Of a stretch of 37,270 nt of DNA, positions 1-37,270 are shown piece after piece (position 1 is the stretch's first letter; each line of letters starts with the position of its first letter). Source of the DNA: a virus; IMG/VR virus record IMGVR_UViG_3300006753_000021, positions 1-37,270 of that record, one strand, 5' to 3'. The notes under the pieces are model-generated. The model worked only from the letters and a program-made list of their open reading frames with translations. It ran no database searches and was not told the origin of the DNA. The translations under genes were made by a program, and so were the position numbers.

Positions 1-410
1 CTTAGTGAAGCCTTCCTGGATCAGGTTTGAACGTGTCTGCTCAGCAAAAGACACACCACGTAAGCGCTGGTCTTCTGTGGCGGCGCGTGTAATTTCATCC
101 AGCTGCTGCTGAGAGAAACCTTCCTGTATTAAAGCCGAGCGTGCCTGCTCGGTAAAGGCTACGCCCTGCAAGCGCTGCGATTCTATGGCAGCGCGCGTGA
201 CTTCGTCGAGGCGTTGCCTAGTTAAACCTTCCTGGACTAAGTTAGAACGTGTCTGCTCAGCAAAAGCTACGCCCTGCAGCCTCTCCTGCTCCTGCGCCGA
301 ACGAGTAAGCTCACTGATCTGCTGCTGCGACAGTCCCTCGCGCGCCAGGTTGGCACGTCCCGCCTCGGTAAGAGACAAACCCTCCAGCCTCTCCTGCTCC
401 TGCGCCGAAC
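1..410 (-). repeat. Degenerate 108-base coding repeats (36 residues)
   Basis: About four head-to-tail units of 36 residues lie inside the left-end protein, each with a core like LQGVAFAEQTRSNLVQEG followed by a TRQRLDEVTRAA-type segment. Copies differ by several substitutions, so they are old and under coding selection. The array reaches the window edge and may continue beyond it. Confidence 0.8.
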
Positions 411-1590
411 GGGTTTGTTCGCCCAGCGCTTCTCCGGCGTGCCGCTCTCCTGCCCTGGCGGCCCTGGAGGCTTCGGTAAGCTGATCGCCGGCACTTCCGA
501 ACATCCCCGCCTGGGACAGGGCAAGCTGCCCCTCCTGTCCCCGTATCGCTCTCTGCTCTCCAAGCAATGCCATAGCCTGAGAGAGGGCCCTGTCCTGCCT
601 CTCTCGTCCACGGGCGACAATATCCAGCTTAGCCCTTTCAAGGCCTTCAGTGAGCTTAGGGAGCGCCTCCAGCGGTTCTCCAGAACCTCTCAGCAGGTTC
701 AGGTTCTGGAGACGCTGGTATTCGGCTGCCTGTATCTCGGGGATCCGCGCCTCAAATTCCGACAACTCCCGCTGGGTGACGGCATCCAACCCTCCACCCT
801 CGGGACTCAACCGCCGCTGTAACGTCTCCTGCAGCAGCTGCATCAACGGAGACTCCTGCCGCTCGCCAATCACGCCAGGCTGAATATTGGCAGGTAGTGC
901 GGGGGCTGCTGGTGGCTGAGTAAGCGCCGGAGCCGGAGGGCTGACGGTCGGCGTCTGCGGCGATGGGGTCGGGGGTGGTGGTGCAGATGGAGGTGGTGCA
1001 AACGATGTCAAAGCCGGTGAAGCCGGACGGGGTGCCGCCTGCGGAGGGCTGACGGTCGGCGTCTGCGGCGATGGGGTCGGGGGTGGTGGTGCAGATGGAG
1101 GTGGTGCAAACGATGTCAAAGCCGGTGAAGCCGGACCCGGCGTCACGGGTGCAGGTGCAGGCGCAGGAGCCGATGCAGGACGCGTTAATGACGCGCGCTC
1201 AGCGCGAACGTCTGCGACGCCCTCTGTGATCTTGGGCGTCGTCTGCGTGTTCTGCCGGATTTGCTTGGCGATCTGCGACTGGCCGGGCCTGCCCTCCTGC
1301 GGTGCGCGCGTTTTCCCTTCGGAGGCTCCTGGGTCGAAGGCCTCGTCGTCACCAAACTGCCCACGCTCAAAACCGCCGATACCGGGGACTCCCGTATCCG
1401 ACACCCCTCCGCGGCGAGCCCCGCCATAGCGCGACCTCGGATCCAGGGTGGAGATCGGCTCTTTGCTGACCCTGTCGTCGGGGCGCTCACTACGGCGCTG
1501 CTCAGGTGTCTGGTTCGCCTTGCGCTGCGCTGGCGTCATAGTCTTAAGGCGCCGCGTTTTGCCCTTGAATCCTGTTGTCCGGATAGGCAT
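1..1590 (-). CDS. Repeat-rich virion protein, C-terminus cut by window edge
   Basis: An open frame runs from ATG at 1590 to the window edge without a stop (530 codons seen). The start follows an AAAGGGAAG ribosome site 11 bases after the stop of the propeller-like gene. Residues 1-130 are basic and polar (MPIRTTGFKGKTRR start). A Pro/Ala-rich stretch follows that contains a 36-residue unit twice, then a helical, Gln/Glu/Arg-rich part that ends in about four copies of another 36-residue unit (core LQGVAFAEQTRSNLVQEG). The composition suggests a long coiled-coil or fibrous protein. Its place after adaptor and tail genes suggests a tail-associated or ejected internal protein. No family was recognised, so the role is inferred from context. 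Confidence 0.75.
   Translation of the reverse strand, partial: MPIRTTGFKGKTRRLKTMTPAQRKANQTPEQRRSERPDDRVSKEPISTLDPRSRYGGARRGGVSDTGVPGIGGFERGQFGDDEAFDPGASEGKTRAPQEGRPGQSQIAKQIRQNTQTTPKITEGVADVRAERASLTRPASAPAPAPAPVTPGPASPALTSFAPPPSAPPPPTPSPQTPTVSPPQAAPRPASPALTSFAPPPSAPPPPTPSPQTPTVSPPAPALTQPPAAPALPANIQPGVIGERQESPLMQLLQETLQRRLSPEGGGLDAVTQRELSEFEARIPEIQAAEYQRLQNLNLLRGSGEPLEALPKLTEGLERAKLDIVARGRERQDRALSQAMALLGEQRAIRGQEGQLALSQAGMFGSAGDQLTEASRAARAGERHAGEALGEQTRSAQEQERLEGLSLTEAGRANLAREGLSQQQISELTRSAQEQERLQGVAFAEQTRSNLVQEGLTRQRLDEVTRAAIESQRLQGVAFTEQARSALIQEGFSQQQLDEITRAATEDQRLRGVSFAEQTRSNLIQEGFTK
934..1136 (-). repeat. Near-perfect 108-base tandem repeat in Pro-rich linker
   Basis: Bases 934-1028 recur at 1042-1136, about 95 identical bases with a period of 108. 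They encode a Pro/Ser/Ala-rich segment (ASPALTSFAPPPSAPPPP core) in the left-end protein. Identity at every position implies a recent duplication. Copy number probably varies between related phages. Confidence 0.9.
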
Positions 1591-1601
1591 CGTTCTTCCC
1601 T

Positions 1602-3131
1602 TTAGGTTTGCGGCTGGCGTATCCTGCCCAGGGGATTGTATATCTGCACCAAGCTGCGAATAACGAAAGGCTGGTCGGCCTCACTGTTGCGCATGCGCAC
1701 CTGCGAGTTAGGATCGTAGCCCAGCAGGCGAAGGTCCATAGTCGACGTGACGTTGTTGCCGGCGATCTTGCTATGCCCTACCATAAAGTCTACACCAACA
1801 GCGTCGTAGCTGCCGGTCTGTGCGAACGACTGCGCATTGGATCCTATCGACTCGGTACTCTGCGTCATCTGCACATCCCACTGTCCCTTTACCTCGTAGG
1901 AGATGCGCGTATGAAGCCACCGGTTTTTTACGTCCGGACCCTGAGGTGCTACCGCCGACGTGTCAAACCACCCGTCATATTTGTTTTCCGTTGTCCCGTC
2001 GTCGTCGTTGTTGTTGGTCTCGTGTTTGTAGAGGAACCCATCGCTGTATCCACCCATCTGCGGAACATCGTCTATCAGCGCTCCGCAGTTACGTTCCAGG
2101 ATCGTCAGGTTCCTGTAAGGCGGATAGAAGATATCCCGTAGATAGTCGTAGACGACAATGCAGTTGTTGTTGGTCTGCGACGATCCATAGGGCAGCACAA
2201 ACCATACACAGTTTTTGTTCGGATAGACTATGGCGAACGACTGCTTCAGACGGTCCTTGTTGACATTATCCCAAAAGCGGGCGCCATCCAGCCGGTAGGA
2301 AAACTTCCGGGACTCGGACCCGTCGAACCGATACAGCCCATCGCGCGTAGGAAACAGTTGCATCGTCCCACCGTTGGGCGAGGGGACGATGGCTATCGCC
2401 CTGCCGGAGATCGATCCCTTTGTCGCTCGGTCATAGGGAGAATAGGGGGTGTCGCTGATCTGCGTCGGCGTCAGGATCCGTATCAGGTTCTTGCCGTGCA
2501 GAGCGAGCGCTTCGGCGCCGAGTGCAGCGATGCCCGTCACATCCGTAAATGTCGAGAAGATATCATCAGCAGCCCACGTCTCGATATCGGCAAGGCTGCT
2601 GTAGTTAGTCTGCGAGACCGCCACGCTGTTATTGCCGGCCCATACACGTCCATCCCACCACGCCCAGTGCTTCGCCCACGTAAAGCGGCCGTCGACGTCC
2701 AGCGCAGCGATGTTGCCGCTCGCCGCCCACTTGATCATAACATCTCCGCTGACGCCGTTGTTGCCTACCAGCGCTCCATCAGCATCAGCGAACTCCCAGG
2801 TGTTGTCATCGCCGGCGGTTATCGTGTTGCCGTCCGTCCTGTCAAGGGGAGTGCCGTCAGGCTCCTCGTAGAACTTGTTGCCAGCCACCGCAAAGGTTTT
2901 CTCCGATGATGCCGAAAACACCTGCTGCCCTACAGCCGTCAGCGTAGCATCGCTGTTGAGCGACGTGTTCTGAACGTCACTGCCCGGGCGCTTTATCGCC
3001 TCACCGCCCAGGCCTATCTCGACATTTTCCCCGTCATACATCTCATCCAGGCCGCACGACTCCGGCGTTACTGCGAAGTTAACCCCCCTATGCCAGGGTC
3101 CGGCGGGGTGCGGCAGCCCTTCTACAGCCAT
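1602..3131 (-). CDS. Propeller-like tail/head-completion protein (P22 gp10-like position)
   Basis: This 509-aa protein starts at ATG 3131 after an AGGAG site. It is rich in Asn, Asp, aromatic and small residues, with repeated short beta-type segments (GLYRFDGSE, CVWFVLPYG, NCIVVYDYLRD) like those in beta-propeller or P22 gp10-type tail stabilisation proteins. It begins 11 bases after the adaptor-like gene. In P22-type genomes the adaptor gp4 is followed by gp10, which supports the call. No signal peptide or membrane segment is seen. The structural role is inferred; the match to gp10 rests on gene order and general sequence character only. Confidence 0.6.
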   Translation of the reverse strand: MAVEGLPHPAGPWHRGVNFAVTPESCGLDEMYDGENVEIGLGGEAIKRPGSDVQNTSLNSDATLTAVGQQVFSASSEKTFAVAGNKFYEEPDGTPLDRTDGNTITAGDDNTWEFADADGALVGNNGVSGDVMIKWAASGNIAALDVDGRFTWAKHWAWWDGRVWAGNNSVAVSQTNYSSLADIETWAADDIFSTFTDVTGIAALGAEALALHGKNLIRILTPTQISDTPYSPYDRATKGSISGRAIAIVPSPNGGTMQLFPTRDGLYRFDGSESRKFSYRLDGARFWDNVNKDRLKQSFAIVYPNKNCVWFVLPYGSSQTNNNCIVVYDYLRDIFYPPYRNLTILERNCGALIDDVPQMGGYSDGFLYKHETNNNDDDGTTENKYDGWFDTSAVAPQGPDVKNRWLHTRISYEVKGQWDVQMTQSTESIGSNAQSFAQTGSYDAVGVDFMVGHSKIAGNNVTSTMDLRLLGYDPNSQVRMRNSEADQPFVIRSLVQIYNPLGRIRQPQT

Positions 3132-3142
3132 AGCTCAAACTC

Positions 3143-3853
3143 CTAGAGGCTAAGTGACAATACCTTGAAGTCGATGCCCGTCTCGAACTCTTCAGAGCGG
3201 GAGAGAGAGACTTTGTCGGGGATGGCGATACTACCATCAAGCATTTCGGCCTTTATGATCTGATCTTCATACAGTTGCTTGTCCGATATCTGTCCCTGGG
3301 CGTCTCCCTCTTCGCCTTTCATAAATGCGCTTACCCACAGAGTCATTGCGTTCTGCACCCAGTCGGGATAGGTCAGGTCCAGGTCGGTGCCGTCATCGGT
3401 GGCGTCGTCGGCAAGCTCGGAAGCCTTGGAAATATACCGGTAGGATATTGTCTCCGACGAGGTGTCAGGGGTGTCTATCAGGTCGACCTCCCAGTATCCT
3501 GTCGAGGAGTTGATGCCACGGTATACGACAATGCGCGAGCCACCGGTCATATCTTCGTCGGGATCCGCGGGGTCCGTCTCGGCATAATCCCTGACGATCA
3601 TCATCGCGTCGTCGGTAGTATGCCTCCACGAGTTACGCAGGGGACGCAGCACATCCGCTGCCAGCGAATAGGTCCGCACCGTAGCCGTTGTGGTGATCGT
3701 CCCATCCTTAAAGCGAAAGCGCCACTCCCGCCGGTTGACGAGATCCTTCAGCCCCATGTTCAGTTGGTCTCGTGCTGCGGTCGTGTAGCTTGGCACATCG
3801 GTGGGCAGGCCTGCCCTGCGCAAACCCATCGTCAAAATTTTGGTCCCAGTCAT
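3143..3853 (-). CDS. Head-tail adaptor-like protein
   Basis: A 236-aa protein. Its N-terminus (LTMGLRRAGLPTD, then DQLNMGLKDLVNRREW) has the usual layout of podovirus adaptor proteins of the P22 gp4 type: a first helix with a Gly-Leu turn, then a helix rich in Leu/Asn that ends in Trp. A beta-rich middle and a helical tail follow. Adaptors bind the portal ring after packaging and form the upper tail. It sits between a 253-aa unknown protein (18 bases upstream) and the propeller-like gene (11 bases downstream). The ribosome site is weak. Confidence rests on layout plus neighbours. Confidence 0.6.
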   Translation of the reverse strand: MTGTKILTMGLRRAGLPTDVPSYTTAARDQLNMGLKDLVNRREWRFRFKDGTITTTATVRTYSLAADVLRPLRNSWRHTTDDAMMIVRDYAETDPADPDEDMTGGSRIVVYRGINSSTGYWEVDLIDTPDTSSETISYRYISKASELADDATDDGTDLDLTYPDWVQNAMTLWVSAFMKGEEGDAQGQISDKQLYEDQIIKAEMLDGSIAIPDKVSLSRSEEFETGIDFKVLSLSL

Positions 3854-3871
3854 CGGCTATGTCTCGCTCGG

Positions 3872-4633
3872 TTATGCCTGCTCACCAACCTTGAAGGACT
3901 CTATCTGCGGGAGGGCACTGCCCGTCGTCACCGGGATCTTCGGTATGTTGTCAACGATCGATGCCAGGTTGCCTCCAGCATTTACCACCGACTCCACCTG
4001 CCGAACCGCTTTGCCTGCCGGCGAGAGGGCGTCGGCTGCGGCAAGCTCGTCAATCTTCCGCTCGCCGATCGTCGTCTGCCTGTTGAACCATCGGTCGATA
4101 TAGATCCTGGAGTGCCGCGCCTCCGTCTCTCCCAGTGCCTGCAGCAGTGTCTGCGCCTCCTCCGGTTCTTTGGCGTTGGGTATGATTTTCCTCTCTTCAT
4201 CGATGGGCTCGAATCTCGCGATAAACTCCACGCCCCTGACGGAGACCACATAGCCATAGCCCTCCAGCGCCTTGATCACCTCGCTATGCTCTTCAACATC
4301 GCGAATGGCAACATACTCGGGCACCGAGGGAATAAAATCCTCGCCGTGGCTTGCCGGGCCTGCCGTCGTCGCTACGATCGACACCTGCTCCTGCGTCTGC
4401 AGCAACGGGTTCTGTCCAATGTTGACATAGTCGGCATTCGTCCGCCGTGCCGGAGCCCTCTCCTGCCTTTTCTCCAGGGCGGAATCTACAGCCTTGCCGA
4501 CGATGCTCTCTAGCTGCGATACCGTCAGTTCGATCTTATTCTCTTCAGGCGTAGGCTCTTCAGATGCAACCTCTTCTACATTCGCTTCAGGCGCCGGCGA
4601 CTTTCCTGCGCCCTTCTGCCGGGTCGTTGCCAT
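3872..4633 (-). CDS. Conserved-looking virion-region protein, unknown
   Basis: A 253-aa protein. The start was set at ATG 4633 because an AAAGGAG site lies 7 bases upstream; a longer reading frame exists but would overlap the sulfotransferase-like gene more. The first 60 residues are acidic and low-complexity (EEVASEEPTPEENK). A compact domain follows with a beta-strand pair (YGYVVSVRGVEFIARFEP) and a helical C-terminus. The gene overlaps the preceding sulfotransferase-like gene by 47 bases. No family was recognised; it could be a minor structural or assembly protein by position. Confidence 0.6.
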   Translation of the reverse strand: MATTRQKGAGKSPAPEANVEEVASEEPTPEENKIELTVSQLESIVGKAVDSALEKRQERAPARRTNADYVNIGQNPLLQTQEQVSIVATTAGPASHGEDFIPSVPEYVAIRDVEEHSEVIKALEGYGYVVSVRGVEFIARFEPIDEERKIIPNAKEPEEAQTLLQALGETEARHSRIYIDRWFNRQTTIGERKIDELAAADALSPAGKAVRQVESVVNAGGNLASIVDNIPKIPVTTGSALPQIESFKVGEQA

Positions 4634-5156
4634 CGGTGTTCTCCTTTGTGTTTGGGCTTCGCACCCCGAAGCCTTTGAACGTAAACCACTCCACCGCGAT
4701 CTTCTCGCGCGCTTCATCGTCCAACCAGACCTCGATCGTCGGTATATGACAGGTCGCCGAGGTCAGCGTGTTCTCGTGCATCATCACGCACCACCGAGCA
4801 TCCTCTGCGTTGAGATGGTGGGACTTGATCAGTGACTCTATCTGTTCTTCCGCCGCCCTCCGACACCAGAGGCCCACCAGAGGCCTCTTGCCGGCGCTGC
4901 GCATCCAAACCGGCCAGGCCGTCGACAGGTAGGTGTTCTGCACAATGTAAGGGCTCTCGTCGCCGACCATCCATTTCTCCAGAGGACCGTAGCGCACGAA
5001 AGGACATAACCCCGGGGCGGTCTCCTTCAGCCGGTGGTGCTTGAGGATCCTCTCGTCAAGCTTCGGCGTCTCTTTACGCAGCGGCATACCTGCCTCCCTG
5101 AGGTGGCGAGCCATAGCTGAGGTGCCACTGCGAAACCCAAAGATCAGACCGATCAC
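4587..5156 (-). CDS. Small sulfotransferase-like P-loop protein
   Basis: A 189-aa protein that begins with GTG at 5156 as part of a GTGA overlap with the stop of the Pro/Gly-rich gene. Residues 1-20 (MIGLIFGFRSGTSAMARHLR) match the PAPS-binding loop of sulfotransferases (GxPRSGTS type) and the helix after it. The protein is shorter than usual sulfotransferases (about 250-300 aa) and the second PAPS-binding motif is not clear, so it may be a reduced or divergent member. A full sulfotransferase domain also occurs in the fusion gene at 10077-12416, so this phage encodes two. The likely role is transfer of sulfate to a phage or host glycan. The family call is fairly firm; the substrate is unknown. 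Confidence 0.6.
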   Translation of the reverse strand: MIGLIFGFRSGTSAMARHLREAGMPLRKETPKLDERILKHHRLKETAPGLCPFVRYGPLEKWMVGDESPYIVQNTYLSTAWPVWMRSAGKRPLVGLWCRRAAEEQIESLIKSHHLNAEDARWCVMMHENTLTSATCHIPTIEVWLDDEAREKIAVEWFTFKGFGVRSPNTKENTDGNDPAEGRRKVAGA

Positions 5157-5788
5157 CTGGCAAGCCCCAGCAGCTTCGCCATGTCCGCCGACCTGTTAGC
5201 GTTCTTCGCCTGGGTGCGTTGCTCCATCGCCCTGCCCTCATCCAGGTTGCGGCGCGCTGCCGTCCCCGCTCCCTTTAAGACGTCGCCGATGTTAAATCCT
5301 CCCAGCGCTTCCAGGTTGGAAGACCGCCCGGCTCCGAGCGGGGGGCTGGCCGGAGGTGCTCCTCCACCAAGGGGTGGTAAGCCTCCAGGAGGTCCGGCCG
5401 GAGGTGCTCCAACCTTAAACTCGGGAGGCAACAAACCTCGCTCATCAGGCAGCACGCCAGCGGTGTAAGCCTTGCGGTAGTCGTACATCACCGGCGGCAT
5501 ATCCGGATCGGGGTTCAGGCCCAGACCCTGGGCGATCTGCGCATACCACTTCTGGAATGACTGCTCCTGCTCCGGAGGCAGCACCGTCGGCGGCGCCTGC
5601 TCTGGAGGGGGAGCGCCCAGGCCTGGAGGCGGTCCTGGAGGCGGTCCCGCCAAAGGACCCGGTGGAGGTGCTGCCGGCCCAGGAGGTGCTAGCCCTGGCG
5701 GAGACGCTGCCGCTCCCGGGGGGCCTGGTCCCGCTGGCTGCGGAGGAGGAACTCCCCTCCCTATCCGCTTGATAAACTCATTGGGCAT
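5153..5788 (-). CDS. Pro/Gly/Ala-rich low-complexity protein
   Basis: A 211-aa protein from ATG 5788 behind an AAAGGCGG site. Residues 11-75 are almost only Pro, Gly and Ala. A folded-looking middle (residues 76-120, with SFQKWYAQIAQGLGLNPD) is followed by a second Pro/Gly stretch and a basic helical C-terminus (ARRNLDEGRAMEQRTQ). The stop overlaps the GTG start of the sulfotransferase-like gene, so the two are probably translationally coupled. Such linkers occur in virion proteins that span a distance or are ejected. Function unknown. Confidence 0.6.
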   Translation of the reverse strand: MPNEFIKRIGRGVPPPQPAGPGPPGAAASPPGLAPPGPAAPPPGPLAGPPPGPPPGLGAPPPEQAPPTVLPPEQEQSFQKWYAQIAQGLGLNPDPDMPPVMYDYRKAYTAGVLPDERGLLPPEFKVGAPPAGPPGGLPPLGGGAPPASPPLGAGRSSNLEALGGFNIGDVLKGAGTAARRNLDEGRAMEQRTQAKNANRSADMAKLLGLAR

Positions 5789-5803
5789 GTCTTGCCGCCT
5801 TTC

Positions 5804-8455
5804 CTATTGCTGTAGTCCGCGTCCGAGTGTCCGCAGAAACTCAAACTGTTTAGGTAGCTGCGGGGGAGACTTCACCCTCTTCACCATCTCTTCAAGGTTC
5901 TCAAAACCAGGCCTGCCCGCCTGGAGCTTTCGCTGTTGCTCCTGGTAGGCTTTCATCAGCGCCTCGTTCACCGGGTAGGATGGTTGACCCGACACCCCTC
6001 GAGGGTCTATAGTGAAGGGGTAGGGCTTCGCACCCGCCAGGCCCTCCGGCGATGGGCCACTGGAAAGATCCCGAAACTCTACGAACGGTTTCGAGAGGTC
6101 GTGCTGTTTAAGGGCTGCCAGTGATTCTTGCGCCCATTCTTTCATCTCTCTGATCTCGCCACTACCAGAGCCCACCGATCCACCAGTAGCAGAACGGGGT
6201 CCATAGGTCTTATCCAGCGCCCAGAAGAACGCCTGGGTCTCTCCCGGGGCGAGAGCGACGCCGTGCTTCTCGCTGATGTCTTTTGCAACCCGGCCGGTCA
6301 TATATTGTGCTACTCGGTAAGATTGGTCCATCTCGATCTTTGTCTGCACGCGCAAGCCCGTCTCAGGCGATACGCCTCCGATAGAAGCTCCAGATCCAGT
6401 GAACGAGGGCGCCGGCTTATTCGGCGGCGACGGGAACAGGGCCCCCAGGGCCTCTTTGCTTAACGTCTTTTTTTCTTCCGCTGTCGGCTTGCTCAATATC
6501 TTTTTTATCTCACCTGGTTTCTTCAGGCCTGGCTCCGCGATCCTCTTTGACATTGCGCTTGCATAGGCCCGGTTCGCTTTTCTCGTCTCCTTGTCCGTAA
6601 CTCCCTCGTTTAAGATGTCTGCTATATCCTTTACTTTCGTTTTCTCGCTCATCAGTTTGCTTACATCTGCGGTTCGCTGTTTTTTTGCCGCGTGTATTCT
6701 GGTCTTTTCCGCAAACTCCTCCATCACATGCCTGGGAGGTTCTCCATACCACGAGGCCATCATGACGTCGTTGGTGGTGCCAGGAAAGTGACTTCCTCCA
6801 AGGAAGCTGTTGAGCGTAAAGGTCTTCGTCTTCAGGTCGCCGCGCATCATGCCATCTTCATAAAACGCCGCCAACTTATCGGCGATTTCGCGCTGGGTCA
6901 TCATCGACACATTTTCTGTCTCACCAACCACCGGCACCCCTTTCCACTTTTTCGACCCCCGGGATCTAAGGAAGGTGTCGAGAAACAGGTCCCTGAACTC
7001 TTCCCTGTTATACTGCGCCGGCGAGGGCAGAGAAGCAAAATAGTCCCGGGCTACTCGCATCGCCTCAAACGCATCGCGTGGATTGACCTTGGCGGCTTTC
7101 TGTGGCGAGAGTATAGCGAACGCAGCATCGAACTCCGGAAGGTTGTGCTTTCCTATACCCTCGACCGGATCCTTCAGCCAATCTATAAGTTGATCATACC
7201 ACTGAAAGGATTCAGGCCACCGACGTATGCCCTCTTCAGTGATGGCGATCATCTCGTCGGTATTGACGTGACGAAGCATTCTCTCGGCTTGGGCGTTTAA
7301 GCCGATACCTTCGGCTGCCAGCATCGGCTTGAGTGCATCTGCCAGTTCATCGCCTGTAGGATTCCGCCCCAGCCTCTGTTTGTAGGTGTCATATACGACA
7401 GCCATCGCATCTTCCATAATGCCATGAGGGATCTGCACGTCGGTTTTCCCTGGAGGCATAAACCTCTCATACCCTTCCGTCGTCACAAAGGGGAACCTGT
7501 AATAAGAAACATCCTGCAGCGGTTCGCCCTCCTTCACGAGTGCTTGCGCCGTTTTGAGCGGCGCCGGTCCGGCAAGCTCTTGCTCGATCCTGCCGACAGG
7601 GCCTTGTGGCGTTGCTTTAGACAGGCCCTCGATCTCTTGCGTCCGTCGCTTTATGCGGTCCTCGTAGACCTTTATACCGTCCTTCTGTAATGTCCGCGCG
7701 AGCATTTCTCCTTCGGACTCCGCAGCCTCCCGTATGAGGCTGGCCGGCGCCAAACCCTTGTGTATTTTCGACGCCTTCTTCTTCAGTTCCTTCGACCCTG
7801 TCTCTATCGCCTCCCGCACGCCCTGCTGCTTAACATTCTCGGTGACCTTCTTCAGATGTTTAATAACCCCTCGCAGGAAGTCCGGCGAAGCCATTGCCGT
7901 TGACAGCAGCGGAGCAGCCCCCTTCTCTATTAGGGCTTCTAGCAAAAAGCTCGCAGGGTTAGTTCGAAACTCGCTGCGCATCATCCCGGGGATTTGTCCA
8001 GCCACGCCTTTCAGTGCCTCACGCCCTTCCGGCGTCGTCGCCAGTGTTCCGACATCCATCGCCGTTCCGGCGGCTTCCTTTATTTTCTCTCCGAGCATCG
8101 ATAGGTTTTCGCCCGGCGGCCGGCTTACGGTTGCCGCCAGACCCTCTACGCCACGGGTAGCCATTTTGCCAAGAGAGGGCAAAAGATTCTCCAACGCTGT
8201 GGCAACATCTCCAGAACTCGTTCCGAGGAGTTCGAGAAACCGTCGCCCTTTAGGAGTAATCAGCCCCGCCGCTTCTCGTCGCCGCCTTTCTTCCTCGTCG
8301 ATGGCGTCTTGTGTTATCGGCAGCGCGCCTAATATACTGCGAGCACTCTCCGGAGGTGGTGCGATAGGCTTCGCTGGGGGCAAAGGCGGCGATAGAATAT
8401 CCAGCAGGGTAGGCTGCTGCGCCTGTCGTCGTTTCTCGAAGATAGTCTGCGCCAT
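5804..8455 (-). CDS. Large helical virion/ejection-type protein, 883 aa
   Basis: The largest gene of the window. The ATG at 8455 directly follows the TAG of the 95-aa gene. The N-terminal 260 residues are Pro-rich then helical and amphipathic (ESARSILGALPIT, KMATRGVEGLAATV). Residues about 270-520 look like a compact enzyme-like domain with conserved-looking FDAAFAILSPQKAAKVNP and FQWYDQLIDWL segments. The C-terminal third is Lys-rich, then Pro/Gly-rich. Size, helical content and place near the tail genes fit an internal protein ejected with the DNA, possibly carrying an enzymatic domain, but no catalytic motif can be named. A short part (8221-8249) recurs at 18677-18705. Confidence 0.6.
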   Translation of the reverse strand: MAQTIFEKRRQAQQPTLLDILSPPLPPAKPIAPPPESARSILGALPITQDAIDEEERRRREAAGLITPKGRRFLELLGTSSGDVATALENLLPSLGKMATRGVEGLAATVSRPPGENLSMLGEKIKEAAGTAMDVGTLATTPEGREALKGVAGQIPGMMRSEFRTNPASFLLEALIEKGAAPLLSTAMASPDFLRGVIKHLKKVTENVKQQGVREAIETGSKELKKKASKIHKGLAPASLIREAAESEGEMLARTLQKDGIKVYEDRIKRRTQEIEGLSKATPQGPVGRIEQELAGPAPLKTAQALVKEGEPLQDVSYYRFPFVTTEGYERFMPPGKTDVQIPHGIMEDAMAVVYDTYKQRLGRNPTGDELADALKPMLAAEGIGLNAQAERMLRHVNTDEMIAITEEGIRRWPESFQWYDQLIDWLKDPVEGIGKHNLPEFDAAFAILSPQKAAKVNPRDAFEAMRVARDYFASLPSPAQYNREEFRDLFLDTFLRSRGSKKWKGVPVVGETENVSMMTQREIADKLAAFYEDGMMRGDLKTKTFTLNSFLGGSHFPGTTNDVMMASWYGEPPRHVMEEFAEKTRIHAAKKQRTADVSKLMSEKTKVKDIADILNEGVTDKETRKANRAYASAMSKRIAEPGLKKPGEIKKILSKPTAEEKKTLSKEALGALFPSPPNKPAPSFTGSGASIGGVSPETGLRVQTKIEMDQSYRVAQYMTGRVAKDISEKHGVALAPGETQAFFWALDKTYGPRSATGGSVGSGSGEIREMKEWAQESLAALKQHDLSKPFVEFRDLSSGPSPEGLAGAKPYPFTIDPRGVSGQPSYPVNEALMKAYQEQQRKLQAGRPGFENLEEMVKRVKSPPQLPKQFEFLRTLGRGLQQ

Positions 8456-8743
8456 CTACCCTATCCCCCCGTAAACCTTCGGTCCTTCGGCATAGTCACT
8501 GTCCTGGAACTTGTCGATCGCTCGCTTTACCCCTGCGATGCTCGGCATCGTCGGTGTCTCGATGTCGTGACCCGGCAGGCGACGGCTGTTCTTCATCACG
8601 CCCTTGAATGTCGGCAAATCCACGCGCGCCTCCGGACCGCCGGCGATGCGCCGTATCTCCCACCCTCGATACATGACGACGGCAAGGGTCGCGTGCCCTT
8701 TGATGGTCGGGTATGCACCGAACTCTTTGATCTTCTTGTTCAC
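8456..8743 (-). CDS. Small protein of 95 aa, unknown
   Basis: Begins with GTG 8743 in a GTGA overlap with the stop of the glycosyltransferase, and its TAG abuts the ATG of the 883-aa gene. Sequence features are a Lys-rich start (VNKKIKEFGAYPTIKGHATL), a beta-rich middle (AVVMYRGWEIRRIAGG) and an acidic C-terminus. A longer upstream frame would lie inside the glycosyltransferase and lacks a ribosome site. The tight coupling on both sides argues that it is a real gene. Function unknown. Confidence 0.55.
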   Translation of the reverse strand: MNKKIKEFGAYPTIKGHATLAVVMYRGWEIRRIAGGPEARVDLPTFKGVMKNSRRLPGHDIETPTMPSIAGVKRAIDKFQDSDYAEGPKVYGGIG

Positions 8744-9663
8744 GCTGCCACCATCGGTTTCTCTGCGTGCGCCAGGTATCTGTCGATCAGCACCCGTACG
8801 TCGTGGTTGCCCTTCACCCACTGCCGTCCCCACGTCTGCGGACCTGCATGCTTCTTGAGTTCCTCCGCCAGGTCCTCTGCGCTGTAGGATATCCTGTTGG
8901 TGCGCCCTGAGCAGTTGCGTCGCACCAGTTCGCTCACGTTGTCTTCCGTCACCCAGCCGTCGCCCTGCACCTCCCACTGCCGATAGCCGTTGGGCCGGCG
9001 GGCGAGGACGAACGCTGCGCAGTTGCAGGAGAGCGCCTCATACACTCCGCGGCCGGAGGAGATCACAATGTCGAAGTAGGGCATCAGCCTGTCGATATGA
9101 TAGACCGGGTTGGTCTGATAGTTGGCGAAGTCGAACGGCAGCCTGGCGATGCCACAGGCTCTCTTACACAGTTCCTGTAGCTGGGCGTTCTTCGTGAATA
9201 TCAGCACCCGGGGCAAATCATCGCGCTTCCGGTCCAGGGGCTTGAACCTCTTCAGATCGATCGGGTTGAGTATCACCTCGGGGTTGAACTCCATCGCGCT
9301 GCGCGTGGCTATCTCCTCGCTCACCGCCACGTAATGATCCGCGCCGAACACCATCGTTTCGAGACGATGGGCCGGTCCGTGCGATGTGAAGACCTTCGGA
9401 CCTTCGACATACTCAATGCCCTGCACATACTCAATGCCCTGCAGCATGGTGTTGTGGTTTACCAGGCACAGATCGAACGGTCCGTGCGGGATCTGGTCGG
9501 TTACCTCGAGGTTGTGCAGGCGTCGCTTGGCGAACTCGCCTATCCGCGGGGACAGGACGGTCACCTCGTGGCCTCGCCTCTGTAGCTCGTGCGCCATTGT
9601 CTCCGTCCAGGTCTGCGTGCCGCCCAGTTCAGCCAGGTCGGCGTTGGTCATCAGGATTCTCAT
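8740..9663 (-). CDS. Glycosyltransferase family 4-type (GT-B fold)
   Basis: A 307-aa protein from ATG 9663 behind a GGAGGG site. The N-terminus (MRILMTNADLAELGGTQTW) carries the Gly-Gly-Thr loop of GT4 enzymes at residues 14-17. HGPAHR at 95-100 and the late SSGRGVYEALSCNCAAFV segment (202-219) match the nucleotide-sugar binding Glu region, where GT4 proteins have a E(x7)E or EAx-type motif. It is shorter than typical GT4 proteins (350-400 aa). A six-residue duplication (GIEYVQ/GIEYVE, 77-88) comes from an 18-base tandem repeat. It is cytoplasmic and transfers a sugar from a nucleotide donor; the acceptor is unknown. It probably works with the other sugar-modifying genes nearby. Confidence 0.8.
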   Translation of the reverse strand: MRILMTNADLAELGGTQTWTETMAHELQRRGHEVTVLSPRIGEFAKRRLHNLEVTDQIPHGPFDLCLVNHNTMLQGIEYVQGIEYVEGPKVFTSHGPAHRLETMVFGADHYVAVSEEIATRSAMEFNPEVILNPIDLKRFKPLDRKRDDLPRVLIFTKNAQLQELCKRACGIARLPFDFANYQTNPVYHIDRLMPYFDIVISSGRGVYEALSCNCAAFVLARRPNGYRQWEVQGDGWVTEDNVSELVRRNCSGRTNRISYSAEDLAEELKKHAGPQTWGRQWVKGNHDVRVLIDRYLAHAEKPMVAA

Positions 9664-9672
9664 GATCCCTCC

Positions 9673-9756
9673 TTACCTGTAGGGCAGCAGACTGCCGTCG
9701 GCCTCCGCCACCACCTTGCCATCCTTCAGATTGGGGTGGCTGATATGGATCATCAT
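9673..9756 (-). CDS. 27-aa small ORF upstream of glycosyltransferase
   Basis: A short frame (MMIHISHPNLKDGKVVAEAD start) fills the gap between the 130-aa gene and the glycosyltransferase. It ends in TAA that forms part of the next ribosome site region (TAAGGAGGG). It reads like protein but has no clear ribosome site of its own. It may be a leader peptide coupled to the glycosyltransferase. Its last codons and the following ribosome site (9660-9686) recur inverted at 18700-18726. Confidence 0.4.
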   Translation of the reverse strand: MMIHISHPNLKDGKVVAEADGSLLPYR

Positions 9757-9769
9757 TGCGAAACTTTTT

Positions 9770-10162
9770 TTATTGCCTCGCAAAAACAGCGTAGATGCGC
9801 ATATCCTCCATCCGGCACTGCTGCATCTCCAGGCCTACGCGGTCACACCACCGGGCCAGGTTGAGCTTCAAGACGCGCCTTACATCGGGACCCGGCACCT
9901 CCGGCTTCTTCATCGTATCGCTGACATACAGGATTCCGTCGGGCCCTATCTGCTCTACAGCCCCCTGCAGCGTCTCGTCGACGTTGCCTACAGACAGCGT
10001 ATCCAGCAATAGAGCGTCTTTACGGCCCTTGACGGGCACATACAGCTTTAAACGCGGATCCGGCGCGTTAGGGGTGCTAGCGCGCTTCCTGGGCTTCTTG
10101 GCGGTGCTCCTGGTGCTCTTCGCCGTGCTCTTGCTCGATTTCTTCGAGACTGACTTTGCCAT
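9770..10162 (-). CDS. Basic-tailed 130-aa protein, possible methyltransferase fragment
   Basis: Starts at ATG 10162 behind a perfect AGGAGG, inside the 3' end of the fusion gene (86-base overlap in another frame). Residues 1-35 are histone-like (KKSSKSTAKSTRSTAKKPRK). The rest (LLLDTLSVGNVDETL, IGPDGILYVSDTMKKPEV, LNLARWCDRVGLEMQQC) resembles the C-terminal half of class I methyltransferases, where a GPDGxLYVSD strand follows the cofactor site, but the SAM-binding GxGxG loop is missing. It may be a partner, remnant or unrelated small protein. TAA is followed by seven A residues. Confidence 0.55.
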   Translation of the reverse strand: MAKSVSKKSSKSTAKSTRSTAKKPRKRASTPNAPDPRLKLYVPVKGRKDALLLDTLSVGNVDETLQGAVEQIGPDGILYVSDTMKKPEVPGPDVRRVLKLNLARWCDRVGLEMQQCRMEDMRIYAVFARQ

Positions 10163-12416
10163 TGCCTCCTCCTGCTATAGCCTGCTCCAGGCTGACCACC
10201 TTCCGTTGTGGGACATATTCTATATCCGGACCGTAGGCGTTGCCCCAATCGTCTTGGAGGGGTTCCATCGTGAGCTCGCCCTGCCTAAGCTGCATCCGGC
10301 GACTCTCCTCCAGCCTCTTGTGGACGACGATCTCCCCGGGGTCGACATCACCGTGAGCAATGGTCCACCCGAAATGGACATAGCGGTCGATGCCGAGGTC
10401 CTCGCAGTATTGGCAGAAGAAGCTGTCGGTAGGACAGGGACCCCACTGCCTGAAGGGATCCAGCCCCAGCGGTGTCTTGATATATTCCCGCAGCCGGTCC
10501 TGCGTCTGCTGGTCTCCCTGGATCAGTGCCTTCAGGTCCTGCTGCGATACCAGCAGGTTGCCCCAGGCCTCTTGCATCTTCTCGAACACCGACATCTTCA
10601 CCAGCGTGAAGGCCCAGGATATCAGGTCCGTCTTCTGCACAAGATCCTCGCCCTCCACATAATCGAAGGGTATGAGGTAGGCATTCTTGTCCTTCATCTC
10701 CTGCCGGGGAAGGATCATCGACACCTCGGGATGGTCCTTGCGCATATTCAGGCTGTTGTGGGGGAACCCCCGCTTGTAGGTATGGAAGCCGATCACGTCT
10801 TTGTCGGCCTCCAGCAGCACCTCCAGCCCGTCGTCGGGGTACTGGTGGTGGTCGCACTCCGTAAACAGGATATGACTGGCACCGATCTTGGTAGCGTGCC
10901 GCACAGCCACCTTCTGTGCATAGTGCAGGCCCCTGTAATACTGCGTCACCGTCACCAGGTTATGCTTCACCCGGTTGCGAGCATACCACTCCTGGAAGTT
11001 CTCCATATGCTCGGGCTGGGGGGTGAGGAAAGGCCTGCTGACGACGATCGGGGGCTTGCCGGTTTTCTTCGCCTTGCAGTAGATGCGCCCGCCGGTATCG
11101 CGCAGCCAGGTGATGATAAATCCCTTCAGCCATCTCTTCAGGTCGGCTGCCGTGATAGCACGCAGGTGAATAGGGTTGCTGTCCTCGACGTTGGGAGCGG
11201 TGATGTATACTTCGCCGCCCACCCTGAGACATCGGTTCGCTGTGGCTATCACCTTCTCTGGGTCCGCTACGTGCTCCAGCGTCTCCGTCACTAGCACATA
11301 GTCATAGGGGCGCTCGTCGTCGAACTCCTCGGCATACCCCTGGTAGATCTCGCCCTTCATCCCCTCGGGCTTCATCTTATGGAACTTGTCGATAGCCTCC
11401 TGCACAAGCTCCACGCCGACCACGTCACATCCCAGCTTGCTATAATGTATCAGGCTGGCGCCGGTGCCGCAGCCCAGATCCAGGATGCGGGATCCTGACC
11501 GTGGACGAAAATGCCTCATCCACGGGCGCAGGTCCGTCCGATCGTAGGAGGGGTTGTCGCGATACAGTTCCTCATCGCCGAAATCACCCGCCGGGTTATG
11601 GAAGAGCTTCAGAAGGAATGAACCCCGCCCCACGTGCAGGTCCTTCAAAGTCTCTTTGGTAAGCTCTTCGCCGGATCCGCGGATCTTCGCCAGGCCGGCG
11701 ACCAGCCTCTCCTCGGCATCCAGAGCCTGAGGGTGATAGACGTGGCATTTCTCCTTGACATACGCTATCTCCTCCGGAGTCATCTCCTGCTTGTAGCTGT
11801 CAGCGATGCCCTTCCGGAACACTCCCGGGTCACCTTCGAACGCAGGCTTACGGTGATTGGCCTCCACGGCACAGTTGACTATCGCTGTAGTATCCGCCAG
11901 CCCACAGAACTTGAACAGGTTGGTGACCTCGCAGTGGGGAGCCAGCAATAAATCTTCGTAATGGACAATCTTCATCCGCGGGTCAATGCGATGCTCCGCC
12001 CACCGCGCCATAATCTCGTTGTAGGCCAGCGTCGCCCGCTCGATGGTCCAGCTTTGCGTGCCGGCGGCATCGCCGCTATGCATCATCGCATTGATGGTTC
12101 CCAGCGGCGACCTCTTCACCCATACCACCTTCGCCTCGGGAAACAGTCCCCAGATACGATCCAGCACCAGGGCGTGCGTCGGCGTTTTTTCGAACAACAC
12201 CTTGTCCAGAAAGACATCCTGAATGCCATCGATAAGCTGCCTGATATAAACATCACTATGGCGTTCACCGAGGTGCGATACGAACAACGCCGTCTCCCGC
12301 GTCACCGTCGACACGCCCATGTCCTCGGGCACCACAGCCCTGGTGTCAGGATGGGCATTCATCAGTCCCCATACCCAGTTGGTGCCACTGCGAGGACACC
12401 CTACGATAAATATCAT
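10077..12416 (-). CDS. Sulfotransferase-methyltransferase-glycosyltransferase fusion
   Basis: A 779-aa protein. ATG 12416 was chosen because GAAAGGA lies just upstream, overlapping the previous stop region. Domain 1 (about 1-250) is a sulfotransferase: the 5'-phosphosulfate loop GCPRSGTNW (6-14), a 3'-phosphate type strand WVKRSPLGTINAMMHS (99-114) and HYEDLL (152-157). Domain 2 (about 280-450) is a class I SAM methyltransferase: ILDLGCGTGA (311-320), acidic VVGVEL (332-337), then VTETLEHVADP. Domain 3 (about 470-710) looks like a GT-A glycosyltransferase: FTECDHHQYPDDG (518-530) as the metal site region, DVIGFHTYKRG, and a late HFGWTIAHGDV. The tail is Glu/Gln/His-rich (756-779). All three active-site loops are present. 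It most likely adds, sulfates and methylates a sugar on one acceptor. Confidence 0.85.
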   Translation of the reverse strand: MIFIVGCPRSGTNWVWGLMNAHPDTRAVVPEDMGVSTVTRETALFVSHLGERHSDVYIRQLIDGIQDVFLDKVLFEKTPTHALVLDRIWGLFPEAKVVWVKRSPLGTINAMMHSGDAAGTQSWTIERATLAYNEIMARWAEHRIDPRMKIVHYEDLLLAPHCEVTNLFKFCGLADTTAIVNCAVEANHRKPAFEGDPGVFRKGIADSYKQEMTPEEIAYVKEKCHVYHPQALDAEERLVAGLAKIRGSGEELTKETLKDLHVGRGSFLLKLFHNPAGDFGDEELYRDNPSYDRTDLRPWMRHFRPRSGSRILDLGCGTGASLIHYSKLGCDVVGVELVQEAIDKFHKMKPEGMKGEIYQGYAEEFDDERPYDYVLVTETLEHVADPEKVIATANRCLRVGGEVYITAPNVEDSNPIHLRAITAADLKRWLKGFIITWLRDTGGRIYCKAKKTGKPPIVVSRPFLTPQPEHMENFQEWYARNRVKHNLVTVTQYYRGLHYAQKVAVRHATKIGASHILFTECDHHQYPDDGLEVLLEADKDVIGFHTYKRGFPHNSLNMRKDHPEVSMILPRQEMKDKNAYLIPFDYVEGEDLVQKTDLISWAFTLVKMSVFEKMQEAWGNLLVSQQDLKALIQGDQQTQDRLREYIKTPLGLDPFRQWGPCPTDSFFCQYCEDLGIDRYVHFGWTIAHGDVDPGEIVVHKRLEESRRMQLRQGELTMEPLQDDWGNAYGPDIEYVPQRKVVSLEQAIAGGGNGKVSLEEIEQEHGEEHQEHRQEAQEAR

Positions 12417-12420
12417 CGAC

Positions 12421-12939
12421 TCATCCTTTCTCGGCTCTCTCGCCGATTGCATACCAGTAGGAATCATCTGAAAAACTTCGAGGTATCAGCCCTGCCTGTA
12501 ACACATAGACCTCCAGCACCAACAACGACACATCGCGAACGTGCGTGGTACACCGCTTCTTGATCTCCGCCAGAAATAGGGTGCCACCTTCCTTCAGAAG
12601 CTCAGCGCAGCGCCAGACGACATACCCGGGATCGACGACGTGCTTCAAGATATCGGTGCATACGATGTGGTCGAACCGCTCGTCCGTCTCGAACTCTTCT
12701 ATCAGATCCGGATAGACGGTAATCCTATCTCGCGTCGCCTCCTCCAGCGCTAGACAGTTCTCCTCGCAGTTCTCCCTGTAAGGCGCGCCGGGCTCCAGCC
12801 CTGTCACCGTATGTCCCGACATCGCGTAGTGTATCAGGTTGGCTCCCAGGTAAGACCCTACGTCCAGGATGGCGCTGCGTTCTTTCACGGGGAAATGCGC
12901 GATGTGCGGCCGCAGGCAGAACGTGCTGTTCTGCGGCAA
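12421..12939 (-). CDS. SAM-dependent methyltransferase, start uncertain
   Basis: A class I methyltransferase: AILDVGSYLGANLIHYAMSG (motif I; the usual second Gly is Ser/Tyr), acidic VTGLEP, then HIVCTDILKHVVDP and LLKEGGTLFLAEI. It is similar in layout to the methyltransferase domain of the fusion protein (LGCGTGASLIHY there), suggesting common origin. Coding character extends upstream to about 12990 in this frame (SSELDDYRALFEEAATLPQN), but no ATG or GTG is available there. TTG 12939 is the first start codon. Either it starts at TTG or the frame is joined to the glycosyltransferase upstream by a frameshift (see findings). The stop is 4 bases from the fusion gene start. Confidence 0.7.
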   Translation of the reverse strand: MPQNSTFCLRPHIAHFPVKERSAILDVGSYLGANLIHYAMSGHTVTGLEPGAPYRENCEENCLALEEATRDRITVYPDLIEEFETDERFDHIVCTDILKHVVDPGYVVWRCAELLKEGGTLFLAEIKKRCTTHVRDVSLLVLEVYVLQAGLIPRSFSDDSYWYAIGERAEKG

Positions 12940-12979
12940 CGTTGCAGCCTCCTCGAAGAGAGCGCGGTAGTCGTCAAGC

Positions 12980-13747
12980 TCACTTGACGACGGGATGTTT
13001 AACCCGGGGGAAGACCTCCACGTCGCCGGACCTGACGTCGGCCCAGCGGACGAGATCGAATCCGTAGTCGGACTTGCCATCATCGTGGACTGCTCCTCCT
13101 CGCCGCTGGGCCCACTTCTCTGCATACTTCGGGCCGAACACATCGGCGTAATAGTTGCACTTCTCTTCCCACGCGTCGATCGATATGGCCTTGCCCAGAT
13201 GCAGCACGTTGCCGGCGATAGTGTGCGACTCCCTGGCGCTGAGGTAGCACGTGGGGTTCCTCTGGTCCGGCTTATGGAACGTCGGGTTGGTCTTCGCCCT
13301 GAAGAAGTAGGGCTGATACTGCCACTCGGGACCCACCCACCGGCGCTCCGTATATGGATCCTCGGCATCCTCGGGAGTGATATAAGCGTCGAAGCTCTTG
13401 CAGGCTATAGCTTCGAACCTCTCATTCTCCAACACCTCCTGAGGCATGTCGTAGATCCACTCATCGCCGTCGAAGTAGACGACCCAGTCGTCCTTCTCCA
13501 TAAACCGAAGGGCCGAGTTAACCAGTATCTGCCGGTTGTAATACTCAGCCCTCTCTCTCTTCTCATCGAACAGGTCCGACGCCAGCACCTCGACGACCGA
13601 CGGATGACGTCGGCAGATCTCCACCGTGTCGTCCGTAGAGCAGTCGTCATACACGTGGATCCGGTCGCACAGCCCCGACCAGTTGTCAAGCGTCCGCTCG
13701 ATGATGTGAGATTCATTTCTAAGTTTGGTGATTCCCACAACCCTCAC
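12980..13747 (-). CDS. Glycosyltransferase family 2-type (GT-A fold)
   Basis: A 255-aa protein from GTG 13747, in a GTGA overlap with the HNH gene stop; longer starts would run into the HNH gene. It has the N-terminal GT2 pattern RVVGITKLRNESHIIERTL (2-20), nucleotide-binding VYDDCSTDDT (32-41) and a DxD-type metal site YFDGDEW (91-97). RNE and DxSTDDT are hallmarks of family 2 enzymes that work on surface glycans. It transfers a sugar from a nucleotide donor in the cytoplasm. It is the first gene of the sugar module and is followed directly by the methyltransferase frame. Confidence 0.85.
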   Translation of the reverse strand: MRVVGITKLRNESHIIERTLDNWSGLCDRIHVYDDCSTDDTVEICRRHPSVVEVLASDLFDEKRERAEYYNRQILVNSALRFMEKDDWVVYFDGDEWIYDMPQEVLENERFEAIACKSFDAYITPEDAEDPYTERRWVGPEWQYQPYFFRAKTNPTFHKPDQRNPTCYLSARESHTIAGNVLHLGKAISIDAWEEKCNYYADVFGPKYAEKWAQRRGGAVHDDGKSDYGFDLVRWADVRSGDVEVFPRVKHPVVK

Positions 13748-14136
13748 GCCACGTGCCTCCACGCAAGCCCCTGCCGAATCATTTGGATGGGACACTTAGT
13801 TACAGAAAACATCCGAGCAATACTCCTCTGCGACAAACCATCTCGCAACAAGGCCCTGATTTTTCTGACGTCACTCTCGGTCAACTTTGCCTTTGGATTA
13901 TTCTCCCCCCAGGTTCTCGGGCTCCTGTTCGCCCGACCCTTTTCCACCATGTCCGCTAAGTTATCGCGTTGAGTTCCCACAAACAGGTGATCGGGATTTA
14001 CGCACTTTGGGTTGTCGCAGTGGTGACAAAGACCCATCTTAGGTAAAATCGATGTGTGTGTAGACAAAACAAAAGCTATCTGATGGGCTTTATAATTTGA
14101 GTTGTTGATAGTCAAACACCCATAGCCATCGATCAT
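13744..14136 (-). CDS. HNH homing-type endonuclease
   Basis: A 130-aa protein. The HNH core is KMGLCHHCDNPKCVNPDHLF (33-52): HHC, then CxNPDHL, which binds zinc and the catalytic metal. It is followed by GTQRDNLADMVEKGRA, typical of phage free-standing HNH proteins. The C-terminus (KLTESDVRKIRALLRDGLSQ) is a NUMOD/resolvase-like DNA-binding helix-turn-helix. The usual N-terminal CWxW segment is absent and no good ribosome site is seen, so the gene may be truncated at its 5' end. It sits between virion genes and the sugar module, consistent with a mobile gene that may have carried or flanked imported DNA. Confidence 0.85.
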   Translation of the reverse strand: MIDGYGCLTINNSNYKAHQIAFVLSTHTSILPKMGLCHHCDNPKCVNPDHLFVGTQRDNLADMVEKGRANRSPRTWGENNPKAKLTESDVRKIRALLRDGLSQRSIARMFSVTKCPIQMIRQGLAWRHVA

Positions 14137-14159
14137 ATTGTTTTCCAGGTTCAGGGTTT

Positions 14160-14591
14160 CTAGCTCAACTCCACTACCATCTGGATACTTACGGCGTCTC
14201 CCACCGCTCCACCTACCGTCGTCAGGGTGATGTCTCCCGTCGTGCCGGTGGAAGCGGGGTCCTTGGTGAATCCCTCGTCACGCGCCATCTCCCACGGGAA
14301 AAAATCCGTCTTCGGCGGCCACTCCAGCGCCACTCCGCCCGGGCATCCGATGATCAGGTCGTCGGTCGTCGCGTCCCACTCCAGGTAGGCTATCATTCCG
14401 GAGCCGCCCGTCGATAGCCGCAGCCACTTGATCTCCGACTTGGTGGACACAAACGGCAACAAGGCCGAGGCGTCCATCACCACGTAGTCTGTCAGGTCGG
14501 AGGCATCGGCCTGCCCGAAATAGTTGACATAATACATGTGGGTATTGCCGATCTTCTTCTGCACCTTCTTGAATTTGTGTGCCCAGGCCAT
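14160..14591 (-). CDS. Small virion protein, possible capsid decoration
   Basis: A 143-aa protein from ATG 14591 behind an AAAGG site; a 17-base hairpin ends 16 bases before the ATG. The sequence is beta-rich with a compact core (WLRLSTGGSGMIAYLEWDAT, DLIIGCPGGVALEWP) and a C-terminal strand-rich tail (TGDITLTTVGG). Small beta-sandwich proteins of this size near the coat gene often decorate capsids. That role is inferred from position and fold character, not from a recognised family. Its DNA ends just upstream of the HNH gene. Confidence 0.55.
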   Translation of the reverse strand: MAWAHKFKKVQKKIGNTHMYYVNYFGQADASDLTDYVVMDASALLPFVSTKSEIKWLRLSTGGSGMIAYLEWDATTDDLIIGCPGGVALEWPPKTDFFPWEMARDEGFTKDPASTGTTGDITLTTVGGAVGDAVSIQMVVELS

Positions 14592-14606
14592 CTCTGAAAC
14601 CTTTCA

Positions 14607-14623
14607 TTTGCACGGCGTGCAAA
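14607..14623 (-). repeat. Intercistronic 17-base hairpin, copy 1
   Basis: TTTGCAC-GGC-GTGCAAA on the plus strand: perfect 7-base arms with a 3-base centre. It begins 4 bases after the stop of the 39-aa gene and ends just before the ribosome site of the 143-aa gene. In RNA it would be a stem-loop that touches the ribosome site. Three more copies lie at 26320, 30402 and 37205. Confidence 0.85.
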
Positions 14624-14627
14624 CTGT

Positions 14628-14747
14628 TTAACGGCGACGCTTCACAGCACGCTTTAAAGTCCCTGTCTTTCGGGCGGATCTCTCCGCTTTCCTCATCCCC
14701 CGGGCCCTCTTTCTGACCCCAGTCTTTTTTCGTGTTCCGATTGGCAT
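14628..14747 (-). CDS. 39-aa highly basic peptide
   Basis: ATG 14747 behind GAGGGAAA. The product is nearly all Lys, Arg, Gly, Ala and Thr (start MPIGTRKKTGVRKRARGMRK) with no acidic residue except one Glu. Its N-terminus resembles the start of the left-end repeat protein (MPIRTTGFKGKTRR). Very basic small phage peptides can bind nucleic acid or stick to the acidic inner capsid. It lies between two virion genes and is followed by hairpin copy 1. Function unknown. Confidence 0.6.
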   Translation of the reverse strand: MPIGTRKKTGVRKRARGMRKAERSARKTGTLKRAVKRRR

Positions 14748-14776
14748 CGCTTTTCCCTCTCAATGGATGTAAGCTT

Positions 14777-14801
14777 GGGGAGGGCGATAAGCGCCCTCCC
14801 C
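14777..14801 (-). other. Strong intercistronic hairpin
   Basis: A perfect 10-base stem (GGGGAGGGCG with CGCCCTCCCC) and a 5-base loop, between the 287-aa virion gene stop and the 39-aa gene. No U-tract follows on either strand, so it looks more like a stability or processing element than an intrinsic terminator. Confidence 0.75.
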
Positions 14802-14823
14802 ACTTTCTACCACTTTCCACCAC

Positions 14824-15687
14824 CTACCCATTCAACTGAAGGAACAGCGGCCCATACTCGGAATCGGCAATAGCCGATCCCATAAAGCCGATTTTCACAT
14901 CAGCGAAGTTGTAGGTAGGCCAGTCGGCTTCCGAGGCCTGCACGGCGATGTGCATAGGCTGGAAAGCCCCATTCACACTGTCGGACAGGGTCGCATTGGT
15001 CCCCTCTGCCGCCGTCCCTGCCGTAACATCCGCCAGGCAGTTCGCCCATCCCCAGGTCTGCGTCCAGGCGTAGTATGCCGCGGTGACGCCCCGGATCGGA
15101 ATGCCCTTCACGTTCATGTCCACGCCATTGTCGGCGATCTTCAGGTTCTTGTAGGGATGGCCTTTGATCTCGCAGGAGGACTCGGAGTCCAGCGCCGCCT
15201 CGAGCTTGTCGTGGAGGACAAGCTTGACAGCTCCGGCGGTGGCCGGCGTCACCTCAGGCTGCGGATGCTCCTTGATGCGATACTTGTATCCTTCGCCTGC
15301 GCCGTCGGTGATGAAGAGATACCCTCCGGCCCATACGTTCTCCGCATCGTTCTCGGACTGGAACGTGTCGGTGTCCGTCAGGTAGACGGTGTCGTCGTCA
15401 GTGCCGTAGTCGTCCTTCGCGGTACCGGCACTGTCGGTGAACTTGCCATCGATCGATGCAAAGCCCGCCACCGAAATGTCGAGGGCCGCGAGCTTGCCGG
15501 CGGTGACAGCGGCGACGTAGTGCGAATACCGGTAGACGGATCCGTCATCTACGTCGAGAGGCAGCCCCAGCGAGGAGGTCTGGCTAGACTCCTCCTTGTA
15601 GAGGCCGAGGCTCGGGCCCGCCTGCCCCGAGCCCAACCGCGTGCGGATGGTGTGCGAATGCCCACCACCAAAAAAGGTCTGTGCCAT
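14824..15687 (-). CDS. Virion structural protein of 287 aa
   Basis: ATG 15687 lies behind GGGAAAAGGGA; a start 10 codons further upstream has no good site. The product is Gly/Thr/Asp-rich with many short strands (VYRYSHYVAAVTAGKLAALD, GYLFITDGAGEGYKYRIKEH) and a regular hydrophobic-polar pattern of a secreted-like or capsid-surface beta protein, but no signal peptide. It directly follows the coat gene and would fit a second capsid or decoration protein made in large amounts. The call rests on position and composition. Confidence 0.6.
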   Translation of the reverse strand: MAQTFFGGGHSHTIRTRLGSGQAGPSLGLYKEESSQTSSLGLPLDVDDGSVYRYSHYVAAVTAGKLAALDISVAGFASIDGKFTDSAGTAKDDYGTDDDTVYLTDTDTFQSENDAENVWAGGYLFITDGAGEGYKYRIKEHPQPEVTPATAGAVKLVLHDKLEAALDSESSCEIKGHPYKNLKIADNGVDMNVKGIPIRGVTAAYYAWTQTWGWANCLADVTAGTAAEGTNATLSDSVNGAFQPMHIAVQASEADWPTYNFADVKIGFMGSAIADSEYGPLFLQLNG

Positions 15688-15717
15688 TGCTATGTCCCTT
15701 TTCCCTTGCGGGGTCAA

Positions 15718-15752
15718 CAGAACTGCTGATGGGGTTTGCCGCCCCGGTTCTG
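15718..15752 (-). other. Hairpin downstream of coat gene
   Basis: CAGAAC pairs with GTTCTG, and an inner GGGG/CCCC pairing is possible, in the 82-base gap after the coat gene. No U-tract. It may protect the coat mRNA 3' end or partly separate coat expression from the next gene. Confidence 0.5.
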
Positions 15753-15769
15753 AGGAAGTTTAAACGCCT

Positions 15770-16777
15770 TTACGAGACGTTGGTCATCACGAAGTTACGC
15801 CGCGGGTTCAGCGCCACAAACTGGATGCCCACCAGGTAGAAGCCTACCATCGCGAGCACGCCGGTGGCATCCGCTCGGACAAACGGCGTCTTGGCGAAGT
15901 TGGCGCCCTTCATGATCTTGAGCTTCATGGTGTTGATGTTGTAGCCGTAGATATGGCTGGCGGCTACAGCGCGGTCCTTATACACCATCGCACCGCGGAA
16001 GGCGGGCCCACTGCCTACACGCTGTCCGCCGGCACCAAGCTGCGCCTTGTCGCGCGCGCCGAACCGGACATAGCCCTGCCCCTCGAGGGTCGACAACAGC
16101 TTGTGATACAGCGTCGACCCTGCAGCGATGTGCGTCACCTCTTCGTTGATGTCCGAGGCCGCCTCAACCTGCGCGCCGATCTGATCCCAGCCATTGAAGA
16201 TGTTGGCGACCGTCTGCGCGGTGACGGTCACTGCGGAAGTGTATGCCTGGTTACGGAAGAACGAGTTGGCTGCTACGGACAGGTCGATGCCGCCGAGGGT
16301 TCCGACGCTGACAGAGTCACGCACCAGATCCTGGTTCCCCAGCATCGCCTTGCCGGTGGCCGCCGCGTTCATCGCGGTGTTGATAGCCGTGCGGAGACCC
16401 TGCCGGGCTCCGATGGATTTCGACTCGGCGAATGTTATCGCCGCCGTCTTGGAGGCCTGGGCCCTCAACTCGTCAGTCTTCGCGATGTTGACAGGCGACA
16501 GAGCAAACCGCCACGGGTAAACTGCCGTGGTGATCATCTCCTTGTCGTCTGTATCGACGGACTGCCGCTCACTCATCCACTCAGCATCCTGATACGCATA
16601 CATGATGCGCTCTTCGATGCTCTCGCCGCCGACCTCCTCTTCCACCTTGCCAGCAGCGTGGAAGAGGTCGAGGGTCGGCTGCGAGTTTCCGATGTTGTCG
16701 GAAATACGGGATTTGCGTGCGCGCGCTACCGTCGAAAACAGAGTATCATAGGTTACTGTTTCGGTCTGCGCGGACAT
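15770..16777 (-). CDS. Major capsid (coat) protein
   Basis: A 335-aa protein from ATG 16777 with an AAGGAG site 8 bases upstream. It directly follows the scaffold gene in transcription order, the normal coat position. The sequence fits HK97-fold coats: an N-terminal arm, an acidic spine-helix region (VEEEVGGESIEERIMYAYQD), a helix with AITFAESKSIGARQGLRTAI, a P-domain helix NIFNGWDQIGAQVEAASDIN, and a C-terminal strand VGFYLVGIQFVALNPRRNFV. Length is typical (300-430 aa). The call rests on gene order and this pattern. It would be the most abundant virion protein. Confidence 0.8.
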   Translation of the reverse strand: MSAQTETVTYDTLFSTVARARKSRISDNIGNSQPTLDLFHAAGKVEEEVGGESIEERIMYAYQDAEWMSERQSVDTDDKEMITTAVYPWRFALSPVNIAKTDELRAQASKTAAITFAESKSIGARQGLRTAINTAMNAAATGKAMLGNQDLVRDSVSVGTLGGIDLSVAANSFFRNQAYTSAVTVTAQTVANIFNGWDQIGAQVEAASDINEEVTHIAAGSTLYHKLLSTLEGQGYVRFGARDKAQLGAGGQRVGSGPAFRGAMVYKDRAVAASHIYGYNINTMKLKIMKGANFAKTPFVRADATGVLAMVGFYLVGIQFVALNPRRNFVMTNVS

Positions 16778-16822
16778 GCACAATACTCCTTACGTCTCGG
16801 CAGGCCTCCACCCTTCACGGTC

Positions 16823-17779
16823 CTACTCTCCTGCTCCTGCGAAGAGGGCGCCTACCTGGTCTCTCAAGTCGCCCTCCGTCATAGGCCCATCACCCGCCGG
16901 TGCCGTCATAGGCGCGGTCACCGACGCAAGGTTCTGTCCCTGGCTGCGTATCGAAGCGTCCTCGCTGCGTGCCGCTTCAGCCGTCTGCTGCAGCTTGCCG
17001 CTTAAAAACTCATAGGCACTCTTCACGGTGTAGGGCTGCTGCGTCGCCCGGTTCATCATGGGCTCCGAGACAGGGTTGTAGTCTGCATTCAACCCCAACA
17101 CCCTTCGGATGTCGTCAGACCAGTCGTTGATATCATTTCCGTAAGCGTCAACAGCTTCTGCCACCTGCTTCTGGAAACCATCGCGTAGCTCGCGCTCGCG
17201 ATCGGCGGAGATGCTACCCAATTGATCCTTCAGGTCCGGAAAGCTGTTCAAGATCTCCTCGAACGGCGCCAGGGCCTTCGACACCTCCTGGGTGATAGCC
17301 TGCTGGATGAACACCACCCCGTTACGGGTGTCGTTATCCAGGTTGGGCAGGTTGAGGGCTGACTCGATAATATCGACCTGCTCTTCCGGTGCTGCCTGCG
17401 GCGTGCTGCGTTCCAGCATCTGCTGCTGTAACGTGAGCAGTTCCTTACTGCGATCTTCCAGCGCCCGCTCACGACGCGACAGGTCCTCGAACTGCCGGGT
17501 GCCGTCACCCTGCACAGCGCGTACCTGCTTCTGAGCCGCCTCGACTGCTGCCCGATGCTCCCGGGGCACAGTCAAGGGATCTACGCGACGGAGGTCTACG
17601 GATTGCCAGTCGAAGGGCTTCGCGGTACTGGGCTGGGCCGGCTCGGGGGCAGCAAGAGGTGCAGCAGGCTCTGTCTGCGGGGTGGGAGCAGGATCTGCTC
17701 CGGCCGCGGTCTCATCGCCTACCGGATCCGCTGCGGATACGATGCCGATGCCCTCCTCAGGGGCGAGTTCTTCGGGCAT
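16823..17779 (-). CDS. Scaffolding protein
   Basis: A 318-aa protein from ATG 17779 behind AAGGGGA. The N-terminal 70 residues are acidic and Pro/Ala-rich (PEELAPEEGIGIVSAADPVG). A coiled coil follows (about 85-125, DLSRRERALEDRSKELLTLQ), then a helical middle and a Gln/Ala-rich C-terminus. It lies just upstream of the coat gene, as scaffold genes do, and would guide coat assembly and then leave the procapsid. Bases 17465-17512, in the coiled coil, recur as an inverted copy inside the 228-aa gene at 18228-18275. Confidence 0.75.
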   Translation of the reverse strand: MPEELAPEEGIGIVSAADPVGDETAAGADPAPTPQTEPAAPLAAPEPAQPSTAKPFDWQSVDLRRVDPLTVPREHRAAVEAAQKQVRAVQGDGTRQFEDLSRRERALEDRSKELLTLQQQMLERSTPQAAPEEQVDIIESALNLPNLDNDTRNGVVFIQQAITQEVSKALAPFEEILNSFPDLKDQLGSISADRERELRDGFQKQVAEAVDAYGNDINDWSDDIRRVLGLNADYNPVSEPMMNRATQQPYTVKSAYEFLSGKLQQTAEAARSEDASIRSQGQNLASVTAPMTAPAGDGPMTEGDLRDQVGALFAGAGE

Positions 17780-17801
17780 TGATATTCCCCTTAAATGACA
17801 A

Positions 17802-17839
17802 GAGCCCCCAACGGTGCCGTTAAACACCGGTGGAGGCTC
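17802..17839 (-). other. Long hairpin before scaffold and coat genes
   Basis: A 15-base stem with one mismatch and one G-U pair in the minus-strand transcript, 8-base loop, located 23 bases upstream of the scaffold start. The following bases (TTGTCATTT) are only weakly U-rich. It could be an mRNA processing or stabilising site that raises scaffold and coat output, or a leaky terminator. Confidence 0.65.
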
Positions 17840-17893
17840 ATTACTTCCTCGTTGCCGCCAGCCTGCACTGCACAGGTAGCGGATGGTCTATTG

Positions 17894-18064
17894 CTACTGT
17901 GCTCTGACTTCCTTGTCCCTCAGTATGATGTCGATACGCCCTACGTTGCGCCGGGTTCCCTCTACGGTGTTGAGGAGATACTCCCGGTGCTTCCGGAGGC
18001 TCTCGACCAGTTCAGGTTTAAGATAAGGCATTTCCTCTATCCAATCAAGATTAAACTTCGCCAT
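17894..18064 (-). CDS. 56-aa small protein upstream of scaffold
   Basis: ATG 18064 behind GGAGG, overlapping the end of the 228-aa gene by 14 bases. The product starts MAKFNLDWIEEMPYLKPELV and is mainly helical and charged (ESLRKHREYLLNTVEGTRRN). It ends about 100 bases before the scaffold gene, with the hairpin at 17802-17839 in the gap. Function unknown; a small assembly factor is possible. Confidence 0.65.
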   Translation of the reverse strand: MAKFNLDWIEEMPYLKPELVESLRKHREYLLNTVEGTRRNVGRIDIILRDKEVRAQ

Positions 18065-18737
18065 CGGGCCGGGCCTCCTTCGGCTTATTTCCCCAGGGGA
18101 GAGGCTCGGAAGACTCCGCGGCAATGGGCTCGGTGAGCCCCTCGGGCTTCCTCTCTACTATCTCAGCCTCGACCTCCGGCAGGGTGACCTCGATAGGCTG
18201 AAGATGGGCTTTGTCAGCGACGATCCCCAGGGTGACGGCACCCGGCAGTTCGACGACCTGTCGCGTCGTGAGCGGGCGTTGGGCTCGATCGATGGCTGCA
18301 AGCTCCGGATGCTCTTCAAGCTGGGGCGGTGGCACGGGTGCCGGCGGGACAGGCGTATCCTCACCACCTCCACCACCACCTCCACCCTGCCCCCTATCGA
18401 AATCAGACGCCCCGCTGAATACAGGATCGGGATAACCGTCGTCCATCGGCACGTGCAGCTTCTCAATCAGGTCAAGTTGCCCGGCAAGGATCTCCGCCAC
18501 CTTCTTCCAGGATCCTAGATCCAAAAGCTTGGCGCGGATCTCCGCTACTCCCTGCTGTATCTCTGAGTCTAGCATCGCTCTCTCCTCCTTATTATAGACG
18601 ATCTTCCCCTCGGGAGCATAAAGATCGGGCACTACAAGACAGGCGTAATTCCAAACAGGACCGCGCTTTGCTCTAATTCCGCGGAGTTCGAGAAACCGTT
18701 GCCCTACAGGTAAGGAGGGATCATGAATCGTGTCCAT
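18051..18737 (-). CDS. 228-aa protein with composite, patched sequence
   Basis: ATG 18737 overlaps the end of the upstream 56-aa gene. A second good start is ATG 18575, which has a much stronger ribosome site (AAGGAGGAG) and gives 174 aa (MLDSEIQQGVAEIRAKLLDL). That start resembles the upstream neighbour (MVDSEVQQQ), so the two may be partial paralogues. The middle is Gly/Pro-rich, the C-terminus acidic. Two stretches, 18677-18726 and 18197-18304, are made of copies of other genes and encode patches such as LAAIDRAQR and GIVADKAHLQ shared with the small terminase. The frame stays open through both. Function unknown. Confidence 0.6.
   Translation of the reverse strand: MDTIHDPSLPVGQRFLELRGIRAKRGPVWNYACLVVPDLYAPEGKIVYNKEERAMLDSEIQQGVAEIRAKLLDLGSWKKVAEILAGQLDLIEKLHVPMDDGYPDPVFSGASDFDRGQGGGGGGGGEDTPVPPAPVPPPQLEEHPELAAIDRAQRPLTTRQVVELPGAVTLGIVADKAHLQPIEVTLPEVEAEIVERKPEGLTEPIAAESSEPLPWGNKPKEARPDGEV
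18197..18304. repeat. 108-base block built from three copied fragments
   Basis: Bases 18197-18227 equal 24628-24658 (31 bases, direct). Bases 18228-18275 are an inverted copy of 17465-17512 (47 of 48 match). Bases 18275-18304 equal 24601-24630 (30 bases, direct). Nothing in the block is unexplained, and its length keeps the reading frame. Confidence 0.9.
18677..18726. repeat. 50-base block built from two copied fragments
   Basis: Bases 18677-18705 match 8221-8249 (27 of 29, direct, from the 883-aa gene). Bases 18700-18726 are an exact 27-base inverted copy of 9660-9686, the ribosome site region of the GT4 gene. The pieces overlap by about six bases (TGCCCT region). Confidence 0.85.
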
Positions 18738-18891
18738 GCTGTGCCTCCAACTTCGCCGCAGTGGCCTCGAGAAGAATTTCGTATAGTTCAAAACTCACGC
18801 AAATCGTCGACGGTTCCTTCGAGAGGTTGGTGGTTCGGGCGAAAGCCTCTTGAAATTTATCGATTTGCTGCTGCACTTCTGAATCTACCAT
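18721..18891 (-). CDS. 56-aa helical small protein
   Basis: ATG 18891 behind GGGAAGGGAAA; the frame is open further upstream but without a site. It starts MVDSEVQQQIDKFQEAFART and ends in a helix rich in Glu/Ala/Leu (LYEILLEATAAKLEAQHG). The first residues resemble the internal start of the next gene (MLDSEIQQG), hinting at a partial gene duplication. Its stop overlaps the longer start of the 228-aa gene. Function unknown. Confidence 0.6.
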   Translation of the reverse strand: MVDSEVQQQIDKFQEAFARTTNLSKEPSTICVSFELYEILLEATAAKLEAQHGHDS

Positions 18892-18928
18892 TTTCCCTTC
18901 CCGATTATTCCAGGTTAACCGCAATGGA

Positions 18929-19174
18929 TTAAATGGTCCCGCCCTGACCAAAGGGCAAGATTATAGACGACTCCTGGCCGAGCGGCTTCCCTTCCTGCTC
19001 GAGACTCATCATCTTGTCGTGTATCACACGCAGACCACTCGACAGAATGCTGGCGGTTAACAGATAGTTGAGTGACCCGTGAACCGTAGTCACCGTCTCG
19101 CCGTTTTCTCCTGGGCCCAGCACGACGGTAACTTGAATCTCTGCCTGTGACAGTTCAGCCTGTTCTTCTGGCAT
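18929..19174 (-). CDS. 81-aa acidic small protein
   Basis: ATG 19174 behind GGAGGTAAAAG. The sequence MPEEQAELSQAEIQVTVVLG has an acidic start, then a beta-hairpin-like stretch (ETVTTVHGSLNYLL) and a helix. It lies in the run of small genes between portal and scaffold. No family was recognised. Confidence 0.65.
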   Translation of the reverse strand: MPEEQAELSQAEIQVTVVLGPGENGETVTTVHGSLNYLLTASILSSGLRVIHDKMMSLEQEGKPLGQESSIILPFGQGGTI

Positions 19175-19222
19175 CGCCTTTTACCTCCCAGTTATCGTGG
19201 ACTATCTCTCTCTCGGCAGGCA

Positions 19223-19714
19223 TCAGGGGTTCAGCCCCAGGTCGTCGGGTGTCTGCGACCGCGGATCCTTCGAAACCTTGACCTTCTCCTCCTCATCGCC
19301 CCATACCACCTCGCCGCTGTCCGGATCCGGCTGGTCGTCGTCGTCGAACACCTCCTCGCTCATTTTCCTGTTCCCATCCACGGGATCTTCGATCTCCTCA
19401 AGGCCATACTTCTTCATCAGTTCCTGCTTGTGGCTGTAGCTCTGGAGCACCTCGCCGAACTGAGGATGCCACTTGCCATACATCGATGACTTGTCGTTGT
19501 GTATCTGAGCGAGGCAGGCCTGGTCGAAGATCTGCGCCGACGTCTGCCAGGGGAGCGACGCGCGACATAGCTTCAACACCGCCAGCCATAGCCTCTTCCA
19601 CCAGGCGCCGGCGCAAGCGGCGCAGGTCCGGTGCCTGGGGATCTCGCCCGCCTTAAAGAAGATGTCTCGCTCAGTGTGCTCGCAGACGGTGCAGCGGTAG
19701 TCATGGATTGCCAT
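19223..19714 (-). CDS. FmdB-type zinc-ribbon protein
   Basis: A 163-aa protein from ATG 19714. The start MAIHDYRCTVCEHTERDIFF is the FmdB-family pattern (M-I-Y-E-Y-R-C-xx-C), and the second zinc pair is CAAC at about residue 34. A later SMYGKWHPQFGEV and SYSHKQELMKKYGLEEI segment is typical of phage proteins of this kind encoded near the portal. The C-terminus is very acidic (EEVFDDDDQPDPDSGE). Zinc binding is likely. The role in the phage is unknown; transcriptional or packaging-related roles have been suggested from position only. Confidence 0.7.
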   Translation of the reverse strand: MAIHDYRCTVCEHTERDIFFKAGEIPRHRTCAACAGAWWKRLWLAVLKLCRASLPWQTSAQIFDQACLAQIHNDKSSMYGKWHPQFGEVLQSYSHKQELMKKYGLEEIEDPVDGNRKMSEEVFDDDDQPDPDSGEVVWGDEEEKVKVSKDPRSQTPDDLGLNP

Positions 19715-19727
19715 TATAAGCGCTTTC

Positions 19728-19937
19728 TCATAGCACCGGGCCCTTAAAGGCAGGCGGCAATGCAGTATCCCCCTCTTCCCCAAGGGTTGCTCTGGATACA
19801 TTCGGCTGCATTGCGCGCGAGGTGCGCAGGAAGGGACCCGGTACTAGATCTATGTCAAGAACAGCCAGACGGGGCTGGTCCTGCCGGTACATATCAAGCT
19901 CTACCAAAAAAAACCATCCCTTCTCGTAGTCTGTCAC
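19728..19937 (-). CDS. 69-aa small protein
   Basis: GTG 19937 overlaps the stop of the 73-aa gene (GTGA), which supports coupled translation. It starts MTDYEKGWFFLVELDMYRQD, has a beta-type first half (RLAVLDIDLVPG) and a polar end. It stops 13 bases before the zinc-ribbon gene start. No family was recognised. Confidence 0.6.
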   Translation of the reverse strand: MTDYEKGWFFLVELDMYRQDQPRLAVLDIDLVPGPFLRTSRAMQPNVSRATLGEEGDTALPPAFKGPVL

Positions 19938-20155
19938 CCTCTGGCCTTTCCTATCTTCGCCAACATCCTGTTATGCTTTGTAATCGTGCGCCTCTTGCCA
20001 CGGCGCATCTTCCGACGCTCCGGCAGCGGACCTCCCGGGTCGGAGTCGATGAACTCCTGCGCCACCTCCTGGGAGATGCCGTTCTCTGCTGCGAACTTAG
20101 GATCCTTGGCGGCCTTCGCCATAAACGCTCGTTGTGCTTCAGACTTGGGAGGCAT
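19934..20155 (-). CDS. DUF3008-like small basic protein
   Basis: A 73-aa protein from ATG 20155. The pattern MPPKSEAQRAFMAKAAKDPK, then ISQEVAQEFIDSDPGGPLPER, matches a widespread phage family (MPpxSeAQrraM...kVgkEFveaDpGGkLPer), commonly annotated DUF3008. The C-terminus is very basic (RRKMRRGKRRTITKHNRMLA). Members are usually encoded among head genes and their role is unknown. It overlaps the next gene by 4 bases. Confidence 0.75.
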   Translation of the reverse strand: MPPKSEAQRAFMAKAAKDPKFAAENGISQEVAQEFIDSDPGGPLPERRKMRRGKRRTITKHNRMLAKIGKARG

Positions 20156-20158
20156 AAC

Positions 20159-20470
20159 TCACCACTTGGGTTGCACCGCCGGCATCACCGGCAGCGTCTT
20201 GCGTTCCGTCATCGCCTTTATCCTGCTGGCTGTGCCCAGCGTCAGCGGACCGAGGATAAATCCGTTCCGCCCCAGGATCGGACCGCGGCCGGAGACCAGA
20301 TGCGCCTCCAGCAGCACCGTGGCTGCCTCGAAGTGTCGCAGTTCGTCGACCGTCAGCTTGAGAACCATCGGCGCCTCGGCCGGCGTGGGCTTCTCTCTCT
20401 CCGTCACCTTCGGTGGATAGATTTTCTCGTACCTTGTATCATCCAAATCGGACTTCTCTCTCTTCGTCAC
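20159..20470 (-). CDS. 103-aa protein coupled to portal
   Basis: GTG 20470 overlaps the portal stop (GTGA). The N-terminus is charged (MTKREKSDLDDTRYEKIYPP). A middle helix (LTVDELRHFEAATVLLEAHL) is followed by a Gly/Pro-rich, basic end. It is followed after 3 bases by the DUF3008-like gene. Function unknown, likely virion assembly by position. Confidence 0.6.
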   Translation of the reverse strand: MTKREKSDLDDTRYEKIYPPKVTEREKPTPAEAPMVLKLTVDELRHFEAATVLLEAHLVSGRGPILGRNGFILGPLTLGTASRIKAMTERKTLPVMPAVQPKW

Positions 20471-22587
20471 CGCTGTAGCGTCTCCTCAGCCTCTTTGCTG
20501 ACCACGTCCTGCGTCTTCTGCGCGCTGCTCTGCACCTGTCCCAGCAACGTGTCGGGCGTCGGCGCCGCACTACCTACTATCGCCTCACCGCCAGCCTGCA
20601 GCCCTTTCTGCTCCTGGACCATCATATCCTGGTGCGCCTGCAGATGTCCCTCGGCGATCTGCATAATGATCTGCTGTATCTCAGGCTCCTGTTGCTGGAA
20701 CTGCGGATACTGGGATATAGCGTCGGGGTTCTGTAGCTCCATATGCGTAGCGTGATCGAGGCCCGGCACCACCCCGGGGTCGACACGCAGGGCAAAGAAC
20801 ATCTGGTTCTCAAGCTCGGCGGCCATCGCAGCATCCGTATTCGCCTCGGCCCGCAGCAGCTTCTCCGGAGCAACATCGCCGTGGGAGCGGATGAGAAGCC
20901 GGTCCAGTTCCAGCCTGTTGACATTGGGACTGTCGGCAATCTGCGCAGCCATCTCACCTACCCTCGTGCGGTTCATCTGCTCATATAAGATGTTCATCGA
21001 CCCAGCAGCGATCGAAACATTGACGCGCCCCGTCTTGCTCCACGCGTGGAGCGCCGTCGCTATCCTCTCCTGCCCGAACTTCGTCGTCAGCCTGTCGAGG
21101 TTCGCTCCGGGCCCCAGCACCGGATCCGCCAGCAGATTCAGGCACTGCCTCACTCCCCATATATATGCCAACTCCACGGGCTCCTGATTATACTCCCTGT
21201 TGATCTGCGTTTCGCTGGTGTCAACAGCCACCTCCGTCGCCGTAGCACCGCCCGTGCCCGTCGTCCGGATTGTCTCCGCCTCATATGCCAGCAGAGACTG
21301 CTCGAAGCTATCCAGGCCCGACGGCATCCCTCCCCATTCGAGAGGCTGCAGGTTCGTGGGAACCTTCAGCGTCAGGATGTCTCCGTCCTCTAACTCCTTC
21401 AGCGTCTTCGGCAGGCTGTTGCCCTCCACCGCATACTCTTCGGCGGCCATCGTGGCGACCCGCTTGAACCGGTCAAGGATATCCATCTTGCGGCTGACCG
21501 TCTTGATGATGGCGTTCTGGATATCATTCTCATATGCCATCACACTCTCACCCCAGAAGCCGTCGGCAACGTCGAACGACCCCGTGAAGTAGGGCAGCCC
21601 TCCCTCGACCAGGAAGAACTTGTCCGGCACCGGCAGGTCGGGCGTCGCAGATCCGTTCCCGCCGGCCAGCGCACGCACCCTCGCCAGAAGAGGATCGCCG
21701 GTCATCGGATCCGGTGTCTTCTCTATAGCTCCTCCGCCATTCGCCAGAAGGGGATGATCGATCTCCTCGATAGGCTCGTCCAGATCCTCCATGAACACAT
21801 AGCGCTCCCGCTTTGTTCGGTGGTTGATCTCATAAAGCCGGACCGTCTTCGCCAGCCGGTGCGCCTCCAGCGTATGCTTGCGCTTCTCGTCATCATCCAC
21901 ATCGTCGAAGCCCAGCAGGTCCTCGCTGGTGATAGCGCCGCGCGCCTCTTTGTCCCTCAGCTTCTTCAGTTGCGTCGCGTGCTCCTTAAAGCGGGGGTTG
22001 TTGATCACTCCCTCCAGGGGAGCATAGAGGATCTCGCCCACGAACTCCGACGTGTAAAACTGCTCGGGAGTTACCAGCGGATCAATCAGCATGTTCTGCG
22101 GAGGGATACGTACGATATAGGGGAAGCCCGGCGGCACCAGGTCGGTAGCAAGATAACGCGCAGCCTCCCGCTGGCCGGCGGCAGGCATCACGCCGATCTT
22201 CAGGTAGGCTCGGAAGCAGAAGAGCATGTCGAAGATAAACTGCTGCACCGTCGACTTCGTCTGCATAATGTCCAGCACGTCATTGCCGAAATCCTCCAGC
22301 ACCGCGGAGGTGTCCTGCAAGCCTTTGTCGCCAAGGGGATCGGCCGGATCGTCCTCGGCCTTCATGTAGATGTGCGGATACTTAAACGCCGTGGTGGCGA
22401 TCACCTCCCTGACAATCTTGTAGAACCGGGAGATGTATATCGTTTTCTCCTTGGAGGAGAGCCCCTTGACCTTGAAGTCCAGGCCTATGCGTTCCTTCAG
22501 TTCCTTCCAGGCCTTGGCCCGCGGCTTGTTCTCGTCCTTGCATAACTTGATCATCTCACGCCAGTATTTCTGATCTTCAATCTTCAT
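20467..22587 (-). CDS. Portal protein
   Basis: A 706-aa protein from ATG 22587 (MKIEDQKYWREMIKLCKDEN), overlapping the preceding small gene by 11 bases. Length and layout fit large podovirus portals (600-800 aa): helical N-terminus, FPYIVRIPPQNMLIDPLVTP wing region, a long helical stem and clip (YENDIQNAIIKTVSRKMDIL), a GTGGATATEVAVDTSETQ segment typical of portals, and a Gln-rich C-terminal barrel region (YPQFQQQEPEIQQIIMQIAE). The ring of 12 would be the DNA entry channel. It directly follows the terminase genes in transcription order, as expected. Confidence 0.85.
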   Translation of the reverse strand: MKIEDQKYWREMIKLCKDENKPRAKAWKELKERIGLDFKVKGLSSKEKTIYISRFYKIVREVIATTAFKYPHIYMKAEDDPADPLGDKGLQDTSAVLEDFGNDVLDIMQTKSTVQQFIFDMLFCFRAYLKIGVMPAAGQREAARYLATDLVPPGFPYIVRIPPQNMLIDPLVTPEQFYTSEFVGEILYAPLEGVINNPRFKEHATQLKKLRDKEARGAITSEDLLGFDDVDDDEKRKHTLEAHRLAKTVRLYEINHRTKRERYVFMEDLDEPIEEIDHPLLANGGGAIEKTPDPMTGDPLLARVRALAGGNGSATPDLPVPDKFFLVEGGLPYFTGSFDVADGFWGESVMAYENDIQNAIIKTVSRKMDILDRFKRVATMAAEEYAVEGNSLPKTLKELEDGDILTLKVPTNLQPLEWGGMPSGLDSFEQSLLAYEAETIRTTGTGGATATEVAVDTSETQINREYNQEPVELAYIWGVRQCLNLLADPVLGPGANLDRLTTKFGQERIATALHAWSKTGRVNVSIAAGSMNILYEQMNRTRVGEMAAQIADSPNVNRLELDRLLIRSHGDVAPEKLLRAEANTDAAMAAELENQMFFALRVDPGVVPGLDHATHMELQNPDAISQYPQFQQQEPEIQQIIMQIAEGHLQAHQDMMVQEQKGLQAGGEAIVGSAAPTPDTLLGQVQSSAQKTQDVVSKEAEETLQR

Positions 22588-22786
22588 CGTCCGGATCCTT
22601 GCATACAAACGTGTTATGTTCGATGCCGTCGTGGTCGGTAAAGGTGGTCTCTGCCACTGCTCGCGTAGCATAGCGCTTTGCAAAAGCTCCGCGGGCCCTG
22701 AGGGCCTCTTTGAGAGCATCTCCCCCCACATCTACCCACCCCGTCTTGTCCACTTGCCTCAGAATGTCCTCGATAGAGATGTTCAT
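22577..22786 (-). CDS. 69-aa small protein between terminase and portal
   Basis: MNISIEDILRQVDKTGWVDV start at ATG 22786, which overlaps the stop of a 24-codon frame behind it (ATGA). An earlier in-frame ATG at 22849 would add 21 residues. The middle (KEALRARGAFAKRYATRAVA) is basic, the end acidic (NTFVCKDPDDED). The stop overlaps the portal start. Function unknown. Confidence 0.55.
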   Translation of the reverse strand: MNISIEDILRQVDKTGWVDVGGDALKEALRARGAFAKRYATRAVAETTFTDHDGIEHNTFVCKDPDDED

Positions 22787-22863
22787 TCGTCTATGTCCAC
22801 CAAAACAAAGGATTTTATCTTGAGCTTCGAATACTTGACCACCAGCCATTCATTCACGTTTCG

Positions 22864-24540
22864 CTACTCCCACTTGTTCCCCTGTCCATTGCTGCCGTTG
22901 CTCTCGTTGGTCGCCATCTGCTTGACGACCATCTTGATATACTCCGGCGTGTTGAACCCTATCACCCTGGGTGCCACCGGCACCTGCTTGCCATACAGAG
23001 AGTCCAGCTTCAGGCCGAACCTCGCGATAGCATCGACCTGATCGCTGTAGCGGCCAGCAGGGAACGCTACAAGCTCGTCAGCAAGCTCTACAGCCCAGGG
23101 CCGGTCCAGGGGCAGGAACACCTTTCCCTGCCATAGACGGGCGCGTATGGACGCTGAGCGCGCTACCTTGTTGGTGTCCTCAGCCAGCAGGTCGAAGGTC
23201 AGGCTGCTGCCCTCCTCCTCGAGGCGCCGCTTCAGCAAGGGCAGCACGCTCTTCTCGATCTGCTGCTTTGCCGCCAGCCACGACAGCACATTCCACTGCC
23301 GGTGCATCTGTATCATGGCGTCGGTCCAGATGCCGGAGTGCGCCTTCTGCCGCCAGAGGTCTACGATGTAGATGTTCAGCTTGGCATCCATCCCGGCGAT
23401 CATATGGACCGTGTAGGCTGCGTCCTTGCTGCCGGGATCCTCATCGTCGGTCACTGCCAGGTCCGAAGACCCGTAGAAGGCGAGATGCTCCGGAAGCTGA
23501 CTTCGGTCATACCACTGGATCCACTCCCGCTTGAATAGCGACCCGCCCTCCGGCGCCGGGCGCTGCTGGAACAGGGCACTCCAGTTGCGCGGACCCTGCG
23601 AGACTTTCTCCTGCTCGAAATGATCCGGACCGAACCAGCCAGGCCAGAAGTATTCCCCTGCCTGCCGGCCGAGGGGGTCGTCATCTCGCTCGGCCTGAGC
23701 CTGGACACAAAGCACGTCCCATTCTTCCCCGTCCTTTGCCGTGATCTTTCCGCTCTCGCCAGCATATTTGTCTGGCAAGATCCGACCGGCCATATCGTCC
23801 TCATGCCAACGAGTCTGGATAAGCACTATCCATCCACGAGGCACCAGCCGAGTTCGAAGGTCGCTCGTGTAGGCCTCCCACGTCTTGTCTCGAATAACGT
23901 CGGAGTCAGCGGCCTCGCGCCCCTTAACCGGGTCATCAATGATCAGACCGTGGGCCCGGTTGCCTGTAATGCCAGCCAGGATCCCCGCGCCCATATACTC
24001 TGACTCATTCGACAAGAGCCAGTGGTCAGCAGCCTTAGACTCTGTCGACAGCTTCACGTCGAAGATGGATTCAAACTCCAGAGCCCGAACCACCGACCGA
24101 CAACGCCTCCCGAACTTCTTCGGCAACGTGGATCCGTAAGACGCACAGATGATCGACCGCTTCTCCTCCTTCCCCAGGAAGTACGTGGGAAAAACCACTG
24201 AGGCGTAGGTCGATTTCGCAGACCCTGGCGGAAAGAGCAACATCAGCCGATTAATCTCTCCCCGCTCAATCTCTCCCAGTTTCCCAAGCATCAACTCGTG
24301 GTGCTCAGCAGGCTCAACGCGCAGAGGCTGGAGATCCTCGTCCTGGATGAAACCTTCGCAATCACAGTGCTTGCAGTGACCTCCATCATGCGGAACAAAC
24401 CTCTCGTCCTCCAGGGGAACTTCAACATCCACCTCTTCCGGTTCATGTGACCCATAACCGTGACCACACAAACAGGGCACATCAACGTCATCGGCTCCAA
24501 GGTCCGTTGCCTGCACCCCGGGGACGTCGATACTTCGCAC
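22864..24540 (-). CDS. terL: Terminase large subunit
   Basis: A 558-aa protein taken from GTG 24540; the frame is open further upstream into the small-subunit gene, so the start is not certain. Walker A is FPPGSAKST (103-111), Walker B HGLIIDDP (197-204), and a coupling-type IQTRWHEDD follows. The C-terminal RNase H-type nuclease begins at YGSSDLAVTDDEDPGSKD, whose first Asp is the metal ligand. It packages DNA into the procapsid through the portal. Unusually, residues 23-61 carry a CLCGH...HCKHCDC set of cysteines and histidines that could bind zinc before the ATPase. Bases 23147-23187 recur in permuted order at 24988-25028. Confidence 0.93.
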   Translation of the reverse strand: MRSIDVPGVQATDLGADDVDVPCLCGHGYGSHEPEEVDVEVPLEDERFVPHDGGHCKHCDCEGFIQDEDLQPLRVEPAEHHELMLGKLGEIERGEINRLMLLFPPGSAKSTYASVVFPTYFLGKEEKRSIICASYGSTLPKKFGRRCRSVVRALEFESIFDVKLSTESKAADHWLLSNESEYMGAGILAGITGNRAHGLIIDDPVKGREAADSDVIRDKTWEAYTSDLRTRLVPRGWIVLIQTRWHEDDMAGRILPDKYAGESGKITAKDGEEWDVLCVQAQAERDDDPLGRQAGEYFWPGWFGPDHFEQEKVSQGPRNWSALFQQRPAPEGGSLFKREWIQWYDRSQLPEHLAFYGSSDLAVTDDEDPGSKDAAYTVHMIAGMDAKLNIYIVDLWRQKAHSGIWTDAMIQMHRQWNVLSWLAAKQQIEKSVLPLLKRRLEEEGSSLTFDLLAEDTNKVARSASIRARLWQGKVFLPLDRPWAVELADELVAFPAGRYSDQVDAIARFGLKLDSLYGKQVPVAPRVIGFNTPEYIKMVVKQMATNESNGSNGQGNKWE

Positions 24541-24559
24541 ATAGGACAGGAGGTTCGAC

Positions 24560-24946
24560 TTAGCCGTTTTGCTGACCGGCCTCGATCTGTGCCTGAGCTT
24601 GGCGTTGGGCTCGATCGATGGCTGCAAGCTGAAGATGGGCTTTGTCAGCGACGATCCCGTAGAAAACTCCCAGGTCGTCAGCGGACTGTTTTCCGAGCCA
24701 TTCCTTGTCCTGTGCGTGTGCTGCGATAAGACTGAGGGTTCGAAGTTCAGTGACAAGTAATTCCTCGAGTAAGTCTGACAATCGATCTAATGACGTGTAT
24801 TGGACCTGCTTTTTAATAGGTAGCTTTTTCGTCCACTTGATCAGAGTGGTTTTTGCGATGCCGTGCTTCTCTGCTGTCTTCGCCATCCCCATGCCCGCGC
24901 ATAGGTCGAACATCACTGCTGCGACTTTCTGTGCTGGGTATGCCAT
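24560..24946 (-). CDS. Terminase small subunit-like, HTH protein
   Basis: A 128-aa protein from ATG 24946 behind AAAGTA. The N-terminal helix-turn-helix (MFDLCAGMGMAKTAEKHGIA, then KTTLIKWTKKL) is of the transposase/terminase type and would bind the packaging site. A long helix follows (LDRLSDLLEELLVTELRTLS) with LGVFYGIVADKAHLQ, a pattern common in phage small terminases. The C-terminus is a Gln/Ala-rich coiled coil. It lies just upstream of the large subunit. Two adjacent parts (24601-24658) are also found, in swapped order, in the 228-aa gene. Confidence 0.75.
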   Translation of the reverse strand: MAYPAQKVAAVMFDLCAGMGMAKTAEKHGIAKTTLIKWTKKLPIKKQVQYTSLDRLSDLLEELLVTELRTLSLIAAHAQDKEWLGKQSADDLGVFYGIVADKAHLQLAAIDRAQRQAQAQIEAGQQNG

Positions 24947-24974
24947 TACTTTACCTTTCCCTCTGCCCAGGCCA

Positions 24975-25181
24975 TTAGCCCTGCTGCCGCGCTACCTTGT
25001 TGGTGTCCTCAGCCAGATGGACGCTGAGAGTGAACATAAGCGCTACTGCCTGGTGGGACGGAATTTCTACGGCCTGGCTTTTAACCCACCACTCTATCGC
25101 ATCCAGGCGATTCTGCAACCCGCGTTCTCGGGCAATAGACTTCTCCAGTGCCGATCGGGCCACCCACGGAAACCAGGCCAT
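24975..25181 (-). CDS. 68-aa small protein with copied tail
   Basis: ATG 25181 overlaps the phosphatase stop (TGATG). The first 45 residues form an amphipathic helix (MAWFPWVARSALEKSIARER, LDAIEWWVKS). The last part, LAEDTNKVAR, is identical to the terminase large subunit because its DNA (24988-25028) is a permuted copy of 23147-23187. The native C-terminus may therefore have been replaced. Function unknown. Confidence 0.55.
   Translation of the reverse strand: MAWFPWVARSALEKSIARERGLQNRLDAIEWWVKSQAVEIPSHQAVALMFTLSVHLAEDTNKVARQQG
24988..25028. repeat. 41-base block, permuted copy from terminase gene
   Basis: Bases 24988-25016 equal 23159-23187 (29 bases), and 25017-25028 equal 23147-23158 (12 bases). 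The two pieces adjoin in both places but in the opposite order. Confidence 0.9.
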
Positions 25182-25546
25182 CACTCTGCCTCCAGCATAT
25201 TCTGGAAGACCATGTCCGTCTCGTCTACCCGGCGCCCCTTACCGTTGAGCCGGCGCTCAAGGGCCGCGGCGATGGCGTAGGACCGGTGCTGCCCGTGGTC
25301 GCAGTGTATGTTGAGGGGCATCCCCTTGGGGAGAGACTGGGCGAACGCCAGTATTCGACCGGCCGTCTTGCGGGGGAGACTGTAGTGAGGGAACTTGACC
25401 TGGAGGGTGCGCTTGACCTTGGGGCTGAACTCGCGGAGGTGCGGCAACATGCGGCCCGGGTCGGTGATCTGGATCCAGGCGTGGTCCTTGCGGGCCTGGA
25501 AGACGTGGCGTAGTGCCTGGCTCTGGCTGAAGTGTTTGATGATCAC
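25181..25546 (-). CDS. Dual-specificity/tyrosine phosphatase-like protein
   Basis: A 121-aa protein from GTG 25546 in a GTGA overlap with the upstream gene. It has the phosphatase signature HCDHGQHRS at 81-89 (Cys82 nucleophile, Arg88), preceded by a hydrophobic strand (GMPLNI) and followed by a helix (YAIAAALERRL). WIQITDPGR at 24-32 may hold the general-acid Asp. The size fits the minimal dual-specificity fold seen in other phages. It would remove phosphate from a protein or small molecule in the cytoplasm. Its place directly before the terminase genes gives no clear hint of substrate. Confidence 0.75.
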   Translation of the reverse strand: MIIKHFSQSQALRHVFQARKDHAWIQITDPGRMLPHLREFSPKVKRTLQVKFPHYSLPRKTAGRILAFAQSLPKGMPLNIHCDHGQHRSYAIAAALERRLNGKGRRVDETDMVFQNMLEAE

Positions 25547-26307
25547 TTGAAAAATTTCCTCAGTTGCTGTTCGCTCAGGGGCTTGTCCTTACCCATGTCC
25601 GTGATGTAGTCGCTCACCCGGGCGTCTCTGTTCTGGCTCCGGAATGCAGAAGGCCTTGACTTCTCAACGTAGGTGTCCATGCCCTCGCGGCGCGCTGCCC
25701 TGCTCATAGCCGCCAGGCGCTGGACCTGCTCCGACGTCACCTTCTGTGCGTCCGTCACCTGCGCAACGAAGGACTTTCCGGTGCCCAGGTTGCCGAACTC
25801 GGTGCGCACCGACCCGCTGGTCTTGAGAAACTTCGACAGTATCGCCTGGTCCGAGGCTTTGCCCACTCCCTTCGATCCGGCCTCTCCCATCGCCCGGCGA
25901 GCGATCGCGGGGTGCTGCGACCGCAGGTAGCCTCCACCACCCACCATCTTGCCATCAGGCAACACAAAAAGGGCGTCGCTCATCTTCCGCGTCAGCCCCT
26001 GTCCTTTCCTTACAGCCTCTACTGCACGCTCTCCCATGTTTCTGGCAATGGTCTTCGCCATACCCACCGGCGACGCCAGCGGACCGGCCAGGTCTAGAAG
26101 CGCATCCCGAGGATCGTCAGACACCAGCAGGTCCTTGATACCTCGGCCGAGGCCACGCAAGGAGAAAGGCTCGCCGGCACCAGGCACCAGAGGGGTGTCT
26201 ACCAACACCGAGGGAGAATAGCTCGCCAGCGCAGACTCCCGCTCGGACCTAGTGCGAGGGCGCAGCAGTTCCGTGAAAGGATCTACCTTCGGCAGAACGA
26301 AAGGCAT
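25543..26307 (-). CDS. 254-aa protein, first gene of late operon
   Basis: ATG 26307 behind AGGAGAG, 13 bases after hairpin copy 2. The first 100 residues are Pro/Leu/Ala-rich (MPFVLPKVDPFTELLRPRTR). A central part reads SDALFVLPDGKMVGGGGYLR followed by HPAIARRAM, a DALFVLPDG pattern seen in several phage proteins of unknown enzymatic class. The C-terminus is basic (AAMSRAARREGMDTYVEKSR). No firm family; possibly virion-associated. Confidence 0.6.
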   Translation of the reverse strand: MPFVLPKVDPFTELLRPRTRSERESALASYSPSVLVDTPLVPGAGEPFSLRGLGRGIKDLLVSDDPRDALLDLAGPLASPVGMAKTIARNMGERAVEAVRKGQGLTRKMSDALFVLPDGKMVGGGGYLRSQHPAIARRAMGEAGSKGVGKASDQAILSKFLKTSGSVRTEFGNLGTGKSFVAQVTDAQKVTSEQVQRLAAMSRAARREGMDTYVEKSRPSAFRSQNRDARVSDYITDMGKDKPLSEQQLRKFFK

Positions 26308-26319
26308 AAGGCTCTCCTG

Positions 26320-26336
26320 TTTGCACAGTGTGCAAA
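26320..26336 (-). repeat. Intercistronic 17-base hairpin, copy 2
   Basis: TTTGCAC-AGT-GTGCAAA on the plus strand, placed in the leader of the late operon directly before the AGGAG site of the 254-aa gene. Same arms as the copies at 14607, 30402 and 37205. Confidence 0.85.
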
Positions 26337-26440
26337 TACGCGTGGCCTGCCCCGGGTTCTATCCATCCTTTGCCCGGGCGCAGGGACTTTGCTTGAGAGG
26401 TATTCGCTGGAGGGGTGCGGGACGGACCTCACCAACGGCA

Positions 26441-26479
26441 CGAGGGGACCCCGCCGGCTGTTGCCGTAAGATCCCCTCG
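26441..26479 (-). other. Structured element in late leader
   Basis: CGAGGGGA (26441-26448) pairs with TCCCCTCG (26472-26479), with an inner CGGC-TGTT-GCCG stem-loop at 26455-26466. It lies in the roughly 200-base stretch without a gene between the promoter and the first late gene. The rest of 26337-26509 shows no convincing coding frame. Confidence 0.55.
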
Positions 26480-26509
26480 AAGACCAATGTCTAGCTCGTA
26501 TCTCACGAT

Positions 26510-26704
26510 CTACCCTCCATTGATCGATAGTTGCGATGCAATAAAGATAAGACCAATGGGGCAACGTGTCAAGGCTCGACTTTCTTTAGATCCTGCAGCC
26601 CGTGATCCTGCAATATCTGTCGGACAGTAGTATTTGTCCACCGTGAGGACCATATTTTCTACGCCCTCTGCGGTGGCAATCGTGGCGCGTTTCTCTTCTG
26701 GCAT
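26510..26704 (-). CDS. 64-aa small protein overlapping late promoter
   Basis: ATG 26704 lies 8 bases after a GGAGGG site. The product starts MPEEKRATIATAEGVENMVL, contains two Cys, and ends in a hydrophobic stretch (CPIGLIFIASQLSINGG). The late promoter lies inside its 3' end, so the C-terminal sequence may reflect promoter bases rather than protein selection. No family was recognised. Confidence 0.45.
   Translation of the reverse strand: MPEEKRATIATAEGVENMVLTVDKYYCPTDIAGSRAAGSKESRALTRCPIGLIFIASQLSINGG
26544..26572 (-). promoter_or_regulatory. Sigma70-like promoter for late operon
   Basis: Minus strand: TTGACA at 26572-26567, 17-base spacer, TATCTT at 26549-26544. Transcription would start near 26537 and read the virion genes after a leader of about 230 bases. 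Confidence 0.75.
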
Positions 26705-26708
26705 CTAC

Positions 26709-26888
26709 CTATCCCTCCTGTTCCTCAGAAATCCACCAACATTCATAGCCCCATATTACATTCTCCTGTTTAGCCGCCAGCGTGCGCCCTGTCCATCTTC
26801 TACTGTCCCGTGCACGCACAACCCACGGGCACCCGCCTCTTGGACGGGGCCCTCCTGCTCCTTGCGGATGGCGGTTTATACTCCACAC
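26709..26888 (-). CDS. Possible 59-aa ORF after DNA methyltransferase
   Basis: A frame from GTG 26888 that stays open to TAG 26709, just before the ribosome site of the 64-aa gene. The last 25 residues (AAKQENVIWGYECWWISEEQ) look like protein, but the first half is Gly/Arg/Pro-rich and no proper ribosome site is seen. It contains one copy of a 23-base repeat. It could be the tail of an older gene. Confidence 0.3.
   Translation of the reverse strand: MWSINRHPQGAGGPRPRGGCPWVVRARDSRRWTGRTLAAKQENVIWGYECWWISEEQEG
26852..26874. repeat. 23-base direct repeat, left copy
   Basis: CTCCTGCTCCTTGCGGATGG core, identical to 27638-27660. The two copies flank the DNA methyltransferase gene. Confidence 0.85.
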
Positions 26889-26901
26889 ATCCCTTCACAT
26901 C

Positions 26902-27588
26902 TCAAAACGCCAAAACCTCCTGCTTTAGGCGCTCTACGGCTATCTCACAATACTTCTCCTCAATTTCTATGCCTATGCTCCTGCGCCCTAAGTCTTTAGC
27001 AGCACGGAGGGTGGTGCCGCTGCCCATGAACGGGTCGAGTATTGTTTCAACGTCCTTTGGTGCTTGTCGTATGCACCAACTCATTACATCTACAGGCTTT
27101 TGTGTCGGGTGCTCGTTGCGGGTCTCGCTGTTCTTGCGAGCCATACCGTTCCATAGGTGTCTGATGATTCGTGTTGCCCCGCCGAGGTTCGTCCACGCCA
27201 ATTCACAGTCGGCGAAATTGGTGCCGTCGTTCTTCTTGTCCCAGACTAGCCACTTCGTGGCGGGTGGTAATCCGAAATAATTGCCACCGAACACGACCGC
27301 GTTGGTTCCCGCAGATATGGCGGCGGCGAGTAGTTCCTGCGCGGGGGGTTGCTTGTCCCAATCCGACGCGAGGTAGACACGCTTCGCGAATCGTTTGTTT
27401 CCGTGCCCGACCACGACGCCCGACGATCTGCTCGCGGCGTTCCCGACGTCGATCCCATACGGTGGATCCGTCAGCACCAAATCTACGCTCTGGTCCTCCA
27501 GCGTCGGCAGAATCTCCCGGCAGTCGCCGTGGATGATACACGCCCAATCGTCACAGTAATACGGGTCAGAAACAGGAGGCCAGGTCAT
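26902..27588 (-). CDS. DNA methyltransferase, beta-class (N4-C or N6-A)
   Basis: A 228-aa protein from ATG 27588 behind AAAGGGGAG. Catalytic LVLTDPPYG (38-45) comes first, and the SAM-binding DPFMGSGTT (185-193) near the end, the beta-class order. NEHPTQKPVDVMSWCIRQAP is the usual helix before the SAM motif. The central part (about 60-100) is a short target-recognition region. No restriction enzyme is next to it, so it likely modifies phage DNA to avoid host cutting or to mark it. It cannot be told from sequence whether A or C is methylated. 23-base direct repeats lie on both sides. Confidence 0.9.
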   Translation of the reverse strand: MTWPPVSDPYYCDDWACIIHGDCREILPTLEDQSVDLVLTDPPYGIDVGNAASRSSGVVVGHGNKRFAKRVYLASDWDKQPPAQELLAAAISAGTNAVVFGGNYFGLPPATKWLVWDKKNDGTNFADCELAWTNLGGATRIIRHLWNGMARKNSETRNEHPTQKPVDVMSWCIRQAPKDVETILDPFMGSGTTLRAAKDLGRRSIGIEIEEKYCEIAVERLKQEVLAF

Positions 27589-27637
27589 TTCTCCCCTTTC
27601 TTATCCATCAACCCAAAAGCCCACGCTATGAGTCATG

Positions 27638-27660
27638 CTCCTGCTCCTTGCGGATGGCGG
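27638..27660. repeat. 23-base direct repeat, right copy
   Basis: Identical to 26852-26874. On the minus strand it contains an AAGGAG-like ribosome site followed by an 11-codon frame that ends before the methyltransferase start. Confidence 0.85.
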
Positions 27661-27661
27661 G

Positions 27662-27754
27662 CTACTGCTCTGCCTTCATCGCTGCGTCAATGGCCCGCCT
27701 AAGAGTCGGCTCGCGCTCCCGGCGCTCATAGTCTCTGAAATGTGCTTTACTCAC
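27662..27754 (-). CDS. 30-aa charged peptide
   Basis: GTG 27754 overlaps the stop of the HAD gene (GTGA). The product starts MSKAHFRDYERREREPTLRR and ends AIDAAMKAEQ, a short amphipathic helix. The overlap pattern, shared with many genes here, is the main reason to accept it. Function unknown. Confidence 0.45.
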   Translation of the reverse strand: MSKAHFRDYERREREPTLRRAIDAAMKAEQ

Positions 27755-28191
27755 TCCTTCAAGTCCAGGATCTCCTCAAGTTCTCGGTAGTTACAGCAGG
27801 AGATCCCCGCAAGGCCATCGACTTCAACCCAATAATACACACCCACCAGCGGGCAGCGCATATCATCCAGCACCGCATATTTCTCTACGTCGTGATGATC
27901 TGCCACCCAGGTATGGATCTCCTCTGCACGCCCGGCACCATCAAAAGACCTCAAATCTGCTGTGCGCCAATGAGGATGAAGCTCAAAGCCCAAGAGCGCC
28001 TCCATATCCGCCTTTGTGTTGTGAAACCGCCAGATGGACGATATCACCACCCGAACACCCTGTTCTGCAATCTTGCGGACAAAAGCCAGGCCCACCGGAT
28101 CGAACGCCCGCATCTGCTTGCCCGTGCCCAGCGCCACATGGGACCGCACCGTCACCAGCACTCCGTCAATGTCCAGGAATAGGACTTTCAT
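27751..28191 (-). CDS. HAD-family phosphatase
   Basis: A 146-aa protein from ATG 28191 behind GGGAGTGAG. Motif I is FLDIDGVLV (5-13), with the nucleophile Asp and a second Asp two residues on. Motif II is VVISSIWR (48-55), and a late acidic motif is YAVLDDMR. This pattern is that of small HAD enzymes acting on nucleotides or on nucleic acid ends, such as 5'-nucleotidases or the phosphatase part of end-repair enzymes. Substrate unknown. It may help phage nucleotide metabolism or repair. Confidence 0.8.
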   Translation of the reverse strand: MKVLFLDIDGVLVTVRSHVALGTGKQMRAFDPVGLAFVRKIAEQGVRVVISSIWRFHNTKADMEALLGFELHPHWRTADLRSFDGAGRAEEIHTWVADHHDVEKYAVLDDMRCPLVGVYYWVEVDGLAGISCCNYRELEEILDLKE

Positions 28192-28215
28192 CGCTCACTC
28201 CCTTCGCGCCTCGCC

Positions 28216-28389
28216 CTACAGATACCGCAAAGCCAGTCCATTAATCACCAGGTGAATGGTGTTATCAGCGATAATCAGCAGCCACACAGAGCCTTTGTGG
28301 AGGCGGTAATGGAAGTCCGTACTCTTCCCCTCAATACGATCCCAAATGGGCAATCCCCAACCAGATCTAAGACAACACGTCAACCACAT
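28216..28389 (-). CDS. 57-aa small protein
   Basis: ATG 28389 lies inside the 3' end of the HTH gene (23-base overlap). It starts MWLTCCLRSGWGLPIWDRIE; the part from LPIWDRIEGKSTDFHYRLHK onward is the more protein-like and could begin at an internal TTG. A hydrophobic stretch (VWLLIIADNTIHLVING) is too polar for a sure membrane helix. Function unknown. Confidence 0.5.
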   Translation of the reverse strand: MWLTCCLRSGWGLPIWDRIEGKSTDFHYRLHKGSVWLLIIADNTIHLVINGLALRYL

Positions 28390-28582
28390 TCTTTTGTAGC
28401 CAGGCATCGAGGTCTGATTTCCGGAACCTGGTGAGGCGCCCAACCTTGACAAAGGGCACACGTCTCTTTGAGGTCCACACTCTCAACGTACCAGACGTGC
28501 AGCCAATATAGGCCGCCGCTTCATCGTTATTCATCGTGCGTCCTTCGATCTCCCGTAAAACCTTCTTCCGGCCACGACTCAT
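28367..28582 (-). CDS. Excisionase/MerR-type HTH protein
   Basis: A 71-aa protein. ATG 28582 overlaps the stop of a 28-aa gene (ATGA). A second start at 28534 (MNNDEAAAYIG) has GAAGGA upstream. The pattern NNDEAAAYIGCTSGTLRVWT, then VPFVKVGRLTRFRKSDLDAW, is the HTH_17 family: helix-turn-helix, then a wing, then SDLDAWL. Such proteins act as excisionases or small transcription regulators. No integrase is visible in the window, so regulation of phage transcription is the more likely job. Confidence 0.85.
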   Translation of the reverse strand: MSRGRKKVLREIEGRTMNNDEAAAYIGCTSGTLRVWTSKRRVPFVKVGRLTRFRKSDLDAWLQKNVVDVLS

Positions 28583-28665
28583 ATTTGGTCTACCCCCTTC
28601 CCACCGTCTCTGTTGACAAGGTAGAGGTCGGTGTAGCGCTTCAAATAGGCGTCAGGCTTGGTCAT
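28579..28665 (-). CDS. 28-aa peptide
   Basis: ATG 28665 overlaps the zinc-ribbon stop (ATGA), and its own stop overlaps the HTH gene start (ATGA). It starts MTKPDAYLKRYTDLYLVNRD. The overlaps at both ends indicate a translated link between the neighbours. Function unknown. Confidence 0.5.
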   Translation of the reverse strand: MTKPDAYLKRYTDLYLVNRDGGKGVDQI

Positions 28666-28832
28666 CTCTTGCTCCTTTCAAACGTCGCCCGGTAGTCGTA
28701 TCCTGTGTTCTTGCACTTAGGACACCGTATTTTCCTGTAATGGTGCTGGCCGTCCTTGCTGGTGCTCGTCACCAGCGACGGAAACTCCGTGCGCACGTGC
28801 TTGCACTTGAGGCAGGTTAAGGTCTCGGTCAT
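28662..28832 (-). CDS. Zinc-ribbon protein, 56 aa
   Basis: ATG 28832 overlaps the stop of the 67-aa gene (ATGA). Two Cys pairs, TCLKCKH at 6-12 and RCPKCKN at 36-42, form a classic zinc ribbon, with a basic end (DYRATFERSKR). The fold resembles small phage transcription factors such as Ogr/Delta or transcript cleavage factors. It probably binds DNA, RNA polymerase or RNA. Confidence 0.7.
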   Translation of the reverse strand: MTETLTCLKCKHVRTEFPSLVTSTSKDGQHHYRKIRCPKCKNTGYDYRATFERSKR

Positions 28833-29032
28833 ACTCCAACCGGGACCCCGGCAATGTCTTTTATCACCTCGGACATCGCCGCGGACTTCAAGTCGGCTGC
28901 CAGCTTCTCATACCGTTCCACCCTGCGCAGGAGCACCTGCATATCCCTCTGCGCCTTCGGGTCCGATAAGTCCTGCGCGTCGAGGACGTCGCACTTCTCG
29001 AACAGGTCGCGGTTTTTCTTTTTGATCGGCAT
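28829..29032 (-). CDS. 67-aa basic coiled-coil protein
   Basis: ATG 29032 starts MPIKKKNRDLFEKCDVLDAQ, followed by a helix (DMQVLLRRVERYEKLAADLK). It overlaps the end of the nuclease-like gene by 125 bases in a different frame, and in that stretch this frame looks the more protein-like. The stop is coupled to the zinc-ribbon gene. Function unknown. Confidence 0.55.
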   Translation of the reverse strand: MPIKKKNRDLFEKCDVLDAQDLSDPKAQRDMQVLLRRVERYEKLAADLKSAAMSEVIKDIAGVPVGV

Positions 29033-29645
29033 CGCCGCGGGGCTCCGTTTCTACCATCTCAAGAAATCGGCTCAAGGGGTGAAACCTCCACTTCTCTACC
29101 CTCCAGTCCGACATATCGTTGCCCTGTTCCTTTACCTCCTCAACCTCTTTTCCGAGCATCCAGCCCCACGCCACCACCGTCCGAATCTCTTTTGCCTTCT
29201 CGGGCGTCTTGCGCTGATAAATGCTGCCTCCCCACCCGTGCTGCGCAAACACATAGACAACCTCGGGATCGACACGCCGCCGTATATAGAAATCGTGGTA
29301 TCGCACGAGCTTCATCTTGACATCGAAGCTGACCTCTCTTCCGGAGTCCCTCCAATACACTCCACGTATATCCCCGAGCCTGTCACGGACCCTGTAAACG
29401 GCACGATCGACAACGCCTCCCAAAAGCTTTGCTACGGCTGTTTCTCCAAGCAATCCTATGTAGTGGTTCAAGACCCCCTGATGCCTGTTCATCTTCGATG
29501 CGTCCCTCTGTGTGTTTTTGGCTCCCCTGAAATTCTTCGCCAACTCCCAAAGTTCCTTGCACTCATCATCCGACAGGGTAGTCCAGTTGACGCCCTCCAG
29601 AACACGCTCACCCACCCGACATCCCCCTTTTTTGGCGATCTTCAT
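28908..29645 (-). CDS. PD-(D/E)XK-like nuclease
   Basis: A 245-aa protein from ATG 29645 behind AAGGAGGGA. The core is GLLGETAVAKLLGG (64-77, with Glu68), LGDIRGVY (90-97, Asp92) and FDVKMK (107-112, Asp108-x-Lys110), the helix-D-(D/E)xK order of restriction-type nucleases, followed by a beta-strand EVVYVFAQHGWGG. A role in recombination, end-processing or host DNA attack is possible. The last 45 residues (Arg/Gly/Pro-rich) overlap the next gene and may be poorly conserved. The start region is shared with the window's right end. Confidence 0.6.
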   Translation of the reverse strand: MKIAKKGGCRVGERVLEGVNWTTLSDDECKELWELAKNFRGAKNTQRDASKMNRHQGVLNHYIGLLGETAVAKLLGGVVDRAVYRVRDRLGDIRGVYWRDSGREVSFDVKMKLVRYHDFYIRRRVDPEVVYVFAQHGWGGSIYQRKTPEKAKEIRTVVAWGWMLGKEVEEVKEQGNDMSDWRVEKWRFHPLSRFLEMVETEPRGDADQKEKPRPVREVRRPRRAGLIGPEGAEGYAGAPAQGGTV

Positions 29646-29693
29646 AGTCCCTCCTTGTAGGTTTTCATAGCGGCTAGATAAAGCCGATCCATC

Positions 29694-30029
29694 TCACCTG
29701 ATCACAGCATCGAGCAATATCATCCTGGTCCTTGCCAGCAGCGCCTCTTCGCTACCGTGCTCGGCCTCCCATTCCTTGCGCCCCTGCCCTCCGAGGCGGC
29801 CCTCGCCATCGGTCGCCATGTGATGCTTTTTGCAGACGGGGATAAGCTTTAGGTGATCTTTTCCGCGACCGTGGCCGGTGTCGCAGTGGTGAGCGATCGA
29901 CGGTCCGCGTCTACCGCAGCCCGGGACGATACACGCCATGCGCTTCACCCTGCGGACGTGCCGCTTCTCCCGGTCGGTCAAGGCTTGCGCTCGAAGCCTT
30001 TCCAAATCGCACCGATGAGGATCAAACAT
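29694..30029 (-). CDS. HNH/Ref-like nuclease
   Basis: A 111-aa protein from ATG 30029. A TTG at 29981 (LTDREKRHVRRVKRMACIVP) is another possible start that fits both the family's usual N-terminus and the stop of the upstream small gene. Zinc/HNH-type pattern: CIVPGCGRRGPSIAHHCDTG, then KLIPVCKKHH, then WEAEHGSEEALL. The AHH, IPxCxxHH and WExxHG set is that of the Ref/DUF968 family of RecA-dependent or HNH-type phage nucleases. It probably acts in recombination or in replicative DNA cutting. Confidence 0.75.
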   Translation of the reverse strand: MFDPHRCDLERLRAQALTDREKRHVRRVKRMACIVPGCGRRGPSIAHHCDTGHGRGKDHLKLIPVCKKHHMATDGEGRLGGQGRKEWEAEHGSEEALLARTRMILLDAVIR

Positions 30030-30064
30030 ACTCCCAGTCCCGCCATATACCAAGCAAGCATCAT
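29978..30064 (-). CDS. 28-aa single-pass membrane peptide
   Basis: ATG 30064 overlaps the stop of the preceding gene (ATGATG). One hydrophobic helix, AWYMAGLGVCLILIGAIW (residues 4-21), ends in a basic tail (KGFERKP). It overlaps the HNH gene if that starts at 30029. Size and layout fit small inner-membrane phage peptides; a lysis or exclusion role cannot be shown. Confidence 0.5.
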   Translation of the reverse strand: MMLAWYMAGLGVCLILIGAIWKGFERKP

Positions 30065-30189
30065 AACGTCTCCTGTTGTAACCACAGGATCCGGAACAGA
30101 TCGTCGCAGCGCCAGGCCAGCAGATCTACCAGCCGCTGGCGCGACGACGGCGAGAAATCAAATGTCAACTGATCAGAACGGGAGGTCAC
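30061..30189 (-). CDS. 42-aa small protein
   Basis: GTG 30189 lies in the last codons of the preceding gene (17-base overlap). The product starts VTSRSDQLTFDFSPSSRQRL and ends in an amphipathic helix (DLLAWRCDDLFRILWLQQ). Its TGA overlaps the membrane peptide start. No family was recognised. Confidence 0.5.
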   Translation of the reverse strand: MTSRSDQLTFDFSPSSRQRLVDLLAWRCDDLFRILWLQQETL

Positions 30190-30391
30190 GGGCCTTCTCC
30201 ATTGGCGACCTCTCTGCTGCCCGGTCGCTTGCGGTATCGTTGGGGTTCTGTAACTGCAGACGCCGACATTGTGCGTAGACATCCTTGTAGGTCCGCCCTA
30301 GGTTCTTCGCCAGGTAGTGGACGATGCCGGTGTAGATGCCGTTCTGGTCCCAGCGCCCTTTGATGCCTGTTGCTTCTGCGATTGGATTCAC
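30173..30391 (-). CDS. 72-aa small protein behind hairpin
   Basis: GTG 30391 behind GGAGGGAAC. Hairpin copy 3 ends 11 bases upstream of the start. The sequence VNPIAEATGIKGRWDQNGIY has a helix-turn-helix-like beginning and a second basic helix (NLGRTYKDVYAQCRRLQL), so DNA binding is possible. Function unknown. Confidence 0.6.
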   Translation of the reverse strand: MNPIAEATGIKGRWDQNGIYTGIVHYLAKNLGRTYKDVYAQCRRLQLQNPNDTASDRAAERSPMEKARDLPF

Positions 30392-30401
30392 GTTCCCTCC
30401 A

Positions 30402-30418
30402 TTTGCACACTGTGCAAA
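30402..30418 (-). repeat. Intercistronic 17-base hairpin, copy 3
   Basis: TTTGCAC-ACT-GTGCAAA on the plus strand. It begins 2 bases after the stop of the winged-helix gene and touches the GGAGGG site of the next. No room for a promoter exists here, which favours an RNA-level role. Confidence 0.9.
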
Positions 30419-30419
30419 T

Positions 30420-31304
30420 TCAACGGGTTTCTGGATACTGTTCTGATAGCGATGGCGCTCGCAGCTTCTCCTTCCAGCTATCGTTTGTCCTTTGCCTGTC
30501 ACGCCGGTCCCGTTTCGCCGTATCGCGCGCCACCTCGATTTCTTGATGCCACCGTTCGATTGTCTTGCCGATCACCCCTCCGCTTTTCCCTCCGTTGCCC
30601 AGCAAGTAGTTCCAGCCGGCATTCTGCTGCACGACCTTCTGTCGGATCGCTTCAATGTTGGACGAGACCTCCCCGAGGATATCTCGGATACCGTAGCCAT
30701 TGGGGAGGGCGTTGAGGTGTAGCTGCAGACGTCGCGTGACGGATCCCGATACGGGGATGGGGTAGGAGAGTTCCTCGAGCAGTTGCTTTTGTAGTTCCTG
30801 CGCTTGAGGAAAAACAGCACCGGCAGGAGGATCGTCCGCTACCATAGCTTGTTCTTCCTCCTTATCTTGTACTTGCAAGTCTTTAGATTCATGATTCTCT
30901 TTGGGGGAACATATGTTGGTACCCCCCATGAACTTTTGTTCACCCCCCCCATCACCAGTTATCTGGTCCTGCCTCAGGCTATCCTCCATCTGTTGCACCC
31001 ACCTGAACTTATACACATTCGACTGCTGCCCACCGTCATCGGCCTTCCGTTCTACGACCTCGATGAGATTTGCCTCCTTGAGCTTCTTGACGAGGTCGCA
31101 CACATACTTTCTCGAGATACACAGATCGTCTGCGAGCGTGCCAAGGGCAGGCCACGCAGCGCCATTGGCTCCGGCGTATCGCGCCAGTTGAGCATACAAC
31201 AGCTTGGCTGCCGCCGGAACCGCTGACATTCCCATCAGCCATTCAGGGACAAAGCATCCGCTGAACATCTTGTGCGGGTTAATGTAATCTCCTACGCTCG
31301 GCAT
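30420..31304 (-). CDS. Winged-helix replication/regulatory protein
   Basis: A 294-aa protein from ATG 31304 behind AGGAGG. Residues about 35-100 form an HTH_36-like winged helix (AAKLLYAQLARYAGANGAAW, LGTLADDLCISRKYVCDLVK, KLKEANLIEVVER), as in phage and plasmid replication initiators. The middle is acidic. A C-terminal part (GYGIRDILGEVSSNIEAIRQ, then AGWNYLLGNG) resembles the DnaD-like region that such initiators use to recruit helicase, and it ends basic. Expression is likely controlled by the leader at 31329-31429. Confidence 0.65.
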   Translation of the reverse strand: MPSVGDYINPHKMFSGCFVPEWLMGMSAVPAAAKLLYAQLARYAGANGAAWPALGTLADDLCISRKYVCDLVKKLKEANLIEVVERKADDGGQQSNVYKFRWVQQMEDSLRQDQITGDGGGEQKFMGGTNICSPKENHESKDLQVQDKEEEQAMVADDPPAGAVFPQAQELQKQLLEELSYPIPVSGSVTRRLQLHLNALPNGYGIRDILGEVSSNIEAIRQKVVQQNAGWNYLLGNGGKSGGVIGKTIERWHQEIEVARDTAKRDRRDRQRTNDSWKEKLRAPSLSEQYPETR

Positions 31305-31328
31305 CACTCAACCTCCTGAAAATAGAAA

Positions 31329-31429
31329 CGCGCCGGAAGTGTCAGGCATCCATACCCGAGAGTATTGATGCATCTTCCGGCGCGGGAAGCGCGGCTTTTG
31401 ATCCAGTGCTCGGATATAGTATGCCTGAC
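31329..31429 (-). promoter_or_regulatory. Structured leader with competing stems
   Basis: In the minus-strand RNA, 5' to 3': segment A (31429-31421, GTCAGGCAT), B (31384-31374, CGCGCCGGAAG), C (31349-31341, ATGCCTGAC), D (31339-31329, CTTCCGGCGCG). A pairs with C (9 perfect bases) and B with D (11 perfect), an interlocked arrangement. B can also pair locally through CTTCC-CGCGCC-GGAAG. TTTCTATTTTC follows D, then the ribosome site. It could be a pseudoknot, attenuator or riboswitch-like element. Confidence 0.65.
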
Positions 31430-31436
31430 GGGATAA

Positions 31437-31465
31437 AATCTACGGCCGTTCACAGGATTTGTCAA
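31437..31465 (-). promoter_or_regulatory. Sigma70-like promoter before winged-helix gene
   Basis: Minus strand: TTGACA at 31465-31460, 17-base spacer, TAGATT at 31442-31437. The -35 box overlaps the end of the Dam-type gene. Transcription would begin near 31430, at the start of the structured leader. Confidence 0.65.
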
Positions 31466-32247
31466 GAGGCAATCTCCTTGTTAAATTCCATCAGATTCGT
31501 CATGCTCATTTTCAGCCTTATTTTTCTTCTTTCTGCCACCTCTTGCACCGTAATATCTTGCCGAATAAATAGATTTTCATTTGTCCAAATAACCTCTTTA
31601 TGTTGGTATTTGTTCCCTCTGGACGAAACAAGAGGCTTAAATGGAAGCCAATTTTGTCCTTCCGCTTCACATACTATTACTTGTCCTGTTAGTTGTTTGC
31701 ACCAATCTCCGAGATGTTGATAATCAATGGCATTGCACCCGTATTTGTAATACTTGCCACCGATAACATAAGGTGGATCAACAAACCAAGTTGCTTCGAT
31801 ACTGGGGGACTCTTTCTCGTAGTCTCCACAAATGACTTTCCAATGTCGTATTTTCTCCAAGTTGTTGGCAATTGATTCTAATCTAAATTGTTGAGTATTT
31901 GGTCTAACAACTGTTTTCCACCTCGATGCTGTCTTTTTTGGCATGGATGGGGCACCAGTAATGATGAAGCCCACCAAATCTTTCTGCTCTTGGCAATCCC
32001 ACTTAAAGTCATCTGTGTTTTCCCCACACTTCAACTGACGAATAGATAGAATGTCGGCTTTAGAACATTTTTGGAGCCATTTCCACAAGTTACATATAAC
32101 ATCATATTTTTCTATTAGGATTACATCCCTGTCCCAATACATTAAAGCGTATTGTGCTGTTCCTGCAAATGGTTCAATAATAGTTCCATATTGGGGAGCA
32201 GGGTAATGCTTAACTATTTTTGACTTGCTTCCGTAGTATCCCCACAT
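31462..32247 (-). CDS. Dam-type N6-adenine methyltransferase, AT-rich
   Basis: A 261-aa protein from ATG 32247 behind AAGGAG. It has the N-terminal WGYYGSKSKI, SAM motif IIEPFAGTAQ (23-32) and catalytic FVDPPY (155-160), the alpha-class or D12/Dam order. The gene is clearly richer in A and T than everything around it, with many AAA, AAT and ATT codons, so it was probably acquired from a different genome. With the beta-class enzyme at 26902 the phage has two DNA methyltransferases. Target sequence unknown. Confidence 0.85.
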   Translation of the reverse strand: MWGYYGSKSKIVKHYPAPQYGTIIEPFAGTAQYALMYWDRDVILIEKYDVICNLWKWLQKCSKADILSIRQLKCGENTDDFKWDCQEQKDLVGFIITGAPSMPKKTASRWKTVVRPNTQQFRLESIANNLEKIRHWKVICGDYEKESPSIEATWFVDPPYVIGGKYYKYGCNAIDYQHLGDWCKQLTGQVIVCEAEGQNWLPFKPLVSSRGNKYQHKEVIWTNENLFIRQDITVQEVAERRKIRLKMSMTNLMEFNKEIAS

Positions 32248-32288
32248 AATTTCAACTCCTTAACTATTTTCTCGTTTGCATCCACGTT

Positions 32289-32828
32289 TCACAGTTCGTA
32301 TCCACAGTTAGGACAAGTCGGTCCTGCCGTCTCCCCGGCGGCCTCTGCGGGTTCTGGTTTCGGATCCGATGCCTTCTTATTCTCCTTGACTTCTTCCTGC
32401 AGCCTGTCCCGGGGCGTGACGGCCGCACGACCCAGCACCTCCAGCGCATTCTCCTCGGTGATCTCGAAGTCTCGCCGCATGAGGTCGCTTTTATACTGTC
32501 CCAGCGCCGCGAGCGTCCCCACCGGCACTCCCCACTCCAGCCACCGGCCGTAGGCCTGCCCGCAGCGGATGGCCTTACGAAAGGCATCATAAGAGAGCGG
32601 CAGGTTGATCCCGCCGCTCTCTGTCGGTGCGTGGTAGAGGTCCTGGAGGCTGTCAAACCCCTCGATCTCCCAGGCGGTCTGCTCGTCGTCGCGCGTAGCG
32701 TCATACTGCGCCAGCGTTAGGGCCGTAATCACATAGCCACCCTCCAGCATATCACGACCCTGTATCGCTGACGCTTTGAGCCGCCGGGCCTGGACGACAG
32801 CTTCAGTCGTTTGTTCTGGATCTTTCAT
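32289..32828 (-). CDS. 179-aa protein with C-terminal zinc hook
   Basis: ATG 32828 overlaps the SWIM gene end. It is a helical protein (MKDPEQTTEAVVQARRLKAS start, GFDSLQDLYHAPTE, YDAFRKAIRCGQAYGRWLEW) resembling phage proteins that read as sigma-like or KilA-adjacent regulators, but no family is sure. It ends CPNCGYEL, half a zinc ribbon that could pair in a dimer. It lies in the early/middle gene block. Confidence 0.55.
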   Translation of the reverse strand: MKDPEQTTEAVVQARRLKASAIQGRDMLEGGYVITALTLAQYDATRDDEQTAWEIEGFDSLQDLYHAPTESGGINLPLSYDAFRKAIRCGQAYGRWLEWGVPVGTLAALGQYKSDLMRRDFEITEENALEVLGRAAVTPRDRLQEEVKENKKASDPKPEPAEAAGETAGPTCPNCGYEL

Positions 32829-33069
32829 GGATTAGCTCCGGTAACCACGGCATCGATCGGATCTTGTCGTTCACCCAATCCACGTGTTTACACGCTCGCT
32901 GGTGCCCCCGTGCCGTGTAGTCGGGGCAGTCGCATCCCCCGTGGGTCAGCCCGGGGCGCACGCGGTAGACTGTGCCGTCCCGCTTATGGATGTGCCAGAC
33001 ACCCCCCACAGGGATATCTGGCACCGAGTAATGTTTGCCCTCTGCCATCGTGAGATATTTAGGCGGCAT
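32803..33069 (-). CDS. SWIM zinc-finger protein
   Basis: An 88-aa protein from ATG 33069 behind GGAGGAGG, overlapping the end of the preceding gene by 11 bases. The pattern GGCDCPDYTARGHQRACKHV is the SWIM motif (CxCx(n)CxH) that binds zinc and is linked to DNA or protein binding, including recombination mediators. A beta strand pair precedes it (GGVWHIHKRDGTVYRVRPG). It sits next to the possible annealing protein, so a recombination role is plausible. Confidence 0.8.
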   Translation of the reverse strand: MPPKYLTMAEGKHYSVPDIPVGGVWHIHKRDGTVYRVRPGLTHGGCDCPDYTARGHQRACKHVDWVNDKIRSMPWLPELIHERSRTND

Positions 33070-33889
33070 GGACCTCCTCCTCCTCTGCCTCTTCTGCCTC
33101 TTCTGCCTCTTCTGCCTGCTCTTCCTCCCATAAGCGCACCCGCTGAGCAAGCCGCTTCTTCAGCCCCTCGATATAGACATCAGCCTGTTTCCGGTCGCCG
33201 CCCTCGAAAGCCTCCCAGGCCTGTTCCATTTCTTTCTCGGTGAACACCGCTGTCCCGCCGTCGTAGGATTCCTCCAGCAGGCGCGTAAACATAGCTCTCT
33301 GCTTGTCTGTCGGCCCAACGACCTCAGGGGTGGGTTCGGAGGTGGGTTCGGGGCGATCGTCCGTTTTAGAGCCGTTTCCGGCCGTTCTCGGAGATCGTGC
33401 CGGCGGGGAAGGCGATCGCGTGCCATGATCCATACCCTCGGATGACGAGCCCTCCCCACCAGCCTCTATCTCGTCCACCGAGCACATCCCCGTCGCCGTC
33501 GCCAGACGCATAGCTCGGTTGGTAGCTCGCCGGGTAGCCATCTCCAGCGGATACTCAGAAAACTTCACGAACCCGCTCAGGTTCTTGGGCGTCGCCGTCC
33601 CGTAGTCCACGAACGGCTCGCTGAACCCCTGGATGTGGACCTCGCCGCGGACCAGCACCAGCGGGTCACTGTCTCCCAGCCCCATCATCTGGCGCACCAG
33701 ACGATACTCCTCCGGTGCCGGGATCTTGCCCTGGATGGCAAAGCACCCAGCCTTGTAGGTCTGCAGCATCTTATACTGCAGACCGGCACCGGTGATGTAG
33801 AGACTCCCCTGGATGTTGGCGACAAACTCCTCGGCCTGCTCCGCCGAAAACCCCTCTGCCTCTGCTGCTGCCTTGATCTTTGGATCCAT
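33059..33889 (-). CDS. Possible single-strand annealing/binding protein
   Basis: A 276-aa protein from ATG 33889. The N-terminal 140 residues have a compact alpha/beta pattern ending in YPLEMATRRATNRAMRLATA and GMCSVDEIE. This resembles the conserved helix of RecT/Rad52-type phage annealing proteins (E-x-A-x-x-R-A-x-x-R-A-L), but the match is by eye. A Ser/Pro-rich linker follows, then a helical part and a very acidic tail (EEEQAEEAEEAEEAEEEE), as in SSB and gp2.5 proteins that recruit partners. A SWIM protein follows. Inferred role: recombination or replication of phage DNA. Confidence 0.45.
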   Translation of the reverse strand: MDPKIKAAAEAEGFSAEQAEEFVANIQGSLYITGAGLQYKMLQTYKAGCFAIQGKIPAPEEYRLVRQMMGLGDSDPLVLVRGEVHIQGFSEPFVDYGTATPKNLSGFVKFSEYPLEMATRRATNRAMRLATATGMCSVDEIEAGGEGSSSEGMDHGTRSPSPPARSPRTAGNGSKTDDRPEPTSEPTPEVVGPTDKQRAMFTRLLEESYDGGTAVFTEKEMEQAWEAFEGGDRKQADVYIEGLKKRLAQRVRLWEEEQAEEAEEAEEAEEEEVHAA

Positions 33890-34249
33890 CTACCCCTCCT
33901 GTTTAGATTTCGCTGCCTTCTCCGCTGCTGCTTGCGCTGCGAGCACTTTCTCCGCCCTGATGCAGGCGTCGTGGACCTCGATTCCACATTGCTCCCGAAC
34001 CTCCGGCGCTATGCGCAGCCACCGCTGCTGTATCAGATAGCGACGCGCGGCACGGTTATCGATCTGCGCCTTCAGGCCCCGCAGGGTAAACTTCTCATTC
34101 TCGATCCGGAGGCGCTCGATCTCCAGATCCAGCACATCGACGTCCTTCTCGGCCGCCTTCAGCCTCGGACTGTCCTCAGCGATCAGCCGATACATGCGCA
34201 TCTTCACCGGATCCTTCGTCACATCCTCATCCGGAGTCTGCCGTGCCAT
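33890..34249 (-). CDS. 119-aa helical early protein
   Basis: ATG 34249 behind GGAGG, overlapping the end of the repressor gene by 23 bases. The product is almost all helix (VLDLEIERLRIENEKFTLRG) with a coiled coil at about 30-65 and an Ala/Lys-rich end (LAAQAAAEKAAKSKQEG). It directly follows the Cro-like gene. No family was recognised; a replication or regulatory helper is possible. Confidence 0.65.
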   Translation of the reverse strand: MARQTPDEDVTKDPVKMRMYRLIAEDSPRLKAAEKDVDVLDLEIERLRIENEKFTLRGLKAQIDNRAARRYLIQQRWLRIAPEVREQCGIEVHDACIRAEKVLAAQAAAEKAAKSKQEG

Positions 34250-34421
34250 CGTCGACCTCCTTCCATACTCCCTCCAACACCTTTCGAGACAATCCCCCCG
34301 GGGCATTCGTGCCCCTCTCCCACCTGCTGACCGTTCCCGCATCAGCACCGATCCGGCGCGCGAAGGCTGCCTGCGACAACCCCAGGCGTTTCCTAAGGTC
34401 CCTGATCTGCCATCCGAACAT
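34227..34421 (-). CDS. Cro/XRE-family repressor
   Basis: A 64-aa protein from ATG 34421 behind AGGAGGAG. The helix-turn-helix is LRKRLGLSQAAFARRIGADA followed by GTVSRWERGTNAPGG (about residues 9-43), the classical XRE pattern. The small size fits Cro-like proteins. It is the first minus-strand gene of the control region and likely binds the palindrome at 34446-34467, which overlaps its own promoter. Confidence 0.9.
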   Translation of the reverse strand: MFGWQIRDLRKRLGLSQAAFARRIGADAGTVSRWERGTNAPGGLSRKVLEGVWKEVDDGTADSG

Positions 34422-34445
34422 ATGCTCCTCCTCTCTGTTTGTGAT

Positions 34446-34467
34446 TGCCTATACCATAATATAGGCA
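34446..34467. promoter_or_regulatory. Operator-like palindrome
   Basis: TGCCTATA-CCATAA-TATAGGCA: perfect 8-base arms around 6 bases. It covers the -10 box of the leftward promoter and lies 25 bases before the Cro-like gene. Related ATAGGC half-sites recur near 34516 and 34580. Confidence 0.8.
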
Positions 34468-34486
34468 CTTTCAGGCTACCCGTCCA
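34458..34486 (-). promoter_or_regulatory. Leftward early promoter
   Basis: Minus strand: TGGACG at 34486-34481, 17-base spacer, TATATT at 34463-34458. The -10 box lies within the operator palindrome, so the Cro-like protein could shut it off. Confidence 0.6.
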
Positions 34487-34606
34487 CCAGATATTTTACT
34501 GCACGATAGGCCGAGTTTCCCCTAATGCCTTGCAGCCCAACAGCATCCGCCGAAAAACTTTTTTCGTCCGGTGGGCTCAGATAGGCCCAAAAAGCCCTGA
34601 AATCGC

Positions 34607-34635
34607 TTGACATTGGGTGGGCAAATGCTTATATT
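34607..34635 (+). promoter_or_regulatory. Rightward early promoter
   Basis: TTGACA at 34607-34612, 17-base spacer, TATATT at 34630-34635, nearly consensus. A transcript would begin near 34642 and read into the plus-strand operon through a long untranslated stretch. Confidence 0.8.
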
Positions 34636-34928
34636 TTAACTGTGGGGGGGGAAGGACAGGGCAACCGGAACGAGAGGAGATCGAGAGTAAAAGCGAAGTC
34701 GAAGGGGCCAGTAGAGAGGGAAGTTGACAATACGCTCTAGGCGCTGGAAGAGACCTTCGACACAATAGCCCACCGGTGAAAGCGACGTGCGAGATGCACC
34801 TCTCCTGTAAACCGAATGGCAGGAACAAAACGAATATTGGGCGAGCAGCGACAGGCCGTAGGGGTCGCACCCGTAAAGCGCTTCCAGCCCCTCTATCAAC
34901 GGGGAGGCAAACGGCAGTTGCACGGTCC
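34636..34928 (+). other. About 290 bases with no convincing gene
   Basis: The stretch downstream of the rightward promoter lacks a frame with both ribosome site and protein-like sequence. It is purine-rich at first. It contains an inverted pair GCTGGAAG/CTTCCAGC about 135 bases apart and several small stems. It could be a long leader, a noncoding RNA or part of a replication origin. Confidence 0.5.
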
Positions 34929-34956
34929 TTGACGGACACGTGTCGGGTGCTAGTAT
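34929..34956 (+). promoter_or_regulatory. Second rightward promoter with palindrome in spacer
   Basis: TTGACG at 34929-34934, 16-base spacer, TAGTAT at 34951-34956. The spacer begins with the 10-base palindrome GACACGTGTC (34935-34944), a likely protein-binding site. The first gene starts 27 bases downstream. Confidence 0.55.
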
Positions 34957-34982
34957 AGGCGCGGCGTCACATTGGAGGGTGT

Positions 34983-35195
34983 ATGTATCGCTCTGAGGCA
35001 GTGCAAGAGGCCGCACGTCGCAATGCGCGGCGGCAACCGGGAGAGGCTGAGTGGGTGGTAGACTGGTCCTGGACCGAGCACCACCGTCCGGCGCAGATGC
35101 ATATCGTCAGGCAGGCGAAGCCGGACGAGCAGCCTGACGACCACCTGGACATTGGGCAGGATCAGGCGGCCGACCCGCTGGACCTGTCCTTTTGA
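34983..35195 (+). CDS. 70-aa early protein
   Basis: ATG 34983 behind TTGGAGGG. The N-terminus is helical and basic (MYRSEAVQEAARRNARRQPG), the middle Trp/His-rich (EWVVDWSWTEHHRPAQMHIV), the end acidic (PDEQPDDHLDIGQDQAADPL). It is the first gene of the rightward operon. Phage early genes of this size often act on host proteins. No family was recognised. Confidence 0.65.
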   Translation: MYRSEAVQEAARRNARRQPGEAEWVVDWSWTEHHRPAQMHIVRQAKPDEQPDDHLDIGQDQAADPLDLSF

Positions 35196-35200
35196 TCTGA

Positions 35201-35220
35201 GCCGGGGCGGATACCCCGGC
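35201..35220 (+). other. Intercistronic hairpin
   Basis: GCCGGGG-CGGATA-CCCCGGC, a perfect 7-base stem 5 bases after the stop of the 70-aa gene. No U-tract follows, so it is probably not a terminator. It may protect the upstream message from decay. Confidence 0.65.
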
Positions 35221-35286
35221 ATACAGGATGGGCCCTCAGGCGCAGACAGCGCTGGCGAGAGGGCGTCACGTCAAACTGGAGGGGCT

Positions 35287-35556
35287 ATGAAAAAGATCTT
35301 CCGTGTTCCGGCAGGATCGCCGGCGAGGGTGTTCAAAGGCTTCGGCCTGCCCGCTGCGATGGAGAGCGTCGTCACCAACAAAGACGCTGACTATAGCGAG
35401 CGAGACGTGATCCTGGACCCCTCGGGGATCAAGGGCTGGCGCACGCCGGAGGGGCGTACCTGGGCCAAGCAGGGATACTTCGGGTTCCGGCTGCCGAAGA
35501 ACAGCAGGGGCGCCCGGTGGATGATGGTTCACCAGATGTGCGTGGAGGGCATATAA
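35287..35556 (+). CDS. 89-aa early protein
   Basis: ATG 35287 behind GGAGGGG; earlier in-frame starts lie in the intergenic hairpin region. The product (MKKIFRVPAGSPARVFKGFG, SERDVILDPSGIKGWRTPEG, YFGFRLPKNSRGARWMMVHQ) is basic and beta-rich. Its stop overlaps the next start (TAATG). Function unknown. Confidence 0.65.
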   Translation: MKKIFRVPAGSPARVFKGFGLPAAMESVVTNKDADYSERDVILDPSGIKGWRTPEGRTWAKQGYFGFRLPKNSRGARWMMVHQMCVEGI

Positions 35557-35774
35557 TGGCTACGATCAAGAGTCACCAGGTGGCGGTGGACGACAACCGC
35601 TGGCAGATCGAAAATAAGTTTGGGGAAACGCTGGAGATCACGATTGACGGTAAAGGAGGCTGGCGCTTTTTCTCGATGGACTGGAGCGAGGGCGAGCAGG
35701 ATTGGTTTTCGACTCGCATCACCAGGGAAGACGCCGCGCAGTATTGGGACATTCCCAAAACACTCTACTCGTGA
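35556..35774 (+). CDS. 72-aa early protein
   Basis: ATG 35556 behind GGAGGG, overlapping the previous stop by one base. The sequence MATIKSHQVAVDDNRWQIEN, then ETLEITIDGKGGWRFFSMDW, is rich in strands and Trp, suggesting a small beta-barrel. The acidic middle could mimic DNA. No family was recognised. Confidence 0.65.
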   Translation: MATIKSHQVAVDDNRWQIENKFGETLEITIDGKGGWRFFSMDWSEGEQDWFSTRITREDAAQYWDIPKTLYS

Positions 35775-35784
35775 GGGAGGGCAT

Positions 35785-35955
35785 ATGAGCGAGGTATCGG
35801 CGCTGTTCAACCGGCAGTTGGTAGATGCGCGCACCATTAAAGACGCCTGGAAGCGGATCAAGGTCCTCGAGCAGCAGAACACCGACCTAATAAGTGCTTA
35901 CAAGCAGGTGCGCAAAGAAAACCGGCGGCTGCTCTACTTGCTGGAGGAGGGGTAA
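35785..35955 (+). CDS. 56-aa coiled-coil protein
   Basis: ATG 35785 behind GGGAGGG. The product is one long heptad helix (IKDAWKRIKVLEQQNTDLIS, then KQVRKENRRLLYLLEEG) with Leu/Ile at regular spacing, so it probably forms a dimer. A perfect hairpin follows the stop. Function unknown. Confidence 0.65.
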   Translation: MSEVSALFNRQLVDARTIKDAWKRIKVLEQQNTDLISAYKQVRKENRRLLYLLEEG

Positions 35956-35960
35956 AAAGT

Positions 35961-35990
35961 GGCGCGGAGCCCATCCCTAAGCTCCGCGCC
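35961..35990 (+). other. Intercistronic hairpin
   Basis: GGCGCGGAGC pairs perfectly with GCTCCGCGCC around a 10-base loop, 5 bases after the stop of the coiled-coil gene. There is no U-tract. Same placement as the hairpin at 35201. Confidence 0.75.
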
Positions 35991-36018
35991 TGCACACACA
36001 CTAGCCAGGAGAGTAATA

Positions 36019-36421
36019 ATGGCTGTTAATAATATACGTAAAGGGAACATGGACATGCTCGCGAAGCAGATGGAAGACGCCTTGGGCCGGAACATAGACT
36101 TCAATGAGCGTAATGAACACACTGTCAGTGTTCATCCTCTAACAGTGTGTTCATTACGCTCATTATTTAAGGGCAAATAAACACACGATAAAGGTTGATA
36201 ACACCTCGGCCAGGTTCGACTCTACAGTCACTCTGGGATTTTTCTTCCCACATGGCAAGGGGTGGCCTGGCAACCCGACGCGCCGTGAGACCCTGGCGCT
36301 GGTGACGGTCGCAAACAATGCCGGGTGGGACGCGGACCACGACCTCGGTGACAGGATAATCTGGTTCCACGAAAGGAGAAGCCATGTCACATTATCAGAT
36401 GTTGCGTATGAGGGGTTTTGA
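36019..36421 (+). pseudogene. Early gene split by a 64-base palindromic insertion
   Basis: ATG 36019 behind CCAGGAGAG starts MAVNNIRKGNMDMLAKQMED and continues to ...FNERNEHTVSV, then a stop at 36178. From 36176 another frame continues with NKHTIKVDNTSARFDSTVTL, LGFFFPHGKGWPGNPTRRET and NNAGWDADHDLGDRIIWFHE to TGA 36421. NEHTV and NKHTI mark the same position, so removing the 64 bases between 36112 and 36175 restores one protein of about 112 aa. The 3' half has no start of its own. Either the gene is broken or the insertion is an artefact. Function unknown. Confidence 0.7.
36103..36164. repeat. 23-base perfect inverted repeat in broken gene
   Basis: Bases 36103-36125 are exactly complementary to 36142-36164 with a 16-base centre that itself contains a third inverted piece (CAGTGTTC). 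The right arm is an inverted copy of the gene's own sequence. Confidence 0.95.
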
Positions 36422-36788
36422 AGATGTTAGTTCCGTGCGGCGCTCACCCTCTTGGATGTATGCCAGCGCCTGCTCGAAACATTCAGGTTACGCTCTTCAC
36501 CCCCTCTCCGCACGCCTCAAAGAACTAACGGATTGCGATTTCCTCAAAGAACTAACGGATTGCGATTTCCTCACCTTGACTCCCCTGAACAGGTATATAG
36601 GCGATCTGCGTATTGAGGTATCTCATATTGCGGGAGATACTGAAGTGACACTCGGTATACCGACCCGCACCAAGACTTTCCAATCCCTGGAAACCTTTGT
36701 CCATTTGTACGATAAGGCTCTGATTTTTACGAACGAATATGCTTATACGCCTGAAGGCACAGAGAGATTTATCAAGGAAGTTCTATGA
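36384..36788 (+). CDS. 134-aa early protein with tandem duplication
   Basis: ATG 36384 behind AAAGGAG, overlapping the 3' end of the broken gene by 38 bases. The first half is Ser/Arg/His-rich (RRSPSWMYASACSKHSGYAL). The motif KELTDCDFL occurs twice in a row from an exact 27-base repeat. The second half is beta-rich (YIGDLRIEVSHIAGDTEVTL) with a final helix. It overlaps the next gene (ATGA). No family was recognised. Confidence 0.6.
   Translation: MSHYQMLRMRGFEDVSSVRRSPSWMYASACSKHSGYALHPLSARLKELTDCDFLKELTDCDFLTLTPLNRYIGDLRIEVSHIAGDTEVTLGIPTRTKTFQSLETFVHLYDKALIFTNEYAYTPEGTERFIKEVL
36516..36569 (+). repeat. Exact 27-base tandem duplication
   Basis: CTCAAAGAACTAACGGATTG and the next 7 bases occur twice (36516-36542, 36543-36569), in frame. 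The same region has an inverted partner, GTTAGTTC/GAACTAAC plus CGTGCGG/CCGCACG, between 36426-36440 and 36508-36529. Confidence 0.9.
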
Positions 36789-37009
36789 CCGGAATTATTA
36801 GAGGCGCCCGCGTGCAGTATTCAGCCCGCTGGCTGCGGTCAGTGGGAATGCTCACCGGTCTGGTGCCCTTCGCCAAGGGCATCGTGACCGGCATCGAACA
36901 GATCAGCAACACCAGCAGGGTTGCCACCGTCCGATGGAATGATGGCGACCTGCCGGCAAGGGTACTGGCAAGCAACCTCTCTCTGGTCGGGCGGCCGGAG
37001 ATCGATTAG
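36785..37009 (+). CDS. 74-aa small beta protein
   Basis: ATG 36785 overlaps the previous stop (ATGA). The sequence MTGIIRGARVQYSARWLRSV, then VTGIEQISNTSRVATVRWND and LPARVLASNLSLVG, has the five short strands of an SH3-like barrel (KOW/Tudor type), which often bind nucleic acid or protein. It is the last full gene of the operon. No specific family can be named. Confidence 0.65.
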   Translation: MTGIIRGARVQYSARWLRSVGMLTGLVPFAKGIVTGIEQISNTSRVATVRWNDGDLPARVLASNLSLVGRPEID

Positions 37010-37023
37010 CCAATCGTGCAGGA

Positions 37024-37184
37024 GGCCGGGCAACCGGCCATTGTGGGAGCGACCTGCTGGACCCCCGTAACTCCGGAGCACTGCGACGGGAACAGCAGAG
37101 TATAGGTTACACGGGAGACCGGTAGTGCAAGAAGCCGTTGCATTTCAGCGCCCGTGAGGGGGTTCGAGCCCCCCCCCGCTCCCA
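37024..37184 (+). ncRNA. tRNA-like structured RNA of unknown class
   Basis: It opens with a hairpin GGCCGG-GCAA-CCGGCC (37024-37039, GNRA loop). Then comes a closed cloverleaf-like fold: acceptor-type stem GGGAGCG (37045-37051) with CGCTCCC (37177-37183) and an unpaired A after it; arm 1 CTGCTG/CAGCAG (37054-37059, 37093-37098) with inner CCCGT/ACGGG; arm 2 CACGGG/CCCGTG (37110-37115, 37151-37156) with inner GTGCAA/TTGCAT and a 7-base loop; and a T-arm GGGGG-TTCGAGC-CCCCC (37158-37174). Arms 1 and 2 are about 45 bases each, far longer than D and anticodon arms, and the 7-base loop has no U33, so this is not a normal tRNA. Confidence 0.65.
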
Positions 37185-37204
37185 GCCACCCTAGAGACAG
37201 GGAG

Positions 37205-37221
37205 TTTGCACACTGTGCAAA
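37205..37221 (+). repeat. Intercistronic 17-base hairpin, copy 4
   Basis: TTTGCAC-ACT-GTGCAAA between the tRNA-like RNA and the next ribosome site. It is the only copy on the plus-strand side and lies 33 bases before the next ATG. Confidence 0.85.
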
Positions 37222-37254
37222 CTGGCGTCGGCTACACACACGAAAGGAGGGACT

Positions 37255-37270
37255 ATGAAGATCGCCAAAA
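37255..37270 (+). CDS. Start of a further gene, cut by window edge
   Basis: ATG 37255 behind AAAGGAGGGA begins MKIAK and is cut off. The last 27 bases (37244-37270) are identical, inverted, to 29630-29656, the start of the nuclease-like gene. It may be a related gene or a sign that the sequence stopped at a repeat. Confidence 0.4.

Follow-up and report, generated by a model that had tools for sequence, protein, structure and literature searches.

A decoration-type protein and a variable glycosyltransferase module form a putative exchangeable cassette in uncultivated tailed phages

Introduction

What do sugar-modifying enzymes act on when a phage encodes them in the midst of its virion genes? 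The acceptor of a given phage sugar-enzyme set is usually unknown, and virion glycosylation has been shown in a few mycobacteriophages. The question is raised by a locus in IMG/VR record IMGVR_UViG_3300006753_000021, which we analysed as one window of 37,270 nt (a linear and possibly incomplete record). Here, genomics alone points to a likely acceptor with a candidate loop, and to tailoring enzymes that vary from phage to phage.

Organization of the locus

The enzyme genes lie on the minus strand in the same direction as the terminase, portal, and major capsid genes, which bears out the late transcription direction given in a preliminary description of this DNA; all coordinates below are on that strand. 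The major capsid gene (15770–16777; 335 aa from ATG 16777, with an AGGAG ribosome site; phrog_9953 major head protein, E 4e-25) is an upstream landmark outside the cassette proper. Directly 3′ of it, in all relatives, is the gene for a decoration-type protein (hereafter DECO; 14824–15687, 287 aa), which belongs in the window to the class found in module-bearing (GT+) phages. Next comes a 143-aa protein (14160–14591; blastp and gene maps) that is probably virion-associated; its homologues in L001, L002, and L009 lie between terminase and portal, so that it does not count among the constant cassette genes. The HNH endonuclease-like gene that follows (13744–14136, 130 aa; PF13392/PF05551 just under cut-off, PF13936) was seen in the window only and is probably mobile. 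Its contact with the start of GT2, like the half-methyltransferase described below, had been missed in the preliminary description.

The contiguous enzyme block (13747–8740), 3′ of the capsid gene and DECO, encodes in order a family 2 glycosyltransferase (GT2), a methyltransferase, a sulfotransferase-methyltransferase-glycosyltransferase fusion, a half-methyltransferase, and a GT4 enzyme. A 95-aa protein (8456–8743; elsewhere given as 80 aa), kept in L001–L003 by blastp, overlaps the end of the block, and an 883-aa protein and a proline-rich 211-aa protein stand between the block and a 189-aa protein (5156–4587). The first gene past the cassette site in all relatives encodes, according to the gene maps, a 253-aa protein (3872–4633; the "281 aa" adaptor of the preliminary description), and beyond it lies p236, a 236-aa conserved virion-region protein (3143–3853) that served as the downstream flank for a control tree.

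The enzyme module that had been described within the virion genes thus stands for GT2, the methyltransferase, the fusion, and GT4, all with Pfam support, whereas the 189-aa protein stands apart. Likewise, the 4-base coupling ascribed to the module is seen at three GTGA overlaps (HNH/GT2 at GTG 13747, GT4/95-aa protein at GTG 8743, and 211-aa/189-aa protein at GTG 5156), but the remaining junctions overlap more, abut, or leave gaps of a few bases, with AGGAGG-type ribosome sites at several of them. The 189-aa protein had been labelled a second small sulfotransferase from its RSGTS motif alone, and that label is not supported: Pfam searches of the family (three homologues) returned no match, and hhalign comparison with the true sulfotransferases of these phages gave a probability of 1.7% on thin alignments. 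The family is present in the module-less relative L006 and so is not tied to the module.

Enzymes of the module

GT2 (12980–13747; 255 aa from GTG 13747) matches PF13704 (E 4e-11; 43.7 bits against a cut-off of 27.5) and PF00535, and has homologues of 42–58% identity in most GT+ relatives; GT4 (8740–9663; 307 aa, with an AGGAGG ribosome site) matches PF13439 (E 1.7e-9; 38.3 bits against a cut-off of 28.5). MT1, a SAM-dependent methyltransferase (12421–13083; about 220 aa from ATG 13083, also with an AGGAGG site), matches PF13489 (E 7e-10). The fusion (10077–12416; 779 aa from ATG 12416) begins with a sulfotransferase domain (PF13469, E 1.3e-21; 78.4 bits against a cut-off of 27) that contains the PAPS-binding motif PRSGTN and a 3′-phosphate motif region when aligned with the L020 and L021 enzymes, continues with a methyltransferase domain (PF13489, E 4.7e-19), and ends with a domain that we call GTb (10128–11105). 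In relatives, these domains are encoded singly or joined in different combinations, and a search of the fusion against phage records gave matches only through the generic methyltransferase domain. The 130-aa protein (9770–10162), kept in L001, L002, and L003, corresponds to half of a methyltransferase fold, namely the C-terminal one; the half that binds SAM is missing (hhalign against the module methyltransferases, probability 95.9, E 5.8e-9). The apparent attachment of GT4 to the fusion in L002 may be a frame that reads through a 130-aa gene, and we do not rely on it.

GTb is the sole enzyme present in all GT+ loci. A Pfam search of 15 members returned no match; the AlphaFold model, however, has a GT-A fold (pLDDT 80.5), and residues E83, D85, D227, and H251, in ExD, DS, and HG motifs, are invariant in 15 of 15 members. 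The best Foldseek matches in the PDB are the protein glycosyltransferases LH3 (E 3.9e-6) and COLGALT1 (E 7e-6), and viral GT-A proteins in BFVD match with E values down to 2e-12. With this predicted fold and a conserved metal/catalytic acidic motif, GTb is predicted to be an undescribed GT-A-type glycosyltransferase. The PDB match, at a TM of about 0.4, is to a widespread fold and does not fix the acceptor. Assignment of GTb by sequence profile as a GT25-type collagen glycosyltransferase was rejected (COLGALT1 match E 0.3 over 48 positions; no Pfam match). A collagen-like sequence of hydroxylation and then glycosylation, which the combination of a PhyH dioxygenase with an LH3-like fold might bring to mind, is only a lead, since PhyH occurs in three loci and the fold match is unspecific.

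Distribution among relatives

In the survey of relatives that the preliminary description proposed, at least 15 further contigs show the same arrangement, far above chance. Retrieval from IMG/VR with GTb only yielded 15 contigs, and in 15 of 15 the late cluster has GTb immediately after DECO, an order that persists down to 26–33% capsid identity with the window. Around this constant pair, the presence of sulfotransferase, methyltransferase, and PhyH dioxygenase varies, as does the way in which they are fused. The sulfotransferase is an accessory found in the window, L020, and L021 only, so that sulfate does not hold as a general feature of the system, as had been supposed.

The lineage comprises hundreds of IMG/VR contigs, and the cassette is not its fixed core, a reading rejected when a portal search returned many module-less relatives. 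Because the contigs are fragments, absence of the module (GT−) is judged at this site, and GT− phages may carry a module elsewhere. Relatives with the same virion genes and other or no cargo, which had been expected to tell against virion decoration, do exist (L007, with a 391-aa protein at the site; L006, with the 189-aa family; and many more), but their DECO is of another type, which strengthens the link between DECO and module. Searches for cultured relatives with portal, GTb, p509, and DECO against 50,697 phage records gave no match, and a search for hosts or prophages found no GTb or portal relatives in 84,980 prokaryote species genomes.

Co-segregation of the module with one type of DECO

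Comparison of gene trees reveals which virion gene the module follows. The capsid tree requires at least three changes of module presence (a single GT+ clade is rejected, p-AU 1.4e-5), as do the portal and p236 trees, whereas the DECO tree requires exactly one, the independent module transitions numbering only about three. This single change is retained when GT-specific indel columns are removed from DECO, with 100/100 support and in 100% of bootstrap trees, and the clade of the window with L006 and L007 seen in the capsid tree is rejected on DECO (p-AU 0.001). The same contrast appears in pairwise identities: in L006 and L007, which are without the module, the capsid protein is 70% identical to that of the window and DECO only 36–37%, while GT+ phages with 26–33% capsid identity have DECO proteins 33–45% identical. 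In a prospective test, new loci were classed by DECO type alone; the module was present in 2 of 2 testable positives and in 0 of 35 negatives, some of the latter being near-copies (L105 was the locus examined in detail). Together with the fixed site behind DECO, co-segregation and this small test support virion decoration as the purpose of the module, as had been proposed.

Sequence distances give a graded version of this picture. In partial Mantel tests, GTb distances correlate with DECO distances when capsid is held (r 0.53, p 0.0002), against 0.30 for GTb and capsid given DECO; GT4 distances follow capsid and not DECO, and GT2 distances follow neither. The pair L012/L022 shares 86% identity in DECO versus 60% in capsid and 46% in portal, with dN/dS values of 0.11 for DECO, 0.15 for GTb, and 0.25 for GT4, consistent with purifying selection. 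By position and co-segregation, then, the enzymes are associated with virion genes and with one specific structural protein, and they include phage-encoded glycosyltransferases (PF13704, PF13439, and GTb by predicted fold).

As for DECO itself, two family members match a virion structural PHROG (E 1.5e-6), and its AlphaFold model is all-beta (pLDDT 83.7). The fold has only chance-level matches in the PDB (best E 0.011), so the designation "decoration" derives from position; the short DECO-like proteins of relatives (150 aa) match no Pfam or PHROG family. Two insertions are specific to GT+ phages: one reads SAGTAxD, and the other is an [A/N]S[E/Q/N] loop. DECO is presumably located on the capsid and is a candidate acceptor of the glycan.

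Discussion

That the module always travels with one DECO type suggests that these phages coat their own particles with a custom sugar. We consider it reasonably probable, from gene content and comparative genomics, that DECO and the enzymes constitute a swappable, heritable cassette that glycosylates the capsid surface. The first sugar would be placed on DECO late in infection by GTb, which is perhaps the enzyme that recognizes the acceptor. The best candidate for the attachment site is the surface loop with a serine that only GT+ phages have; the chain would then be extended by GT2 and GT4, and optional tailoring would finish it, by methyl and sulfate in the window and by hydroxylation (PhyH) in other phages. 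The glycan of the window is thus perhaps sulfated and methylated. Swapping within the lineage would take place in the interval that separates the capsid gene from the following virion gene, such that capsids of differing ancestry may gain or lose a coat along with the matching decoration protein. Gene order, enzyme families, the predicted GT-A fold, conservation, and the joint segregation of DECO type with the enzymes are observations; the location of DECO on the capsid, its role as acceptor, the order of the enzymes, the glycan site, late expression, and any biological benefit are all part of the proposal. The broader idea, that uncultivated tailed phages exchange a decoration protein and a dedicated glycan pathway with sulfation, methylation, and hydroxylation options as one unit, yielding a chemically variable coat by a logic like that of surface-antigen switching, is plausible at somewhat short of even chances. 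Should it hold, it opens to experiment the question of why a capsid coat would be made by phages that face no antibodies of an animal host.

It is worth weighing what else could place these enzymes here. The acceptor might be another virion protein (the capsid protein, the 143-aa or 883-aa protein, or a fibre), with DECO a passenger or non-covalent partner; the tracking of capsid distances by GT4 is in keeping with this, as are the capsid and tail-tube acceptors of mycobacteriophages described in the sources cited below. We regard it as unlikely, given that the module follows the DECO tree and not those of capsid, portal, and p236, and that the 143-aa protein sits elsewhere in several GT+ relatives. 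Neighbouring genes can, moreover, move together without a functional link, and the different cargo at the site in L006 and L007 would suit a view of the enzymes as variable freight with no defined virion role. Such hitchhiking seems very improbable to us: GTb is kept in place down to 26% capsid identity with its active-site residues invariant, it co-varies more with DECO than with capsid, purifying selection is seen in L012/L022, and DECO bears GT+-specific insertions.

Modification of the host envelope or of DNA fits less well than virion glycosylation. Classical serotype-conversion systems rely on membrane proteins. No membrane-spanning segment was found in any module enzyme, nor does the module have a Gtr-type membrane flippase/glycosyltransferase, and the proteins scanned (part of the ORFs) include no integrase. 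These observations, along with the constant site within the virion genes and the link to DECO type, make it distinctly unlikely that the enzymes alter host surface glycans, whether late in the infectious cycle or during lysogeny (for superinfection exclusion or serotype conversion). This holds even though surface polysaccharides are commonly made by GT4 and GT2 enzymes and, as recounted in PMC12619734, glycosyltransferases serve temperate phages in serotype conversion. The same source, citing Pyle et al. 2024, relates that viral glycosyltransferases hypermodify DNA, and the window does encode DNA methyltransferases. Base hypermodification against restriction is nonetheless highly improbable here, as it leaves the DECO link unexplained and as the module lies among virion genes, away from replication genes; ten scanned proteins of the early and late regions of this possibly incomplete record include no thymidylate-synthase-like or base-hydroxylating gene.

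Glycosylation by a DECO-linked cassette would have its closest parallel in mycobacteriophages, for which glycosylation of virion proteins by phage enzymes is described as established (PMC12363180, PMC12619734), with Che8, Corndog, and Myrna as examples (Freeman et al. 2023, as reported in PMC12363180, PMC11256854, and PMC12619734). The common feature is that glycosyltransferases encoded by the phage are held responsible, here as a proposal, for modifying structural proteins of the same phage. The mycobacteriophage acceptors are capsid and tail-tube proteins, whereas the enzymes here co-segregate with an adjoining decoration-type protein; in Maravista, a relative of Che8, they are encoded close to the genome's 3′ end, in contrast to the position behind DECO.

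At the level of fold, GTb shares GT-A architecture with the collagen hydroxylysine glycosyltransferases LH3 and COLGALT1 and with mimivirus R699, but identity is 10–13%, many GT-A enzymes score nearly equally, and the PhyH dioxygenase of three modules lies outside the lysyl hydroxylase family. GT-A proteins of uncultured phages in BFVD have the same fold, with TM (target) up to 0.7 at 11–17% identity. Sulfotransferases of PF13469 occur in marine phages such as the OM43 phages, and PMC10580990 calls their function in phage genomes unclear. The Pfam family is the same, but in the window a single protein combines this domain with a methyltransferase and a glycosyltransferase, which provides context for a substrate; if our proposal is true, phage sulfotransferases gain a concrete candidate substrate. 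A literature search on sulfated phage glycans returned nothing relevant. With sulfotransferase, methyltransferase, and dioxygenase options that set it apart from the mycobacteriophage systems, a decoration-protein-linked cassette with sulfation appears to be new.

Results

The window, a linear record of 37,270 bases, carries nearly all its genes of recognisable family on the minus strand, including those for the terminase (22864-24756), the portal (20467-22731, assigned via relatives), a scaffold-like protein (16823-17827) and the major capsid protein (15770-16777; phrog_9953, E 4e-25). After the capsid gene come a 287-aa decoration-type protein (DECO), a 143-aa protein, an HNH gene and a block of putative glycan enzymes (the module) with Pfam matches to GT2, two methyltransferases, a PF13469 sulfotransferase and GT4; a 779-aa fusion within it joins sulfotransferase, methyltransferase and a third domain, GTb, in that order. 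The preliminary description gave the module a wider interval and genes coupled by four-base overlaps. The enzymes are indeed contiguous over 13747 to 8740, but the rest of that interval holds an 883-aa, a proline-rich 211-aa and then a 189-aa protein (5156-4587); likewise, GTGA overlaps occur at three junctions, whereas the others overlap further, abut or leave a few bases. The 189-aa protein, proposed as a second small sulfotransferase, has no Pfam match and gains no support from a profile comparison on thin alignments; its family also occurs in the module-free relative L006, and it was left out of the module.

Several other genes deserve mention. The HNH endonuclease-like gene (13744-14136) overlaps the GT2 start and is absent from this place in relatives, so it may be a mobile gene that inserted recently at the edge of the cassette. 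The 143-aa family shifts its place, lying behind DECO here (14160-14591) and between terminase and portal in relatives (L001:1595-2044; L002:1433-1855; L009:4055-4474). A 130-aa protein (9770-10162) matches the C-terminal part of a class I methyltransferase fold (hhalign 95.9%) but lacks the half that binds SAM; it is conserved between GTb and GT4 in L001, L002 and L003 and might be a non-catalytic partner. Farther away, a HAD domain of the Swiss Army Knife RNA-repair type (27754-28191; PF18143, E 1e-19) has two DNA methyltransferase genes nearby (26902-27588, 31462-32247).

The module is real, recurrent and conserved. Relatives were collected from IMG/VR; none were found among cultured phages or in prokaryote genomes. 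GTb is encoded by 15 contigs, in all of which it lies within a block after DECO, in the shared order capsid, DECO, module, p281-like gene (the first after the cassette site; 253 aa in the window) and p236, a conserved virion-region protein. Compared with the window, GTb is 41-54% identical and DECO 33-65%, even with the capsid protein at 26-33%. GTb is common to all modules, GT4 is absent from two (L016, L023) and GT2 from several, and a PhyH dioxygenase (PF05721) is additional in L010, L014 and L015. GT2 and GTb form one protein in L001 and L015, and L021 has separate genes for GT2, methyltransferase, sulfotransferase, GTb and GT4; because domains separate in some phages are fused in others, the enzymes appear to form one pathway. 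The module-bearing L020 encodes two sulfotransferases, of which one (PF13469, L020:4117-4791) lies outside the module between portal and scaffold-side gene, and in L105 an extra glycosyltransferase-like ORF (L105:15020-15646) follows the module and p281-like gene.

L006 and L007 (capsid 70% identical) and at least twenty other relatives have no cargo, or different cargo, in the interval from DECO to the p281-like gene, which makes the module an insertion at a single site and not a fixed core. In L007 the site is filled by a 391-aa protein (L007:8885-10057; phrog_8198, function unknown, E 5e-20). Large proteins also occur near p281/p236 in L003 (7038-9047), with a sub-threshold match to ART-PolyVal, the ADP-ribosyltransferase of polyvalent proteins, and in L006 (6964-7803), similar by eye.

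On the capsid tree (33 sequences), well-supported branches force module presence to change at least three times, and the data reject a single module-bearing clade (p-AU 1.4e-5, log-likelihood difference 317); the portal tree and that of p236, in the downstream flank, also need at least three changes each. The DECO tree needs one. When it was rerun with bootstrap, with all insertion columns specific to module-bearing phages removed and one new locus added, the single change persisted with support 100/100 and in every bootstrap tree; a DECO tree constrained to the capsid clade (window, L001, L002 and L003 with L006 and L007) was rejected (p-AU 0.001). Hence both flanks disagree with the DECO history, whereas the module agrees with it. 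In a prospective test, DECO profiles from the first set were used to class loci newly fetched by DECO query. Three contigs were classed as module-bearing: the module is present in both checkable ones (in L102, GT2 immediately after DECO; in L105, GT2, methyltransferase, GTb, methyltransferase and GT4), and the third contig ends there. In 35 contigs classed as module-free, p236 is no more than about 1.05 kb from DECO, so that a module would not fit; as many are near-copies, the strength of the case lies in the trees rather than these counts.

Among module-bearing phages, GTb distances follow DECO distances with capsid controlled (partial Mantel r 0.53, p 0.0002) more than capsid distances with DECO controlled (0.30); GT4 and GT2 display no such preference. 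Between L012 and L022, identity is 86% for DECO, 68% for GTb, 60% for capsid and 46% for portal, and dN/dS of the cassette genes is 0.11 to 0.25. Module-bearing DECO proteins share two insertions absent from module-free ones, one being a loop with [A/N]S[E/Q/N] (14/14 aligned module-bearing sequences, 0/13 module-free), the serine of which is a candidate glycan site. The DECO model is all-beta and well predicted except for a lower-confidence part holding this loop, and has no match among solved structures; gene position and a few weak virion-protein matches suggest a capsid decoration protein.

No member of the 15-sequence GTb alignment has a Pfam match. The AlphaFold model made from it (pLDDT 80.5; >90 across much of the core) matches, by Foldseek, the GT-A glycosyltransferases human LH3 (E 3.9e-6), COLGALT1 (7e-6), Mnn9, mimivirus R699 and STIV A197, as well as uncultured phage GT-A proteins (E to 2e-12); E83, D85, D227 and H251 are invariant. 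The nearest solved structures act on proteins, and a protein acceptor would fit this predicted fold, although this is not proof. In L023, GTb is broken into two overlapping frames (L023:1772-2436; decay or sequencing error), no GT4 follows, and the adjoining DECO is without the first insertion.

Discussion

Virion decoration, as first proposed for this stretch, is the best reading and more likely than not, given the module's fixed place behind DECO and its co-segregation with it. The accompanying idea of a sulfated coat may apply to the window, whose module has a sulfotransferase, but this enzyme is a feature of few members; host mimicry by such a coat is hypothetical. It is rather unlikely that the acceptor is another virion protein. 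DECO and the module may instead move together as neighbours, with no functional reason; the covariation of GTb with DECO and the insertions in module-bearing DECO proteins argue against this. Modification of the host surface or glycosylation of DNA is less likely; neither explains the fixed place or the link to DECO.

Decoration of the virion has precedent in mycobacteriophages, for which three reports (PMC12363180, PMC12619734, PMC11256854) describe phage-encoded glycosyltransferases that glycosylate capsid and tail-tube proteins, shielding the particles from antibodies; the role of phage sulfotransferases is called unclear in PMC10580990. The present system would work in a like manner to the mycobacteriophage one. 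Unlike those of the mycobacteriophages, it has a decoration-type partner, an exchangeable cassette and a tailoring set.
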